64,000 nucleotides of DNA, taken from NCBI RefSeq assembly GCF_013343005.1, contig NZ_CP054491.1:1222501-1286500 (forward strand), read 5' to 3'. The DNA comes from Candidatus Reidiella endopervernicosa (lineage in GTDB: Bacteria; Pseudomonadota; Gammaproteobacteria; GCF-013343005). Below are positions 1 through 64,000 of the stretch, in pieces. Both the position numbers and the translations under genes were made by a program. Every line of letters begins with the position of its first letter. Position 1 is the first letter of the stretch. The notes beneath the pieces were generated by a model. That model was not told the DNA's origin, did not search any database, and saw only the letters and a list, made by a program, of their open reading frames with translations.

Positions 1-343
1 ATCACTCAGTGTAGTTCAGCGCTTCAAGCAAGCATATTATTCAATGGCTATTGAGGGTTTTAAGGCAAAGAGTGGTTTGTTTTAAATAGAACCAAAGAAC
101 GTCATCTTAGCTGTGTATTGGTTTTCTATGTCATGGATTGTTAAGTGGAAAGCGTTCGATCTGGGTGTGAACGTTCAGTCAATAGTGTTGCAAGGTGAAT
201 AACCATTGAAGTAATTCGTTACCTTGTGCTCTAGCGGAAGCAGCTACCGACTAAAGGTGGTTTTCTTCTGGTTATAGAGTTAAGGCGTCAAAGCAGCTAG
301 CACAATCTAAATAGTCCGCCTCTGTACCATAATTAGTGCTTCA
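1..343. other. Left-edge region without a recognised gene
   Basis: I see no convincing open reading frame, tRNA or strong terminator hairpin in this AT-leaning stretch. It lies downstream of the chemoreceptor gene, which ends at 344 on the minus strand, so it should hold that gene's 3' untranslated region. No inverted repeat with a T-tract was found close to the stop codon. Confidence 0.5.
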
Positions 344-1513
344 TTAAACTTTGAAGCGTTGAATCAGTGATTCCAACTTGGATGTTAGTTGTCCCATCTC
401 GTTACTAGATTCTGAGGTCTGCTGTACGCTTATGGCTGTCTCTTTAGCAGAGTCACTAATATTGACTACGTTATTGTTGATCTCTTCTGACATTCTTTCC
501 TGTTCACTAGATGAATTGGCTATTTGAGATGTCATCTCCGAGATATTTGTGACAGCACTAGCAATTGAAGCCAATGCTGCTCCAGCTTCTCCTGCCTGAG
601 TCACGCTTGTTTGAGTCTGATTACTTCCGACCTGCATTGCTGCTGCGGCATTACGAGCTCCCTCTTGAAGATGTTCAATTATCTCTTGAATCTCTTGCGT
701 TGATTCCTGAGTCCGTGAGGCGAGCGTGCGAACTTCGTCGGCGACAACAGCGAATCCCCTACCTTGTTCACCAGCACGAGCGGCTTCTATCGCAGCATTC
801 AGTGCTAGTAGATTTGTCTGTTCTGCGATCCCTTTAATAACATCCAGAACGACACCAACGTTTTCGCTATCTGCTTCTAGTTTATTGATTACAGTGGTCG
901 CTTTCTCAACTTCGCTCGCTAGAGTGTTGATGCTATTGATAGTGCTATTCACAACTTGATGACCCTTGTTGGCATCAATATCGGCTTGTTTCGCGGCTTC
1001 TGCTGCCTGTTCGGCGTGGTGAGCAACGTTTTGCACCATAGAAGACATCTCGTTCATGGCATTTGCAACCTGCTCAGTTTCGACCTGTTGCTGATTAACT
1101 CTATGGCTTGTTTCGCTTGTAATGGTCTGGAGTAGCTCACTTGATTGAGTCAGATGGGATGATGAGTCTGATATCTGCGAAATCATATGGCGAAGATTTT
1201 CGGTCATCTGGTTGACGCTGTTCACGATCTCTCCAATAACGTCATTGCTCTCGATGGTGCACTGATGTGAGATATCATTTTGACTGACAGCCTTTGCAAC
1301 ATCTGAAATGCGTCTTACTTTCCTTAATAGAACAATATTGACCAGCACATAGTTAATGACGCCAATTGATGTGCCGGCTATTAGGCATCCAACAATAAAC
1401 CAGAGCTTCATTCCCTCTTTCCACTCGACAAAAAATTGAGCGTAGAGAGGAAATACCATGCCCATGAATAGACCACCGGGAGTCGCTATTTTGCGAAAGT
1501 TTGTTTTGGGCAT
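344..1513 (-). CDS. Short methyl-accepting chemotaxis protein with repeat-derived N-terminus
   Basis: A chemoreceptor-type signal transducer that should pass signals through CheW/CheA to the flagellar or pilus motor. Residues counted from ATG 1513: two hydrophobic segments at about 14-29 and 38-63 separated by a loop of under ten residues, a HAMP-like region (about 64-112), then a long coiled coil with the conserved cytoplasmic hairpin tip around 231-267 ([19 protein letters not shown], then [14 protein letters not shown]). There is no periplasmic ligand-binding domain, so it may sense internal or membrane cues. The first 12 codons ([12 protein letters not shown]) come from the repeat element at 1478-1755. 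A TTG three codons upstream (1522) is possible. The native start may have been one of the ATGs just inside (MGMVFPLY). The 389-residue length fits a two-TM receptor lacking a sensor domain. Confidence 0.85.
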
Positions 1514-1755
1514 CCAAGCCAAGCAAACAGCAAAACTTCACGCGACCGTTTATGCCTGCGGCGCCCGACGTCCTGCGTTCGTTGCGTAATCACCTCTTCG
1601 CTGCTCTACACAACTCCCTCAGTGACTCTACGCCGACATAAAGCCGCTGCTGCATCTTCTCCGTCGTTCGCTCGCGCTCTCAACTACGAATAGGCAGACG
1701 GCGTCGACTATCGGGGACTAACCGCCCTCACTTCGCTCTCCATGGCGGTCAGCGG
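1478..1755 (-). repeat. Hairpin-ended dispersed repeat, copy 1 (longest)
   Basis: Read on the minus strand, this about 278-bp unit starts CCGCTGACCGCCATGG and ends AATAGCGACTCCC. The same sequence occurs at 6330-6597 and, 5'-truncated, at 20701-20888. It carries an inverted repeat at its 5' end (GACCGCC/GGCGGTT) and an imperfect one near its 3' end (one G lost compared with the other copies). No transposase ORF fits inside. Its last bases form the start of the chemoreceptor gene. It also lies about 60 bp upstream of birA, so it may influence both genes. The class is unknown; a non-autonomous element moved in trans, such as an IS200/IS605-type derivative, is possible. Confidence 0.85.
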
Positions 1756-1813
1756 ATGCAAATCTTTATCTCTTCAAACTGCTTTCACGTAGGAATCGAT
1801 TTCCACTGTTACA

Positions 1814-2797
1814 ATGGCTCGCATGAGTATGCATCACAATCTTTTACAGTTGCTCTCAAATGGACGCTTCCACTCAGGCGAAGAGCTGGGTAGGGAATTG
1901 GGAGTCAGTCGGGCTGCTGTTTGGAAAAGTATTAAGTTGCTACAAAAAATGGGGATGACAATATTTGCGATACGTGGGCGAGGATATTCACTTGAACATT
2001 CGGTTGAGTTGCTCGAATCACATAAAATCTGTAGTGAATATATGACCAATAAAGACAGGAACCTAGAGCAACTACTGGTGCTCGAGTCGGTTCCCTCGAC
2101 CAATAGTTATCTTATGGAACGGATTGATAATGATTGGGTTAAGCCTAGAGCAGTTGTTGCTGAGTATCAGAGTGAGGGGCGGGGGCGTCGCGGTAGGAAT
2201 TGGTGCTCGCCTTTTGCTGCAAGCATCTATCTATCATTATTTTATTCATTTGATCGAGGCGTGGCTGATCTTGGCGGTATTAGTCTAGCTATTGGATTGG
2301 CAGTGCGGAAAGCCATCCTTTCACTTATGCCGTGTGAGCTAAGCGTAAAGTGGCCGAACGATCTAATGTGGAAAGGTAAGAAGCTTGGCGGTGTCTTAGT
2401 TGAATTGTCTGGTGACCCACTATCTGAATGTAAAATGGTAGTGGGTGTTGGTATAAACTATCGTATGCCTAATGGCACTAATATCGACCAACCATGGATT
2501 GATCTCAGTTCTATAGTTGGTGATAACTTGCCCTCACGAAACGAACTGACGGGTGCGTTAATTGAGTCCATTCTAGATGCCTGTTCTGTACTTGATAACA
2601 GTGGTTTCGAACAGTTTATTGAAGAGTGGAGCTTGGCTGATGCAGTTGTTAATCAAAAGGTCAGCCTGCAACTTGGCAACAAAAGGATTGATGGAATTGC
2701 GCGCGGTATAGACTCATTGGGTTCTATACGAATTGAGTCAGATGGTGTGGTTCGATCATATGCATCAGGCGAAGTGAGCCTGAGAGTCACAGAATGA
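1814..2797 (+). CDS. birA: Bifunctional biotin-[acetyl-CoA carboxylase] ligase / biotin operon repressor
   Basis: Attaches biotin to the biotin carboxyl carrier protein through biotinyl-5'-AMP and, as holo-repressor, would control biotin synthesis genes. An N-terminal winged helix-turn-helix (about residues 7-60, SGEELGRELGVSRAAVWK) is followed by the catalytic domain with the biotin/AMP loop GRGRRGRNW (122-130) and KWPNDLMWKGKKLGGVLVE (179-197), then the small C-terminal domain. At 327 residues it is full length. The start is uncertain: ATGs at 1814, 1823 and 1829 are in frame, none has a clear Shine-Dalgarno site, and alignment to E. coli BirA favours 1829. Its stop overlaps coaX by 4 bp (ATGA), giving a coupled birA-coaX-SPOR operon. 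Confidence 0.95.
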   Translation: MARMSMHHNLLQLLSNGRFHSGEELGRELGVSRAAVWKSIKLLQKMGMTIFAIRGRGYSLEHSVELLESHKICSEYMTNKDRNLEQLLVLESVPSTNSYLMERIDNDWVKPRAVVAEYQSEGRGRRGRNWCSPFAASIYLSLFYSFDRGVADLGGISLAIGLAVRKAILSLMPCELSVKWPNDLMWKGKKLGGVLVELSGDPLSECKMVVGVGINYRMPNGTNIDQPWIDLSSIVGDNLPSRNELTGALIESILDACSVLDNSGFEQFIEEWSLADAVVNQKVSLQLGNKRIDGIARGIDSLGSIRIESDGVVRSYASGEVSLRVTE

Positions 2798-3537
2798 TAC
2801 TGCTAGTCGATTCTGGGAATTCACGATTAAAGTGGGCACCGTTTAATGCCTATGGAGAGATAGAAGCTCGAGTATTAATCCCTGATTTAGATCGTTTTGA
2901 TGCTCAACTCACTGCGGCATGGAGTGTGACCGATATCCCTCAAAGAGTGTTGGTGTCGACAGTTTCATCTGAGAAGGTAAATCGAACAATACAAACAGTC
3001 AGCAAAGAATTGTGGGGAATAGATGCCGAGTTTGTACGATCAACTCAGTCGTTATTTGGTGTCACAAATGGATATGACACCCCAGAAAAGCTGGGTGTAG
3101 ATCGTTGGATGGCGATGCTGGCTGCATGGAAGGATTACGAAAGAGAGACAATTGTGGTGGACTGCGGCACGGCGGTCACGATCGACTGCCTAAATGGTGC
3201 AGGCCAACATCTAGGTGGCTTAATAACCCCTGGTGTTCAGATGATGCAAGAGGTATTGGGGAAGAATACGTCTGGGATTGAACTATCGAGTCGTGGTCAA
3301 GTCGGGCAGTGGGCACGAAATACTGACGACGCTATAGTTAGTGGCTCTGTGCAAAGTGTTGTCGCACTTATCGAGCGGGTTGTGGCGCAGTACAAACACG
3401 AATTAGAATCGGAACCGGTAGTTGTGATCACCGGTGGTGATGCTTCGTGTCTTCTGCCGTATTTTAGAATAACAATCAGACATGACCATGAACTGGTACT
3501 TAAAGGATTGGCGTTACTCTCCACGGGAATAGAATGA
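2794..3537 (+). CDS. coaX: Type III pantothenate kinase
   Basis: Catalyses the first committed step of coenzyme A synthesis, ATP-dependent phosphorylation of pantothenate, in the cytoplasm. The ASKHA-fold signature motifs are visible: N-terminal DSGNSRLKWA (6-15), GVDRW (101-105), DCGTAVTID (123-131) and GGLITPG (141-147). At 247 residues it has normal family length. The gene overlaps birA at its 5' end and the SPOR-protein gene at its 3' end, each by the ATGA overlap, so translation is probably coupled. Type III kinases are not feedback-inhibited by CoA, unlike the CoaA that sits in this position in E. coli. Confidence 0.95.
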   Translation: MILLVDSGNSRLKWAPFNAYGEIEARVLIPDLDRFDAQLTAAWSVTDIPQRVLVSTVSSEKVNRTIQTVSKELWGIDAEFVRSTQSLFGVTNGYDTPEKLGVDRWMAMLAAWKDYERETIVVDCGTAVTIDCLNGAGQHLGGLITPGVQMMQEVLGKNTSGIELSSRGQVGQWARNTDDAIVSGSVQSVVALIERVVAQYKHELESEPVVVITGGDASCLLPYFRITIRHDHELVLKGLALLSTGIE

Positions 3538-4241
3538 AAAAGCTCTTCATCTTGCTACTTATCTGTAATCTAGGCCTCTTCGGCTGGCTCTATATCAATG
3601 AAACGAGTGTTGATGGCGCTGTCACGATTGCACCGATTGCGGATGATGTAGCAAAGCTGCAGCTACTTAGCGAATGGGTTGATACATCTGAGCAACAGCT
3701 GATTAATCGTGTCGAGCCTGTATCGGCTCCTATGCCATTCGTCCCCCCCGTTGCTGTTGTGGTGGAGCCACCACCTTCGCAAGATATCTGTTTTGAGATC
3801 GGTCCCTTTAAGAGTGACGATCATGCAAGTCAGAGTGCTGAGAAAATATCTGCTGCTGGTTTATCAAGCAGTAAACGCAGAACCTTTGTTGAAGAACGAT
3901 TTGGTTACTGGGTGCTATTGCCGCCATATACAAGTCGCACCAAGGCACTTGAGGCTGCCACAAAACTCTCTGAAATGGGCATCCAGGACTATTTTGTTGT
4001 GCTTGCCAGTGGTAGAAAAAATGCCGTATCACTCGGTGTGTTTAAACAGAAACAGAGTGCTGTGCAGCGCAAGCGTGTGATCGAAAAGATGGGCTTTAAG
4101 CCACAGATTGAAGATCGCATGAAGAAAGAGACGCGTTACTGGCTAGATTATCGTGGTAAAAATGCGCTCAGTGAGGCCCTATGGAGTGAGATTGAGGCTA
4201 TCTCACCCGAGGCTCAGTTGAACAGAATGGCGTGTAAATAA
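3534..4241 (+). CDS. SPOR-domain membrane-anchored protein
   Basis: A 235-residue protein with an N-terminal hydrophobic anchor (residues 1-20, MKKLFILLLICNLGLFGWLY), a Pro/Val-rich linker (about 60-80) and a SPOR-like peptidoglycan-binding domain (about 84-195). Repeats of the type FEIGPF...A...L..AG and LGVF...A...R fit the SPOR pattern. SPOR domains bind denuded glycan strands at division septa, so a role at the cell envelope is likely, but the exact function is unknown. It overlaps coaX by 4 bp. Genes of this kind commonly follow coaX in gammaproteobacteria. Confidence 0.8.
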   Translation: MKKLFILLLICNLGLFGWLYINETSVDGAVTIAPIADDVAKLQLLSEWVDTSEQQLINRVEPVSAPMPFVPPVAVVVEPPPSQDICFEIGPFKSDDHASQSAEKISAAGLSSSKRRTFVEERFGYWVLLPPYTSRTKALEAATKLSEMGIQDYFVVLASGRKNAVSLGVFKQKQSAVQRKRVIEKMGFKPQIEDRMKKETRYWLDYRGKNALSEALWSEIEAISPEAQLNRMACK

Positions 4242-4270
4242 TTGGCATTACAGTGATGTTGGTCTAGAAT
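4242..4270 (+). promoter_or_regulatory. Sigma-70 promoter for tRNA-Thr
   Basis: TTGGCA (4242-4247), a 17-bp spacer and TAGAAT (4265-4270), followed by a GC-rich discriminator (GCGCAGC) typical of stringently controlled stable-RNA promoters. The mature tRNA begins 43 bp later. If the tRNA operon was once continuous, this was the promoter of the whole tRNA-tufB operon. Confidence 0.75.
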
Positions 4271-4312
4271 GCGCAGCTTGCAATTGGCGCAGGCCCGTTG
4301 CCCATCTATATA

Positions 4313-4388
4313 GCCGACATAGCACAACTGGTAGTGCAACTGATTTGTAATCAGTAGGTTCGGGGTTCAAGTCCTCGTGTCGGCACCA
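4313..4388 (+). tRNA. tRNA-Thr(TGT)
   Basis: 76-nt cloverleaf with a 7-bp acceptor stem GCCGACA/TGTCGGC, discriminator A, encoded CCA, anticodon loop TTTGTAA (anticodon TGT, reading ACA and other Thr codons) and T-loop GGTTCAAGTCC. In E. coli the equivalent thrU is followed directly by tyrU. Here the next tRNA is 19 kb away. Confidence 0.96.
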
Positions 4389-4493
4389 TTTTCTCAAATC
4401 CACCGATTAATATTCAGGGCGCTTCACATTTTGCTGGGGCGCGCTGGCGTGGTTGGTTGCGTCAATAATTAGCATAATTATAGGGAGCGTAGG

Positions 4494-5687
4494 ATGTCGG
4501 TTGTGCTGTTTACCTGGGAGCTAGGCGCAGGCATGGGGCATGTGATGCCCTATATCAACGCAGCAAAGCGTTTGGTTGATAATGGTCATGACGTGGTCTT
4601 TGCAATGCGTGAACTCTCACGCGCCGAACGACTGTTCGAGGGAACCGGGATTCGCTACATCCAGGCGCCTTCGCAGGTAAAGAAGATCGAGGCACCGATT
4701 CGCCCCACCAACAGCTATGCGCAGATCATTCATAACACCGGCTTCTCCGATGTCTATCGCCTGACTGCACTGGTACGTGCATGGCAGGAGCTCTACAGGA
4801 TGGTCAAACCCGACCTAGTAGTACTTGACCACAGTCCGAGCGCCTTGATCACCTCTAAAGGCTTTGAACTAAAGCGAATTTTAATTGGCAGTGGGTTTTT
4901 CATTCCCCCTTCCGATGAACAGCTGCCGATGCTCTTCACCAGTCCCAAGACCGATGATGAAAAGGTTCGAAGTGACGAACAGCAGGTGCTCGACAAAATC
5001 CTCGAAGTAACCAAGCGGCTTGCTCTCCCCGAGATCAACTCCTGGAAATCGATGTTTGATGTCGATCGCAAGCTCTTTAGAACCTTCAAAGAACTCGATC
5101 ACTATGGAGGGCGTGATGATTGCGAATATCTCGGTATAGGACCAGATAAGCCAGGCGTAGAACCTGGCTGGCCTGAAGGAAGAGGCAAGCGTGTGTTTGC
5201 CTATCTCAAGCCATTTAAAACCCTCCCGGCACTACTGCAGATGCTCAATAAGTTCGGAAATCCGACACTGATATATGGCGATGGTATCAAGCAGGAGACC
5301 AAGGATCGATTTAGCTCAAAGACACTGAAGTTTGTCGATCAGCCGCTCGATATGGGGCTGGTGGGTAAAAGTGCGCAGGTAGCTATAACTAACGCCAATC
5401 ACGGTACCATCGCCTCTCTGCTGTTGGCGGGTTTGCCTCAACTGCTACTGCCACTTCAACTTGAACAGATGATTCTTGCCAGCCGTGTGGCGGCACTGGG
5501 TGTTGGTCTTGCTGCTCCAAAGCTACGTCAGGGCGGCATGGCCAATAAGTTCAAGCAGCTCTGTGAGGATGAGCGCTATCAAAAGGCGGCTGATGAGTTC
5601 GTACAGAGAAACATCAATTTCGATCGCGAAACCCTTACAAGTCGTTTGGTAGAGGTGGTTCAGAAGCTGTTGAAACATGGTGAATAG
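4494..5687 (+). CDS. Glycosyltransferase, UGT/MGT-like (GT1 type, GT-B fold)
   Basis: A 397-residue protein that should transfer a sugar from a nucleotide donor to a small molecule, lipid or glycan. The N-terminal half begins VVLFTWELGAGMGHVMP (residues 3-19), matching the first Rossmann strand and Gly/His loop of GT1 enzymes such as macrolide or sterol glucosyltransferases. The C-terminal third has the donor-binding pattern ANHGTIASLLLAGLPQLLLP followed by an LEQMILASRV motif. No signal peptide or membrane segment is evident, so it is cytosolic or peripheral. It starts 105 bp after tRNA-Thr with a GGGAG-type ribosome site (ATG 4494) and may be transcribed from the tRNA promoter. The acceptor cannot be told from sequence. 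It is the first gene of the island and is followed at once by a sulfotransferase remnant. Confidence 0.8.
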   Translation: MSVVLFTWELGAGMGHVMPYINAAKRLVDNGHDVVFAMRELSRAERLFEGTGIRYIQAPSQVKKIEAPIRPTNSYAQIIHNTGFSDVYRLTALVRAWQELYRMVKPDLVVLDHSPSALITSKGFELKRILIGSGFFIPPSDEQLPMLFTSPKTDDEKVRSDEQQVLDKILEVTKRLALPEINSWKSMFDVDRKLFRTFKELDHYGGRDDCEYLGIGPDKPGVEPGWPEGRGKRVFAYLKPFKTLPALLQMLNKFGNPTLIYGDGIKQETKDRFSSKTLKFVDQPLDMGLVGKSAQVAITNANHGTIASLLLAGLPQLLLPLQLEQMILASRVAALGVGLAAPKLRQGGMANKFKQLCEDERYQKAADEFVQRNINFDRETLTSRLVEVVQKLLKHGE

Positions 5688-5697
5688 GAGCTGAATG

Positions 5698-5878
5698 CTG
5701 CTCGGTTACTGGAAGCGCTTCCATTTCCAGATGGCCATCTCCGGTGTGGTCGGTATGCCGGCCACTCGCATTATCCCCTCCGGTGTCGAGGCGATGGCCA
5801 GGCAGGTGATCGACGAGGTCGAGGCGCTCTGAAAAGTCTGGTCTCTCTTCCCCGAGAGGCGATCGACCTGCACCTCTA
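5698..5878 (+). pseudogene. Sulfotransferase 3' remnant
   Basis: Bases from 5699 closely match the sulfotransferase gene from 21400 (reading LLGYWKRFHFQMAISGVVG in one frame). The copy lacks about 100 bp present there and keeps a degraded end matching 21600-21690, with a premature TGA. The end (CGAGAGGCGATCGACCTGC...TAAG) aligns with the intact gene's last codons. It has no start and no P-loop. It starts 11 bp after the glycosyltransferase stop, suggesting that glycosyltransferase and sulfotransferase were once neighbours, or that a gene end was duplicated here. Confidence 0.88.
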
Positions 5879-5901
5879 AGCGGAGACTACAGCGCAACAA
5901 C

Positions 5902-5962
5902 CACAGCGCCCCATCTCATCGTATGCCAGCAAGGATATGGCGGGGTGGGGCGCTGTGGTTTT
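5902..5962 (+). terminator. Intrinsic terminator (duplicate of 21713-21772)
   Basis: Long hairpin: ACAGCGCCCCAT arm and GGGGTGGGGCGCTGT arm around a 25-base loop, followed by GGTTTTG. It is nearly the same sequence as the terminator after the intact sulfotransferase, and so belongs to the same duplicated segment. Confidence 0.8.
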
Positions 5963-6297
5963 GAGATTGAATCGTTACAGCGCAATTTTGATGGCGAATC
6001 ACGAGGTGGGGTCTGATACGAGTCCGAGTAAAGGGACTAAATATTCCTGATTCTGGGCGGGCGAAGTGTCGATATTGCGCCACTTTAGAGTCATATCAAT
6101 AGGATAGATTCTGTTAATTGTGTCACATTAATAAATTAGTAACTCCTTATTTAATATGGGGTGTTGACTTGATTGTGACGGAAGTCTCAGAATGCAACGC
6201 TAACTAATTTGTGAAGGTATGCGAAGGCCGTTTTGATAGCGGTCTTAAATAAGAATTTTAACTATCGCAGTGGCAGCTGCGGCTAGGAGAAGAAAAG
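5963..6297 (+). promoter_or_regulatory. AT-rich region upstream of the adhesin gene
   Basis: About 335 bp without a gene, clearly more AT-rich than the flanks. A candidate promoter is TTGACT (6164-6169) with CAGAAT 18 bp on (6188-6193); the match is moderate. A good Shine-Dalgarno site, AGGAGA (6285-6290), sits 7 bp before ATG 6298, the apparent original start of the adhesin gene. No operator palindrome was recognised. Confidence 0.45.
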
Positions 6298-6336
6298 ATG
6301 ATCACCGTTCAGAAAAAGGAACTGTTCCACCGCTGA
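6298..6336 (+). pseudogene. Severed native 5' end of the adhesin gene (12 codons)
   Basis: ATG 6298 has a strong ribosome site and encodes MITVQKKELFHR, then TGA at 6334, which is the first base triplet contributed by repeat copy 2. Removing the 264 bp 6334-6597 joins ...FHR directly in frame to WRRAKRNKQEV..., giving a normal long, positively charged TPS signal-peptide N-region. The short ORF may still be translated as a leader peptide. Confidence 0.8.
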
Positions 6337-6597
6337 CCGCCATGGATAGCGAAGTGAAGGCGGTTAGCCCTCGATAGTCGACGCCGTCTGCCTATTCGTA
6401 GTTGAGAGCGCGAGCGAACGACGAAGAAGATGTCGGCGTAGAGTCAGTGAGGAAGTTGTGTAGAGCCGCGAAGAGGTGATTACGCAACGAACGCAGGACG
6501 GTCGGGGCGCCGCAGGCATAAACGGTCGCGTGAAGTTTTGCTGTTTGCTTGGGCTTGGATGCCCAAAACAAACTTTCGCAAAATAGCGACTCCCCAG
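6330..6597 (+). repeat. Hairpin-ended dispersed repeat, copy 2, inserted in the adhesin gene
   Basis: Same unit as at 1478-1755, in plus orientation, with a 16-bp internal deletion (the CAGCAGCGGCTTTATG block between short ATG repeats is missing) and scattered substitutions. The 5' hairpin is GACCGCC (6335-6341)/GGCGGTT (6359-6365). The 3' hairpin is TTGGGC (6549-6554)/GCCCAA (6561-6566). The in-frame ATG used by the adhesin (6559) straddles the loop and arm of that 3' hairpin. The inserted length of 264 bp is a multiple of three. No target-site duplication is visible. Confidence 0.88.
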
Positions 6598-9500
6598 TGG
6601 CGTCGTGCGAAACGTAACAAACAGGAAGTTTCGGTATGTGCGCGGCTAACGCTGGCAGGAACCCTTGTTTTCACCACGGTTTCAGCCAATGCCGGTCCGG
6701 TTGGCGGAGAGATCACAGTCGGTTCAGGTAGCATTACCCAGAACGATGCCGATACCTTAATAGATCAAACAACGAATCGATTGGATATCGACTGGCAAGA
6801 CTTCTCCAGTGAAGTCGGTGAATCGATCACCTTCGCTCAACCCAATGAACTCTCTATTGCGATCAACCGTGTAATCGGTGGAGTACCAAGTGAGCTAAGA
6901 GGCGCGCTGACTGCCAACGGTCGCGTCTTCATTATTAATGACGCTGGTATTACCTTCCACGGTACTTCACAGGTTAACGTCGGCTCTCTGATCGCCACCA
7001 CTGCCAATACCCTCAATGAAGATGACGGCAGGTTCTCCTTCATCGGTAGCGGCACCGGCAACGTTATCAACCACGGTTACATCACCGTCTCCGAGGGCGG
7101 CTTCGCCATTCTTGCTGCGCCCTACGTAGAGAATACCGGTTATGTGCAGGCTGACCTCGGCGAGGTTCATCTTGCGGGCACCAACAGCTTCTCGCTCGAT
7201 CTGAAGGGTGATGGCCTGATCAACTTCGTCGTCTCAGATGAAAATGCGGATGTGATTGCTGCTGAGGGTGACAAGCTTGGTGTCGATAACAGCGGCACCC
7301 TTCGTGCGCGCTCTGGTTTGATCACCATTACTGCAGAAACCGCATCACAGATGATCGATAGCATTATCGGTCTGAATGGTGTGATCGACGCGGATGCCTT
7401 CGCTGAAGATGGAAACGGCGGTACCGTGCTGCTCGATAGCCGTGGAAGCATCGAAATCAATGATGGCGCAGTGATTAGTGCAGATGCAGGTGCCAATGGT
7501 GACGGTGGTACCGTGCTCACCTGGGCTGACCAGATCAACTACTTCAAAGAAGGCGCGAAGATTTCTGCGCGTGGTGGTGATGAGACAGGTGACGGTGGTT
7601 TTGTTGAGGTCAGCGCCAAGAAGGTCGTCTTCCAGGGCGGTATCGACGCATCCGCGCCAAATGGTGAGAATGGTGTTTTGCTAATTGATCCCGATCATAT
7701 TGTCATTTTGGATCAAAGTGCCACAACTTCCGGAGTTTCTGGATCGACTATTAATGCGACATCAGCTGCTACATCAGGCTCGATTACATACATCAAAGAA
7801 GACACCATTGAGGGTTTGAGTGCGGATGTCTTTCTTGAGGCAAACCAGTCAATCACCATGAATGACCTCGTGACCGATGGCGTACTCGATCTTGGCGATT
7901 ACAATATCGTTCTACAGACATTGAACGCCGATGGTTCAATCGCTTTTGCCAATACCGATAACACTATTCGTGCTGCTGCGGGCGATGTCACAATCAGGAC
8001 GCTAAATACCTCGCTTTCAGCATCGGCTGCGGCCACAACAGCACAGATAGCCGCTTCAGGTGCGGTCAATATCGGTAACATCGAGATCACCGATGGTGGT
8101 TCGCTGACCGTCAAGGCGGGTAACGGCGATCTGAATATCGGATCGATCGACGTGCATGCTGGCGACGGCAATGATCAGACAGCGCTCGCCGATGTTGATC
8201 TTCACGCCTTCGGCACCAGTGCGGATGTGGTGATTAATGGCGATGTCTCAGTAACTGCGCAGGCCGATCACAACTTGAATACCGGTGGTACTGATGAGAC
8301 GGCCTCGGCTATGGCTACTCTTGACGTCACGGCGGGTAATAATATTCGTCTCAATGGCGATCTGAGCGTTGATGCGCAGACCCTCTCCTCCTCAAATCGT
8401 GCAATTGACGGTTCGGGTGCGTCGGTCCGTGCGCGGGCAACCGCCGCCGCCACACTTGTGGCAGATGGCGTGCATCTGAGCAGTGATGGATCTCCGGCGC
8501 TCTACAGCGTAACGGCAGGTGTAACCGCCAACAACAACAGTGCGGTTACGACAGCAGACGATGGTGCAGAGGCGTCAGTTTTCGCTAGTGCGGATTTGAG
8601 TATTACTGCAAATGAGGCTGATATCGAGCTGGATGGCAGTGTGAACGTAGCTGCAAATGCCTACGGATATAACAATAGTGCGACGGCAGAATCTGCTGTT
8701 GCGATCACTACGGTCACGGCGATAGCAAATGCCAGCTTCATGGCTAATGAGGATGTGATTCTCCACGGTGACAGCAATCAGGTTACTGCTTCAGCGATTA
8801 GCTCACAGAATCACGCGTCTGCCGATAATAGTGATGTGGCCTATGGCGGTGCTGTGGCTTATGGCACGTTGATGGTGAGCGCGAGTGGCGATGCGACGGT
8901 CGAGGGCTCGGTATCTATCGATGTCGATGCGCAGTCGTTAAAGAATAATGTTAAGGCCGAGGGAGATTATGCGCACGGTGGTGCGGCAGCCTATGGTCTG
9001 ATGAGCGTGATTAGCAGCGGGGTCACGGTCACCGACGGTATAACGGTTGATGCGATTACGATCGATGTCGATGCGCTTTCAGATGAGAATACCGTGGTAG
9101 CCAAGGACGTTGTCGATGGTGGCGCTTCATACGGCATTGCTAATGCCTATGCCGATGCTGAGCTATCACTGCAGGCGGTCGATGGTGGGGTTACGATTAA
9201 TGACGATGTAACCGTTTCGGCGACTGCGGACAGTATCGATAACGATGCTTCGGCCTCCTATGGTGCCTATGCGATGGCGCGTGCCGCGGCCTCGGTTGAT
9301 ATTGATGCAGAACTCTCATTCGAGACCGATTACGGTATTAGTGTGACTGCCGATGCCCTGACGAACAGCAATAACGTTGATGTTCCTCTCCTTGGTTATG
9401 GTGCAATAGCAGCTGCGATGGCGGATGCACAGCTCAACGTTTCAGTCGATGACGGCACAAGCAGCGGTAGCGCGTTTGTTGCAATGTCGGGTTTTGATGT

Positions 9501-12500
9501 GCTCGCATCAGCTCAGACGCTAAACAATACGGTTGACGGTGGCCAGTACGGTGCATACGCAAATGCATCTGCTGATGCTAATGCGACTATCCTCGCGCAG
9601 GACTCAGTCACCATCAATGGTAGTGGAGATGTCGAGGCATACGGCCTCTCCAGTGATAATACGGTTGATGTGATTGAAGAGTTTGCGCGTGCCGATGCCT
9701 CCGTTGAGGCTGATCTGGTGGTAACGGCCTATGGCGAGAATGGCTCTGCAGCATACGGTGGCATGGTAAGCGTCACCGGCGATTTGGGTGTAACCGCCTC
9801 GGCTGAGACCTATGGAAACAGTGTCGTTGGATATGGTGTGATCCCATCCGATTTATTGGTCGCGAATGCCTATGGTGACGCAACAGCCACTATCAACGGT
9901 AAATATGGTGTCTCGCTGACTGGCGACCTTGACGTAAATGCGGTGGCCTTAAGCAGCTCGAATCTGGTCTCTGCCAGTTATGGCGTTGGCGCGCTTGCAT
10001 CTGCGCTTGCATCTGCCGATGGTCAAATCATTACTGAATATGGTGCAGTGACTGTCGATGGTGATGTCTCTGTCGCAGCAGATGCCGAGACCTATGGAAA
10101 CACGGTAAACGCCTACGGTTCAGGTGCTAACGCTCGAGCCAGCGCCAATGCCACTGGCCGTATCTATAGCGAATATGGTGCTGGCGTTTCCATGATCAAC
10201 GACTCCGATCTGGTTGTGACGGCCGATGCGCTTGCCAGTGGCAATATTGTCACGGCCTCCTATGGTGATTTTGCAGTGGCTGATGCCTACGCATCCGCCT
10301 ACGGTTATGTCGAAGCCGATGATGGCGTGGTCGATGTTGATGGCACGGTCAGGATTGATGCAACCGCAGAATCGATCGGTAATACCGTTTCCGTCGGTGA
10401 GGATACTGTGAGAGCCAATGCCGATGCCGATGCCTATGGCTATGCCTACGGTGCCTATGGTGTGTCGCTGGGCAGTACTTCATCAAGCGGTGGGATGGAC
10501 GTCTCGGCCGTTGCACTCTCCTCATCCAACACAATTACAGCCGCAGGCTCTGAGGCCTATGGCAGTGCTGAAGCATCAGCATATGGAGCTGTGATTGCAC
10601 CGGTAGGTGTGGCACAGGTGACAGGAGCTATGTCTGTCGAGGCCGATGCCAAGACCTATGGCAATGTCTTAGTCGCCTACGGTGATGATTCAGAAGGTGC
10701 ATCATTTGAGGCCGATGCCAATGCGAACGCCCGCGGGGTGGTTATGGGTGAGGCTGCCGTGGTGCTGGGCAGCGGTTCAAGCGATGGCGATATCCAGGTG
10801 ACAGCCACCGCCATCTCCTCGGCCAACGATATGTCTCAGTTTGGCAGTCAATATGGAACGGCATGGGGCAGCGCAAATGCAACCGCCTCTGCCTATGTCT
10901 TCTCACCCAACGTGGTCTACGGGGCCGGTACTGTTGAGGTGACTGCGGATGCGCAGTCGGTTAGCAATAGTGTTGATGTGGCGGCGAGTTCAGATGGCGG
11001 TAGCGTGCATCTAGATGCGTTTGCAAGGGCCTACGGCGAGATTCTGGGTTTCTACGGAGTAATGCTGGGCGGTAGTTCACATGAGGGTGGTGTAGATGTC
11101 ACCGCGACAGCTCTCTCCTCGGGTAACTATGGCGTTGCAGGGGCGGATGGTGGTGATGTTCATGCCAGCGCGGATGCCTATGGTACTGCGGGTGTTAATG
11201 CGCCTTATGGTGAGGTTGCAGTGACCACGATAGCCGCTTCTGCCAGTGCGCAATCCCTGGGCAATAGCGGCTTTGCCGATGATGGCTACGGTGTCGTCAA
11301 TGTGGACGCCAATGCCTTTGCCGTGGCGTACGGCAATGCGATGTACGGTGTCTCAATAGGCGATGGTACACATGCGGGTGATCTGACTGCGGTAGCCACC
11401 GCGATCTCTTCGAATAACTACGGTGTGGCGGGCGAATACGGGACCGTGAATGTTGATGCAACGGCGTTGGCCGGAGGCACGATTTATACCCCATACGGCA
11501 GTATCAATGTGATGGGTGACATGACGGTTTCGGCTGAAGCACTGGCTTCGAGTAACTTTGCCGAAGTGGGAAGCTACGGCACCGTCAACGGTGATGCGGA
11601 TGCCCTCTCACTCGGTTACGTGCTTGCACCATACGGTGTCATCAGCCCCGAGGATAATTCGACCACCATTACCGGTACTCTCGAGGTCAGCGCAAATGCT
11701 GAGTCTTACGGAAATGTTGGCTTCACTTCGGGTGACTATGGCAGTGTAGAACTGGGTGCTAGTGCAGATGCGTTTGCGTTTGTGCTCGATGTGACTGAGA
11801 ACGGCATCACGCTCGGTAGCGCCTCAGGCGAGGGCGATCTGACAGTAAGTGCAACGGCCATCTCCTCTAATAACTACGGTATTGTCAGGGATTATGGTGT
11901 TGTAACGGCGAATGCAGATGCCTACGGACTCGGTGTTCTGGTAGCTGCCTATGGTATCGATGTTATGGGAACAGCAGGAGTCACTGCTGATGCACAGTCT
12001 GTCGAGAACTGGGTGGTCACTCCCAAGTCTTATGGGAATGATCTGCACCTAGAAGCGAATGCAAATGCACGCCTTCTTGTTGATTCTGAAGCGGGTGATG
12101 TAACCATCGGAACATCTGACGGTGGCGGGATTAATGTTGCAGCGACAGCGCTCTCCTCGGGTAACTACGGTGTAGTCGGTTATGGTGGCGATATCTTCGG
12201 TAGCGCCATGGCCTATGGTGTGGCCACCGTCTTTGCAGACGGAGATTTGGGTTCGAGTTACGGCGGTCATATCCAGGTGACCGGTGTCTCATCGGTCAGC
12301 GGGTCAGCTGAATCGAAAAACAATACCCTGATGGCCTACAGCTCTAGTTACGAGGCTTCAAGTGACGCTGTTTACGGCACGCTTGTTGATGCCAAAGCGA
12401 ATGGTTACGGCGTTGGTCTTCTGGCTGCAGAGTACGGTGTCACGTTGGGTAGTGGTTCTACTGAGGGTGACTTCACCGTTAACGCACATGCACTCTCATC

Positions 12501-15168
12501 GAACAATCTGCTCGTCGCATCAGATGCGGAATACGGTGTACAGGTGGAAGGCAGTGCCGATGCGCTTGCCACGCTCATTATTGATACTGACTACGGCTCA
12601 ATCACAGGCGCTGGAGAAATAACGGTTTCGGCTGATGCCTACGGCCTGGCAAATCAGGCCTACGGATATACCTCGAATGACCCCTATTACGGCGCTGAAT
12701 CAATAGCTGATCTGGATGTTGAGGCCGCTGCGTACTTGATGATGAATGGGCCTGATGGTGTCTCGCTAGGGGATGCCTCTCATGCCGGTGATATTACCGT
12801 TACTGCAGATGCGCTCTCCTCAAATAACTACGGCTACCTCAGTTCACAGGACAATGTAAATGCAAGTGCCCAGGCGAGTGCTTCTGGTGAGGTTTATGCT
12901 GAATATGGAACGGTGTTTATCAGTGGTTCAATCACAGCTTCTGCTGAAGCGACCACGCTGAATAACACGGCAGTGGCTGCAGAAGACGCCGACGCCGATG
13001 CCGATGCCGACGCTAACTTCTCTGTTGCCGGTACCTACGGAGTAACGCTTGGAAGTGCGAGTGGCGCTGGGACCGTCACGGTGTCTGCAGTGGCGCTCTC
13101 ATCAGGTAATGTCGTTTCCGCCTCCTACGGCGGTCTTGATGCCAGTGCCGAGGGTCGCGCTCGGGCCGATGTCGAGGCTGATTACGGAGAGGTGGTGATC
13201 ACTGGTGGCGTTGAAGTCACAGCAAGTGCGGACTCAATTGATAATGCGGCATATGGCTCTTATGTCATAGGTGAAACAGAGGTCGATGCAGATGCCTACG
13301 GCTATGCCGAAATCTATGGCGAGGATGGTGTAACTCTCGGTAGCGCCTACGGTGCTGGTACGGTGGATGTTACCGTTTCGGCGCTCGCTTCAGGCAACTA
13401 TGCGGTGGTTGGTGCGGGTGTTGTGCACGGTGGTGAATATGGAAGAGAGGTGTTTGGTAGCGCCGAAGCATATGGACAGGCGGTTATCGTCGCTCCTGAT
13501 GGAGAGGTGGAAACCGTTGGTTCGGTGACTGTCGATGTAGCTGCCGAGACCAAGGGCAATACCCTGTCGAATCTGGCATACGGTAGTGCGGCTTCCTACG
13601 GCGGAAATGTAAACGCCTACGGTAATGCTTACGGTGTCGCTTACATCGCAGGTGAGTATGGCGTGACCATCGGTGAGTCCTCCTCGGAAGCCGGTGTCTC
13701 TGTGACAGTCGATGCGCTCTCATCAAACAACACGGTCGTCTCTGAGTATGGAGCGGTCCTGGCGAGTGCGAATGCATATGGCTACAACAAGATCTATGCG
13801 GATAACGGTTCGATCTCTATCAACGGTTTGGTTGAGCTGACGGTTGATGCGCAGTCTTTGAACAATGTTGCCTCAGCGCTTGATCAAGGAAGTTTGGGTA
13901 GAGATGTCGATGCAGATGCGGACGCAGAGGCATACGGCAGTGTCGATATTCGCGGTGAGGATGGCGTCACGCTGGGTAGCGCGGCACACGATGGCGGGAT
14001 GGTTGTTAGTGTCGATGCGCTCTCTTCGGGTAATAAGGCCTTCTCCGAGTATGGCAATGCCTTCGCCAGTGCTGATGCGATCGGCTACGGCGAGATCGAG
14101 GCCGATGAGGGTGAGGTTACAATCACGGGTAGCGTGACCATTGAGATTGATGCCCAGGCGGCCAACAACACCGCATCTGTCGGTGCTTCTTACGGTGGGT
14201 ATGCCTCCGCAGATGCCGATGCCGAAGGATACGGTTATGTAGCAGGCCAGTATGGCGTGACGATTACCGGCTCTGAATATGGCGCCATTAATGTTGCTGT
14301 GACAGCTGACTCTACAAGCAACATGGCCTATGGCATTAGCTTTGCCGAGGCGGGGGCCGAGGCGTGGGCCTATGGTTATGGAGTTTCTAATTACGGTGCA
14401 GTCTATATAACCGGTGACGTATCGGTGTCGGCCGACGCACGGTCTGTTAACAACGATGTCCTGTCATCAAGTGGTTCTGCCTATGGCCAGGCATCTGCGG
14501 TTGCCTCCGCATCGATCAACGCCTATGGCGATGTGACGGTCGGAACTGCATCGGCGAAGAGCGATATCGATGTTTCAGCGACTACCCTGAGCTCTGGCAA
14601 TACAGTGAATGCTTCTAGCGGTGCTGATGTGAGTGCTGATGCTGAAGCCTTTGCCGATATCTATTCGAGCTACGGTGAGGTCAATGGTGTAGGCGATATC
14701 TCGGTCACTGCCGATGCGAGGTCGATTGGAAACTCGGCAGATGCCATTAGTGGTGATTCAGCACAGGCCTATGCCGATGCAACGGCTGATCTCGATATTA
14801 GAGGGCCATATGGTGTAAGTCTCGATGGCGATGTAGCGGTTAGCGCTGCAGCGCTATCCTCAAATAACATGGTCTCCGCCTCGAGTAGTTATGCCAGCGC
14901 CTGGGCGTGGGGTAGTGCGGATGCCGATGTTGAAAGCAGTTACGGAAGTGTTGCGATTACCGGTGCCTTTGAAGTGACAGCCGATGTGCAGTCACTGGAT
15001 AACGAGGTCTACGGCTATTACTACGGTTATGCGAGTGCAAGCGCAAATGCCAATGGTGACCTCGTTGGCAATACGGGAGTGTCTGTCGGTTCGGTAACGG
15101 TCACAGCGTCGGCACTGAGCTCTAGTAACTGGCTTCGGTCTACTACGCTGGTTACGGTGGCGCAATAG
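6559..15168 (+). CDS. Giant two-partner-secretion (TpsA) filamentous adhesin, N-terminal and central part
   Basis: An exported adhesin of the filamentous-haemagglutinin type. From ATG 6559 the first 13 codons come from the repeat. A charged N-region, the hydrophobic core LTLAGTLVFTTV and an ANA cleavage site form an extended Sec signal peptide. The TPS domain follows (about 250 residues), with hallmark text such as NRVIGG, LTANGRVFIINDAGITF and VNVGSLIATTAN. After that come dozens of degenerate repeats of about 45-60 residues (VTVSADALSSNN...A.A.AYG...GEVTITG), as expected of a beta-helix. Tyr-Gly occurs about 100 times by hand count. Asp and Ala are very frequent; Lys/Arg are rare and mature Cys is absent. 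An in-frame TTG at 6538 is an alternative start. The frame ends in a spurious 14-residue tail after a frameshift near 15131; the protein clearly continues to 18768. TpsB follows directly. Confidence 0.88.
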   Translation: MPKTNFRKIATPQWRRAKRNKQEVSVCARLTLAGTLVFTTVSANAGPVGGEITVGSGSITQNDADTLIDQTTNRLDIDWQDFSSEVGESITFAQPNELSIAINRVIGGVPSELRGALTANGRVFIINDAGITFHGTSQVNVGSLIATTANTLNEDDGRFSFIGSGTGNVINHGYITVSEGGFAILAAPYVENTGYVQADLGEVHLAGTNSFSLDLKGDGLINFVVSDENADVIAAEGDKLGVDNSGTLRARSGLITITAETASQMIDSIIGLNGVIDADAFAEDGNGGTVLLDSRGSIEINDGAVISADAGANGDGGTVLTWADQINYFKEGAKISARGGDETGDGGFVEVSAKKVVFQGGIDASAPNGENGVLLIDPDHIVILDQSATTSGVSGSTINATSAATSGSITYIKEDTIEGLSADVFLEANQSITMNDLVTDGVLDLGDYNIVLQTLNADGSIAFANTDNTIRAAAGDVTIRTLNTSLSASAAATTAQIAASGAVNIGNIEITDGGSLTVKAGNGDLNIGSIDVHAGDGNDQTALADVDLHAFGTSADVVINGDVSVTAQADHNLNTGGTDETASAMATLDVTAGNNIRLNGDLSVDAQTLSSSNRAIDGSGASVRARATAAATLVADGVHLSSDGSPALYSVTAGVTANNNSAVTTADDGAEASVFASADLSITANEADIELDGSVNVAANAYGYNNSATAESAVAITTVTAIANASFMANEDVILHGDSNQVTASAISSQNHASADNSDVAYGGAVAYGTLMVSASGDATVEGSVSIDVDAQSLKNNVKAEGDYAHGGAAAYGLMSVISSGVTVTDGITVDAITIDVDALSDENTVVAKDVVDGGASYGIANAYADAELSLQAVDGGVTINDDVTVSATADSIDNDASASYGAYAMARAAASVDIDAELSFETDYGISVTADALTNSNNVDVPLLGYGAIAAAMADAQLNVSVDDGTSSGSAFVAMSGFDVLASAQTLNNTVDGGQYGAYANASADANATILAQDSVTINGSGDVEAYGLSSDNTVDVIEEFARADASVEADLVVTAYGENGSAAYGGMVSVTGDLGVTASAETYGNSVVGYGVIPSDLLVANAYGDATATINGKYGVSLTGDLDVNAVALSSSNLVSASYGVGALASALASADGQIITEYGAVTVDGDVSVAADAETYGNTVNAYGSGANARASANATGRIYSEYGAGVSMINDSDLVVTADALASGNIVTASYGDFAVADAYASAYGYVEADDGVVDVDGTVRIDATAESIGNTVSVGEDTVRANADADAYGYAYGAYGVSLGSTSSSGGMDVSAVALSSSNTITAAGSEAYGSAEASAYGAVIAPVGVAQVTGAMSVEADAKTYGNVLVAYGDDSEGASFEADANANARGVVMGEAAVVLGSGSSDGDIQVTATAISSANDMSQFGSQYGTAWGSANATASAYVFSPNVVYGAGTVEVTADAQSVSNSVDVAASSDGGSVHLDAFARAYGEILGFYGVMLGGSSHEGGVDVTATALSSGNYGVAGADGGDVHASADAYGTAGVNAPYGEVAVTTIAASASAQSLGNSGFADDGYGVVNVDANAFAVAYGNAMYGVSIGDGTHAGDLTAVATAISSNNYGVAGEYGTVNVDATALAGGTIYTPYGSINVMGDMTVSAEALASSNFAEVGSYGTVNGDADALSLGYVLAPYGVISPEDNSTTITGTLEVSANAESYGNVGFTSGDYGSVELGASADAFAFVLDVTENGITLGSASGEGDLTVSATAISSNNYGIVRDYGVVTANADAYGLGVLVAAYGIDVMGTAGVTADAQSVENWVVTPKSYGNDLHLEANANARLLVDSEAGDVTIGTSDGGGINVAATALSSGNYGVVGYGGDIFGSAMAYGVATVFADGDLGSSYGGHIQVTGVSSVSGSAESKNNTLMAYSSSYEASSDAVYGTLVDAKANGYGVGLLAAEYGVTLGSGSTEGDFTVNAHALSSNNLLVASDAEYGVQVEGSADALATLIIDTDYGSITGAGEITVSADAYGLANQAYGYTSNDPYYGAESIADLDVEAAAYLMMNGPDGVSLGDASHAGDITVTADALSSNNYGYLSSQDNVNASAQASASGEVYAEYGTVFISGSITASAEATTLNNTAVAAEDADADADADANFSVAGTYGVTLGSASGAGTVTVSAVALSSGNVVSASYGGLDASAEGRARADVEADYGEVVITGGVEVTASADSIDNAAYGSYVIGETEVDADAYGYAEIYGEDGVTLGSAYGAGTVDVTVSALASGNYAVVGAGVVHGGEYGREVFGSAEAYGQAVIVAPDGEVETVGSVTVDVAAETKGNTLSNLAYGSAASYGGNVNAYGNAYGVAYIAGEYGVTIGESSSEAGVSVTVDALSSNNTVVSEYGAVLASANAYGYNKIYADNGSISINGLVELTVDAQSLNNVASALDQGSLGRDVDADADAEAYGSVDIRGEDGVTLGSAAHDGGMVVSVDALSSGNKAFSEYGNAFASADAIGYGEIEADEGEVTITGSVTIEIDAQAANNTASVGASYGGYASADADAEGYGYVAGQYGVTITGSEYGAINVAVTADSTSNMAYGISFAEAGAEAWAYGYGVSNYGAVYITGDVSVSADARSVNNDVLSSSGSAYGQASAVASASINAYGDVTVGTASAKSDIDVSATTLSSGNTVNASSGADVSADAEAFADIYSSYGEVNGVGDISVTADARSIGNSADAISGDSAQAYADATADLDIRGPYGVSLDGDVAVSAAALSSNNMVSASSSYASAWAWGSADADVESSYGSVAITGAFEVTADVQSLDNEVYGYYYGYASASANANGDLVGNTGVSVGSVTVTASALSSSNWLRSTTLVTVAQ
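12983..13013 (+). repeat. Short in-frame hexamer repeat coding Asp-Ala
   Basis: Five successive GCY-GAY units (GACGCCGACGCCGATGCCGATG...) within the adhesin encode DADADADAD. The unit is 6 bp, so slippage here would change protein length without breaking the frame. Confidence 0.7.
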
Positions 15169-16160
15169 CGTCGGCCTCCATAGAAGCGGGAGCACCAAAC
15201 GGCAGTGTCGATGTGACCGGCGATGTGGTGGTTACAGCGGATGGCCAGTCGCTCGGCAACTCTGTCTATGCCACAGGCAGTTACTACGGTTATGCCAGCG
15301 GTGTGGCCAATGCCTACGGTAACTTGACAGGTGATTCCGGCGTCTCTGTCGGTGGTGATGTCACCGTTGATGCCGTTGCGGTGAGCTCCAGCAATGAGGT
15401 GATTACCAGTTACTACTCTGCGGAGGCCTATGCCTCAGCCAATGCAGCAGGTGTGTTCAGTGCCAATGACGGTAGCATCGATCTCAGCGGCGATGTGACG
15501 GTGAACGCGGATGCGCAGTCGATAAACAACTCGATTACGGTGGTTGGATCAGAGTCGGCGGTGGGTTATGGGTACGCAGATGCTGATCTCTCAATTGATG
15601 GTGAAGATGGTGTGTTGATCGGTGGAGACCTGGAGGTCGGGGCGACCGCACGTACCTCGAACAATATGTTCTCAGCGGCTGAGAGTTATGCGTCTGCCAG
15701 TGCATCCGCTGATGTGGTCAGTGAGAGCGGTACTATCGATATCACAGGTGTCTTCAGTGTGGAGGCCGACGCGCAGTCATATAGCAATGAAGTCTATGCG
15801 AGTAACGATGCTGATGCAGGTGCCAGCGCTGATGCGGCCGGTTATCTCACAGGGCAGAAGGGAGTATCGGTCGGTGGTGTTGAGGTGATCGCGAATGCCA
15901 TCTCTTCAAACAATATTGCAACGGCCTCAAGCAATGGTACTGCAACAGCAGGGGCCTACGCATCGGCTGAGTTTTATGGAAGTGCCAGTGATGGTGCGGT
16001 TACTGTGGCGGGTGATGTCGAGTTGAGCGCCGTTGCGCAAAGCACAGGTAACTACGGCGCTGCCTATGGTAGCTACGCCTATGTCAATGCCAATGCCAAT
16101 GCCTACGGTATGCTGACCGGAGCGAATGGCGTGACAGGTATCCGGTGGAGTCGATGTTGA
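15132..16160 (+). pseudogene. Adhesin continuation, frame-shifted segment 2
   Basis: Immediately after the frame break near 15131 the next frame reads LASVYYAGYGGAIASASIE, then GSVDVTGDVVVTADGQSLGN, exactly the repeat pattern of the upstream protein. It has no start of its own with a ribosome site; GTG 15213 is only the first possible start codon in the frame. It ends at a stop after another break near 16138, where the expected text is a GVTV..GGVDVDA repeat. It is part of one adhesin gene, not a separate gene. Confidence 0.85.
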
Positions 16161-16401
16161 TGCGTCGGCAGTCTCATCCGGTAATGTGGCGATTTCGGAA
16201 TACGGCAATGTAACCCTGGCCGGAGCTGATGCTTACGGGATGATGCAGATGTTGGCAAGTGACGGGTAGTGTCGTTGGCAGTGATTTCGATATGTCCGTC
16301 GAGGCTCGGTCAATAAATAACAGCGCGGCTGCGGGTATGGAGTCGCTATTGATGCAGGAGCGCGTGCCTACGGGGCGGCTCTTCTGGTAGGTCAGGATGG
16401 T
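16139..16401 (+). pseudogene. Adhesin continuation, twice-broken segment 3
   Basis: Two more frame changes: 16141-16262 reads SGGVDVDASAVSSGNVAI, and from 16262 the next frame reads TGSVVGSDFDMSVEARS. A last change near 16335 (GYGVAIDAGARAYGAALL) restores the frame used to the end of the gene. Three frame breaks within about 200 bp, with repeat-pattern coding continuing through them, indicate small indels rather than real gene ends. Confidence 0.8.
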
Positions 16402-18768
16402 GTGAGTGTGGGTAGTGATGTTTCGATATCGGTTACCGCACTCTCTTCAGGAAACGATGTTTCCGGTTACGGTATTTTAAATAATGCATACGGTGGGCAG
16501 GCTGTGGCGTTTGCTGATCTGACGGCTTCTGCTGATAGCGGCAGCGTGGTCATAGGCGGCGGTGTAGTGGTGGCGGCAGATGCTGAGTCGGCCTCCAATG
16601 AAGTTTATGTCAGCGATTACGGCGACGCGTACGCATCAGCCGTAGCAAGGGCGGATGGGTATATCCACGCAGACGATGATGTAGTGATCGGCGCTGATGT
16701 TGAGATCTCTGCCGAGGCCGATTCATCGAACAACTCGGCCTATGTCTCCTCAGATGACGCGATAGTTTCGGCATACGGAGTGGCCTACGGCGCGGTTATT
16801 AGTAGTAATGGCAATGTCTCTATTACAGGCGATTTCGAGGTTGCGGCCTCGGCGGATGCCACAGGTAATGAGGCCTACGGTGATGACGATGCGGCTGCTG
16901 GAGCGACGGCAGTGGCCTTTGGAAATATCCTGGCTTATAACTCGGTGGTAGTGGAAGGTGTCTCGGTAACGGCGGACGCTGCGGCCTCAAGCAACTTCGC
17001 TTCAGCGGATGATTTTGTTAACGCAGGCGCAGGGGCGCTTGCCTACGGGTTGGTACTGGCCGAGCATGGTTCGGTGACCGCCTCTGGTGATGTGGGCTTC
17101 TCTGCAGCGGCGGATGCGAACAGCAACACCATACACAGTGAATACGGTGCGGCACACGCAGGCGCCATCGGATACTCGCGTGGATTTGTTACAGCGGACA
17201 CAGGTGTAACTATTGATGGGGATCTCTCGTTTGGCGCAGATGCAACGGCTGCTGACAACGTAGTGATGGCATACGGTATTGGTGACGATGCTGGTGCCAA
17301 TGGCCTCGCGGTGGCAATCGGAATGGCTTCAGCCTCTGATGGTTCTGTTGTGATCGGGGGCGACGCGATGCTGTCCGCAGATGCAGAGACCAGAGGTAAT
17401 AGTGTCGAGGCCGATGAAGATGCATTTGCAAATGCCTACGGTATCGGTGTCATGGGGCTTCACGCTCAGGATGACATCTTGATAGGCGGTGATCTGCTGG
17501 CAAGTGGTGTGGTTTCAGCCAGCAATAATGATGTGGATGGTTCAAGTAACGGGATTGCTGGTGCGACCGGCACGCTCTTTGTTACCACCGAAGCCGATGA
17601 GGGTAATGTTGAAGTAACAGGTGTCGTTGATCTCACTCTTGATGTCGATTCAGTAAGCAATAACGCGAACTCATATGTCGGAGCCTTTGCCTACGGTGTA
17701 GTCAATCTTGAGGGGGCGAACACGATACTCAACTCAGGCGCTTCTGTCTCTGTTGAGGCGCTATCATCAGCCAACGATGGTACCAACGCCCGTGCATATG
17801 GTATGGGGATGTTGTATGCCAATGCTGATGGTGGTGCCGATACGGGTGATCTCACGCTCACGGGTGGTGTGACAGTCGATGGGAACGCATATGCGTATAG
17901 CAACAGTGCATCCTTCACAACTGCCAGTGCTAATGCAGGCGCGGTGCTCACCGCTGATGAGAATCTGACTCTGACGGGTGATATCGATGTCTCGGCCTCT
18001 GCTGAGAATAATCACGATGGTAGCGTCTTCGCAAACGCCTATATGTCGGCGGTTGCGGGAACAGGCAGTGCAAGTGGTGACCTGGTCATTTACGACGATG
18101 TCGCAGTGAGCGCCCATGTGGATTCGGAGTCGGGTAGTAATTCGGCGATCGCCTACGGAACAGCATCAATCTACGCTCTGCACGATGTGAAGGTCGAGGG
18201 TGATATCGATGTGGAGGTTACCGTTGATAAGGATACCGTGGTCGGAGGCTATGGGTATGCCCTGGCAGATATCGCAGCAGGCACAAACGGTTCGTCTGGT
18301 ACCAGTGCGGATGGCGATGTATTCCTGCTGGGTACGGCGAGAACCATGGTTGACTCAGTCGATGAGCAGGTTGTTGAAGATGCACATACCAGAGTCCAGA
18401 CAACTGGCGGTGATATCTATCTGCTGGGTTACGACCCCATTGCAGATGCCACACCGGCGTATCTGCAGACGCATGTAACAGATGAAGATGTCTCAGGTGA
18501 CAGTCGTGCCAGAGTGACTATCACTCCAAATGGTGGTGATACGGTTTGGGGCTATACGGAGGACTGGGAACATATGTTGGTTCTCGAATCCACCTGGCAG
18601 GGCGTGATACTTAAGACGCCGTACGACCCGATGGGACAATTGCCGCCTCTATCTATCGGGCCTAACGGTGAGATCCAGTTCAATAATGGTATTGCCGATC
18701 CGAACCTCGCTGAGGAGTTCTGTAATCGCTTCAGCAAATTCTCCTGCGAGACGGGAGATGCCCTGTGA
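16402..18768 (+). pseudogene. Adhesin continuation, C-terminal segment with cysteine pair
   Basis: Open from upstream of 16402 to TGA 18768; about 788 residues of the same repeat pattern (SISVTALSSGNDVSGYG...), thinning after 18200 into a non-repetitive C-terminal region. The last residues hold the only cysteines of the mature adhesin, CNRFSKFSC, nine residues before the end. In HMW1-type TPS adhesins a C-terminal disulfide loop keeps the protein attached to its transporter, and a similar role is possible here. Its TGA touches the tpsB reading frame (GTG 18765 overlaps). It is an intact reading frame but lacks its own start, hence listed as part of the broken gene. Confidence 0.82.
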
Positions 18769-18784
18769 AAAATAACATGTCTGC

Positions 18785-20416
18785 ATGGTGGGTGTGTCTG
18801 GTGTGGTTTTGGCTGCACCGCTAACCCTGCAGGCGGAATCTCGTATGCCTGGCGTCGTGGATCGTCCCCAGGATGAGTTGCGTGTGGCCCCGGTGTCTCC
18901 TTCGACAGAAGTTACCGATGGTGTTGCCGATTTCAGAGAGCCGGAAAATGGTAATGAAGTTGTTGCCAATGTCAGTCGAGTAAGCTTTCAGGGTAATACG
19001 GTCTTCAAGAGCAAAGCCCTTGAAGAGCTGGCCCAGCCCTATCTGGGAAGTCAGATGACCAAAAGTGATCTGGCTCATCTCAAGTATGAGATTGCTAAGG
19101 CCTATTTCAAGAAGGGCTATATCCTCGTCAAGGTAGTTACTCCTCCTCAGAATATTTCTTCTGGAACTTTGTTGGTGAAGGTCTACGAGGGCAAGGTTGG
19201 CGAGATAAGGCTGCAGGGTAAGGGTGTTAGTCACGCTATGGCCCGAGCCAGAATGCATGAGGTTGATTCGGGCGATATCTTCAATGAGCGAGATGCTGAA
19301 GAGATTACCCGCAATGTTGATGACCTGCACGGCGTTAAAGGTTCATTGAGTGTTGCACCCGGTAAAAAAGCGGGTACTACTGACCTGGTTATGAACGTCA
19401 CCGATGTCTACGATGACTATCAGCAGATAAGTGTGGATAGTTACGGCAGTGAGCTGACCGGAAAGACAACCGTGGGCGGAATCTTTCATCTGAGTAATCT
19501 GATCGGTATCGGCGAGCAGTACGGATTGAAGTTGCGCTATTCCGAAGACGGTTTCTATAGCTACGATATCAATACTGATCTGCCTCTACCGCTGGGTACG
19601 ACAAGTATCGAGGCGAGCTATTTCGGAAGTGATAATGATATCGGTGGTGATTTAGCAGGCTTAGGGGCATCAGGTGAAACTGAGCGCTTCCGTATCGGTT
19701 TTAAAGCATCTCCAGTCAACACAATGCGCCATAAGTTCACTGTGCGTGGCGGCTATGAGGCGAGAGAACATATCTCCTACCTATTTGACATAGAAGAGAC
19801 GCACGACAGCTTGAGAAAACTCTATGGTGAACTGGGTTACACGCATAGATCAGCTCGTGCCGCATTCCATCTTGGTGCGCGAGTTAATGCGGGTCTAGAT
19901 GGTCTGGGTGGGGATGAGCGTTATGAGGCTGACGCATCGAGATTTGCGGGAGATCCTGAAGCAATCATTTTCCAGCCTAGTGTCTATTTGGCATTTATCC
20001 CGACACCTAAGGACCGGATCAATGTCTTTGCGTATGGCCAGTATGCAGATGAGATTACTCTCTCATCAGACCTCTTCTCCATAGGTGGTTATGGCAGTGT
20101 TCGCGGTTTTAGAACCTCGAAAGAGACGGGCGAACATGGTGCAGCTGCAACGATTGACTACACACACACCTTCACCCCAGGCGAGGGCTGGTCGTTTGCC
20201 GTTGGACCTTTCTATGATATCGGCCATGTGGATGGAAAGATTGATGGTGCGATTGTCGATGAGACGTTGCACAGTGCGGGTTTGTCTATGGAGTTGAAAG
20301 CAACGGTTGCCGGAACTTCGCGTTTGCGATTTGATGTTGCAATGCCACTTGGCGACTATAACGATCCGCTAGTAGATGATGCAACCTTCTATGCCCGTTT
20401 TTCACAGCGTTTTTAA
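18785..20416 (+). CDS. TpsB outer-membrane transporter (ShlB/FhaC/HecB family)
   Basis: Partner transporter that recognises the TPS domain of the adhesin and translocates it through the outer membrane. A signal-like segment (MVGVSGVVLAAPLTLQA) and an acidic linker precede a ShlB-type POTRA region (about residues 58-140: VSRVSFQGNTVFKSKALEELAQ, YFKKGYILVKVVTPPQ, VYEGKVGEI). A 16-strand barrel domain ends in an aromatic-final strand (FYARFSQRF). The 543 residues are normal for the family. The start is doubtful: ATG 18785 has no clear ribosome site and no basic N-region, while GTG 18765/ATG 18777 in another frame begin MKNNMSAWW, so a single-base indel in the signal peptide is possible. It is co-directional with the adhesin and overlaps or abuts it. 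Confidence 0.92.
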   Translation: MVGVSGVVLAAPLTLQAESRMPGVVDRPQDELRVAPVSPSTEVTDGVADFREPENGNEVVANVSRVSFQGNTVFKSKALEELAQPYLGSQMTKSDLAHLKYEIAKAYFKKGYILVKVVTPPQNISSGTLLVKVYEGKVGEIRLQGKGVSHAMARARMHEVDSGDIFNERDAEEITRNVDDLHGVKGSLSVAPGKKAGTTDLVMNVTDVYDDYQQISVDSYGSELTGKTTVGGIFHLSNLIGIGEQYGLKLRYSEDGFYSYDINTDLPLPLGTTSIEASYFGSDNDIGGDLAGLGASGETERFRIGFKASPVNTMRHKFTVRGGYEAREHISYLFDIEETHDSLRKLYGELGYTHRSARAAFHLGARVNAGLDGLGGDERYEADASRFAGDPEAIIFQPSVYLAFIPTPKDRINVFAYGQYADEITLSSDLFSIGGYGSVRGFRTSKETGEHGAAATIDYTHTFTPGEGWSFAVGPFYDIGHVDGKIDGAIVDETLHSAGLSMELKATVAGTSRLRFDVAMPLGDYNDPLVDDATFYARFSQRF

Positions 20417-20448
20417 TCGCTGTTAGAATCTAATAAACAATACATAGA

Positions 20449-20484
20449 GGGCGTCTGGTGGGTACACCAGGCGCCCCATTTTTT
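20449..20484 (+). terminator. Intrinsic terminator after tpsB
   Basis: GGGCGTCTGGTG (20449-20460) pairs with CACCAGGCGCCC (20465-20476) around GGTA, followed by a run of six T. It is a strong Rho-independent terminator 33 bp after the tpsB stop and closes the TPS operon. Confidence 0.93.
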
Positions 20485-20496
20485 GGGAGAAGATAG

Positions 20497-20769
20497 ATGG
20501 GTGTCACCATAACCCTGACCGACAAGGAGCTGCCGGCCTCACCGGCGTTCATTGAGTTTGTTCATGCGACACTGACCGACAGCGACTACGATGTTGGTGA
20601 GTGGTTCTATCAGGAGGGGGAGAGCCTAGCGAGGAACGATGGGCGCTTTAAGGATATCCGCGAAAAGGCGCAGTTTGTGGTGGGTCATCCGATTGGTAGC
20701 AAGATGCAGCAGCGGCTTTATGTCGGCGTAGAGTCAGTGAGGGAGTTGTGTAGAGCCGCGAAGAGGTGA
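20497..20769 (+). CDS. Orphan 90-residue protein whose C-terminus is repeat-encoded
   Basis: ATG 20497 is preceded by a good ribosome site (GGGAGA, 20485-20490). The first about 68 residues (MGVTITLTDKELPASPAFIE... to ...FVVGHPIGS) are unique in the window and look like a real, acidic, soluble protein. From 20701 the frame runs into repeat copy 3, which supplies the last 22 codons (KMQQRLYVGVESVRELCRAAKR) and the stop. I do not recognise the family. It may be the truncated front of a longer gene, possibly the original 5' part of the sulfotransferase gene that follows, though the frames now differ. Confidence 0.5.
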   Translation: MGVTITLTDKELPASPAFIEFVHATLTDSDYDVGEWFYQEGESLARNDGRFKDIREKAQFVVGHPIGSKMQQRLYVGVESVRELCRAAKR

Positions 20770-20888
20770 TTACGCAACGAACGCAGGACGTCGGGGCGCC
20801 GTAGGCATAAACGGTCGCGTTAAGTATTTGCCGCTTGCTTGGGCTTGGATGCCCAAAACAAACTTTCGCAAAAATAGCGACTCCCCAG
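20701..20888 (+). repeat. Hairpin-ended dispersed repeat, copy 3 (5'-truncated)
   Basis: Matches the 3' two-thirds of copies 1 and 2, starting AAGATGCAGCAGCGG and ending GCGACTCCCCAG. The 5' hairpin part is missing. It keeps the intact TTGGGC/GCCCAA hairpin. One extra A in the AAAAATAG run puts a different reading frame ([15 protein letters not shown]) into the downstream sulfotransferase. Confidence 0.87.
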
Positions 20889-21689
20889 CGCTTCTTCTTT
20901 GTTATCGGTATTCCACGTACCGGTGGTACTTATCTGACCAAGCAGCTGTTCCGCGCTGCCAACATCGACTATAAAAAGGTCCATAACGCCCTGGCGCATG
21001 ACGGTTTTCCGCACCTCTCGCACCTCTCCTTCAAGGGCAAGGCGAATATGCACACCAACGGTCTGTTGCAGTTTGCCGAGTACCTGACCATGGTCGAGAT
21101 CTACTTCAGCAAACATGGTCGACTTGCCTATCGCAACGGCGTGGTTGTACCGAAGAAGTTCACGAAAGGTGTCTACTACTTCGACCTGATCCGTGAGCTG
21201 ATTGGCGTTAACGCCAACTACCTGCTCACCCTGCGTCACCCGCTCTCGATCTGCCAGTCGGTGATCGACAAGAGTGGTGGCATGCCCGAAGACCGCAAAT
21301 ACGCCCTGCGTAGCGCGATTGAACGCTGGGTGCTCGATGACTGGGTTCACTTTGGTGTGCCGGAGCAGAAGGTGCGTCAGATGGGGTACGTCGAGGCGTT
21401 GCTCGGTTACTGGAAGCGCTTCCATTTCCAGATGGCCATCTCCGGTGTGGTCGGTATGCCGACCACCCGTATTGTCCCCTACGGTGCTGAGGCTATGACT
21501 GGTGCGGCTGGCCAGTTGTTTGAAGACTTCGGTGTTGATATCGAGCCAGAGGAGTTCAAAGTCGCTGAGCCACCCGAGTTCCAGGCAGACGAGGAGGCGA
21601 TGGCCAAGCAGGTGGTTGATGAGGTGGAGGCGTTCTGGAAGAGCCTGGGTCTGAACTTCCCTCGAGAGGCGATCGATCTGCGCTTCTAA
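20835..21689 (+). CDS. PAPS-dependent sulfotransferase-like protein
   Basis: Likely transfers sulfate from PAPS to a hydroxyl on a glycan, lipid, small molecule or protein tyrosine. The 5'-phosphosulfate-binding loop is FFVIGIPRTGGTYLTK (about residues 21-36), comparable to the family GxPRSGTT pattern. The 3'-phosphate motif is LRHPLSICQSV (133-143), with the expected Arg and Ser. No signal peptide, so cytoplasmic. With the TTG start at 20835 it has 284 residues, of which the first 18 come from repeat copy 3. The true start is uncertain because no ATG lies upstream of the P-loop in this frame. It sits after tpsB and an orphan ORF and before a strong terminator; a 3' fragment of it is duplicated at 5698-5878. 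The substrate is unknown. Confidence 0.8.
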   Translation: MLGLGCPKQTFAKIATPQRFFFVIGIPRTGGTYLTKQLFRAANIDYKKVHNALAHDGFPHLSHLSFKGKANMHTNGLLQFAEYLTMVEIYFSKHGRLAYRNGVVVPKKFTKGVYYFDLIRELIGVNANYLLTLRHPLSICQSVIDKSGGMPEDRKYALRSAIERWVLDDWVHFGVPEQKVRQMGYVEALLGYWKRFHFQMAISGVVGMPTTRIVPYGAEAMTGAAGQLFEDFGVDIEPEEFKVAEPPEFQADEEAMAKQVVDEVEAFWKSLGLNFPREAIDLRF

Positions 21690-21712
21690 GTAGAGACTAC
21701 AGCGCGTTAATC

Positions 21713-21772
21713 ACAGCGCCCCATCCCGTCGTATGCCAGTTAGGATATGGCGGGGTGGGGCGCTGTAGTTTT
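21713..21772 (+). terminator. Intrinsic terminator after the sulfotransferase gene
   Basis: ACAGCGCCCCATCCCG (21713-21728) pairs with CGGGGTGGGGCGCTGT (21751-21766) around a 22-base loop, then AGTTTT. Nearly the same hairpin occurs at 5902-5962. Confidence 0.88.
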
Positions 21773-21890
21773 GGTGGTGGCAATGAGCCTGATGATTTGG
21801 CAGATTAATGTGGCTGAGTTTTTAGGTGATTTGTCGAGTCCATGCCAAAGGTGCACATCGTTTGTGCTTCTTCTGGGCGGTTGGAAATGA

Positions 21891-23216
21891 TTATTTTCCT
21901 CGACCTATTGCATAGTATTCAAACCCGAGTTCATTCATGGTTTGTGGGTCGTAGAGGTTGCGTCCATCAAAGACAGTTGGTTCAGAGAGAGCCGATTTGA
22001 TCTTATCCATGTCAGGGCTACGGAAGAGGTTCCACTCTGTGACGACAACGAGTGCGTCGGCGCCCTGCAGAGCCTCGTCATGGTCTTCGCAAAGTTTTAG
22101 GTCGTTACGCTCACCATAGATTCTACTTGTCTCTTCCATTGCCTCGGGATCAAAGGCTTGAACCTTTGCGCCTGCTGCCCAAAGTGCTTCCATCAAAACA
22201 CGGCTGGGTGCTTCACGCATGTCATCGGTGTTGGGTTTAAATGAAAGCCCCCATAGTGCAAAGGACTTCCCAGCTAAATCGCCTTTGAAATGTGTCTCAA
22301 TCTTTTGGAAAAGACGCTGTTTCTGTCTGTAGTTAACGGCCTCAACGGATCTGAGTAGTTCGGCGTTATATCCAATCTGGTCGGCAGTTCGTTCAAGGGC
22401 TTGTACATCTTTAGGGAAGCAGGAGCCACCATAGCCCGCGCCAGGATAGATAAAGTGGTAGCCAATACGGGGGTCAGAGCCCATACCAATTCGGACATTT
22501 TCAATGTCAGCACCGAGTTGCTCAGCTAGATTAGCTAATTCATTCATGAAGCTAATCTTAGTAGCAAGCATTGCATTTGAGGCGTATTTGGTGAGTTCGG
22601 CTGAACGGATGTCCATCTCTACGAGGCGGTCATGGCTGCGATTGAATGGAGCATAGAGTGTGCGTAACAGCTCAGTCGCACGATGGTTGTCGGTGCCGAT
22701 GACAATTCTGTCGGGGCGCATGAAATCTTCAATCGCGGCACCCTCTTTAAGGAACTCTGGGTTGGAGACAACATCAAATTCAGCATCCACGCTACGACTA
22801 GCAAGCACTTCTTCGATTTGTGCTCGGACCTTGTCGGCGGTTCCAACAGGTACCGTAGATTTGTTAATGACTACCTTATGTTCATCTATGTGCTCACCAA
22901 TGCTCTTTGCAACGGCGAGTACATGTTGCAGATCGGCGGAGCCGTCCTCGTCGGGTGGGGTGCCAACTGCAATGAACTGAAATAGCCCGTGATCAACGCC
23001 TTTCTGGACATCGAGGGTAAAATTGAGGCGTCCTGCGAGACGATTGCTTCGAACAATATCCTCAAGACCTGGTTCATAGATCGGAATTTCGTCGTTGTTG
23101 AGCATGTCAATTTTGCGTGGATCGATGTCTACACAAAGAACGTCATTACCGACTTGAGCGAGGCAGGCGCCTGTGACTAGGCCGACGTAGCCTGAACCAT
23201 ATATCGTTACTTTCAT
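21891..23216 (-). CDS. ugd: UDP-glucose 6-dehydrogenase
   Basis: Oxidises UDP-glucose twice with NAD+ to UDP-glucuronate, a precursor for capsule or exopolysaccharide. The Rossmann motif [11 protein letters not shown] is at residues 7-17, the conserved NPEFLKEG at 152-159 and the active-site GGSCFPKD at 263-270 (catalytic Cys266). At 441 residues it is full length, bacterial type. It is transcribed against the neighbouring sulfotransferase gene and away from the tRNA cluster, and forms the right end of the island. Related dehydrogenases using UDP-ManNAc or UDP-GalNAc share these motifs, but the length and NPEFLKEG context favour Ugd. Confidence 0.9.
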
Positions 23217-23396
23217 CTGATCTTTATCCGTTGTTTTCGTGATGGCCTATAGTCTGTTCGCATTTATTATGGGGCTGCGACTGGGTTTTCACCCTGATTT
23301 TAGCTGCAAGAGTCTACAGGAAAATGATGGCCATTATTTTCGCCGGGTCAGAAAAAGGTGATTTTAGGGTTGTGTGACTTTTTTGTCGCTAATCTG

Positions 23397-23425
23397 TTGA
23401 CACGCGCCCAGGTTTTGGAGATCAT
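23397..23425 (+). promoter_or_regulatory. Candidate promoter for tRNA-Tyr-Gly-Thr-tufB
   Basis: TTGACA (23397-23402), a 17-bp spacer and GATCAT (23420-23425), followed by a GC-rich discriminator TGCGGGC. The mature tRNA-Tyr begins 16 bp on, so the transcript leader would be very short. The -35 box is perfect and the -10 box weak. Confidence 0.55.
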
Positions 23426-23440
23426 TGCGGGCTTGCATGT

Positions 23441-23525
23441 GGAGGGGTTCCCGAGTGGCCAAAGGGGGCAGACTGTAAATCTGCTGGCTCCGCCTTCGGA
23501 GGTTCGAATCCTCCCCCCTCCACCA
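23441..23525 (+). tRNA. tRNA-Tyr(GTA)
   Basis: 85-nt class II tRNA with a long variable arm (GGCTCCGCCTTCGGA region), acceptor stem ending CCCCTCC-A-CCA, and anticodon stem-loop AGACTGTAAATCT with anticodon GTA. First of three tandem tRNAs before tufB. Confidence 0.96.
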
Positions 23526-23570
23526 TATATTTAAGCAGTATGTCCCGCCGGATGCGGGACCAAAGGTTCG

Positions 23571-23644
<74 letters not shown>

Positions 23645-23688
23645 AGTTGGAGTTGAGTCTGGTGGGTTCCAGGTTCACGCAGTATTCG

Positions 23689-23763
<75 letters not shown>

Positions 23764-23819
23764 AATTTGTTTTAGATTTGTCTTTTAATTTATTGATGTT
23801 TTGATGGGGAGATCCTCAG

Positions 23820-25010
23820 ATGTCCAAAGAAAAATTTGAACGTACGAAACCGCATGTAAACGTGGGCACCATTGGTCACGTTGACCATGGTAAAACGACA
23901 CTGACCGCGGCGATTACCAAGGTAATGGCAGAGGCGATGGGTGGTGAGGCCAAGGCGTTTGACGAGATCGATAACGCTCCTGAAGAGAAGGCACGTGGCA
24001 TAACGATCGCCACCTCACACGTAGAGTACGAGTCAGACAACCGCCACTATGCGCACGTTGACTGCCCCGGCCATGCTGACTACGTCAAGAACATGATCAC
24101 CGGTGCAGCGCAGATGGATGGCGCGATCCTGGTCTGCTCAGCTGCTGATGGCCCAATGCCTCAGACCCGTGAGCACATCCTGCTCTCGCGTCAGGTTGGC
24201 GTACCTTATATTGTTGTCTTCATGAACAAGGCCGACATGGTCGATGATGAAGAGCTGCTGGAGCTGGTAGAGATGGAGATCCGCGATCTTCTCTCAAGCT
24301 ACGAATTCCCAGGCGACGACACCCCTATTATTACCGGTTCAGCGCTCAAGGCGCTTGAGGGTGATACCACAGAGATCGGCGCACCTTCAATCGTCAAGCT
24401 GGTTGAGGCGATGGACAGCTACTTCCCACAGCCTGAGCGTGCAGTAGATGGTGACTTCCTGATGCCGGTTGAGGATGTCTTCTCAATCTCCGGTCGTGGC
24501 ACCGTAGTTACCGGCCGTATCGAGCGTGGCATCGTCAAGGTCGGTGAAGAGCTTGAGATTGTTGGTATCAAGGACACCGCCAAGACCACCTGTACCGGTG
24601 TTGAGATGTTCCGCAAGCTGCTTGACGAAGGTCAGGCGGGTGACAACGTCGGCGTACTGCTGCGTGGTACCAAGCGTGAAGAGGTTGAGCGTGGTCAGGT
24701 ACTGGCCAAGCCCGGTTCAATTACCCCGCACACCAAATTTGAGGCTGAGGTCTACGTGCTGAGCAAGGATGAGGGTGGTCGACACACTCCATTCTTCAAC
24801 GGATATCGTCCCCAGTTCTACTTCCGCACCACTGATGTAACGGGTGCTTGTGATCTTCCAGAAGGTATCGAAATGGTCATGCCGGGTGACAACGTCAAGA
24901 TGACGGTCAGCCTGATTGCCCCGATTGCGATGGAAGATGGTCTGCGCTTCGCGATTCGTGAAGGTGGTCGTACCGTAGGTGCGGGTGTTGTAGCAAAGGT
25001 TATTGAGTAA
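23820..25010 (+). CDS. tufB: Elongation factor Tu, tRNA-linked copy
   Basis: GTPase that delivers aminoacyl-tRNA to the ribosome. G1 loop GHVDHGKT (19-26), G3 DCPGH (81-85), G4 NKAD (136-139); 396 residues. ATG start with GGGGAGA ahead. Co-transcribed with the upstream tRNAs and ended by a strong terminator. It is almost identical in DNA to the copy at 40400; I see differences in the first codons, at codons 72-73 (Asp73 here, Val73 there) and in the last few codons. Confidence 0.98.
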
Positions 25011-25032
25011 CATCAATAAATCGGCTTAAGTC

Positions 25033-25074
25033 GCAAGAGCGTGAGGTGTTTATCGCCTCGCGCTCTTGCAGTTT
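25033..25074 (+). terminator. Intrinsic terminator after tufB
   Basis: GCAAGAGCGTGAGG (25033-25046) pairs with CCTCGCGCTCTTGC (25056-25069), a 14-bp stem with one G-T pair, then AGTTTT. It lies only 25 bp before tRNA-Trp, so tRNA-Trp depends on readthrough or on a promoter overlapping this hairpin. Confidence 0.92.
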
Positions 25075-25098
25075 TACTAAGTCGAAGGTAGTAAATCT

Positions 25099-25174
<76 letters not shown>

Positions 25175-25239
25175 TACATAATCTGCAGTTTCGATGGTTG
25201 AGATTGTAGGTAAGAAATTGTCAGGAAGTATTCAAACAG

Positions 25240-25620
25240 ATGAATGCGAAAGTAGAAGTGGAGGGCTCCAGGCTCGATACATTGAAGCTGCTGGCCGCAC
25301 TAGGTGTGCTGGTTGGTGGTGTCGTGGCGTTCTACTACTTTGCCGATGTCGCGCAGACTTGGATGCGCGTCCTCGCGCTTCTTGCGTTGATTGCAGTGTC
25401 GGCGATGATTGCGCTGCAGACGGATGTTGGGCGTAACACGTGGGTATTTCTCAGTGATGCGCGCATGGAAGTTCGCAAAGTCGTCTGGCCGAGCTGGAAT
25501 GAGACGGTGCAGACTACGCTGGTTGTTCTCGGTGTCGTCATTCTAGTCGGTATTCTGCTCTGGCTTCTCGATATGTTGTTGTTGTCAGGTGTTACATCAC
25601 TGACAAGCCAAGGGGGTTAA
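25240..25620 (+). CDS. secE: Preprotein translocase subunit SecE
   Basis: Clamps SecY in the inner-membrane SecYEG channel. 126 residues with three hydrophobic segments (about 15-35, 42-60 and 91-115), the three-TM form typical of gammaproteobacteria. The conserved amphipathic stretch EVRKVVWPSWNE lies before the last segment. It ends 3 bp before nusG, with which it forms an operon. Confidence 0.95.
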   Translation: MNAKVEVEGSRLDTLKLLAALGVLVGGVVAFYYFADVAQTWMRVLALLALIAVSAMIALQTDVGRNTWVFLSDARMEVRKVVWPSWNETVQTTLVVLGVVILVGILLWLLDMLLLSGVTSLTSQGG

Positions 25621-25623
25621 TAC

Positions 25624-26157
25624 ATGGCTATGCGTTGGTATGTGGTGCAGGCCTATTCTGGCTTCGAACATCATGTAAAGCGTTCCCTCGAGGAGCGTGT
25701 TGGTCGTAGTGGCCTGCAGGAACAGTTTGGCGAAATTCTCGTGCCCACCGAAGAGGTGGTTGAAATGCGTGAGGGTCAGCAGCGTAAGAGTGAGCGCAAG
25801 TTTTTTCCTGGGTACGTTCTGGTTCAGATGGATATGGACGATGAGACCTGGCACATGGTTAAAGATGTGCCAAAGGTGCTTGGTTTTATCGGCGGTACCA
25901 GTGACAAGCCCGCACCGATAACTGATCGAGAGGCTGATGCCATTCTGCAGCGAGTGCAGGAGGGTATAGAAAAGCCGCGTCCGAAGGTTCTGTTCGAGGC
26001 GGGCGAAGTGGTGCGTATTACCGATGGTCCATTCAACGACTTCAATGGTGTTGTAGAAGAGGTCGACTACGAGAAGAGTCGCCTGCGCGTTGCAGTATCC
26101 ATCTTTGGTCGCTCTACACCGGTTGATCTGGAGTTTGGTCAGGTCGAGAAGGGCTAG
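25624..26157 (+). CDS. nusG: Transcription termination/antitermination factor NusG
   Basis: Binds RNA polymerase and couples it to Rho or ribosomal S10. 177 residues: NGN domain ([11 protein letters not shown]... [25 protein letters not shown]) then the C-terminal KOW domain ([23 protein letters not shown]). The gene directly follows secE. Confidence 0.97.
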
Positions 26158-26235
26158 TAGAAAAAGATTTTGTAATGCCGCTGTCAGGCGGTAAACCGGG
26201 GAGCCGCGAGGCGTTTGCACCCACAGGAGTAAAGA

Positions 26236-26670
26236 ATGGCTAAGAAAGTAGAGGCTTATATTAAGCTGCAGGTGCCTGCTGGTCAGGCAAATCCAAGTCC
26301 ACCCGTTGGTCCTGCTCTGGGTCAGCACGGTCTGAATATTATGGACTTCTGTAAGGCGTTTAATGCGCAGACACAGAGTCTTGAGCAGGGTCTTCCTGTT
26401 CCAGTTGTTATTACCGTATATAACGATCGCAGCTTCACTTTTATCCTCAAAACCCCGCCTGCTGCAGTTCTGTTGAAGAAGGCAGCTGGTGTACCTAAGG
26501 GTTCTGGTACTCCTAATACCAATAAGGTCGGCAAGGTTAACCGTGCGCAGCTCGAAGAGATCGCGACCACCAAGATGCCAGATCTGACGGCAGCCGATAT
26601 GGATGCCGCAGTACGCACCATCGCGGGTACCGCTCGCAGCATGGGTCTTGAAACCGAGGGGGTTGAATAA
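26236..26670 (+). CDS. rplK: 50S ribosomal protein L11
   Basis: Part of the GTPase-associated centre, binding 23S rRNA with L10. 144 residues, normal length. N-terminal Pro-rich segment ([20 protein letters not shown]) and C-terminal rRNA-binding domain ([13 protein letters not shown]). Start ATG with AGGAG ahead. First gene of the L11-L1 operon. The 78-bp upstream gap is GC-rich and could hold its promoter. Confidence 0.98.
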
Positions 26671-26672
26671 TC

Positions 26673-27368
26673 ATGGCTATGATTTCTAAGCGCCAGAAGG
26701 CAATCGACGAGAAGGTTGAGGCAGGAAAGGTCTATCCGCTCGACGATGCACTTGCTGCCCTGAAAGAGCTCTCAACAGTTAAGTTTAAAGAGTCGGTAGA
26801 CATCTCTATCAATCTCGGTATCGATCCTCGTAAGTCTGACCAGGTTGTACGTGGTTCTACCGTGCTGCCAAATGGTACGGGTAAGAGTGTCCGTGTTGCA
26901 GTGTTCGCACAGGGTGCCAATGCAGATGCGGCCAAAGAGGCCGGTGCTGATATCGTCGGTTTTGAAGATCTCGCCGAGTCAATCAAGGGTGGCAACATGG
27001 ATTTTGATGTTGTTATCGCTTCACCTGATGCAATGCGAGTGGTTGGGCAGCTCGGTACCATTCTTGGTCCGCGTGGCCTGATGCCTAATCCGAAGGTAGG
27101 CACCGTGAGCCCAGATGTGGCTGGTGCGGTTCGCAATGCCAAGGCGGGTCAGGTTCGTTTCCGTGCAGATAAAGGTGGCATCGTTCACTGCACCATCGGC
27201 AAGATCGATTTTGAGGTCTCTGCACTGCGCGAGAATCTGGTGGCGCTGCTTAACGATGTTGTAAAGCTGAAGCCTTCATCGGCTAAAGGTCATTACCTGA
27301 AGAAGATCACGGTCTCCAGCACCATGGGGCCAGGTATCTCTGTCGATCAGCCCAGCATCGGATTGTAA
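26673..27368 (+). CDS. rplA: 50S ribosomal protein L1
   Basis: L1-stalk protein that helps move deacylated tRNA and, in the family, represses its own operon by binding the mRNA leader. 231 residues. The conserved block [14 protein letters not shown] is present. ATG 2 bp after the rplK stop region; the alternative ATG two codons in (MISKRQK) is equally plausible. Confidence 0.97.
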
Positions 27369-27635
27369 TTAATTAAATAGCCAGCCTGATGGGACAACCC
27401 TCAGGCGGGTTTGACGTACTTTGGGTCGTCGTGCTTCATTGCGACGGTCGTCAAAGACCGTAGGTGCCGAGCAAGTAGTTGATGTGAGGCTTAATGGGTT
27501 TCCAGCCTGCGTAGACGGTGTTCCCAACTAGGATTTCCCTGGTTTTCGGTCACCGTGGGGTGGGGTCAGTAGTATCGGCTCCTTAAGGCCAAGCGTGGTG
27601 TGCAGTGATGGCGCCACAAGCAGGAGGTATATCCA
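27369..27635 (+). promoter_or_regulatory. rplA-rplJ intergenic region with L10-type leader
   Basis: A 267-bp gap. A hairpin right after rplA (GCCTGATGGG ACAA CCCTCAGGC, 27383-27405) lacks a good T-tract. The structured part from about 27460 to 27560 (GGTGCCGAGCAAGTAG...CCAGCCTGCGTAGACGGTG) resembles in position the L10(L12)4-binding leader that autoregulates rplJL. I cannot fold it here. The ribosome site GGAGG precedes GTG 27636. Confidence 0.6.
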
Positions 27636-28163
27636 GTGGCATTAGGACTGGAAGACAAGAAAGCAGTAGTTGCCGAAGTATCGGCGGTTGCAGCCGACGC
27701 ACATTCTGCTGTCGCGGCCGAGTACCGTGGTTTAACGGTAGGTGAGATGACCGAGTTGCGTGCAGCTGCACGCAATGGCGGTGTCTACCTGCGCGTAGTC
27801 AAGAACACTTTGGCTCGCCGTGCTGTTAACGGTACCGACTTTGAATGCATGCAGGATGGTATGACTGGCCCGCTGCTTCTGGCATTTTCTCAGGAAGATC
27901 CAGGTGCTGCGGCGCGTGTAATTAAGGACTTTGCCAAGGATCACGACAAGCTCGTGGTCAAGATGGTTTCAATCGGTGGGCAGATGCTCCCCGCTTCGGA
28001 GCTGGCACGTCTGGCAAGTATGCCAACACGCGATCAGGCTATCAGCATGTTGATGGCAGTAATGCGTGCTCCGTTTGACAAGTTTGCTCGTACCCTCAAT
28101 GAGGTGCCTGGCAAGATGGTTCGTACGGTCGCCGCAGTTCGCGATGCGAAGGATGCTGCCTGA
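27636..28163 (+). CDS. rplJ: 50S ribosomal protein L10
   Basis: Anchors the L7/L12 stalk to 23S rRNA. 175 residues. N-terminal rRNA-binding domain with EYRGLTVGEMTELR and VVKNTLARRAV, and a C-terminal helix (RDQAISMLMAVMRAPFDKF) that binds L7/L12 dimers. GTG start with GGAGG seven bases upstream. Preceded by a leader that probably mediates autoregulation. Confidence 0.97.
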   Translation: MALGLEDKKAVVAEVSAVAADAHSAVAAEYRGLTVGEMTELRAAARNGGVYLRVVKNTLARRAVNGTDFECMQDGMTGPLLLAFSQEDPGAAARVIKDFAKDHDKLVVKMVSIGGQMLPASELARLASMPTRDQAISMLMAVMRAPFDKFARTLNEVPGKMVRTVAAVRDAKDAA

Positions 28164-28190
28164 TTCAGGCGGCTGCTTAAAGTGTATTTT

Positions 28191-28210
28191 CCTGTGCCTT
28201 GCGGCACAGG
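28191..28210 (+). promoter_or_regulatory. rplJ-rplL intercistronic hairpin
   Basis: Perfect 8-bp stem CCTGTGCC/GGCACAGG with loop TTGC. There is no T-tract, so it is not a terminator. Possibly an RNA-processing or stability element that lets L12 be made in excess over L10. Confidence 0.55.
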
Positions 28211-28236
28211 GTGACTGAAAATCAGGAGTTAAGAAA

Positions 28237-28614
28237 ATGGCAGTATCTAAAGACGATATTCTGGAAGCGATTTCCAACATGACCGTAATGGAGGTCGTTG
28301 ATCTGATCTCCGCTATGGAAGAGAAGTTCGGCGTAACCGCAGCGGCAGCAGTTGCTGCAGCACCTGCTGGTGGCGGCGACGCTGGTGGCGCTGCTGAAGA
28401 GCAGACCGAGTTTGACGTTGTTATGACCAGCTTCGGTTCTAACAAGGTATCGGTCATCAAGGCTGTTCGTGGTATCACCGGTCTTGGCCTCAAGGAGGCT
28501 AAGGAGCTGGTTGAAGGCGCTCCTTCTCCAATCAAGGAAGGCGTTGACAAGGCTGAGGCCGACGAAGTTAAGGGCCAGCTCGAAGAGGCTGGTGCTAGCG
28601 TAGAAATCAAGTAA
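28237..28614 (+). CDS. rplL: 50S ribosomal protein L7/L12
   Basis: Stalk protein that recruits and activates translation GTPases. 125 residues: N-terminal dimerisation domain, Ala/Gly hinge (about 35-52, [13 protein letters not shown]) and C-terminal factor-binding domain ([24 protein letters not shown]). ATG with AGGAG ahead. Confidence 0.98.
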
Positions 28615-28660
28615 TCGATATTCGATACTTGCAGCTTTACGCTTAGCAGATTCGGGTATT

Positions 28661-28690
28661 GGCTGGCGGCTTTGTGTCGCCGGCCTTTTT
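28661..28690 (+). terminator. Partial terminator/attenuator between rplL and rpoB
   Basis: GGCTGGCGGC...GCCGGCC stem followed by TTTTT. This position matches the rplL-rpoB attenuator of enterobacteria, which reduces rpoBC transcription compared with the L10-L12 genes. Confidence 0.75.
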
Positions 28691-28835
28691 CCTGTTGTTT
28701 GCAAATAATCTGCAGTGGAAGCGGGTTAGTTAGGGGTAAGAGACTACCCAATCTTTAAAGAATATCGCTCTCTGGCTGAACCGAACGAGGTTGGCGGGAG
28801 ATGCAATACAGAGTGTGACGAATCGAGGAAACACC

Positions 28836-32912
<4,077 letters not shown>

Positions 32913-32950
32913 TCGGCTGCGGTTATCGCATCTAGAGAAATATGTTGTAC

Positions 32951-32971
32951 CCGGGCTGCATCGTAGCCCGG
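32951..32971 (+). promoter_or_regulatory. rpoB-rpoC intercistronic hairpin
   Basis: CCGGGCT (32951-32957) and AGCCCGG (32965-32971) form a 7-bp GC-rich stem without a T-tract. A possible mRNA stability or processing element. Confidence 0.5.
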
Positions 32972-32993
32972 AAGCGCGACAGGAGAGAGTAGC

Positions 32994-35900
32994 GTGAAAG
33001 ATCTACTGAAATTCGTAAAGCAGCAGGGCCAGGTTGAAGACTTCGATGCCATCCGTATTGGACTCGCATCACCCGATATGATCCGTTCGTGGTCATTCGG
33101 TGAGGTGAAGAAGCCGGAGACGATTAACTACCGTACCTTTAAGCCGGAGCGTGATGGTCTGTTCTGTGCCAAGATCTTTGGCCCGGTCAAGGACTATGAG
33201 TGCCTGTGCGGTAAGTACAAGCGCCTCAAGCATCGCGGTGTTGTCTGTGAGAAGTGTGGCGTTGAAGTGACACTGGCCAAGGTCCGCCGTGAGCGCATGG
33301 GTCATATCGATCTGGCTAGTCCTGTCGCCCACATCTGGTACCTCAAGTCACTGCCCTCGCGTATCGGTTTGCTACTCGATATGACCCTGCGTGACATTGA
33401 GCGCGTCCTCTACTTCGAATCTTTCGTCGTAGTTGATCCCGGTCTTACTACCCTTGAGCGTGGACAGCTGCTTAGCGACGAGGCTTACCTCGAAGCGCTT
33501 GAAGAGAACGGTGATGAGTTTATTGCGCTGATGGGTGCTGAGGCGGTGTTGGGCCTGCTGCGCGGTATTGATATGAAGAGCGAAGCTGCCCAGCTACGCG
33601 AGGATATTCTTGCCACCGGTTCTGAGACAAAACTTAAACGTCTGACCAAGCGTCTGAAACTGGTTGAGTCGTTCATCGAGTCAGGAAACAATCCCGAGTG
33701 GATGATTCTGACGGTGCTGCCAGTCCTGCCGCCTGAACTGCGTCCACTGGTGCCGCTCGATGGTGGCCGCTTTGCTACCTCAGATCTAAACGATCTCTAC
33801 CGTCGAGTGATCAATCGTAACAACCGTCTACGTCGTCTGCTTGAGCTCAATGCGCCCGATATCATCGTGCGCAATGAGAAGCGCATGCTGCAGGAATCGG
33901 TTGATGCGCTGCTTGATAACGGCCGCCGCGGTCGTGCCATCACCGGTAGTAACAAGCGTCCACTGAAATCACTGGCCGACATGATCAAGGGTAAGCAGGG
34001 TCGTTTCCGTCAGAACCTGCTCGGTAAGCGTGTCGACTACTCTGGACGTTCCGTTATCGTGGTTGGCCCGACACTGAAGCTGCATCAGTGTGGTCTGCCT
34101 AAGAAGATGGCGCTTGAGCTATTCAAGCCCTTTATCTTCAGCAAGCTGCAGCTGCGTGGTCTGGCGACCACCATCAAGGCAGCAAAGAAGCTGGTTGAGC
34201 GTGAGGGTGGTGAGGTCTGGGATATCCTCGAAGAGGTTATCCGTGAGCATCCTGTCATGCTTAACCGCGCACCCACCCTTCACCGTCTCGGTATCCAGGC
34301 CTTTGAGCCTGTCCTGATCGAGGGTAAGGCGATCCAGCTGCATCCGCTGGTCTGTGCGGCATTTAACGCCGACTTCGATGGTGACCAGATGGCGGTCCAC
34401 GTACCGCTCTCAATCGAGGCTCAGCTCGAAGCGCGTACCTTGATGATGTCAACCAACAACATCCTCAGCCCCGCCAACGGCGAGCCAATTATCGTTCCTT
34501 CACAGGACGTGGTTCTCGGGCTCTACTTCATGACGCGTGAGAAAATTAACGCTAAGGGTGAAGGCATGGTGTTCCGTGACGTGGCTGAGGTGCATCGCGC
34601 CTATGAGTCGGGTCAGGTACATCTGCAGGCACGTGTTAAAGCGCGTGTTATCGAAAGCGTTGCAAATGATGATGGTGATCTGGAGGAGAAGGTTCGCCTG
34701 GCCGAGACGACTGTTGGTCGAGCACTGCTCTCCGAGATCCTACCTGCAGGCATGTCATACGATCTGGTCAACCGTGTATTGAGCAAGAAAGCGATCTCTC
34801 AGCTGATCAATGTCTGCTATCGCCAGGTTGGTCTGAAAGAGACGGTTATTTTTGCAGATCAGTTGATGTATACCGGTTTCCGTTTTGCAACCCGTTCTGG
34901 TTCATCGGTTGGTGTTAACGATCTGGTTATCCCAACTGAGAAGGCAGAGATCCTCTCCTCAGCCGAGGCTGAGATCAAGGAGATCGAGCAGCAGTACGCT
35001 TCGGGTCTGGTTACCAACGGCGAGCGCTATAACAAGGTGGTCGATATCTGGTCACATACCAATGAGCAGGTCGCCAAGGCGATGATGGATATGCTCGGTA
35101 GTGAAGATGTTGAAGATTCACAGGGCAACATGGTCAAGCAGGATTCGTTTAACTCTGTTTACATGATGGCTGATTCCGGCGCTCGTGGTAGTGCGGCGCA
35201 GATTCGTCAGCTGGCTGGTATGCGTGGCCTGATGGCGAAGCCGGATGGTTCGATCATCGAGACGCCAATTACTGCGAACTTCCGTGAGGGCCTGAACGTC
35301 CTGCAGTACTTCATCTCGACTCACGGTGCTCGTAAGGGTCTGGCCGATACCGCGCTGAAGACCGCTAACTCCGGTTACCTGACCCGTCGTCTGGTAGATG
35401 TTGCGCAGGACATGGTGGTCACCGAAGAGGATTGCGGTACTACGCGAGGCCTGAGCATGACGCCGTTGATCGAGGGTGGTGACGTTGTTGAGCCACTGCA
35501 CGAACGTGTGCTCGGTCGTGTTGTTGCTGAGGATGTGACAGCACCGGGTAGTGATGAGGTTGTTGCCCCTGCGGGTACCCTGCTCGATGAGGCGTGGGTA
35601 GAGAAGCTCGAGGCGATGAGTGTCGACCATATGCTGGTCCGTTCATCGATTACCTGTGAGAGTCGCTACGGCGTCTGTGCCTCCTGCTATGGCCGCGACC
35701 TCGCTCGAGGTCATATGGTTAATATGGGTGAGTCGGTCGGTGTTATTGCGGCTCAGTCGATCGGTGAGCCGGGTACCCAGCTGACCATGCGTACCTTCCA
35801 CATCGGTGGTGCGGCGAGTCGTTCAGCTGCAGTTAATAATATTCAGGTCAAGGCGAAGGGTAAGGTTCGTCTTCACAACATCAAGGTGGTCAAGCACGAA

Positions 35901-37205
35901 TCTGGTCACTATGTGGCGGTATCTCGTTCGGGTGAGCTGACTGTGATCGATGATCATGGTCGTGAGCGTGAGCGTTATAAGGTGCCTTACGGTGCCAACC
36001 TGACCGTCGGCGATGATGATGAAATCGAGTCAGGACAGATCGTTGCAAGCTGGGATCCTCATACTCACCCGGTTGTGACCGAGGTAGCTGGTTTTGTACA
36101 GTTCCACGAGTTTGCCGATGGTGTCACGGTTGAGAGTAAGGTCGATGATGTAACCGGTCTCTCAAGCCTGGTGATTACCGATCCTAAGCAGCGTGGCACA
36201 GCGGGTAAAGAGATGCGCCCAATGGTCAAGCTGGTCGATGCAGAAGGAAATGACCTGCATCTGGCTGGTACCGAGATCCCTGCGACCTACGTTCTGCCTG
36301 CCGGCGCGGTTGTTATCGTTACCGATGGTGGCGAAATCAAGGTCGGTGACGTTATCGCGCGTATCCCACAGGAGAGCTCAAAGACCCGTGATATCACCGG
36401 TGGTCTGCCGCGTGTTGCCGACCTGTTCGAGGCGCGCAAGCCGAAAGAGCCTGCCATCCTTGCTGAGTACACCGGTACCGTCAGCTTTGGTAAGGACACC
36501 AAGGGCAAACAGCGTCTGATTATTACCGATTCGGATAACATTCAGCACGAAGAGCTGATTCCTAAGTGGCGCCACGTAAACGTGTTCGATGGTGAGCATG
36601 TAGAGCGTGGTGAGACGATCGTTGATGGTGAGCCGAATCCACACGATATCCTGCGACTGCTGGGCGTTCCTCAGCTGGCTGACTACCTGGTCAAGGAGAT
36701 CCAGGATGTTTACCGTCTGCAGGGTGTAAAGATCAATGACAAGCACATTGAGACAATCATTCGTCAGATGTTGCGTAAGGTTGAGATCACAGAAGCTGGC
36801 GATAGTCGCTATCTGAAGGGCGAGCAGGCCGATCGGGCTCGTCTGGCGGTAGAGAATGAAGCGCTGGTTACAAGCGGAAAGCATGCCGCACTGTTTGACC
36901 CGCTTCTATTGGGTATTACCAAGGCCTCTCTGGCGACTGAGTCGTTTATCTCGGCTGCGTCATTCCAGGAGACCACGCGTGTCCTGACCGAGGCTTCAGT
37001 GCGCGGTAGCCGTGACGATCTCCATGGTCTGAAGGAGAACGTTATCGTTGGTCGCTTGATTCCATCGGGTACCGGTCTTGCGTTCCATAATGAGCGCCGT
37101 CGCCAGCGTCAGGAGCAGTTTGGTATGACCGCGTCTGCAGCGGCCGAGGCGTTGGCGAATGAGGTCTCTGAGCTGGAAGAAAAGGCAGTCGAAAGCGAAG
37201 AGTAG
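32994..37205 (+). CDS. rpoC: DNA-directed RNA polymerase subunit beta'
   Basis: Second catalytic subunit. 1403 residues from GTG 32994 (AGGAGAG ahead). N-terminal zinc ribbon [20 protein letters not shown] (Cys pairs), the Mg2+-chelating NADFDGDQM at about residue 460, and a second Cys cluster [13 protein letters not shown] in the C-terminal half. It is the last gene of the beta operon. Confidence 0.98.
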
Positions 37206-37269
37206 TCGTCATGTTGGGTCGATTCGCCATCGATTGGTAATAAATCTTGGCGTAAGACTCGATTATGGC

Positions 37270-37298
37270 TTGACAGAGATGTGGGGCAGGAATACAAT
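37270..37298 (+). promoter_or_regulatory. Strong sigma-70 promoter of the str operon
   Basis: TTGACA (37270-37275), 17-bp spacer and TACAAT (37293-37298), a near-consensus promoter 72 bp before rpsL. The discriminator CCGCC is GC-rich, as in stringently controlled ribosomal promoters. Confidence 0.9.
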
Positions 37299-37313
37299 TC
37301 CGCCTCTTTTCCC

Positions 37314-37345
37314 GACAGGTCGGTCATTGAGCCGGTCTGTCTTTT
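37314..37345 (+). terminator. Hairpin with T-tract between str promoter and rpsL
   Basis: GACAGGTCGG (37314-37323) pairs with CCGGTCTGTC (37332-37341; two G-T pairs), followed by TTTT. It can end rpoBC transcription, but it also lies 15 bp downstream of the str promoter -10 box, inside the rpsL leader, so it may act as an attenuator. Confidence 0.75.
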
Positions 37346-37369
37346 GTTATGAAGCCCGGAGTTTGAAGG

Positions 37370-37744
37370 ATGGCAACGATCAACCAATTGGTACGTAAAC
37401 CGCGCAAGAGTAAGCGCGAGAAGAGTAATGTACCTGCACTTCAAGCGTGTCCACAGAGACGTGGTGTCTGCACCCGTGTCTATACTACGACGCCTAAGAA
37501 GCCGAATTCAGCGCTGCGTAAGGTTGCTCGTGTGCGCCTTACCAATGGCCATGAGGTGACCTCATATATTGGTGGTGAGGGTCATAATCTTCAGGAGCAC
37601 TCTGTGATCCTGATTCGCGGTGGTCGTGTAAAGGATCTGCCGGGTGTGCGTTACCACACTGTTCGAGGAACGCTGGATACCTCGGGTGTGGAGAGTCGTC
37701 GTAAAGGACGCTCGAAGTACGGAGCGAAGCGCCCTAAGGGGTAG
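37370..37744 (+). CDS. rpsL: 30S ribosomal protein S12
   Basis: Decoding-centre protein. 124 residues with [15 protein letters not shown] and [14 protein letters not shown]. Lys43 and Lys88 are both lysine, the streptomycin-sensitive state. First gene of the str operon, downstream of the promoter at 37270. Confidence 0.98.
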
Positions 37745-37773
37745 TTCGTAATTTCTGCGAATAGAGTGGTTGA

Positions 37774-38250
<477 letters not shown>

Positions 38251-38270
38251 GCGGTTGCGAGTGTAGGTCT

Positions 38271-40370
38271 GTGGCCCGCAAGACCCCAATAGAGCGTTAC
38301 CGAAATATCGGGATTATGGCGCACATAGATGCGGGGAAGACAACGGCCACGGAGCGGGTTCTCTTCTATACGGGGGTCTCGCACAAGATTGGAGAGGTTC
38401 ATGATGGTGCTGCCACCATGGACTGGATGGAGCAGGAGCAGGAGCGAGGTATAACGATAACCTCGGCAGCAACAACCTGCTTCTGGAGTGGAATGGATAA
38501 GCAGTTCCCAGAGCATCGAGTCAACATTATCGATACTCCGGGGCACGTGGACTTCACCATTGAAGTAGAGCGCTCATTGCGCGTTCTCGATGGTGCTGTT
38601 GCAGTGTTCTGCGCGGTTGGAGGTGTTCAGCCGCAGTCTGAAACGGTTTGGCGTCAGGCTAATAAGTATCACGTTCCGCGGCTGGTGTTTGTGAACAAGA
38701 TGGATCGCTCTGGCGCAGATTTCTTGCGAGTTGTTGAGCAGATCAAAGAGCGGCTTAAGGCGAACCCGGTGCCGATTGTTCTCAATATCGGTGCTGAAGA
38801 GAATTTTAAGGGTGTTGTCGATCTGATTCGTAACCAGGCAATTTACTGGAGCGAAGATGATATGGGTGTCACCTACGAGGCGAAAGAGATGCCCGCCGAT
38901 CTAAAGGGGCTTGCTGCCGAATGGCGCGAGACGATGGTCGAGGCGGCTGCTGAGGCATCAGAAGAGCTGATGGATCGCTATCTCGACAGCGGCGAACTGA
39001 GTGAAGAGGAGATTCGTCAGGGGCTTCGCATTCGTACCTTGAGTAACGAAATAGTCCCTGCGCTTTGCGGTACGGCGTTTAAGAACAAGGGTATCCAGCG
39101 GGTGCTGGATGCGGTCGTAGAGCTGATGCCTTCTCCGGCTGATGTTCCGCCCATTACGGGGCTGCTTGACGATGCTGCGCAGAGTCAGGGTAGTCGCAAG
39201 AGTAGTGATGATGAGCCGTTCGCGGCGCTGGCGTTTAAGATCGCAACCGACCCCTTTGTGGGGACGTTGAGTTTTTTCCGGGTCTACTCGGGAGTGATCA
39301 ACTCGGGCGATACGGTCTTTAATCCTGTTAAAGGGAAGAAAGAGCGGATCGGACGTATTGTGCAGATGCATGCCAATAGTCGAGAGGAGATCAAAGAGGT
39401 CTTGGCAGGTGATATTGCCGCCGCTGTTGGCCTCAAAGATGTCACTACTGGCGATACGCTATGTGATATCAGTAATGTAATTACGCTTGAGCGTATGGAG
39501 TTTCCGGAGCCGGTTATCTCTGTTGCAATTGAGCCTAGAACGAAGCCTGATCAGGAAAAGATGGGGGTTGCGCTGCAGAAGTTAGCGCAAGAAGATCCAT
39601 CCTTTCGAGTCCATACGGACGAAGAGACTGGGCAGACAATTATCTCGGGAATGGGCGAGCTACATCTTGAGATAATCGTTGATCGCATGAAGCGCGAATT
39701 TAGCGTTGATGCGAATGTCGGTACGCCGCAGGTTGCTTATCGTGAAACGATACGCAAGCCGGTAGAGGCGGAAGGCAAGTTTGTTCGTCAGTCGGGTGGT
39801 CGTGGACAGTATGGACATGTCTGGCTGAAGCTTGAGCCGCTAGAGCGTGGCGCAGGTTATGAGTTTGTAAATGATATTGTTGGTGGTGTTGTTCCAAAGG
39901 AGTTTATCGGCGCGATCGATAAGGGTATCCAGGAGCAGGTGGCTAACGGTGTTATAGCGGGATATCCCGTGGTAGATGTCAAGGTGACGCTATATGACGG
40001 CTCCTACCACGATGTGGATTCCAATGAGATGGCGTTTAAGATTGCTGCCTCAATGGGATTCAAGAGCGGTGCTGCATCTGCGGATCCAGCGCTGCTAGAG
40101 CCGATTATGCAGGTTGAGGTCGAGACACCCGAAGAGAATATGGGTGACGTGATAGGTGATCTCAACCGCCGGCGCGGAATGGTCCATGGAATGGAGGACA
40201 GTCCGGCTGGTAAAAAGGTGAACGCTGAAGTGCCGCTGGCAGAGATGTTCGGATATGCAACCGATCTAAGATCCGCCACGCAGGGCCGAGCAACATATTC
40301 GATGGAGTTCTCGAAGTATAACGAGGCTCCAAACAACGTGGCAGATGCCATTATTAAGAAAGTGTCATGA
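38271..40370 (+). CDS. fusA: Elongation factor G
   Basis: Translocation GTPase. 699 residues from GTG 38271. G1 [10 protein letters not shown]3 DTPGHVDF, G4 NKMD. Domains II-V follow in order, with domain IV carrying [12 protein letters not shown]. In the str operon between rpsG and tufA. Confidence 0.98.
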
Positions 40371-40399
40371 GTTCAACAGAGTTGAAGAGGTAAAGCGCC

Positions 40400-41590
40400 G
40401 TGTCCAAGGAAAAATTTGAACGTACGAAACCGCATGTAAACGTGGGCACCATTGGTCACGTTGACCATGGTAAAACGACACTGACCGCGGCGATTACCAA
40501 GGTAATGGCAGAGGCGATGGGTGGTGAGGCCAAGGCGTTTGACGAGATCGATAACGCTCCTGAAGAGAAGGCACGTGGCATAACGATCGCCACCTCACAC
40601 GTAGAGTACGAGTCGGTTAACCGCCACTATGCGCACGTTGACTGCCCCGGCCATGCTGACTACGTCAAGAACATGATCACCGGTGCAGCGCAGATGGATG
40701 GCGCGATCCTGGTCTGCTCAGCTGCTGATGGCCCAATGCCTCAGACCCGTGAGCACATCCTGCTCTCGCGTCAGGTTGGCGTACCTTATATTGTTGTCTT
40801 CATGAACAAGGCCGACATGGTCGATGATGAAGAGCTGCTGGAGCTGGTAGAGATGGAGATCCGCGATCTTCTCTCAAGCTACGAATTCCCAGGCGACGAC
40901 ACCCCTATTATTACCGGTTCAGCGCTCAAGGCGCTTGAGGGTGATACCACAGAGATCGGCGCACCTTCAATCGTCAAGCTGGTTGAGGCGATGGACAGCT
41001 ACTTCCCACAGCCTGAGCGTGCAGTAGATGGTGACTTCCTGATGCCGGTTGAGGATGTCTTCTCAATCTCCGGTCGTGGCACCGTAGTTACCGGCCGTAT
41101 CGAGCGTGGCATCGTCAAGGTCGGTGAAGAGCTTGAGATTGTTGGTATCAAGGACACCGCCAAGACCACCTGTACCGGTGTTGAGATGTTCCGCAAGCTG
41201 CTTGACGAAGGTCAGGCGGGTGACAACGTCGGCGTACTGCTGCGTGGTACCAAGCGTGAAGAGGTTGAGCGTGGTCAGGTACTGGCCAAGCCCGGTTCAA
41301 TTACCCCGCACACCAAATTTGAGGCTGAGGTCTACGTGCTGAGCAAGGATGAGGGTGGTCGACACACTCCATTCTTCAACGGATATCGTCCCCAGTTCTA
41401 CTTCCGCACCACTGATGTAACGGGTGCTTGTGATCTTCCAGAAGGTATCGAAATGGTCATGCCGGGTGACAACGTCAAGATGACGGTCAGCCTGATTGCC
41501 CCGATTGCGATGGAAGATGGTCTGCGCTTCGCGATTCGTGAAGGTGGTCGTACCGTAGGTGCGGGTGTTGTAGCTAAGATTATTGAGTGA
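40400..41590 (+). CDS. tufA: Elongation factor Tu, str-operon copy
   Basis: 396 residues from GTG 40400, otherwise as the copy at 23820. Differences noted by eye: GTG versus ATG start, AAG versus AAA at codon 3, the codon 72-73 region (TCGGTT, Val73, versus TCAGAC, Asp73) and the last codons (AAGATT versus AAGGTT, TGA versus TAA). Near-identity over about 1.2 kb points to gene conversion. rpsJ follows after 5 bp. Confidence 0.98.
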
Positions 41591-41595
41591 TTGAG

Positions 41596-41907
41596 ATGAC
41601 TAATCAGAGAATTCGTATCCGTTTAAAGGCTTTTGATCATCGTCTGATCGATCAGTCAGCTCGTGAAATTGTAGAGACCGCAAAGCGTACCGGAGCACAG
41701 GTTCGTGGCCCGATTCCTCTGCCTACCAAGATGGAGCGTTTCACCGTTCTGATCTCTCCGCACGTTAATAAGGATGCACGAGATCAGTATGAGATTCGTA
41801 CTCACAAGCGCCTGATGGATATTGTCGATCCTACTGACAAGACCGTAGACGCGCTGATGAAGCTCGATTTGGCGGCAGGCGTTGATGTTCAGATTAAACT
41901 GAACTGA
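41596..41907 (+). CDS. rpsJ: 30S ribosomal protein S10
   Basis: 30S head protein and NusB partner in antitermination. From ATG 41596, 103 residues, the usual length ([16 protein letters not shown]). A GTG three codons upstream overlaps the tufA stop and is less likely. First gene of the S10 cluster; no separate promoter is obvious between tufA and rpsJ, so str and S10 may be one transcript. Confidence 0.97.
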
Positions 41908-41940
41908 TTCGAAGAAGATTAGAGTAAGAGGATTCTTAGC

Positions 41941-42585
41941 ATGGCAATCGGAATAGTCGGTCGCAAAGCTGGTATGACCCGCGTATTCACAGAAGAGGGT
42001 GTTTCTATCCCCGTCACTGTGATCGAGGTTGAACCAAATCGTATTTCACAGATTAAAACTGTTGAGAGTGATGGCTATCGCGCGATTCAGTTAACAGCCG
42101 GTTCGCGCCGCGCGTCTCGTGTAACCAAGGCGATGGCAGGTCACTTTGCCAAAGCTGGTGTCGAGGCTGGTCGAGGTGTTTGGGAGTTCACGCTTGCTGA
42201 TGGCGAAGGTGATGATCTTGAAACCGGCGGCGAGCTTAAGGTGGGTCGCTTTGAGGCGGGGCAGATGGTTGATGTGACCGGTACCAGTATTGGTAAGGGT
42301 TTCGCTGGTGGCGTTAAGCGTCACAACTTCAAGATGCAGGATGCCACTCATGGTAACTCCATCTCTCACCGTGCGCCTGGCTCGATCGGTCAGAACCAAA
42401 CCCCTGGACGTGTTTTCAAGGGTAAGAAGATGGCCGGTCATATGGGTAGTGTGCGCACCACCACGCAGAACCTTGAGGTTGTACGTGTTGATGAAGAGCG
42501 CAACCTGATTCTAGTTAAGGGTGCAGTTCCTGGTTCGAAGGGCGGTGATGTAATCGTGTTGCCCGCCGTCAAGACCCGTTCCTGA
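41941..42585 (+). CDS. rplC: 50S ribosomal protein L3
   Basis: Early 50S assembly protein near the peptidyl-transferase centre. 214 residues, beginning [16 protein letters not shown], with the conserved [20 protein letters not shown] loop and its methylatable Gln region. Confidence 0.98.
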
Positions 42586-42595
42586 GGAGATATCG

Positions 42596-43207
42596 ATGGA
42601 GCTTCAAGTAAAAAATTCTGATGGCGCAGCCTCAATTGAGGTTGCAGATAGTACTTTTGATCAGCCATTTAATGAGACTCTGATCCATCAAGTGGTCATT
42701 GCGCATATGGCTGGAGCCCGCGCTGGCACTAAGGCTCAGAAGAATCGTTCTGATGTTTCTGGTGGTGGTGCAAAACCCTGGAGACAAAAGGGGACAGGCC
42801 GCGCAAGATCTGGTACTATACGCAGCCCGATTTGGCGAAGCGGTGGTGTGACCTTTGCTGCACGTCCGCGTGACTTCTCGCAAAAGGTCAACAAAAAGAT
42901 GTATCGCGGTGCAATCCGCTCGATTCTCTCTGAGCTACTGCGTCAGGAGAGGTTGGTTGTAGTTGGTAGCTTCACTGTTGATGCGCCAAAGACCAAGCAG
43001 ATGGTTGAAAAGTTGAAGGGTTTAGATTGTGAGAAGGCGCTGATCGTAAGCGAGGCACCCGATGACAATCTCTATCTTGCTGCGCGCAATCTTTATGGTG
43101 TGGCTGTTACGGACGTGGCGGGTGTTGATCCAGTCAGTTTGGTTAATTTCGATAAGGTGGTCATGACAGTTGACGCCTTACGTATGGTTGAAGGGTGGTT
43201 GTCATGA
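42596..43207 (+). CDS. rplD: 50S ribosomal protein L4
   Basis: 23S rRNA-binding protein lining the exit tunnel; in the family also a regulator of the S10 operon. 203 residues. The tunnel loop [19 protein letters not shown] is present. AGGAG upstream of ATG. The stop overlaps rplW (ATGA). Confidence 0.97.
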
Positions 43208-43500
43208 ATCAGGAAAAACTGATGCAGGTGCTGCTGGGGCCGATTGTCTCAGAGAAAAGCACAATGATTGCCGACCAGCATCAGCAGTTTGCATTTCGTG
43301 TGCGAAAGGATGCAGACAAGGCCGCTATTAAAAGCGCCGTTGAGCTGATGTTTGAGGTGAAGGTTGCCAAGGTTAACGTTGCCAATGTTAAGGGTAAGGT
43401 TAAGCGCTTTGGTCAGCGTTTTGGTCAGCGTTCAGATTGGAAGAAGGCTTACATTACGCTTGAGCCTGGTCAGGATATCGATTTCCTGGGTGCCGAATAA
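43204..43500 (+). CDS. rplW: 50S ribosomal protein L23
   Basis: Exit-tunnel-rim protein, docking site for trigger factor and SRP. 98 residues from ATG 43204 ([19 protein letters not shown]), overlapping the rplD stop by 4 bp. An in-frame GTG at 43195 is possible but would overlap rplD further. Confidence 0.96.
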
Positions 43501-43552
43501 CTTCGGTCAGATAATAGAAATACAGAACAGAAGATTGCAGTAAGGATTTGAT

Positions 43553-44377
43553 ATGGCTCTCGTAAAGGCAAAACCGACATCTCCTGGACGCCGCTTCGTC
43601 GTCAAGGTTGTAACGCCGGGTCTTCACCGTGGCGAACCGCATAAGCCGTTGCTCGATAAGAAGAGCAAGAATGGTGGTCGTAATAATAATGGTCGTATTA
43701 CGACTCGTCATCGCGGTGGTGGTCACAAGCAGCGTTATCGTCTTGTTGATTTCAAGCGGAATAAAGATGGTATCGATGCCCGTGTCGAGCGTCTTGAGTA
43801 CGATCCAAACCGTAGTGCGCATCTTGCGCTGCTGCTCTATGCAGATGGTGAGCGTCGTTACGTGATCGCACCGAAGGGTGTTGAGGCCGGTGAAGTGCTG
43901 CGTTCGGGTGATGATGCGCCGATCAAGCCCGGCAACACGCTTCCGTTGCGCAACATGCCAATGGGTTCTCTGGTGCACTGCATCGAGATGAAGCCAGGTA
44001 AGGGCGCGCAAATTGCACGTTCTGCTGGCACCTCGGCTCAGTTGGTTGCTCGAGAAGGTATCTACGCCACATTGAGGCTCCGCTCTGGTGAGATGCGCAA
44101 GGTACATGCTGAGTGTCGTGCGACCCTCGGTGAGGTTGGAAATAGCGAGCATTCGCTGCGCTCTCTGGGTAAGGCCGGTGCAACACGCTGGCGCGGTGTT
44201 CGTCCTACCGTTCGTGGTGTGGTTATGAACCCGGTAGATCACCCTCATGGTGGTGGTGAAGGTCGTACCTCTGGTGGTCGTCATCCTGTTAGTCCATGGG
44301 GTATGCCAACCAAGGGTTACAAGACACGTTCAATGAAGCGCACCGATAAGATGATCGTGCGTCGTCGTAAGAAGTAA
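43553..44377 (+). CDS. rplB: 50S ribosomal protein L2
   Basis: Needed for subunit association and peptidyl-transferase function. 274 residues. C-terminal [21 protein letters not shown] block contains the conserved His. It is followed 18 bp later by rpsS. Confidence 0.98.
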
Positions 44378-44395
44378 AGGATAGGGGTATCTGCT

Positions 44396-44668
44396 GTGCC
44401 GCGTTCAATTAAAAAGGGTCCATTTGTAGATCTGCATCTGGCGAAGAAGGTCGATGAGGCTGTTGCTACTAACAACCGTCGTCCGATTAAGACCTGGTCA
44501 AGAAGATCTATGGTGTTGCCGGAGATGGTTGGTCTGACAATCGCGGTCCACAACGGTCGGCAGCATATGCCGATTCTGATTAACGAAAACATGGTTGGCC
44601 ATAAGTTGGGTGAGTTCGCACTGACCCGGACCTATAAAGGTCACATTGCCGACAAGAAGAGCAAGTAA
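44396..44668 (+). CDS. rpsS: 30S ribosomal protein S19
   Basis: 30S head protein that contacts S13. 90 residues from GTG 44396 ([15 protein letters not shown]), with the conserved [21 protein letters not shown] region. Confidence 0.97.
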
Positions 44669-44679
44669 GAGGTCTGGGT

Positions 44680-45015
44680 ATGGAGCAAGTTACTGCCAAA
44701 ATGCAATATGCGCGGATCTCCCCGCAGAAGTGTCGTCTGGTTGCTGACCAGATTCGCGGTCTGCCGGTTGAGCAAGCACTGAATGTACTTTCATTTAGCC
44801 CCAAAAAGGGTGCCGATCTAGTTAAGAAAGTACTCGATTCTGCCATCGCGAACGCTGAGCACAATTCAGGTATGGATATTGATGAGCTTTTTGTTAGCAC
44901 CATCTTTATCGATGAGGCGCCTACATTTAAGCGTTTTCGTGCACGTGCCAAAGGCCGTGGTGATCGTATTATCAAGCGTACCAGCCATATCACTGTACGT
45001 GTCGCAGAAAAGTAA
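44680..45015 (+). CDS. rplV: 50S ribosomal protein L22
   Basis: Contacts all 23S rRNA domains and lines the exit tunnel with a long hairpin loop. 111 residues, with [16 protein letters not shown] at the N-terminus and [18 protein letters not shown] at the C-terminus. Confidence 0.97.
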
Positions 45016-45033
45016 ATTCGAGAGAGAATTGTA

Positions 45034-45720
45034 ATGGGACAGAAGGTACATCCAACAGGTATTCGCCTCGGCATCGTTAAAGATTGGACGTCGAAGTGGT
45101 ATGCGGACAGCAAGAACTACGCAGAATTCTTGAATACGGATCTGCGCGTTCGTGACTTCCTGAAAAAGAAGCTGGCTCACGCATCTGTTAGCCGTATTCA
45201 GATTGACCGCCCGGCGCGTAATGCGCATATCACCATCCATACCGCTCGTCCCGGTATCGTAATTGGTAAGAAGGGTGAGGATATTGAGGTTCTGCGTAAA
45301 GAAGTCTCTGAGCAGATGGGTATCCCTGTCCACATCAATATCGAAGAGATTCGCAAGCCTGAGCTCGATGCAACGCTGGTTGCAGAAAATATCGCTCAAC
45401 AGCTTGAAAAGCGTATTATGTTCCGCCGTGCAATGAAGCGTGCAGTGACAAATACCATGCGTCTCGGTGCTCAGGGCATCAAGATCAATGTTGGTGGCCG
45501 ATTGAATGGTGCTGAAATCGCTCGCAGCGAGTGGTATCGCGAGGGTCGTGTTCCACTACACACCCTGCGTGCTGATATCGACTACGGTACCGCAGAGGCC
45601 AATACCACCTACGGAATCATTGGTGTGAAGGTGTGGATCTTCAAGGGTGAAGTGTTTGGTTGGGGCGAGACTGAGTCTGAGACCGAAACCAGCAAGAACG
45701 CTGCACCTGCTGCCAAGTAA
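45034..45720 (+). CDS. rpsC: 30S ribosomal protein S3
   Basis: mRNA-entry-channel protein. 228 residues: [14 protein letters not shown] start, KH domain with [13 protein letters not shown], and C-terminal domain, ending in a Glu/Thr/Ala tail. Confidence 0.98.
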
Positions 45721-45741
45721 TTAGTAAAGAGAATTTACGAG

Positions 45742-46155
45742 ATGCTACAGCCAAAACGTACAAAGTTCCGCAAGCAGCACAAGGGTCGCAATCGCGGTCT
45801 GGCTACTCGTGGTGACAAAATTAGCTTCGGTGAGTTTGGTCTGAAGGCCACATCGCGCGGACGCATTACTGCACGCCAGATTGAGGCTGCTCGACGTACC
45901 ATTACACGTCACGTAAAACGTGGCGGTAAGTTGTGGATACGTCTGTTCCCTGACAAACCAATTACCAAAAAGCCTATTGAGGTTCGTATGGGTAAAGGTA
46001 AGGGTAATGTGGAGTACTGGATCTCTCAGATTCAACCAGGACGCGTCCTGTATGAAATTGAAGGTGTAGATGAAACTACTGCACGTGAGGCATTTAAGCT
46101 TGCTGCAGCAAAGCTTCCAGTTAAAACAACATTTGTAAGTCGTACGGTGATCTGA
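45742..46155 (+). CDS. rplP: 50S ribosomal protein L16
   Basis: Near the A-site tRNA elbow. 137 residues. The conserved [14 protein letters not shown] and [17 protein letters not shown] blocks are present. Its last base is shared with the rpmC start codon. Confidence 0.98.
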
Positions 46156-46358
46156 TGAGTGCGAATGAACTTCGTAGTAAGGGTGTGGATGAGCTAAACC
46201 AGGATCTTCTGGAGCTCCGCCGCGAACAGTTTAATCTGCGTATGCAGCAGGGCACAGGCCAGTCGCCACGCCCACACCTATTTAAGAAGAATCGTCGTGA
46301 TATCTCGCGTATCAAGACCGTTCTGAATGAAAAGAAAAGAGCAGGTGATGCGTCATGA
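46155..46358 (+). CDS. rpmC: 50S ribosomal protein L29
   Basis: Small helical protein at the tunnel exit. 67 residues: [31 protein letters not shown]-type helices. It overlaps rplP by one base and rpsQ by four. Confidence 0.96.
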
Positions 46359-46621
46359 GTGAAGAGAATAAGGTCTCCCGTACTGTTTCTGGCCGCGTAG
46401 TCAGCGACAAGATGGATAAGAGCATCACCGTAATGATCGAGCGTCAGGTCAAGCACCCGCTCTATGGGAAATTCATCAAGCGCAGCACCAAACTGCATGC
46501 TCATGATGAGAGCAATGAGTGCGCGATTGGTGATTTGGTAGTTATCGAGCAGTGTCGTCCGCTTTCAAAATCGAAGACCTGGCGTCTCGTTGAAATTGTG
46601 GATAAGGCTGTACAGGCCTAG
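46355..46621 (+). CDS. rpsQ: 30S ribosomal protein S17
   Basis: 16S rRNA 5'-domain binder, OB-fold. 88 residues with [27 protein letters not shown]. Last gene of the S10 group; translation is coupled to rpmC by the overlap. Confidence 0.97.
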
Positions 46622-46652
46622 GTCAACAGAAGAAGTATAGGCGGATTGAATC

Positions 46653-47021
46653 ATGATTCAGATGCAGACAGTTTTGGACGTGGCCGACAACAGTGGTGCT
46701 CGTCGTGTGATGTGTATCAAGGTGCTGGGTGGCTCTAAGCGTCGTTATGCCAGAATCGGTGACGTTATTAAAGTCAGCGTAAAAGAGGCTAACCCACGCG
46801 GTAAGGTTAAGAAGGGTGATGTATATAATGCAGTAGTTGTACGTACTGCCAAAGGCGTACGTCGTACTGATGGTTCCATCATTCGTTTTGATGGTAATGC
46901 TGCAGTACTACTGAATACACAACATCAGCCAATCGGTACGCGTATCTTTGGCCCCGTAACCCGCGAGCTGCGTAGCGAGAAGTTTATGAAGATCGTTTCA
47001 CTCGCTCCAGAAGTACTTTAA
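46653..47021 (+). CDS. rplN: 50S ribosomal protein L14
   Basis: Forms inter-subunit bridges with 16S rRNA. 122 residues, [21 protein letters not shown] start and the [17 protein letters not shown]-terminal block. First gene of the spc group. Confidence 0.98.
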
Positions 47022-47038
47022 TTTAGAAGGTTGTTGTC

Positions 47039-47356
47039 ATGCGTAGGATTAAAAAAGGTGACGAAGTCATCGTAACCACGGGTAAGGACAAGGGCCGTCG
47101 TGGAAATGTGCTGCAGGTTCGTGATGACAGTCGCGTGCTGGTGGACGGTATCAACATGGTCAAGCGCCATACTAAGGGCAATCCACAGGCCGGACAGGCT
47201 GGTGGCATCATCGAAAAAGAGATGCCGATCCAGGTCTCGAACGTCATGCTCTTTAATGCCGAGACTGGCAAGGGTGACCGTGTAGGCATCCGTACTCTGG
47301 AGGACGGACGTAAAGTGCGCTTCTTCAAGTCGAACAACGAAGTTATTGACGTTTAA
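47039..47356 (+). CDS. rplX: 50S ribosomal protein L24
   Basis: 50S assembly initiator with a KOW domain ([23 protein letters not shown]). 105 residues, normal length. Confidence 0.97.
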
Positions 47357-47369
47357 ATCGGATAGAATA

Positions 47370-47909
47370 ATGGCCAGATTTCAAGAGTATTATCGTGAGT
47401 CCGTCGTGCCTCAGCTCAAGGAGAAACTTGAGGGTGCGAATGCGATGGAAATTCCACGTATAACCAAGATCACGCTGAACATGGGTCTTGGTGAAGCGAT
47501 TGGCGATAAGAAAGTCGTCGAACACGCAGTAGCAGACATGATCAAGATTGCAGGTCAGAAGCCTGTAGTCACTCACGCTAGAAAATCGGTTGCCGGTTTT
47601 AAGGTTCGTGAAGAGTGGCCAATCGGTTGTAAGGTTACCCTTCGCCGTGAGCGCATGTATGAGTTTCTTGATCGCCTGATCACCATCGCTATACCACGTA
47701 TTCGTGACTTCCGGGGTCTTAACGGTAAGTCATTCGATGGTCGTGGAAACTACAGCATGGGTGTTCGTGAGCAGATCATCTTCCCGGAGATCGACTATGA
47801 CAAGATCGATGCACTCCGTGGTATGGATATTACGATCACTACGTCAGCGCGTACTGATGAAGAGGGACGTGCGCTTCTCGAAGCGTTTAACTTCCCGTTC
47901 AAGAACTGA
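47370..47909 (+). CDS. rplE: 50S ribosomal protein L5
   Basis: 5S rRNA-binding protein of the central protuberance. 179 residues from ATG 47370 ([16 protein letters not shown]). An upstream in-frame ATG at 47346 overlaps rplX and is not conserved. Contains [20 protein letters not shown]. Confidence 0.97.
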
Positions 47910-47919
47910 GGATTGATTA

Positions 47920-48225
47920 ATGGCTAAAGTAAGCATGATCGAGCGCGAAACAAAGCGTGCCAAATGTGTAGCAAAGTATGCAGACAAGCGTGCTGCACTC
48001 AAGGCAATTATTAACAATCCTGAGACGAGCTATGAGGAGATGATGGCAGCACAGGCCAAGCTCCAGAAACAGCCTCGTAATGCCAGCAAGTGCAGACAGC
48101 GTAATCGTTGTGCGATTACCGGTCGTCCTCACGGTTTTTACCGTAAGTTCGGGCTGTCACGTAACAAGCTGCGTGAAGCCGCTATGCGTGGTGACGTTCC
48201 AGGTCTAGTCAAGGCTAGCTGGTAG
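47920..48225 (+). CDS. rpsN: 30S ribosomal protein S14
   Basis: 30S head protein, 101 residues, the long zinc-free form: no CxxC pair, with [26 protein letters not shown] at the C-terminus. Confidence 0.97.
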
Positions 48226-48258
48226 TAGACAGAAACCTAATTTACAGGGGATTTCCAA

Positions 48259-48654
48259 GTGAGTATGACGGACCCTATCGCGGATATGCTGACGCGAATC
48301 CGAAATGGACAGGCTGCAGGCAAGGTAGAAGTATCAATGCCAGCATCGAAGATTAAACAGGCGGTTGCCAACGTTCTCAAGAGCGAAGGTTACGTTACCG
48401 ATGTGCGTCACGAAGAGGTTGAGGGCAAGAAGCAGCTAGTCGTTGCGCTTAAGTACTTCGAAGGCAAGCCAGTTATCGACAATATCAAACGCATCAGCCG
48501 TCCTGGACGTCGTTTGTATAAGGGCAAGGATGATCTGCCTACGGTATTAAATGGCCTTGGTGTTGCTATTATTTCGACATCGAAGGGCGTAGTTAGTGAC
48601 AGAGAAGCGCGCGCCAATGGTAGCGGCGGCGAAGTCCTCTGCATAGTTTCCTAG
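48259..48654 (+). CDS. rpsH: 30S ribosomal protein S8
   Basis: 16S rRNA central-domain protein and, in the family, repressor of the spc operon. 131 residues from GTG 48259 ([16 protein letters not shown]). The GGGG ribosome site fits this start; ATG 48265 is the alternative. Confidence 0.97.
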
Positions 48655-48668
48655 TGGGTGGTGTTTAG

Positions 48669-49202
48669 ATGTCCAGAATCGGAAGAAAACCCGTCACGAT
48701 CCCTAAGGGTGTAGAAGTTACCCTGAATGGTCAGAATATAAGTGCCAAGGGCAGCAAAGGTACGATGCAGCTCGAAGTCAATGAGACTGTAACGGTAAAC
48801 CAGGATGGCGACAGCCTGAGTTTTGCACCTGTAAAGGAAAGCAAGACTGCGTGGGCGATGACCGGTACAATGCGCTCCCTGGTTAACGGAATCGTTAACG
48901 GTGTTAGTGCTGGTTTCGAACGCAAGCTAGAGCTGATTGGCGTTGGTTATCGTGCGCAGGCTAAGGGCAGTACGCTCAATCTGAGCCTCGGTTTCTCTCA
49001 CCCTGTTGAGTACGCTGTACCTGAGGGTATTACAATCGAGACACCGAGCCAGACTGAGATCCTTGTAAAGGGTTGTGACAAGCAGAAGGTTGGTCAGGTA
49101 GCAGCAAATATTCGCGCGTGTCGTCCACCAGAGCCTTATAAGGGCAAGGGTGTTCGTTATTCCGACGAAGTTGTTGTACGTAAAGAAGCCAAAAAGAAGT
49201 AA
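48669..49202 (+). CDS. rplF: 50S ribosomal protein L6
   Basis: Lies near the GTPase-associated centre. 177 residues, two related domains, MSRIGRKPVTIP start and the C-terminal CRPPEPYKGKGVRY block. Confidence 0.98.
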   Translation: MSRIGRKPVTIPKGVEVTLNGQNISAKGSKGTMQLEVNETVTVNQDGDSLSFAPVKESKTAWAMTGTMRSLVNGIVNGVSAGFERKLELIGVGYRAQAKGSTLNLSLGFSHPVEYAVPEGITIETPSQTEILVKGCDKQKVGQVAANIRACRPPEPYKGKGVRYSDEVVVRKEAKKK

Positions 49203-49214
49203 GGGTTCGGTAAG

Positions 49215-49568
49215 ATGGATAAAAAATCTACACGTCTACGTCGCGCACGTAAGTCACGCATCAAGATTAGAACCCTTGGTGAGAATCGACTCAATGTGCA
49301 TCGCACGCCGCGTCATATTTATGCGCAGATCATCTCGCCGGACGGTAATACCGTCCTCGCTGCCGCATCGACTCTACAGTCTGATGTTAAAGAGGGTCTT
49401 GAAGGTACCGGCAATGTTGCTGCTGCAGTAGCTGTAGGCAAAATGATTGCCGAACGCGCAAAGACTGCAGGCGTAACCAAGGTCGCCTTCGACCGCTCCG
49501 GTTTTAAATATCATGGCCGTATCAAAGCACTTGCCGATGCTGCGCGTGAAAATGGTCTTGAGTTCTAA
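49215..49568 (+). CDS. rplR: 50S ribosomal protein L18
   Basis: 5S rRNA-binding protein. 117 residues, Arg/Lys-rich N-terminus and conserved [22 protein letters not shown]-terminus. Confidence 0.97.
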
Positions 49569-49578
49569 GGGTTAGATT

Positions 49579-50085
49579 ATGGCAAATATGAATGCACAGG
49601 CAGCGGGTGACGATCTTCAAGAGAAGCTCGTTCACGTTAATCGCGTAGCTAAAGTTGTAAAGGGTGGACGTCAGTTCGGCTTTACCGCACTTACTGTAGT
49701 AGGTGATGGCAAGGGTCGTGTTGGCTTTGGATATGGTAAGGCACGCGAAGTACCTGTAGCGATTCAAAAGGCTATGGAGAAGGCGCGCAAGAACATGAAA
49801 ACCATCAATCTTAATGCGAGTACGCTCTACTACCCGATCAACGCTGTGCATGGTGGCGCTAAGGTCTACATGCAGCCGGCATCTGAAGGTACTGGAATTA
49901 TTGCTGGTGGCGCGATGCGAGCAGTTTTTGAAGTCCTCGGTGTTCGCGATGTGCTTGCCAAAACGATCGGTTCACCGAATCCGATCAATGTAGTTCGCGC
50001 TACCATTAAAGGTCTGGAAGAGATGTCATCTCCAGAGCAGGTTGCTGCCAAGCGCGGTAAGAAAGTTGAAGAGATTTTGGGATAA
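49579..50085 (+). CDS. rpsE: 30S ribosomal protein S5
   Basis: Accuracy-related 30S protein at the mRNA entry. 168 residues with the dsRBD-like N-domain ([31 protein letters not shown], with the spectinomycin-sensitive loop intact) and C-terminal fold. Confidence 0.97.
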
Positions 50086-50088
50086 GCC

Positions 50089-50277
50089 ATGTCTGCATCA
50101 AATACAATCAAAGTGACGCTGGTCAAAAGCACCAGTGGTCGACTGAAGAGCCATCAGGCCTGTGTTCGTGGTCTTGGTATTCGTCGCATGCATCAGACCG
50201 TTGAAGTACTCGATACTCCAGAGAATCGTGGCATGATCAATAAGGTCTCCTACATGCTAAACGTTGAGGAAGCTTAA
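50089..50277 (+). CDS. rpmD: 50S ribosomal protein L30
   Basis: Small 23S rRNA-binding protein, 62 residues, with [23 protein letters not shown] and [10 protein letters not shown]. Directly follows rpsE. Confidence 0.96.
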
Positions 50278-50278
50278 A

Positions 50279-50713
50279 ATGCGTTTGAATACAATCAAGC
50301 CAGCACCTGGCACTAAAACCGATGCCAAGCGAGTTGGTCGTGGTATCGGTTCGGGCTTCGGAAAAACCTGTGGTCGCGGCCATAAGGGTCAGAAGTCGCG
50401 TTCAGGCGGGTTCACCAAGGTCGGATTCGAGGGTGGTCAGATGCCGCTCCAGCGCCGTCTTCCTAAGATCGGCTTCAGCTCGCGTATTGGTCGTGAAACA
50501 GCCAATGTACGACTTAGTGAGCTGGCCAAGATTGAGGGAGACGTTGTCAGCATCGAGTCACTGCAGAAGGCAAATGTGATCGGTAAGAACATCAAGCGTG
50601 CCAAGGTCTTCTCATCGGGTGGTGTTGACAAGGCGTTCACTCTCAGCGGAATTACCGCTACCAAAGGTGCTCAGGCTGCGATCGAAGCTGCCGGCGGAAA
50701 AGTTGAGGCATAA
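50279..50713 (+). CDS. rplO: 50S ribosomal protein L15
   Basis: 144 residues from ATG 50279 ([13 protein letters not shown]), one base after the rpmD stop. The Gly/Arg-rich N-terminal segment [22 protein letters not shown] is typical. An upstream in-frame ATG at 50264 lies inside rpmD and is not conserved. Confidence 0.97.
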
Positions 50714-52057
50714 GTGGTCAAATCAGCCTCTGCAATGGCCGGTGGCATGGACACCGGGAAACTATCTGAGCTAAAACAGAGGCTCTTTTTCGTCTTGGGT
50801 GCTCTGATCGTATATCGAATTGGTGCACACATCCCTGTTCCAGGGATCGATCCTGTCGCATTGGCGAAGATGTTCGAACAGCAAAGCGGCACCATATTGG
50901 ACATGTTTAACATGTTCTCGGGTGGTGCTTTGATGCGTTTCACCCTTTTCGCACTGGGCATCATGCCCTATATCTCAGCCTCTATTATCATGCAACTGCT
51001 AACGGTGGTTGTACCAACCCTTGAACAGTTGAAGAAAGAGGGAGAGGCAGGGCGTCGTAAGATTACTCAGTACACTCGATATGGCACGCTCGTTCTCGCG
51101 ACTTTCCAGGCCATTGGTATTGCTATCGCTCTACAAAACCAGACTGTTGCAGGGCTTTCGGTAGTCATTAGTCCTGGCGTTGGTTTTATCTTCACAGCCG
51201 CTGTGACGCTGGTCACCGGAACTATCTTCCTGATGTGGTTGGGTGAGCAGGTGACTGAGCGTGGTATCGGTAATGGTATATCCATCATTATCTTCGCTGG
51301 TATCGTTGCTGGTCTTCCTTCCGCGATTGGTGGAACCCTTGAGCTTGCTAGAACCGGTGAGCTCAATGCACTGACAATCCTATTCCTATTTGCTCTTGCC
51401 ATTGCCGTCACTGGATTTGTTGTATTTGTTGAGCGTGGTCAGCGTCGCATCACTGTTAACTACGCTAAACGACAACAGGGCCGCAAGATGTATGCGGGTC
51501 AAAGCACACATCTACCCTTGAAGCTGAATATGGCCGGTGTCATTCCTCCCATTTTCGCATCAAGTATCATTCTATTTCCTGCAACGCTTGGTAGTTGGTT
51601 CGGCAGTGCTGAGGGTATGGGCTGGCTTAAAGATCTTTCTACAATGGTGTCACCAGGTCAGCCTCTTTATGCAATGTTCTATGCGGTGGCGATCATCTTC
51701 TTCTGCTTCTTCTATACCGCGTTGGTGTTTAATTCCCGCGAAACCGCAGATAACCTGAAAAAATCAGGTGCTTTTATCCCCGGGATTCGTCCTGGTGAGC
51801 AGACGGCCAAATATGTAGACACCGTACTTACACGCCTAACACTGGCTGGTGCAATCTACATTACTGCAGTATGCTTGCTGCCCGAATTTCTGACGATCTA
51901 CTGGAACGTGCCGTTCTACTTTGGCGGAACATCGCTGCTGATTATCGTCGTTGTAGTAATGGATTTTATGGCGCAGATGCAGACACACATGATGTCGCAT
52001 CAATACGATAGCCTGCTCAAGAAGGCTAATCTTAAGTCGCAAAAACGTCCAAGCTAA
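50714..52057 (+). CDS. secY: Preprotein translocase subunit SecY
   Basis: Channel subunit of SecYEG. 447 residues with ten predicted membrane segments, beginning [24 protein letters not shown]. The plug and lateral-gate region ([29 protein letters not shown]) is conserved. GTG 50714 directly abuts the rplO stop. Confidence 0.98.
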
Positions 52058-52094
52058 GTTTCGTTTTCTAAATTATTTCGTTAAGGAGTGTCCC

Positions 52095-52211
52095 ATGAAA
52101 GTCAGGGCATCTGTTAAGAAGATCTGTCGTAATTGCAAAGTTGTTAAACGCAAGGGTGTTGTTCGTATCATCTGTAGCAGTGACGCTCGTCACAAACAAC
52201 GCCAGGGTTAA
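52095..52211 (+). CDS. rpmJ: 50S ribosomal protein L36
   Basis: A 38-codon gene between secY and rpsM, with AAGGAG upstream of ATG 52095. It encodes [20 protein letters not shown], continuing to ...RHKQRQG. Cys11, Cys14, Cys27 and His33 form the zinc ribbon of the C+ form of L36. It ends the spc group. Confidence 0.96.
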
Positions 52212-52229
52212 TTTCTCACCCGATTAGGA

Positions 52230-52258
52230 TTGATTTATTTTGAGTGGCGCGATATTAT
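52230..52258 (+). promoter_or_regulatory. Promoter-like site before the alpha operon
   Basis: TTGATT (52230-52235), 17-bp spacer and TATTAT (52253-52258), 50 bp before rpsM. Just downstream a small GC hairpin (CCCGG CTGGT CCGGG) followed by TTTT (about 52269-52288) could be a spc terminator or part of the alpha-operon S4-binding leader. Confidence 0.65.
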
Positions 52259-52308
52259 GGCGCGCTTTCCCCGGCTGGTCCGGGTTTTGTAGCTAGGAGT
52301 GAAGTAGT

Positions 52309-52665
52309 ATGGCCCGTATTGCTGGTATCAATATACCGACAAATAAACACACGGTTATTGCACTGACATCGATTTATGGCGTCGGCCGTACTCGGTCTGC
52401 GAACATATGCGAGACCCTTGGAATCAACCCGGCAGCAAAGATCAAAGATCTGACCGAAGGTGAGGTTGAGAGCATTCGTGGCGAAGTTGCTAAGATCACC
52501 GTTGAGGGTGACCTACGTCGTGAAGTTGCTATGAATATTAAGCGTCTGATGGATATGGCTTCATATCGCGGTATCCGTCATCGTCGTGGTCTACCTGTCA
52601 ACGGACAGCGTACCAAGACAAACGCACGTACCCGTAAGGGTCCGCGTCGCGCAGTACGTAAGTAA
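52309..52665 (+). CDS. rpsM: 30S ribosomal protein S13
   Basis: 30S head protein contacting P-site tRNA through a basic C-terminal tail ([17 protein letters not shown]). 118 residues; [14 protein letters not shown] start. First gene of the alpha operon. Confidence 0.98.
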
Positions 52666-52711
52666 CTCGCACGGCTACTGAAGTTTAAGAAACTTATCTC
52701 GGAATTTAGAA

Positions 52712-53104
52712 ATGGCTAAAGGTAAAGCAGCACGCATTCGTAAGAAGGTGAAAAAGGACGTTGTCGACGGTATCGCCCACGTACACGCCTCTTTTAATAA
52801 CACCATCATTACTATTACCGACCGTCAGGGCAATGCGCTCTCATGGGCAACCTCAGGTGGTTCAGGTTTCCGCGGTTCACGTAAGAGCACACCTTTCGCG
52901 GCACAGGTTGCTGCAGAGCGTGCTGGCGCTGTTGTTGCTGAGTTCGGCATGAAGAATATGGAGGTCCGTATCAAGGGACCTGGCCCTGGCCGTGAGTCGG
53001 CAGTTCGTGCTTTGAACAACGCCGGTTTCAAAATTACCAGCATTACAGATGTGACGCCGATTCCACACAACGGCTGTCGTCCCCCTAAGAAGCGTCGCGT
53101 TTAA
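52712..53104 (+). CDS. rpsK: 30S ribosomal protein S11
   Basis: 30S platform protein. 130 residues with [23 protein letters not shown] and the [18 protein letters not shown]-terminus. Confidence 0.98.
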
Positions 53105-53119
53105 TTTACGGAGTTACCT

Positions 53120-53746
53120 GTGGCTAAGTATATCGGTGCCAAGTGTCGTCAGTGTCGTCGTGAGGGAAGTAAACTCTTCCTCAAGGGCGAGAAGTGTTAT
53201 ACCGCGAAGTGTGCGATTGAGAAGCGTCCTTTCCCACCTGGTCAGCATGGCCAGCGTCGTACCCGCCTTTCTGACTATGCACTTCAGTTGCGTGAAAAGC
53301 AGAAGCTACGTCGTACCTATGGCGTACTCGAAAAGCAGTTCCTCGGCTACTACAAAGACGCGGCTCGTAAGAAGGGCTCTACCGGTGAGAACCTGTTGCA
53401 GTTCCTCGAGAGTCGTCTCGATAATGTTGTTTATCGTATGGGTTTCGCGGCATCTCGCTCAGAGGCTCGTCAGCTGGTCCGTCATAACGGTATTACCGTC
53501 AACGGTGGCAAGGTGAATATCCCTTCATATCAGCTCGCTGCTAGCGATGTTGTTGCCGTCAATGAGAAGAAGCGCAGCCAGATCCGCATTCAATCTGCTA
53601 TCGAACTTGCGCAGCAGCGCGGTTTTGCTGATTGGATCGATGTTGATGTGAAAAAGATGGAAGGTGTTTACAAGAATCGTCCGGAGCGTAGTGATCTCTC
53701 CGCAGACATCAATGAGCATCTCGTTGTCGAACTGTATTCTAAGTAA
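53120..53746 (+). CDS. rpsD: 30S ribosomal protein S4
   Basis: 16S 5'-domain assembly protein and, in the family, translational repressor of the alpha operon. 208 residues from GTG 53120. Cys9, Cys12, Cys26 and Cys31 make a zinc-binding (C+) N-terminus, unlike the C- form of E. coli. An S4 RNA-binding domain ([25 protein letters not shown]) follows. Confidence 0.97.
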
Positions 53747-53767
53747 ACGCTAAGGGGATTGGGTTAA

Positions 53768-54757
53768 ATGTCGGCTTCTGTAACGGAATTTCTTAAGCCA
53801 CGTCTAGTTGACGTGCAACAGGTATCAAGCAATGTTGCTAAGGTGACACTGGAACCGCTCGAGCGTGGTTTTGGTCACACTCTTGGTAATGCAATCCGTC
53901 GTATCCTGCTCTCTTCTATGCCTGGCTGTGCGGTTGTAGAGGTAGAGATTGAAGGCGTCCTGCACGAGTACTCAACCATTGAGGGTGTACAGGAAGATGT
54001 GATCGATATCCTTCTCAATCTCAAGGGCCTCTCTATCACCATGCATGCACGTGAAGAGGCTACCCTAAAGATCAACAAAAAGGGGCCTGGTCCTGTTACT
54101 GCCGGTGATATCACCGTTGATCATGACGTAGAGATCGTCAATCCTGACTTTGTGATTGCTAACCTGACTAAGGAAGGCGAGATCAATATGAGCATGAAGG
54201 TTCTACGTGGACGTGGCTATCAGCCATCTACCGTTCGTGCAGCAGAGGGTGAGGATTCACCAATTGGTGTACTTCAGCTTGATGCCTCATTTAGTCCAGT
54301 GCTACGTGTTAGCTACTCAGTAGATCGCGCCCGTGTAGAGCAGCGCACCGATCTCGATAAGCTTGTTATTGAAATCGAGACTAACGGTACCATCGATCCT
54401 GAAGAGTCAATTCGTCGTGCTGCAGGCATTCTGCATGATCAGCTCTCAGTATTTGTAGATTTGCAGGGCAAACAGGAGACTGCAGCTGTATCTAAGGAGC
54501 CTGAGATCGACCCGGTTCTGCTGCGCCCTATCGATGATCTGGAGCTGACTGTTCGTTCAGCCAACTGTCTCAAGGCGGAGAACATCTATTACATTGGTGA
54601 CTTGATTCAGCGTACTGAGGTTGAGCTTCTGAAAACGCCTAACCTTGGTAAGAAGTCACTTACCGAAATCAAGAACGTACTGGCCTCACACGGCCTCTCA
54701 ATGGGTATGCGTCTCGAGAACTGGCCACCAGCCGGACTCGAGAAGAGCGCCGGTTGA
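53768..54757 (+). CDS. rpoA: DNA-directed RNA polymerase subunit alpha
   Basis: Assembles RNA polymerase and contacts UP elements. 329 residues: N-terminal dimerisation domain ([22 protein letters not shown]), linker, and C-terminal domain with the DNA-binding 2xHhH ([27 protein letters not shown]). Confidence 0.98.
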
Positions 54758-54788
54758 ATAACACTCTAGTTTAAGAAGGTATAAACCC

Positions 54789-55175
54789 ATGCGTCATCGT
54801 AATAGCGGCCGTCAGTTAAATCGTAATAGCAGCCACCGCAAGGCAATGTTCAAGAACATGGCTGTCTCATTGCTCAGCCATGAGGCAATCAAGACCACAC
54901 TGCCTAAGGCCAAGGAGCTGCGTCGCGTAGCCGAGCCTCTGATCACCATGGCTAAAAACGACAGCGTTGCAAATCGTCGTCTCGCCTTTAACCGCCTACG
55001 TGATCGTGATGCAGTCACCAAGCTGTTTAATGAGCTTGGTCCACGTTATAAGGATCGCCCTGGTGGTTATATGCGTATCCTCAAGTGTGGATTCCGTGAT
55101 GGTGACAATGCAACTATGGCCTATGTCGAGTTGGTTGATCGTCCAGATGTTGAAGAAGAGACTGCTGACGAATAG
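54789..55175 (+). CDS. rplQ: 50S ribosomal protein L17
   Basis: Tunnel-exit protein. 128 residues, [20 protein letters not shown] start and [15 protein letters not shown] block. Last gene of the ribosomal run, followed by a strong terminator. Confidence 0.97.
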
Positions 55176-55191
55176 ATCTATTTGTCTACTT

Positions 55192-55218
55192 AAAAGCCGG
55201 GCAATGCCCGGCTTTTTT
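55192..55218 (+). terminator. Intrinsic terminator of the alpha operon
   Basis: AAAAGCCGGGC AAT GCCCGGCTTTTTT: an 11-bp stem flanked by A and T runs. It ends the long ribosomal transcript after rplQ and may work in both directions. Confidence 0.96.
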
Positions 55219-55259
55219 GTGTCTGAGATTTGATGCCGCTTTGCTGCTAGGCTTCTTTT

Positions 55260-55997
55260 ATGATTGTTATTGCGACTGACTTTGGCATTGACGGACCCTA
55301 TCTAGGTCAGATGATTGCCGCCATCTATGCGCAAAACAATCAAATTCCCGTTGTAACGCTCTTCTCTGATCTACCTACATACGATATTAAGGCTTCGGCA
55401 TATCTGCTTGAGCCTCATATCAACTTCTTTCAGCAGGGAACGGTATTCCTGTGCGTCGTTGATCCCGGTGTCGGTGGCAGTCGCTTGCCTATCGTGGTTA
55501 AGGCGGACGGTCGCTGGTTTGTTGGGCCAGATAACGGCCTCTTTGCGATGATTGCCAGGAGGGCAAAGCTTGTTTCGTATTGGGTAATCAGCTGGCTGCC
55601 TGATCAGTTATCGGCCTCCTTCCATGGTCGTGACCTGTTTGCGCCGATTGCTGCTGAACTGGCATTGTCAGGCGTCAATGATAAACATATGCATGCTGTT
55701 GAGCAGGTTACATCTGATCCTTCCTGGCCGGAGGATCTCAGTGAGGTGGTTTATGCGGATCGCTATGGCAATGCTATTACCGGAATCAGGGCATTAACAC
55801 TCGATAACAGCGATAGACTGATCGTGAACGGTACGGAGATCTCATCAGCACGTACCTTCTCCGAAGTTGCTGTTGGTGAGCTGTTTTGGTACGAAAACTC
55901 AAATGGCTTGGCTGAAATTGCCGTCAATAAGGGGAGCGCAGTAGCCGCTCTCGAGATTGAGCTGGGTGCTCCTGTCGTTCGTGTTCTGGGTACCTAG
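55260..55997 (+). CDS. SAM hydroxide adenosyltransferase (DUF62 / SAM hydrolase family)
   Basis: Members split S-adenosylmethionine into adenosine and methionine with water; relatives make fluoro- or chloro-adenosine. 245 residues. TDFGIDGPYLGQMIA at the N-terminus, VDPGVGGSR (about 68-76) and WFVGPDNGLF (about 84-93) are family signatures; the C-terminal small beta-barrel follows. The physiological role is unclear, perhaps SAM turnover. It is convergent with uvrA, only 5 bp apart. No halogenase-specific residues can be judged here, so hydrolase is the default. Confidence 0.88.
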   Translation: MIVIATDFGIDGPYLGQMIAAIYAQNNQIPVVTLFSDLPTYDIKASAYLLEPHINFFQQGTVFLCVVDPGVGGSRLPIVVKADGRWFVGPDNGLFAMIARRAKLVSYWVISWLPDQLSASFHGRDLFAPIAAELALSGVNDKHMHAVEQVTSDPSWPEDLSEVVYADRYGNAITGIRALTLDNSDRLIVNGTEISSARTFSEVAVGELFWYENSNGLAEIAVNKGSAVAALEIELGAPVVRVLGT

Positions 55998-56002
55998 CAC
56001 CA

Positions 56003-58840
56003 CTAAGTACTATCTCTGTTTAGCATTGGTTTGAGGAAATGCCCGGTGTGGGAATGCGCTACATCAGCAATCTTCTCAGGCGTTCCTGAGGCGAGAATTT
56101 CCCCGCCCTTGTCGCCACCCTCTGGACCGAGATCAATGACCCAGTCGGCTGTTTTGATGACATCAAGGTTGTGCTCGATGACGACGATGGTATTGCCGTG
56201 GTCGCGTAGGCGATGCAACACAACGAGTAGCTGTTCGATGTCGAAGAAGTGTAGGCCCGTGGTCGGTTCATCAAGTATGTAGAGTGTATTGCCTGTGTCA
56301 CGTTTCGATAACTCCTTGGCCAGTTTAACGCGTTGCGCCTCACCACCCGAGAGAGTGGTGGCGTTCTGTCCAAGGCGAATATAAGAAAGACCGACCTCTA
56401 CCAGAGTCTTAAGCTTTCGAGCCAGAGGTGGTACCGCCTCAAAAAATGGCAGCGCCTCCTCTACGGTCATTTCTAATACTTCGTAGATATTTTTTCCCTT
56501 GTAACGTACTTCGAGGGTTTCGCGATTATAACGTTTACCCTTGCAGACATCGCAGGGAACGTAGATGTCGGGTAAGAAGTGCATCTCTACCTTGATTACA
56601 CCATCGCCCTGACACGCCTCACAGCGACCACCCTTGACGTTAAAGCTAAATCGCCCAGGTTTATAGCCGCGTGAGCGCGCTTCCTGGGTGGCTGAAAAGA
56701 GCTCGCGAATTGGCGTGAATAGACCTGTGTAGGTGGCAGGGTTCGATCTCGGAGTGCGGCCAATCGGGCTCTGATCGATATCGACAACCTTGTCGAAATG
56801 GTCGAGGCCCTCGATCGCATCACAGGCGGCCCCGGTAGAGCTTGCACCGTTGAGTTCTCGAGCGGCCTCGGGGTAAAGGGTGTCGTTAATCAGGGTCGAT
56901 TTGCCGGAGCCAGAGACACCCGTAATGCAGGTGAACAGTCCAACGGGAATCTCGATGTCGACTCTCTTGAGGTTGTTTGCGCACGCACCGCGGACGGCGA
57001 GCTGTCGTGACACGTCGGCAGGCGTCCGTGTTTGTGGGACCGCGATCTCGCGTGCACCACTTAGATACTGCCCCGTCAATGAGGACGGACAGTTCATGAT
57101 CTCGGCGGGTGTTCCCTGCGCGACAACCTCTCCACCATGTACGCCGGCACCTGGGCCAATGTCGACGACGTGGTCGGCTGATCGCACCGCATCCTCATCG
57201 TGCTCGACGACAATAACGGTATTTCCCATGTCGCGTAGATGGGTGAGTGTGTCTAGAAGGCGTTGATTGTCACGCTGATGCAGGCCGATGGATGGCTCAT
57301 CAAGAATGTACATTACACCGACCAGGCCCGCGCCAATCTGACTGGCAAGCCGGATACGCTGCGCTTCGCCACCCGACAGGGTGTCGGCACTGCGATCGAG
57401 GGTCAGGTAATCGAGGCCGACATTGACCAGAAAGTTGAGCCGGTCACCGATCTCCTTGCGCACCTTGGCAGCGATCTCGCCACGACGCCCCGGTAGTTCC
57501 AGATTCGCAAAGAAATCGCGTGCTTTACCAACCGGCAATGCGGCAATGGCGGGTAGGTTATGTTTGGTGATAAAGACGTTGCGCGCGCCGCTGTTAAGGC
57601 GCGTACCGTTGCAGCCGGGACAGAGTTGATCGGCGAGATAGCGTGATAGCTCCTCACGCACCACGTTGGACTCGGTCTCTCGATAACGACGCTGCATATT
57701 GGGAATAATGCCTTCGAAGGCGTGTACCTTGGTGGTAATGCTCTGGCCGCGCTCCTGCAGATACTGAAACTCTATCTCCTCTTCACCGCTGCCGTAGAGT
57801 ACTGTTGTTTGAATCGATTCAGGCAGCTCCTCGTAGGGGGTTTCGATATCGAATTTGAAATGGTCGGCAAGCGAGCTGATCAGGTGGAAGTAGTACATGT
57901 TGCGACGATCCCAACCACGTACTGCGCCACCTGCCAGGCTGAGATGAGGGTTGGAGACCACCTTGTCGGGGGCGAAGTAGGTCTCAATGCCGAGTCCATC
58001 ACAGCTGGGACAGGCTCCGACCGGGTTGTTGAAGGAGAAGAGGCGTGGTTCCAGTTCGGTTAGTGAATAGCCGCACTCGGGACAGGCAAACTTGGCGGAG
58101 AAGAGCAGCTCAGGTTGCTCGGGCTGATCCATGTAGGCAACTCGCGCCAGTCCATCAGAGAGGCTCAGTGCGGTCTCGAAGGACTCCGCAAGACGGGTCT
58201 GAATATCTTCGCGTACCTTGAGTCGGTCGACGACCGCTTCAATGGTGTGTTTGCGCTTCAGGTCGAGTTTGGGTGCGCTGTCGAGTTCTATGATCTCGCC
58301 ATTGATACGAGCGCGGATAAAACCCTGTGCGCGTAGCTCCTCGAGAATATGCAGGTGTTCACCCTTACGTTCGCTGATCACAGGGGAGAGCAGCATCAGT
58401 TTGCTCCCCTCTGGCAGTTCCATCACCAGATCGACCATCTGACTGATCGTCTGAGCCTCGAGGGTGGTGCCGTGCTCGGGGCACTGCGGTGTGCCGGCAC
58501 GGGCAAACAGCAGGCGCAGGTAATCATAGATCTCAGTGATGGTGCCGACGGTCGAGCGGGGGTTGTGTGAGGTCGACTTCTGCTCGATGGAAATTGCTGG
58601 TGAGAGGCCCTCGATATGGTCAATATCGGGTTTCTCCATCATCGACAGAAATTGGCGAGCGTAGGCAGAGAGCGACTCGACGTAGCGGCGTTGACCCTCT
58701 GCGTAGATGGTGTCGAAGGCGAGCGATGACTTGCCAGAACCGGAGAGGCCAGTAATAACTATCAGCTTGTCTCGCGGTAGGTCGAGATCGATATTTTTCA
58801 GGTTATGGGTGCGCGCGCCACGCAGGTGAATCGTGTCCAT
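56003..58840 (-). CDS. uvrA: UvrABC excision nuclease subunit A
   Basis: Damage-recognition ATPase of nucleotide excision repair. 945 residues, normal length. Two ABC ATPase modules, each with a Walker A (GLSGSGKSS near residue 32; GVSGSGKST in the second half), signature LSGGEAQR and DEP Walker B motifs, plus Cys-based zinc modules (CPECGY..., CEACQGDG...CDVCKG). It is divergent from the MFS gene with 68 bp between. Confidence 0.98.
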
Positions 58841-58908
58841 CGGTCGTTTCCAGAGGGCAAGTCAACCTGATACTATACGCCGTCCTGCTACTCTCTGGCA
58901 CATATTTA

Positions 58909-60303
58909 ATGAGGCGTAAAAGTAGAGGCGGAGACGCCCAAACCCTGGATCGTGACGAGCGAAGAGCGACTGCTTCTCTCGCTGCAATTTTTGCCCTGCG
59001 TATGTTGGGGCTGTTCATGATTCTGCCGGTTTTTTCACTCCACGCCGAGTCACTGGAGGGGGTAACCCCAATGTTGATCGGTGTGGCGATTGGTGCCTAC
59101 GGTCTTACTCAGGCGGTGTTACAGATCCCCTTCGGCATGCTCTCGGACCGCTTTGGTCGCAAGCCTGTCATTACTCTCGGTCTACTGTTATTTGTCATTG
59201 GTAGTGCGGTCGCCGCCTCATCTGAATCGATCCACGGCATCATTCTTGGTCGCGCCCTGCAGGGATCGGGCGCCATCGCCGCAGCAGTAATGGCGCTGAT
59301 CGCCGACCTCACCCGCGAAGAGCGCCGCACCCAGGCGATGGCAACCATCGGCATGAGTATTGGTATCTCCTTTGCCGTCTCGCTGGTGCTTGGACCGATG
59401 CTCGCCAACTGGATTGGGCTCTCGGGCATTTTCTGGATGACGGCGCTACTCGCATCTATCGGTATTGCCGTGCTGCACCTACTGGTGCCGACGCCTAAAA
59501 CAAGCAAATTCCATCGTGAGTCGGAGGCGGTACCGGCTCAGCTCGGCGCGGCACTACGCAATCCGGAGCTACTGCGCCTCGACTTTGGTATTATGATTCT
59601 GCATATGATTCTCACCGCGTTGTTTGTGGTGATGCCATTGGCGCTGCGTGATCGTGCCGGGTTGGCAAGTGACTACCATTGGATGCTCTATCTGGGGGTA
59701 ATGCTGCTCGCCTTTGTGGCGATGGTGCCCTTTATTATCATTGCTGAGCGAAAACGACGCATGAAAGGGATCTTTCTCGGTGCCATTGCTGCGATCTCTG
59801 TGTCGCAGTTCGCGCTCTCCTGGTTAACCTCGGAGCTGGTTGCAGTCGCGCTACTCTTGTTTCTCTTTTTTACCGCCTTCAATCTGCTTGAGGCGAGCCT
59901 GCCATCGCTGGTCTCAAAGATTTCACCTGCAGCGAGTCGCGGCTCCTCGATGGGAATCTACTCCACCTCACAGTTTCTAGGGGCCTTTCTAGGCGGCGTA
60001 GTCGGCGGCTGGAGTTACGGTAGCTACGGAGTGGAGACAACACTGATGATGGGTGGTGTGATGGCATTGCTCTGGCTGCTACTGGCCAGCGGTATGGAAC
60101 AGCCGCGGTATCTGAGCAGCTATCTGCTCAGAGTTGAACAGCTCGAAGCCGATCAGGCAGCACTGCTGGGCGACAGGCTTCGAGAGGTGCGCGGCGTGGC
60201 TGAGGCAAGTGTTGACGGTGAGGAGGGTGTTGCCTACCTCAAGGTCGATAGTGTGGAGTTTGATGAGGCCGAGCTGCGTGAGTTTTCGCTAGCCGAGGCG
60301 TAG
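58909..60303 (+). CDS. MFS transporter, YajR-like with C-terminal YAM domain
   Basis: Twelve-segment major facilitator of the drug:proton antiporter type. 464 residues. Motif A GMLSDRFGRKPVI between segments 2 and 3 and the GRALQGSGAIAAAVMALIADLT region are clear. After the last helix comes a soluble tail (about 400-464: EVRGVAEASVDGEEGVAYLKVD) resembling the ferredoxin-like YAM domain of E. coli YajR. The substrate is unknown. The position between uvrA and ssb is common in gammaproteobacteria. ATG 58909; a start within 30 residues downstream is possible. Confidence 0.85.
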   Translation: MRRKSRGGDAQTLDRDERRATASLAAIFALRMLGLFMILPVFSLHAESLEGVTPMLIGVAIGAYGLTQAVLQIPFGMLSDRFGRKPVITLGLLLFVIGSAVAASSESIHGIILGRALQGSGAIAAAVMALIADLTREERRTQAMATIGMSIGISFAVSLVLGPMLANWIGLSGIFWMTALLASIGIAVLHLLVPTPKTSKFHRESEAVPAQLGAALRNPELLRLDFGIMILHMILTALFVVMPLALRDRAGLASDYHWMLYLGVMLLAFVAMVPFIIIAERKRRMKGIFLGAIAAISVSQFALSWLTSELVAVALLLFLFFTAFNLLEASLPSLVSKISPAASRGSSMGIYSTSQFLGAFLGGVVGGWSYGSYGVETTLMMGGVMALLWLLLASGMEQPRYLSSYLLRVEQLEADQAALLGDRLREVRGVAEASVDGEEGVAYLKVDSVEFDEAELREFSLAEA

Positions 60304-60305
60304 AA

Positions 60306-60329
60306 TCGACCGGGTTTGGTCACGGTCGA
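60306..60329. promoter_or_regulatory. Hairpin between MFS gene and ssb
   Basis: TCGACCG (60306-60312) pairs with CGGTCGA (60323-60329), 10-base loop. There is no T-tract on the plus strand; the minus strand has TTTT after the stem. It may be a weak terminator or part of the ssb regulatory region. Confidence 0.4.
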
Positions 60330-60378
60330 AAATTGTTGATCAGAATAATAGTTAGAGAGATAGAGGGGAGACTTATCA

Positions 60379-60852
60379 ATGGCACGCGGAATTAACAAGG
60401 CAATACTGATCGGCAACCTGGGCAAAGATCCCGAGGTGCGTTACACAGCGGGCGGCTCTGCGGTGGCAAATATCACCCTGGCGACGACTGAATCGAGAAA
60501 GGATCGTCAGAGTGGCCAGTGGACGGAGCATACCGAGTGGCACCGTGTGGTTCTCTTCGGCAAAACCGCCGAGACGGCAGGCGAGTACCTACGCAAAGGC
60601 TCGCAGGTCTATATCGAGGGACGTATTCAGACCAGCAAGTGGCAGGATAAAAGTGGCCAGGATCGCTATACCACTGAGGTTGTCGCGAATACGATGCAGA
60701 TGCTGGGTGGACGTGGAGGCGGCGGTGCCGGAAACTTCAGTCAGGATGATCGTGGTCAGTCAGCACCAGCGGCTGCGCCCGCATCGGCGCCCGCAGCCGC
60801 CCCTGCCGGTGGCGGCAACTTCGACGACTTCGACGACGATATCCCGTTCTAA
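60379..60852 (+). CDS. ssb: Single-stranded DNA-binding protein
   Basis: Coats ssDNA in replication, repair and recombination. 157 residues: OB-fold (about 1-112, [40 protein letters not shown]), Gly/Ala/Pro-rich linker and the acidic protein-docking tip [15 protein letters not shown] ribosome site before ATG. Confidence 0.97.
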
Positions 60853-60884
60853 GTTGAACGCCAGCGTAACGGAGTAGGGGTGTT

Positions 60885-61958
60885 ATGAAGACGCTGCTCG
60901 TCACCGGCGGAGCCGGTTTTATTGGTGGAAACTTCGTCCTGGGGCTGATTGCTCAGGGCAGCTATCGGGTGATTAATCTCGATGCGCTGACCTATGCCGG
61001 TAATCTCGACTCATTGAGTTCAATCAGTGACCACCCTGACCACATCTTTGTGCAGGGCGATATCGGTGATCGTAACTGTGTCGATGCACTGCTGGCTGAG
61101 TACCGCCCCGATGCGGTGGTCAACTTTGCGGCAGAGAGTCACGTTGACCGTTCAATCGACGGGCCGGCCGATTTTATCCAGACCAACGTGGTGGGTACCT
61201 TTAACCTGCTTGAGAGTGTGCGTGATCACTGGCAGCGATTGGAAACGGTCGAGCGTGAAGCGTTCCGCTTTCTGCACGTCTCGACCGACGAGGTCTACGG
61301 TTCTTTGGGTGAGCAGGGGCTCTTCACTGAAGAGTCTCCCTACGCCCCCAACTCACCCTACTCTGCCTCAAAGGCCTCCTCCGATCACCTGGTGCGTGCC
61401 TATCACCACACCTATGGTCTGCCGGTACTCACCACCAACTGCTCCAACAACTACGGCCCCTACCAGTTCCCGGAGAAGTTGATTCCTTTGATCACCCTCA
61501 ACGCGCTGGCGGGTAAGTCACTGCCGATCTACGGCGATGGTCAGAATGTGCGTGACTGGCTCTACGTCACAGACCACTGCAGTGCGATCGAGACAGTGCT
61601 CGCAGAGGGACGCCCCGGTGAGGTCTATAACGTTGGTGGTGATAGTGAGAAGAGCAATCTCGAAGTGGTGCAGACGATCTGTGCACTGCTCGATCAGTTA
61701 CGCCCAGCTGAGTCTGGAAAGCCCTATAACGAACTTATTACCTACGTCGCCGATCGTCCCGGACACGATCAGCGCTACGCCATTGATGCCAGCAAGCTCA
61801 AACAAGAGTTAGGTTGGCGGCCGGCCGAGAACTTCGAGAGCGGACTGCGCCGTACCATTGAGTGGTACCTCGATCATCTCGAATGGTGTCAGCGAGTACA
61901 GGATGGCAGTTATCGTGGTGAGCGTCTCGGTCTGGGTGACGAGGCGGCAGAGGCGTGA
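60885..61958 (+). CDS. rfbB: dTDP-glucose 4,6-dehydratase
   Basis: Second step of dTDP-L-rhamnose synthesis: NAD+-dependent conversion of dTDP-glucose to the 4-keto-6-deoxy sugar. 357 residues, extended SDR fold. Cofactor motif [12 protein letters not shown] (7-18), STDEVYG (catalytic Thr-Asp-Glu) and [12 protein letters not shown] (YxxxK). Overlaps rfbA by 4 bp (GTGA). Confidence 0.96.
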
Positions 61959-62833
61959 AGGGAATCATTCTCGCCGGAGGTACCGGCACAAGGCTCTATC
62001 CGCTGACCCAGGTGATCAGCAAACAGCTGCTGCCGGTCTACGATAAACCGATGATCTACTATCCGCTGACGGTGTTGATGCTGGCAGGTATCGATCAGGT
62101 GTTGATCATTACCACCCCTCACGAGCAGCATCTCTTCAAGGCCCTGCTGGGTGATGGCAGTCAGTGGGGCATTTCTATCGAATACGCCGTGCAACCCAAG
62201 CCCGAGGGGATAGCGCAGGCGTTTCAGATCGGCGAGCGTTTTATCGATGGTGATGCCTGCTGCCTGATCCTTGGCGATAACATCTTCTACGGTCACGGCC
62301 TGGCCGAGGACCTGCAACGCGCCTCTCAGCAGAGCGAAGGCGCGACGATTTTCGGCTACTGGGTAAAAGATCCGGAGCGTTACGGTGTGGCGGAGTTCGA
62401 TGGTGATGGTCGGGTGACCGATATCGTTGAGAAGCCACAACAGCCGCGCTCCAACTACGCGGTCACTGGGCTCTACTTCTACGATAGTCAGGTCTCTGAG
62501 ATGGCCGCGCAGCTTAAACCCTCTGCCCGTGGTGAGCTTGAGATTACTGATCTGAATAATATCTATCTACAGCAGCAACAGCTGCGCCTGGAGCGGCTCG
62601 GGCGTGGTATCGCATGGCTCGACACCGGCACCCACGAGTCGTTGCTGCAGGCCTCTAACTTTATCCAGACCATTGAGGCGCGACAGGGTTTGAAAATTGC
62701 TTGTCCTGAGGAGGTCGCGTTTGTGCGAGGTCTGATCGATGGCGAGCAGCTGCGGCAGCTCGCCGCGCCGATGCGCAATAACGGTTACGGCGACTATCTG
62801 CTCGGCCTGCTTGATCGCGAGGGGCCACTGTGA
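61955..62833 (+). CDS. rfbA: Glucose-1-phosphate thymidylyltransferase
   Basis: First step of the pathway: glucose-1-phosphate plus dTTP to dTDP-glucose. 292 residues from GTG 61955. Nucleotide-binding [16 protein letters not shown] (3-18) and sugar-site [12 protein letters not shown] are present. Overlaps both neighbours by 4 bp, so the four rfb genes are translationally coupled. Confidence 0.96.
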
Positions 62834-63393
62834 AGATCATCGAGACGGCACTTCCCGGTGCGGTGATTATTGAACCAAAGGTATTTGGCGATCAGCGCGG
62901 TTTCTTTATGGAGACCTGGCAGAGCAGTCGTTATGCCGATGCCAACATCGGCGATCGTTTTGTACAAGATAATCTCTCGCGCTCTAGTCATGGTGTGTTG
63001 CGTGGGCTTCACTACCAACAGCCCTATGCGCAGGGCAAGTTGGTGCAGGTGCTGGAGGGTGAGGTCTTTGATGTGGCGGTTGATATCCGTGTCGGTTCTC
63101 CCAGCTTCGGTCAGTGGGTCGGGGTGATGCTGACCGGTGAAAATCGTCGTCAGTTTTACGTGCCGGAGGGCTTTGCACACGGTTTCTGTGTCAGCAGCGA
63201 ATCGGCGCTCTTCTGCTACAAGTGCACCGAGCTCTACCATCCGGAAACCGAGCAGTCGATTCGTTGGGATGACCCGGCTATCGGTATCGAATGGCCGCTT
63301 GAGCAGCCGCTGCTTTCGCAGAAAGATCGTGATGCGCCTGTCTTGGCAGAGCTCGATCAGGCGTTGCTACCGCAATTCAGCGCGGCGGGGTAA
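62830..63393 (+). CDS. rfbC: dTDP-4-dehydrorhamnose 3,5-epimerase
   Basis: Third step of dTDP-rhamnose synthesis. 187 residues from GTG 62830. Cupin fold with [12 protein letters not shown], the catalytic-His region [18 protein letters not shown] and [13 protein letters not shown]. Confidence 0.96.
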
Positions 63394-63401
63394 CTGACGG
63401 C

Positions 63402-64000
63402 GTGTCTCCAAAGCGTATTCTACTGCTGGGAGCCAACGGACAGGTTGGTTGGGAGCTGCAACGCACACTGGCCCCGCTGGGGCAGGTCGTAGCGGCGGGG
63501 CGTGCCGGCGGTGAAATATCAATCGATCTCGCATCGGCCGATTCAATCCATGCCGTTATCAATGAAGTGCGCCCCTCTCTGATCGTCAACGCCGCCGCCT
63601 ACACGGCAGTCGATCGTGCCGAGCAGGAGGCCGAGTTGGCAGAGGCGGTTAACGCTACCGCCCCTGGAATTCTGGCCGAAGAGGCGAAGACGCTGGGTGC
63701 TGGACTGATCCACTTCTCGACCGATTATGTCTTCGATGGTGAGCAGCAGACTCCCTACCTGGAGAGCGATAGTACAAACCCCCAGGGTGTCTACGGGCGT
63801 ACCAAGTTGGTGGGTGAGCAGGCCGTCGCTGCCAGTGGCTGCGATTATCTACTGCTTCGTACCAGTTGGGTCTATGGGCTGCGCGGCCACAACTTTCTGT
63901 TGACCATGCAGCGCCTGGCGCGCGAGCGTGACCATCTGAGTGTGGTTGAGGATCAGTACGGAGCACCGACCTGGAGTCGAATGATTGCCGAGACCACGGC
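63402..64000 (+). CDS. rfbD: dTDP-4-dehydrorhamnose reductase, 3' end outside window
   Basis: Last step of dTDP-L-rhamnose synthesis, NADPH-dependent. From GTG 63402, 8 bp after rfbC, 199 codons are visible and the frame is open at the window edge. ILLLGANGQVGWELQ (cofactor motif), VNAAAYTAVDRAE, STDYVFDG and YGRTKLVGEQ (YxxxK) are diagnostic. The missing part would be about 100 residues. Confidence 0.95.
   Translation, partial: MSPKRILLLGANGQVGWELQRTLAPLGQVVAAGRAGGEISIDLASADSIHAVINEVRPSLIVNAAAYTAVDRAEQEAELAEAVNATAPGILAEEAKTLGAGLIHFSTDYVFDGEQQTPYLESDSTNPQGVYGRTKLVGEQAVAASGCDYLLLRTSWVYGLRGHNFLLTMQRLARERDHLSVVEDQYGAPTWSRMIAETT

Follow-up and report, generated by a model that had tools for sequence, protein, structure and literature searches.

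A gene for a sulfotransferase-like protein of about 360 residues, located behind a two-partner-secretion (TpsB) transporter gene of Candidatus Reidiella endopervernicosa, has been split by a mobile repeat of about 283 nt and then apparently shortened by a deletion at the left junction, and is most likely inactivated; we assign this reading a probability of roughly 0.94. The locus lies in a stretch of 64,000 nt (the window), to which all coordinates refer. The initial annotation had proposed that an orphan ORF and the neighboring sulfotransferase ORF were halves of one interrupted gene, and homologues that carry both parts in a single frame bear this out. Sequence comparison thus confirms that the orphan ORF and its sulfotransferase-like neighbor are opposite ends of what was once a single gene. 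What looked like an orphan and a start-less enzyme thereby become one pseudogene with a clear history. In kind the finding is ordinary: a mobile repeat has turned a gene into a pseudogene.

The broken gene lies on the plus strand in three consecutive pieces. The 5' part (20497-20700), the former orphan ORF, comprises codons 1-68 of the sulfotransferase-like protein; it aligns to residues 1-68 of the intact homologues and is 54% identical to the protein of genome G080. Its start is an ATG with GGGAG a few bases upstream, and the small ORF as it now reads (20497-20769) has 90 codons for amino acids, 68 native and 22 out of the repeat, with its stop at 20767-20769 within repeat copy 3. The earlier description of a well-initiated 68-residue segment meeting this copy at 20701 was therefore accurate. 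Copy 3 (20701-20888, plus strand) is 5'-truncated, with about its first 96 nt gone; it matches the full element at 95% from about position 97 onward and ends at a normal right junction with the usual end GACTCCCCAG. The 3' part (20889-21689) extends from residue 96 to the end of the protein, includes the P-loop strand IGIPRTGGTYLTK and shares 61% identity with G080 residues 96-357. The native reading resumes with the codon CGC (20889-20891), directly followed by FFFVIGIPRTGGTYLTK, so that the P-loop strand comes at once after the repeat end at 20888 with no native start, just as had been noted. Upstream, the second ORF stays open into the repeat as far as a TTG at 20835; downstream it runs to 21689, and neither half of the gene carries a stop.

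An alignment of eight homologues with both window halves located the break: the 5' part ends at G080 residue 68 (HPIGS/HPQGT) and the 3' part begins at residue 96 (RFFFVIG/HFIFVIG). At the left junction two stretches are absent: some 27 codons, corresponding to 69-95 in the closest homologue, and roughly 96 nt from the start of the repeat. The disagreement of the two frames had been ascribed to truncation and indels of the repeat; copy 3 is indeed truncated, but about 27 codons of the gene itself are gone as well. Directly upstream of the broken gene stands a TpsB/FhaC-type outer-membrane transporter gene (18785-20416, plus strand). Elsewhere in the window, a second-copy remnant of the sulfotransferase-like gene (5690-5963, plus strand) holds its C-terminal end and downstream region, with identities of 92% over 98 nt and 87% over 114 nt, downstream region included, and stands behind a glycosyltransferase-like ORF (4494-5687).

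Intact relatives of the gene, found in other gammaproteobacteria, each consist of one open frame of 355-362 residues, in which the N-terminus corresponds to the orphan ORF and the rest to the sulfotransferase-like ORF. When each half was searched separately in 94 genomes, the own genome included, the significant matches of both, apart from those in the window itself and in the remnant (5690-5963), were the same genes of G080 and G008. In G080 the two parts match a single 361-aa ORF in the same frame (E 8.4e-21 and 5.1e-110), and in G008 they likewise match a single ORF in the same frame (E 8.9e-7 and 4.2e-59). No significant free-standing homologue of the small ORF was found outside the intact gene in these 94 genomes; the remaining 13 rows of its search (12 genomes) had E values of 0.11-0.96. 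The initial annotation had named homologues of the small ORF away from sulfotransferases as the counter-evidence to look for, and the significant ones, in G080 and G008, sit only inside the intact gene.

With the intact G080 protein as query, matches were obtained in 14 other genomes among 369 searched, the own genome included. In 11 of the 14, counting the query source G080, the match covers residue 1 to at least residue 348 in one open frame without a stop; the N-termini of sulfotransferase homologues, which were to be compared with the small ORF, do begin with its sequence. Of the other three, G210 has a match that stops 15 bases short of a contig edge, in G357 the match begins only at residue 60, the N-terminus of its 367-aa ORF having diverged, and G326 holds the C-terminal part alone, with a stop. 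The full-length homologues share with the small ORF an N-terminus of the form MG[VL]x[IL]x[IL][ST]D and then S..F, the G357 protein (L114) being the exception. Among the matching genomes, the two parts occur as separate ORFs only in the window's own. The gene order of TpsB/FhaC transporter followed by the sulfotransferase-like gene recurs in three genomes (G080, G205 and G309). Where no TpsB was found adjoining (L016 and L107-L111), the gene often stands behind ORFs that are putatively SapC-like and FecR-like. No relatives of the protein were found in viral contigs with an alignment led by the 90-aa ORF as query.

Of ten members of the protein family, five matched the Pfam profile PF13469 (Sulfotransfer_3) at E<=0.1, the best at 8e-5, and the gathering score of 27 bits was not reached (L103, 20.0; window ORF, 13.8), for which reason we call the protein sulfotransferase-like. 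The match spans residues 98-250 and leaves a conserved N-terminal part of about 95 residues outside the profile. Near the start of the domain lies a P-loop-like strand-loop in which G102, P104, R105, G107, G108, Y110, L111, T112 and K113 are nearly invariant; in the sulfotransferase family, such a strand-loop binds PAPS. The predicted likeness to Sulfotransfer_3 thus consists of the P-loop strand and a partial profile match, and the difference from it lies in the sub-gathering scores and in the N-terminal part outside the profile. A homologue on an Acidithiobacillus caldus plasmid is annotated as 'sulfotransferase family protein', and a comparison with solved structures gave no useful match. 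An assignment of the small ORF to a fosfomycin-resistance protein (NCBIfam, 16.9 bits against a cut-off of 260) was judged a chance match and rejected.

The repeat is abundant in this genome. A 27-nt core pattern has 276 matches (at most two mismatches) in the 3.45-Mb genome, 133 forward and 143 reverse, and the reversed control pattern has none. From 85 complete copies, a 283-nt consensus with a mean column identity of 96.6% was derived; these copies came from fetched loci and the window, had both ends recognizable by pattern and are enriched for the plus strand. Copy 3 is not among them because both ends had to be recognizable. The consensus begins with CGCTGACC and ends with GACTCCC(C); in 73 of the 85 copies the next two bases are GG or GA, and no terminal inverted repeats were seen when the consensus ends were compared by eye. 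A C stands four bases upstream of the left end in 84 of 85 copies; the bases at -5/-4 are TC in 39, AC in 29, GC in 16 and AT in one, so that -5 is never C. By eye, the C at -4 is also present in ten relatives with a readable left end, two of which (L098 and L099) share a flank. Covariation between left and right flanks did not exceed the shuffled maximum in the 85 copies, hence no target duplication is seen. Within the window, copy 1 (1476-1754, minus strand) is full length, stands in front of a chemoreceptor-like ORF and served as the reference copy, and copy 2 (6331-6597, plus strand) has a 16-nt internal deletion and lies in the signal-peptide region of an adhesin. Composite arrangements also occur, with two directly abutting head-to-tail units at L070:1257-1822, and with a piece ending at repeat position ~109 directly followed by a full copy at L037:1094-1781.

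Insertion into genes is frequent. Of the 79 copies among the 85 with at least 250 nt of flank, a strict rule counts 26 as interrupting an open frame, 16 in antisense and 10 in sense. About one sampled copy in three thus disrupts an open frame, a warning that the number of genes counted for this genome is inflated. Counting in two bases after the C run, the frame is kept across the element in 15 of the 26 in-gene copies and not in 11. Five pairs of gene halves were compared with Pfam. A glucose/sorbosone dehydrogenase is split without loss into profile positions 1-210 and 211-332, a chemoreceptor has its sensor and HAMP domains on the left and its signaling domain on the right, and a second sulfotransferase is split into profile positions 85-154 and 177-216, with 22 positions unmatched between them; at L077, ferredoxin-type domains lie on either side of the repeat, and at L059 neither half has a Pfam match. 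Genes cut by the repeat in this genome were observed at loci L045, L039, L008 and others. The adhesin had been invoked as the analogue for the splitting of the sulfotransferase: it reads MITVQKKELFH to the left of copy 2 and WRRAKRNK to the right, and since these frames are compatible across the element, the analogy holds. The large adhesin-like region (6538-18768) consists of three ORFs (6538-15168, 15213-16160 and 16402-18768), and it may therefore be broken elsewhere too, in addition to the copy that interrupts its signal peptide.

Three stems near the ends of the repeat are paired in 97.7% of cells of a nine-element alignment, composed of three own copies and six relatives (L090 without the right end, L092 without the first base). 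Eight pairs changed on both sides against 0-2 in slid controls, a count somewhat favored because one of the own copies served to draw the structure; the nine further pair types in the stems were not above shuffles (mean 9.9). Folding free energy (z of -1.13 for DNA and -1.80 for RNA) was no good alone as evidence of structure, for which the covariation count is the better ground. A 21-mer of the right end has exact matches in four contigs of three Methylococcales genomes, and partial matches revealed similar right ends on one Methylobacter and one Methylomonas plasmid. In the Methylococcales loci L090 and L092-L095, the middle has diverged, the ends are conserved and the stems covary. The left 130-190 nt of the repeat match in G080, G015, G035 and G076, while G014 and G049 show weaker matches to the left part, about 50 nt long; a 48-base right-end pattern was found in the own genome only among 369. 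Nothing in Rfam at gathering score covers the repeat copies in the whole window, and at low threshold a frameshift element gave the only, chance-level match (copy 1, E 0.54; L093, E 0.87); at four loci with relatives there was no relevant Rfam match, including over the elements in L093, L094 and L095. The repeat had no match in a phage collection, and we recognized no description of it or of the sulfotransferase-like gene in literature searches.

The orientation of the repeat follows the two chromosome arms in 68 of 85 copies, above the maximum of 61 in 300 shuffles; this count used listed positions (40 of 41, 43 of 45 and 5 of 8 rows, 85 after removal of near-duplicates), the omitted rows being copies in the window, a partial match and positions that had already appeared. 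Close to 0.6 and 2.4 Mb, about where the orientation switches, the flanks change the sign of their GC skew, and this holds when each copy is left out of its own flanks. The genome has three Y1 (HUH) transposase genes, which we take by eye to be RAYT-like. None of the three is framed by both repeat ends within 1.5 kb. An ordinary copy lies about 150 nt downstream of one of them (L100), a weak association that chance could give at an average of one copy per 12.5 kb. A TnpB gene beside the Methylobacter copy (L095) was considered as a partner and rejected, as it lies outside the element and on the other strand; its product had no match in the own genome in a search run without a positive control. 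The orientation bias, the lack of target duplication and the conserved stems fit single-stranded-DNA transposition, which is documented for IS608 and ISDra2 in PMC6006769. The repeat is thus probably a non-autonomous element moved through single-stranded DNA. At somewhat under even odds, it may moreover represent an undescribed family of structured non-coding elements of about 280 nt in Gammaproteobacteria, with conserved ends, covarying end stems and insertion three bases after a C, spread on one replication strand by a trans-acting single-strand (HUH) transposase. The relatives counted in this tentative family come from Methyloprofundus, a Bathymodiolus methanotrophic symbiont, Methylobacter and Methylomonas. 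The Bathymodiolus symbiont belongs to the Methylococcales.

Taken together, the former gene encoded a sulfotransferase-like protein of about 360 residues (about 68 + 27 + 266 codons). The high-copy repeat, about 283 nt, inserted just before codon 96 without detectable target duplication, probably via single-stranded DNA at a replication fork, and one deletion would then have taken codons 69-95 together with the left 96 nt or so of the repeat. Since both losses lie side by side at 20700/20701, a single deletion after insertion of the whole element suffices, and this appears to be the simplest history; the order of the two steps is inferred. The N-terminal piece now terminates in the repeat, and the C-terminal piece would be translated, if at all, only from a start within the repeat such as TTG 20835. 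As the halves are free of stops, a residual product is possible. It is unlikely, if not negligibly so, that the split gene still functions, via two polypeptides or via a C-terminal piece from TTG 20835. The P-loop and the conserved positions downstream of it are kept, and the downstream frame opens into the repeat in the adhesin and in the chemoreceptor-like gene too; however, about 27 residues present in intact homologues just before the first strand are missing, no ribosome-binding site has been shown for TTG 20835, and a recent event accounts equally well for the absence of stops.

Apart from inactivation by insertion and deletion, three further explanations were weighed. The least probable is that two unrelated genes flank the repeat, with the small ORF an orphan and the sulfotransferase starting in or near the repeat. 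The differing frames, the good start of the small ORF and its lack of a Pfam family would suit such an arrangement, but where the small ORF has significant homologues, they form the N-termini of full-length members of this very family, in the same frame. We also regard it as very improbable that repeat copies were collapsed or misjoined in assembly: high-copy repeats commonly cause this, yet the genome is a single contig (100% complete, 0.02% contaminated), and N-part, repeat and C-part are arranged as they would be in a single gene, immediately downstream of the TpsB that also precedes it in G080, G205 and G309. The chance is equally slight that the repeat is an intron or a similar spliced-out RNA and the genes only seem broken, as its conserved stems and the restoration of frame on its removal in the 15 of 26 in-gene copies might suggest. 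Sixteen of these 26 copies are antisense to their gene, Rfam yields no intron match and the genome has no reverse-transcriptase domain; moreover, splicing could not restore a protein whose codons are lost.

With precise junctions in recognizable genes, the repeat is a good test object for the spread of non-autonomous elements that lack inverted repeats along one replication strand, and its family is the part that may deserve separate study. Among known systems, group II introns and other retroelements differ in that a reverse transcriptase (RVT_1) has no match in the own genome, whereas 3 of 14 control genomes have one, and HEARO or other Rfam families differ in that no covariance model matches over the repeat at gathering score. 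Like MITE-like repeats derived from insertion sequences, the element is short and non-coding, present in hundreds of copies, inserted precisely in genes and subject to later loss at one end; unlike them, it shows neither terminal inverted repeats nor target duplication, and is thus not a DDE-type MITE. REP/REPIN sequences moved by RAYT (TnpA-REP) resemble it in high copy number, alongside the three Y1 transposase genes of this genome. In PMC6006769, they are described as short palindromes with a GT[AG]G foot, largely between genes; the repeat here has 283 nt instead of palindromes of 21-65 nt, lies inside open frames in 26 of 79 copies and has no identified GTAG foot. Compared with IS200/IS605-type elements, it has one nearly fixed base (C at -4) in place of a conserved target tetra- or pentanucleotide by the left end, and no autonomous partner sharing both ends was found in this genome; with these elements it shares the lack of target duplication, the stems near both ends and an orientation that follows the replication strand, for which the same paper describes a lagging-strand link (PMC6006769).
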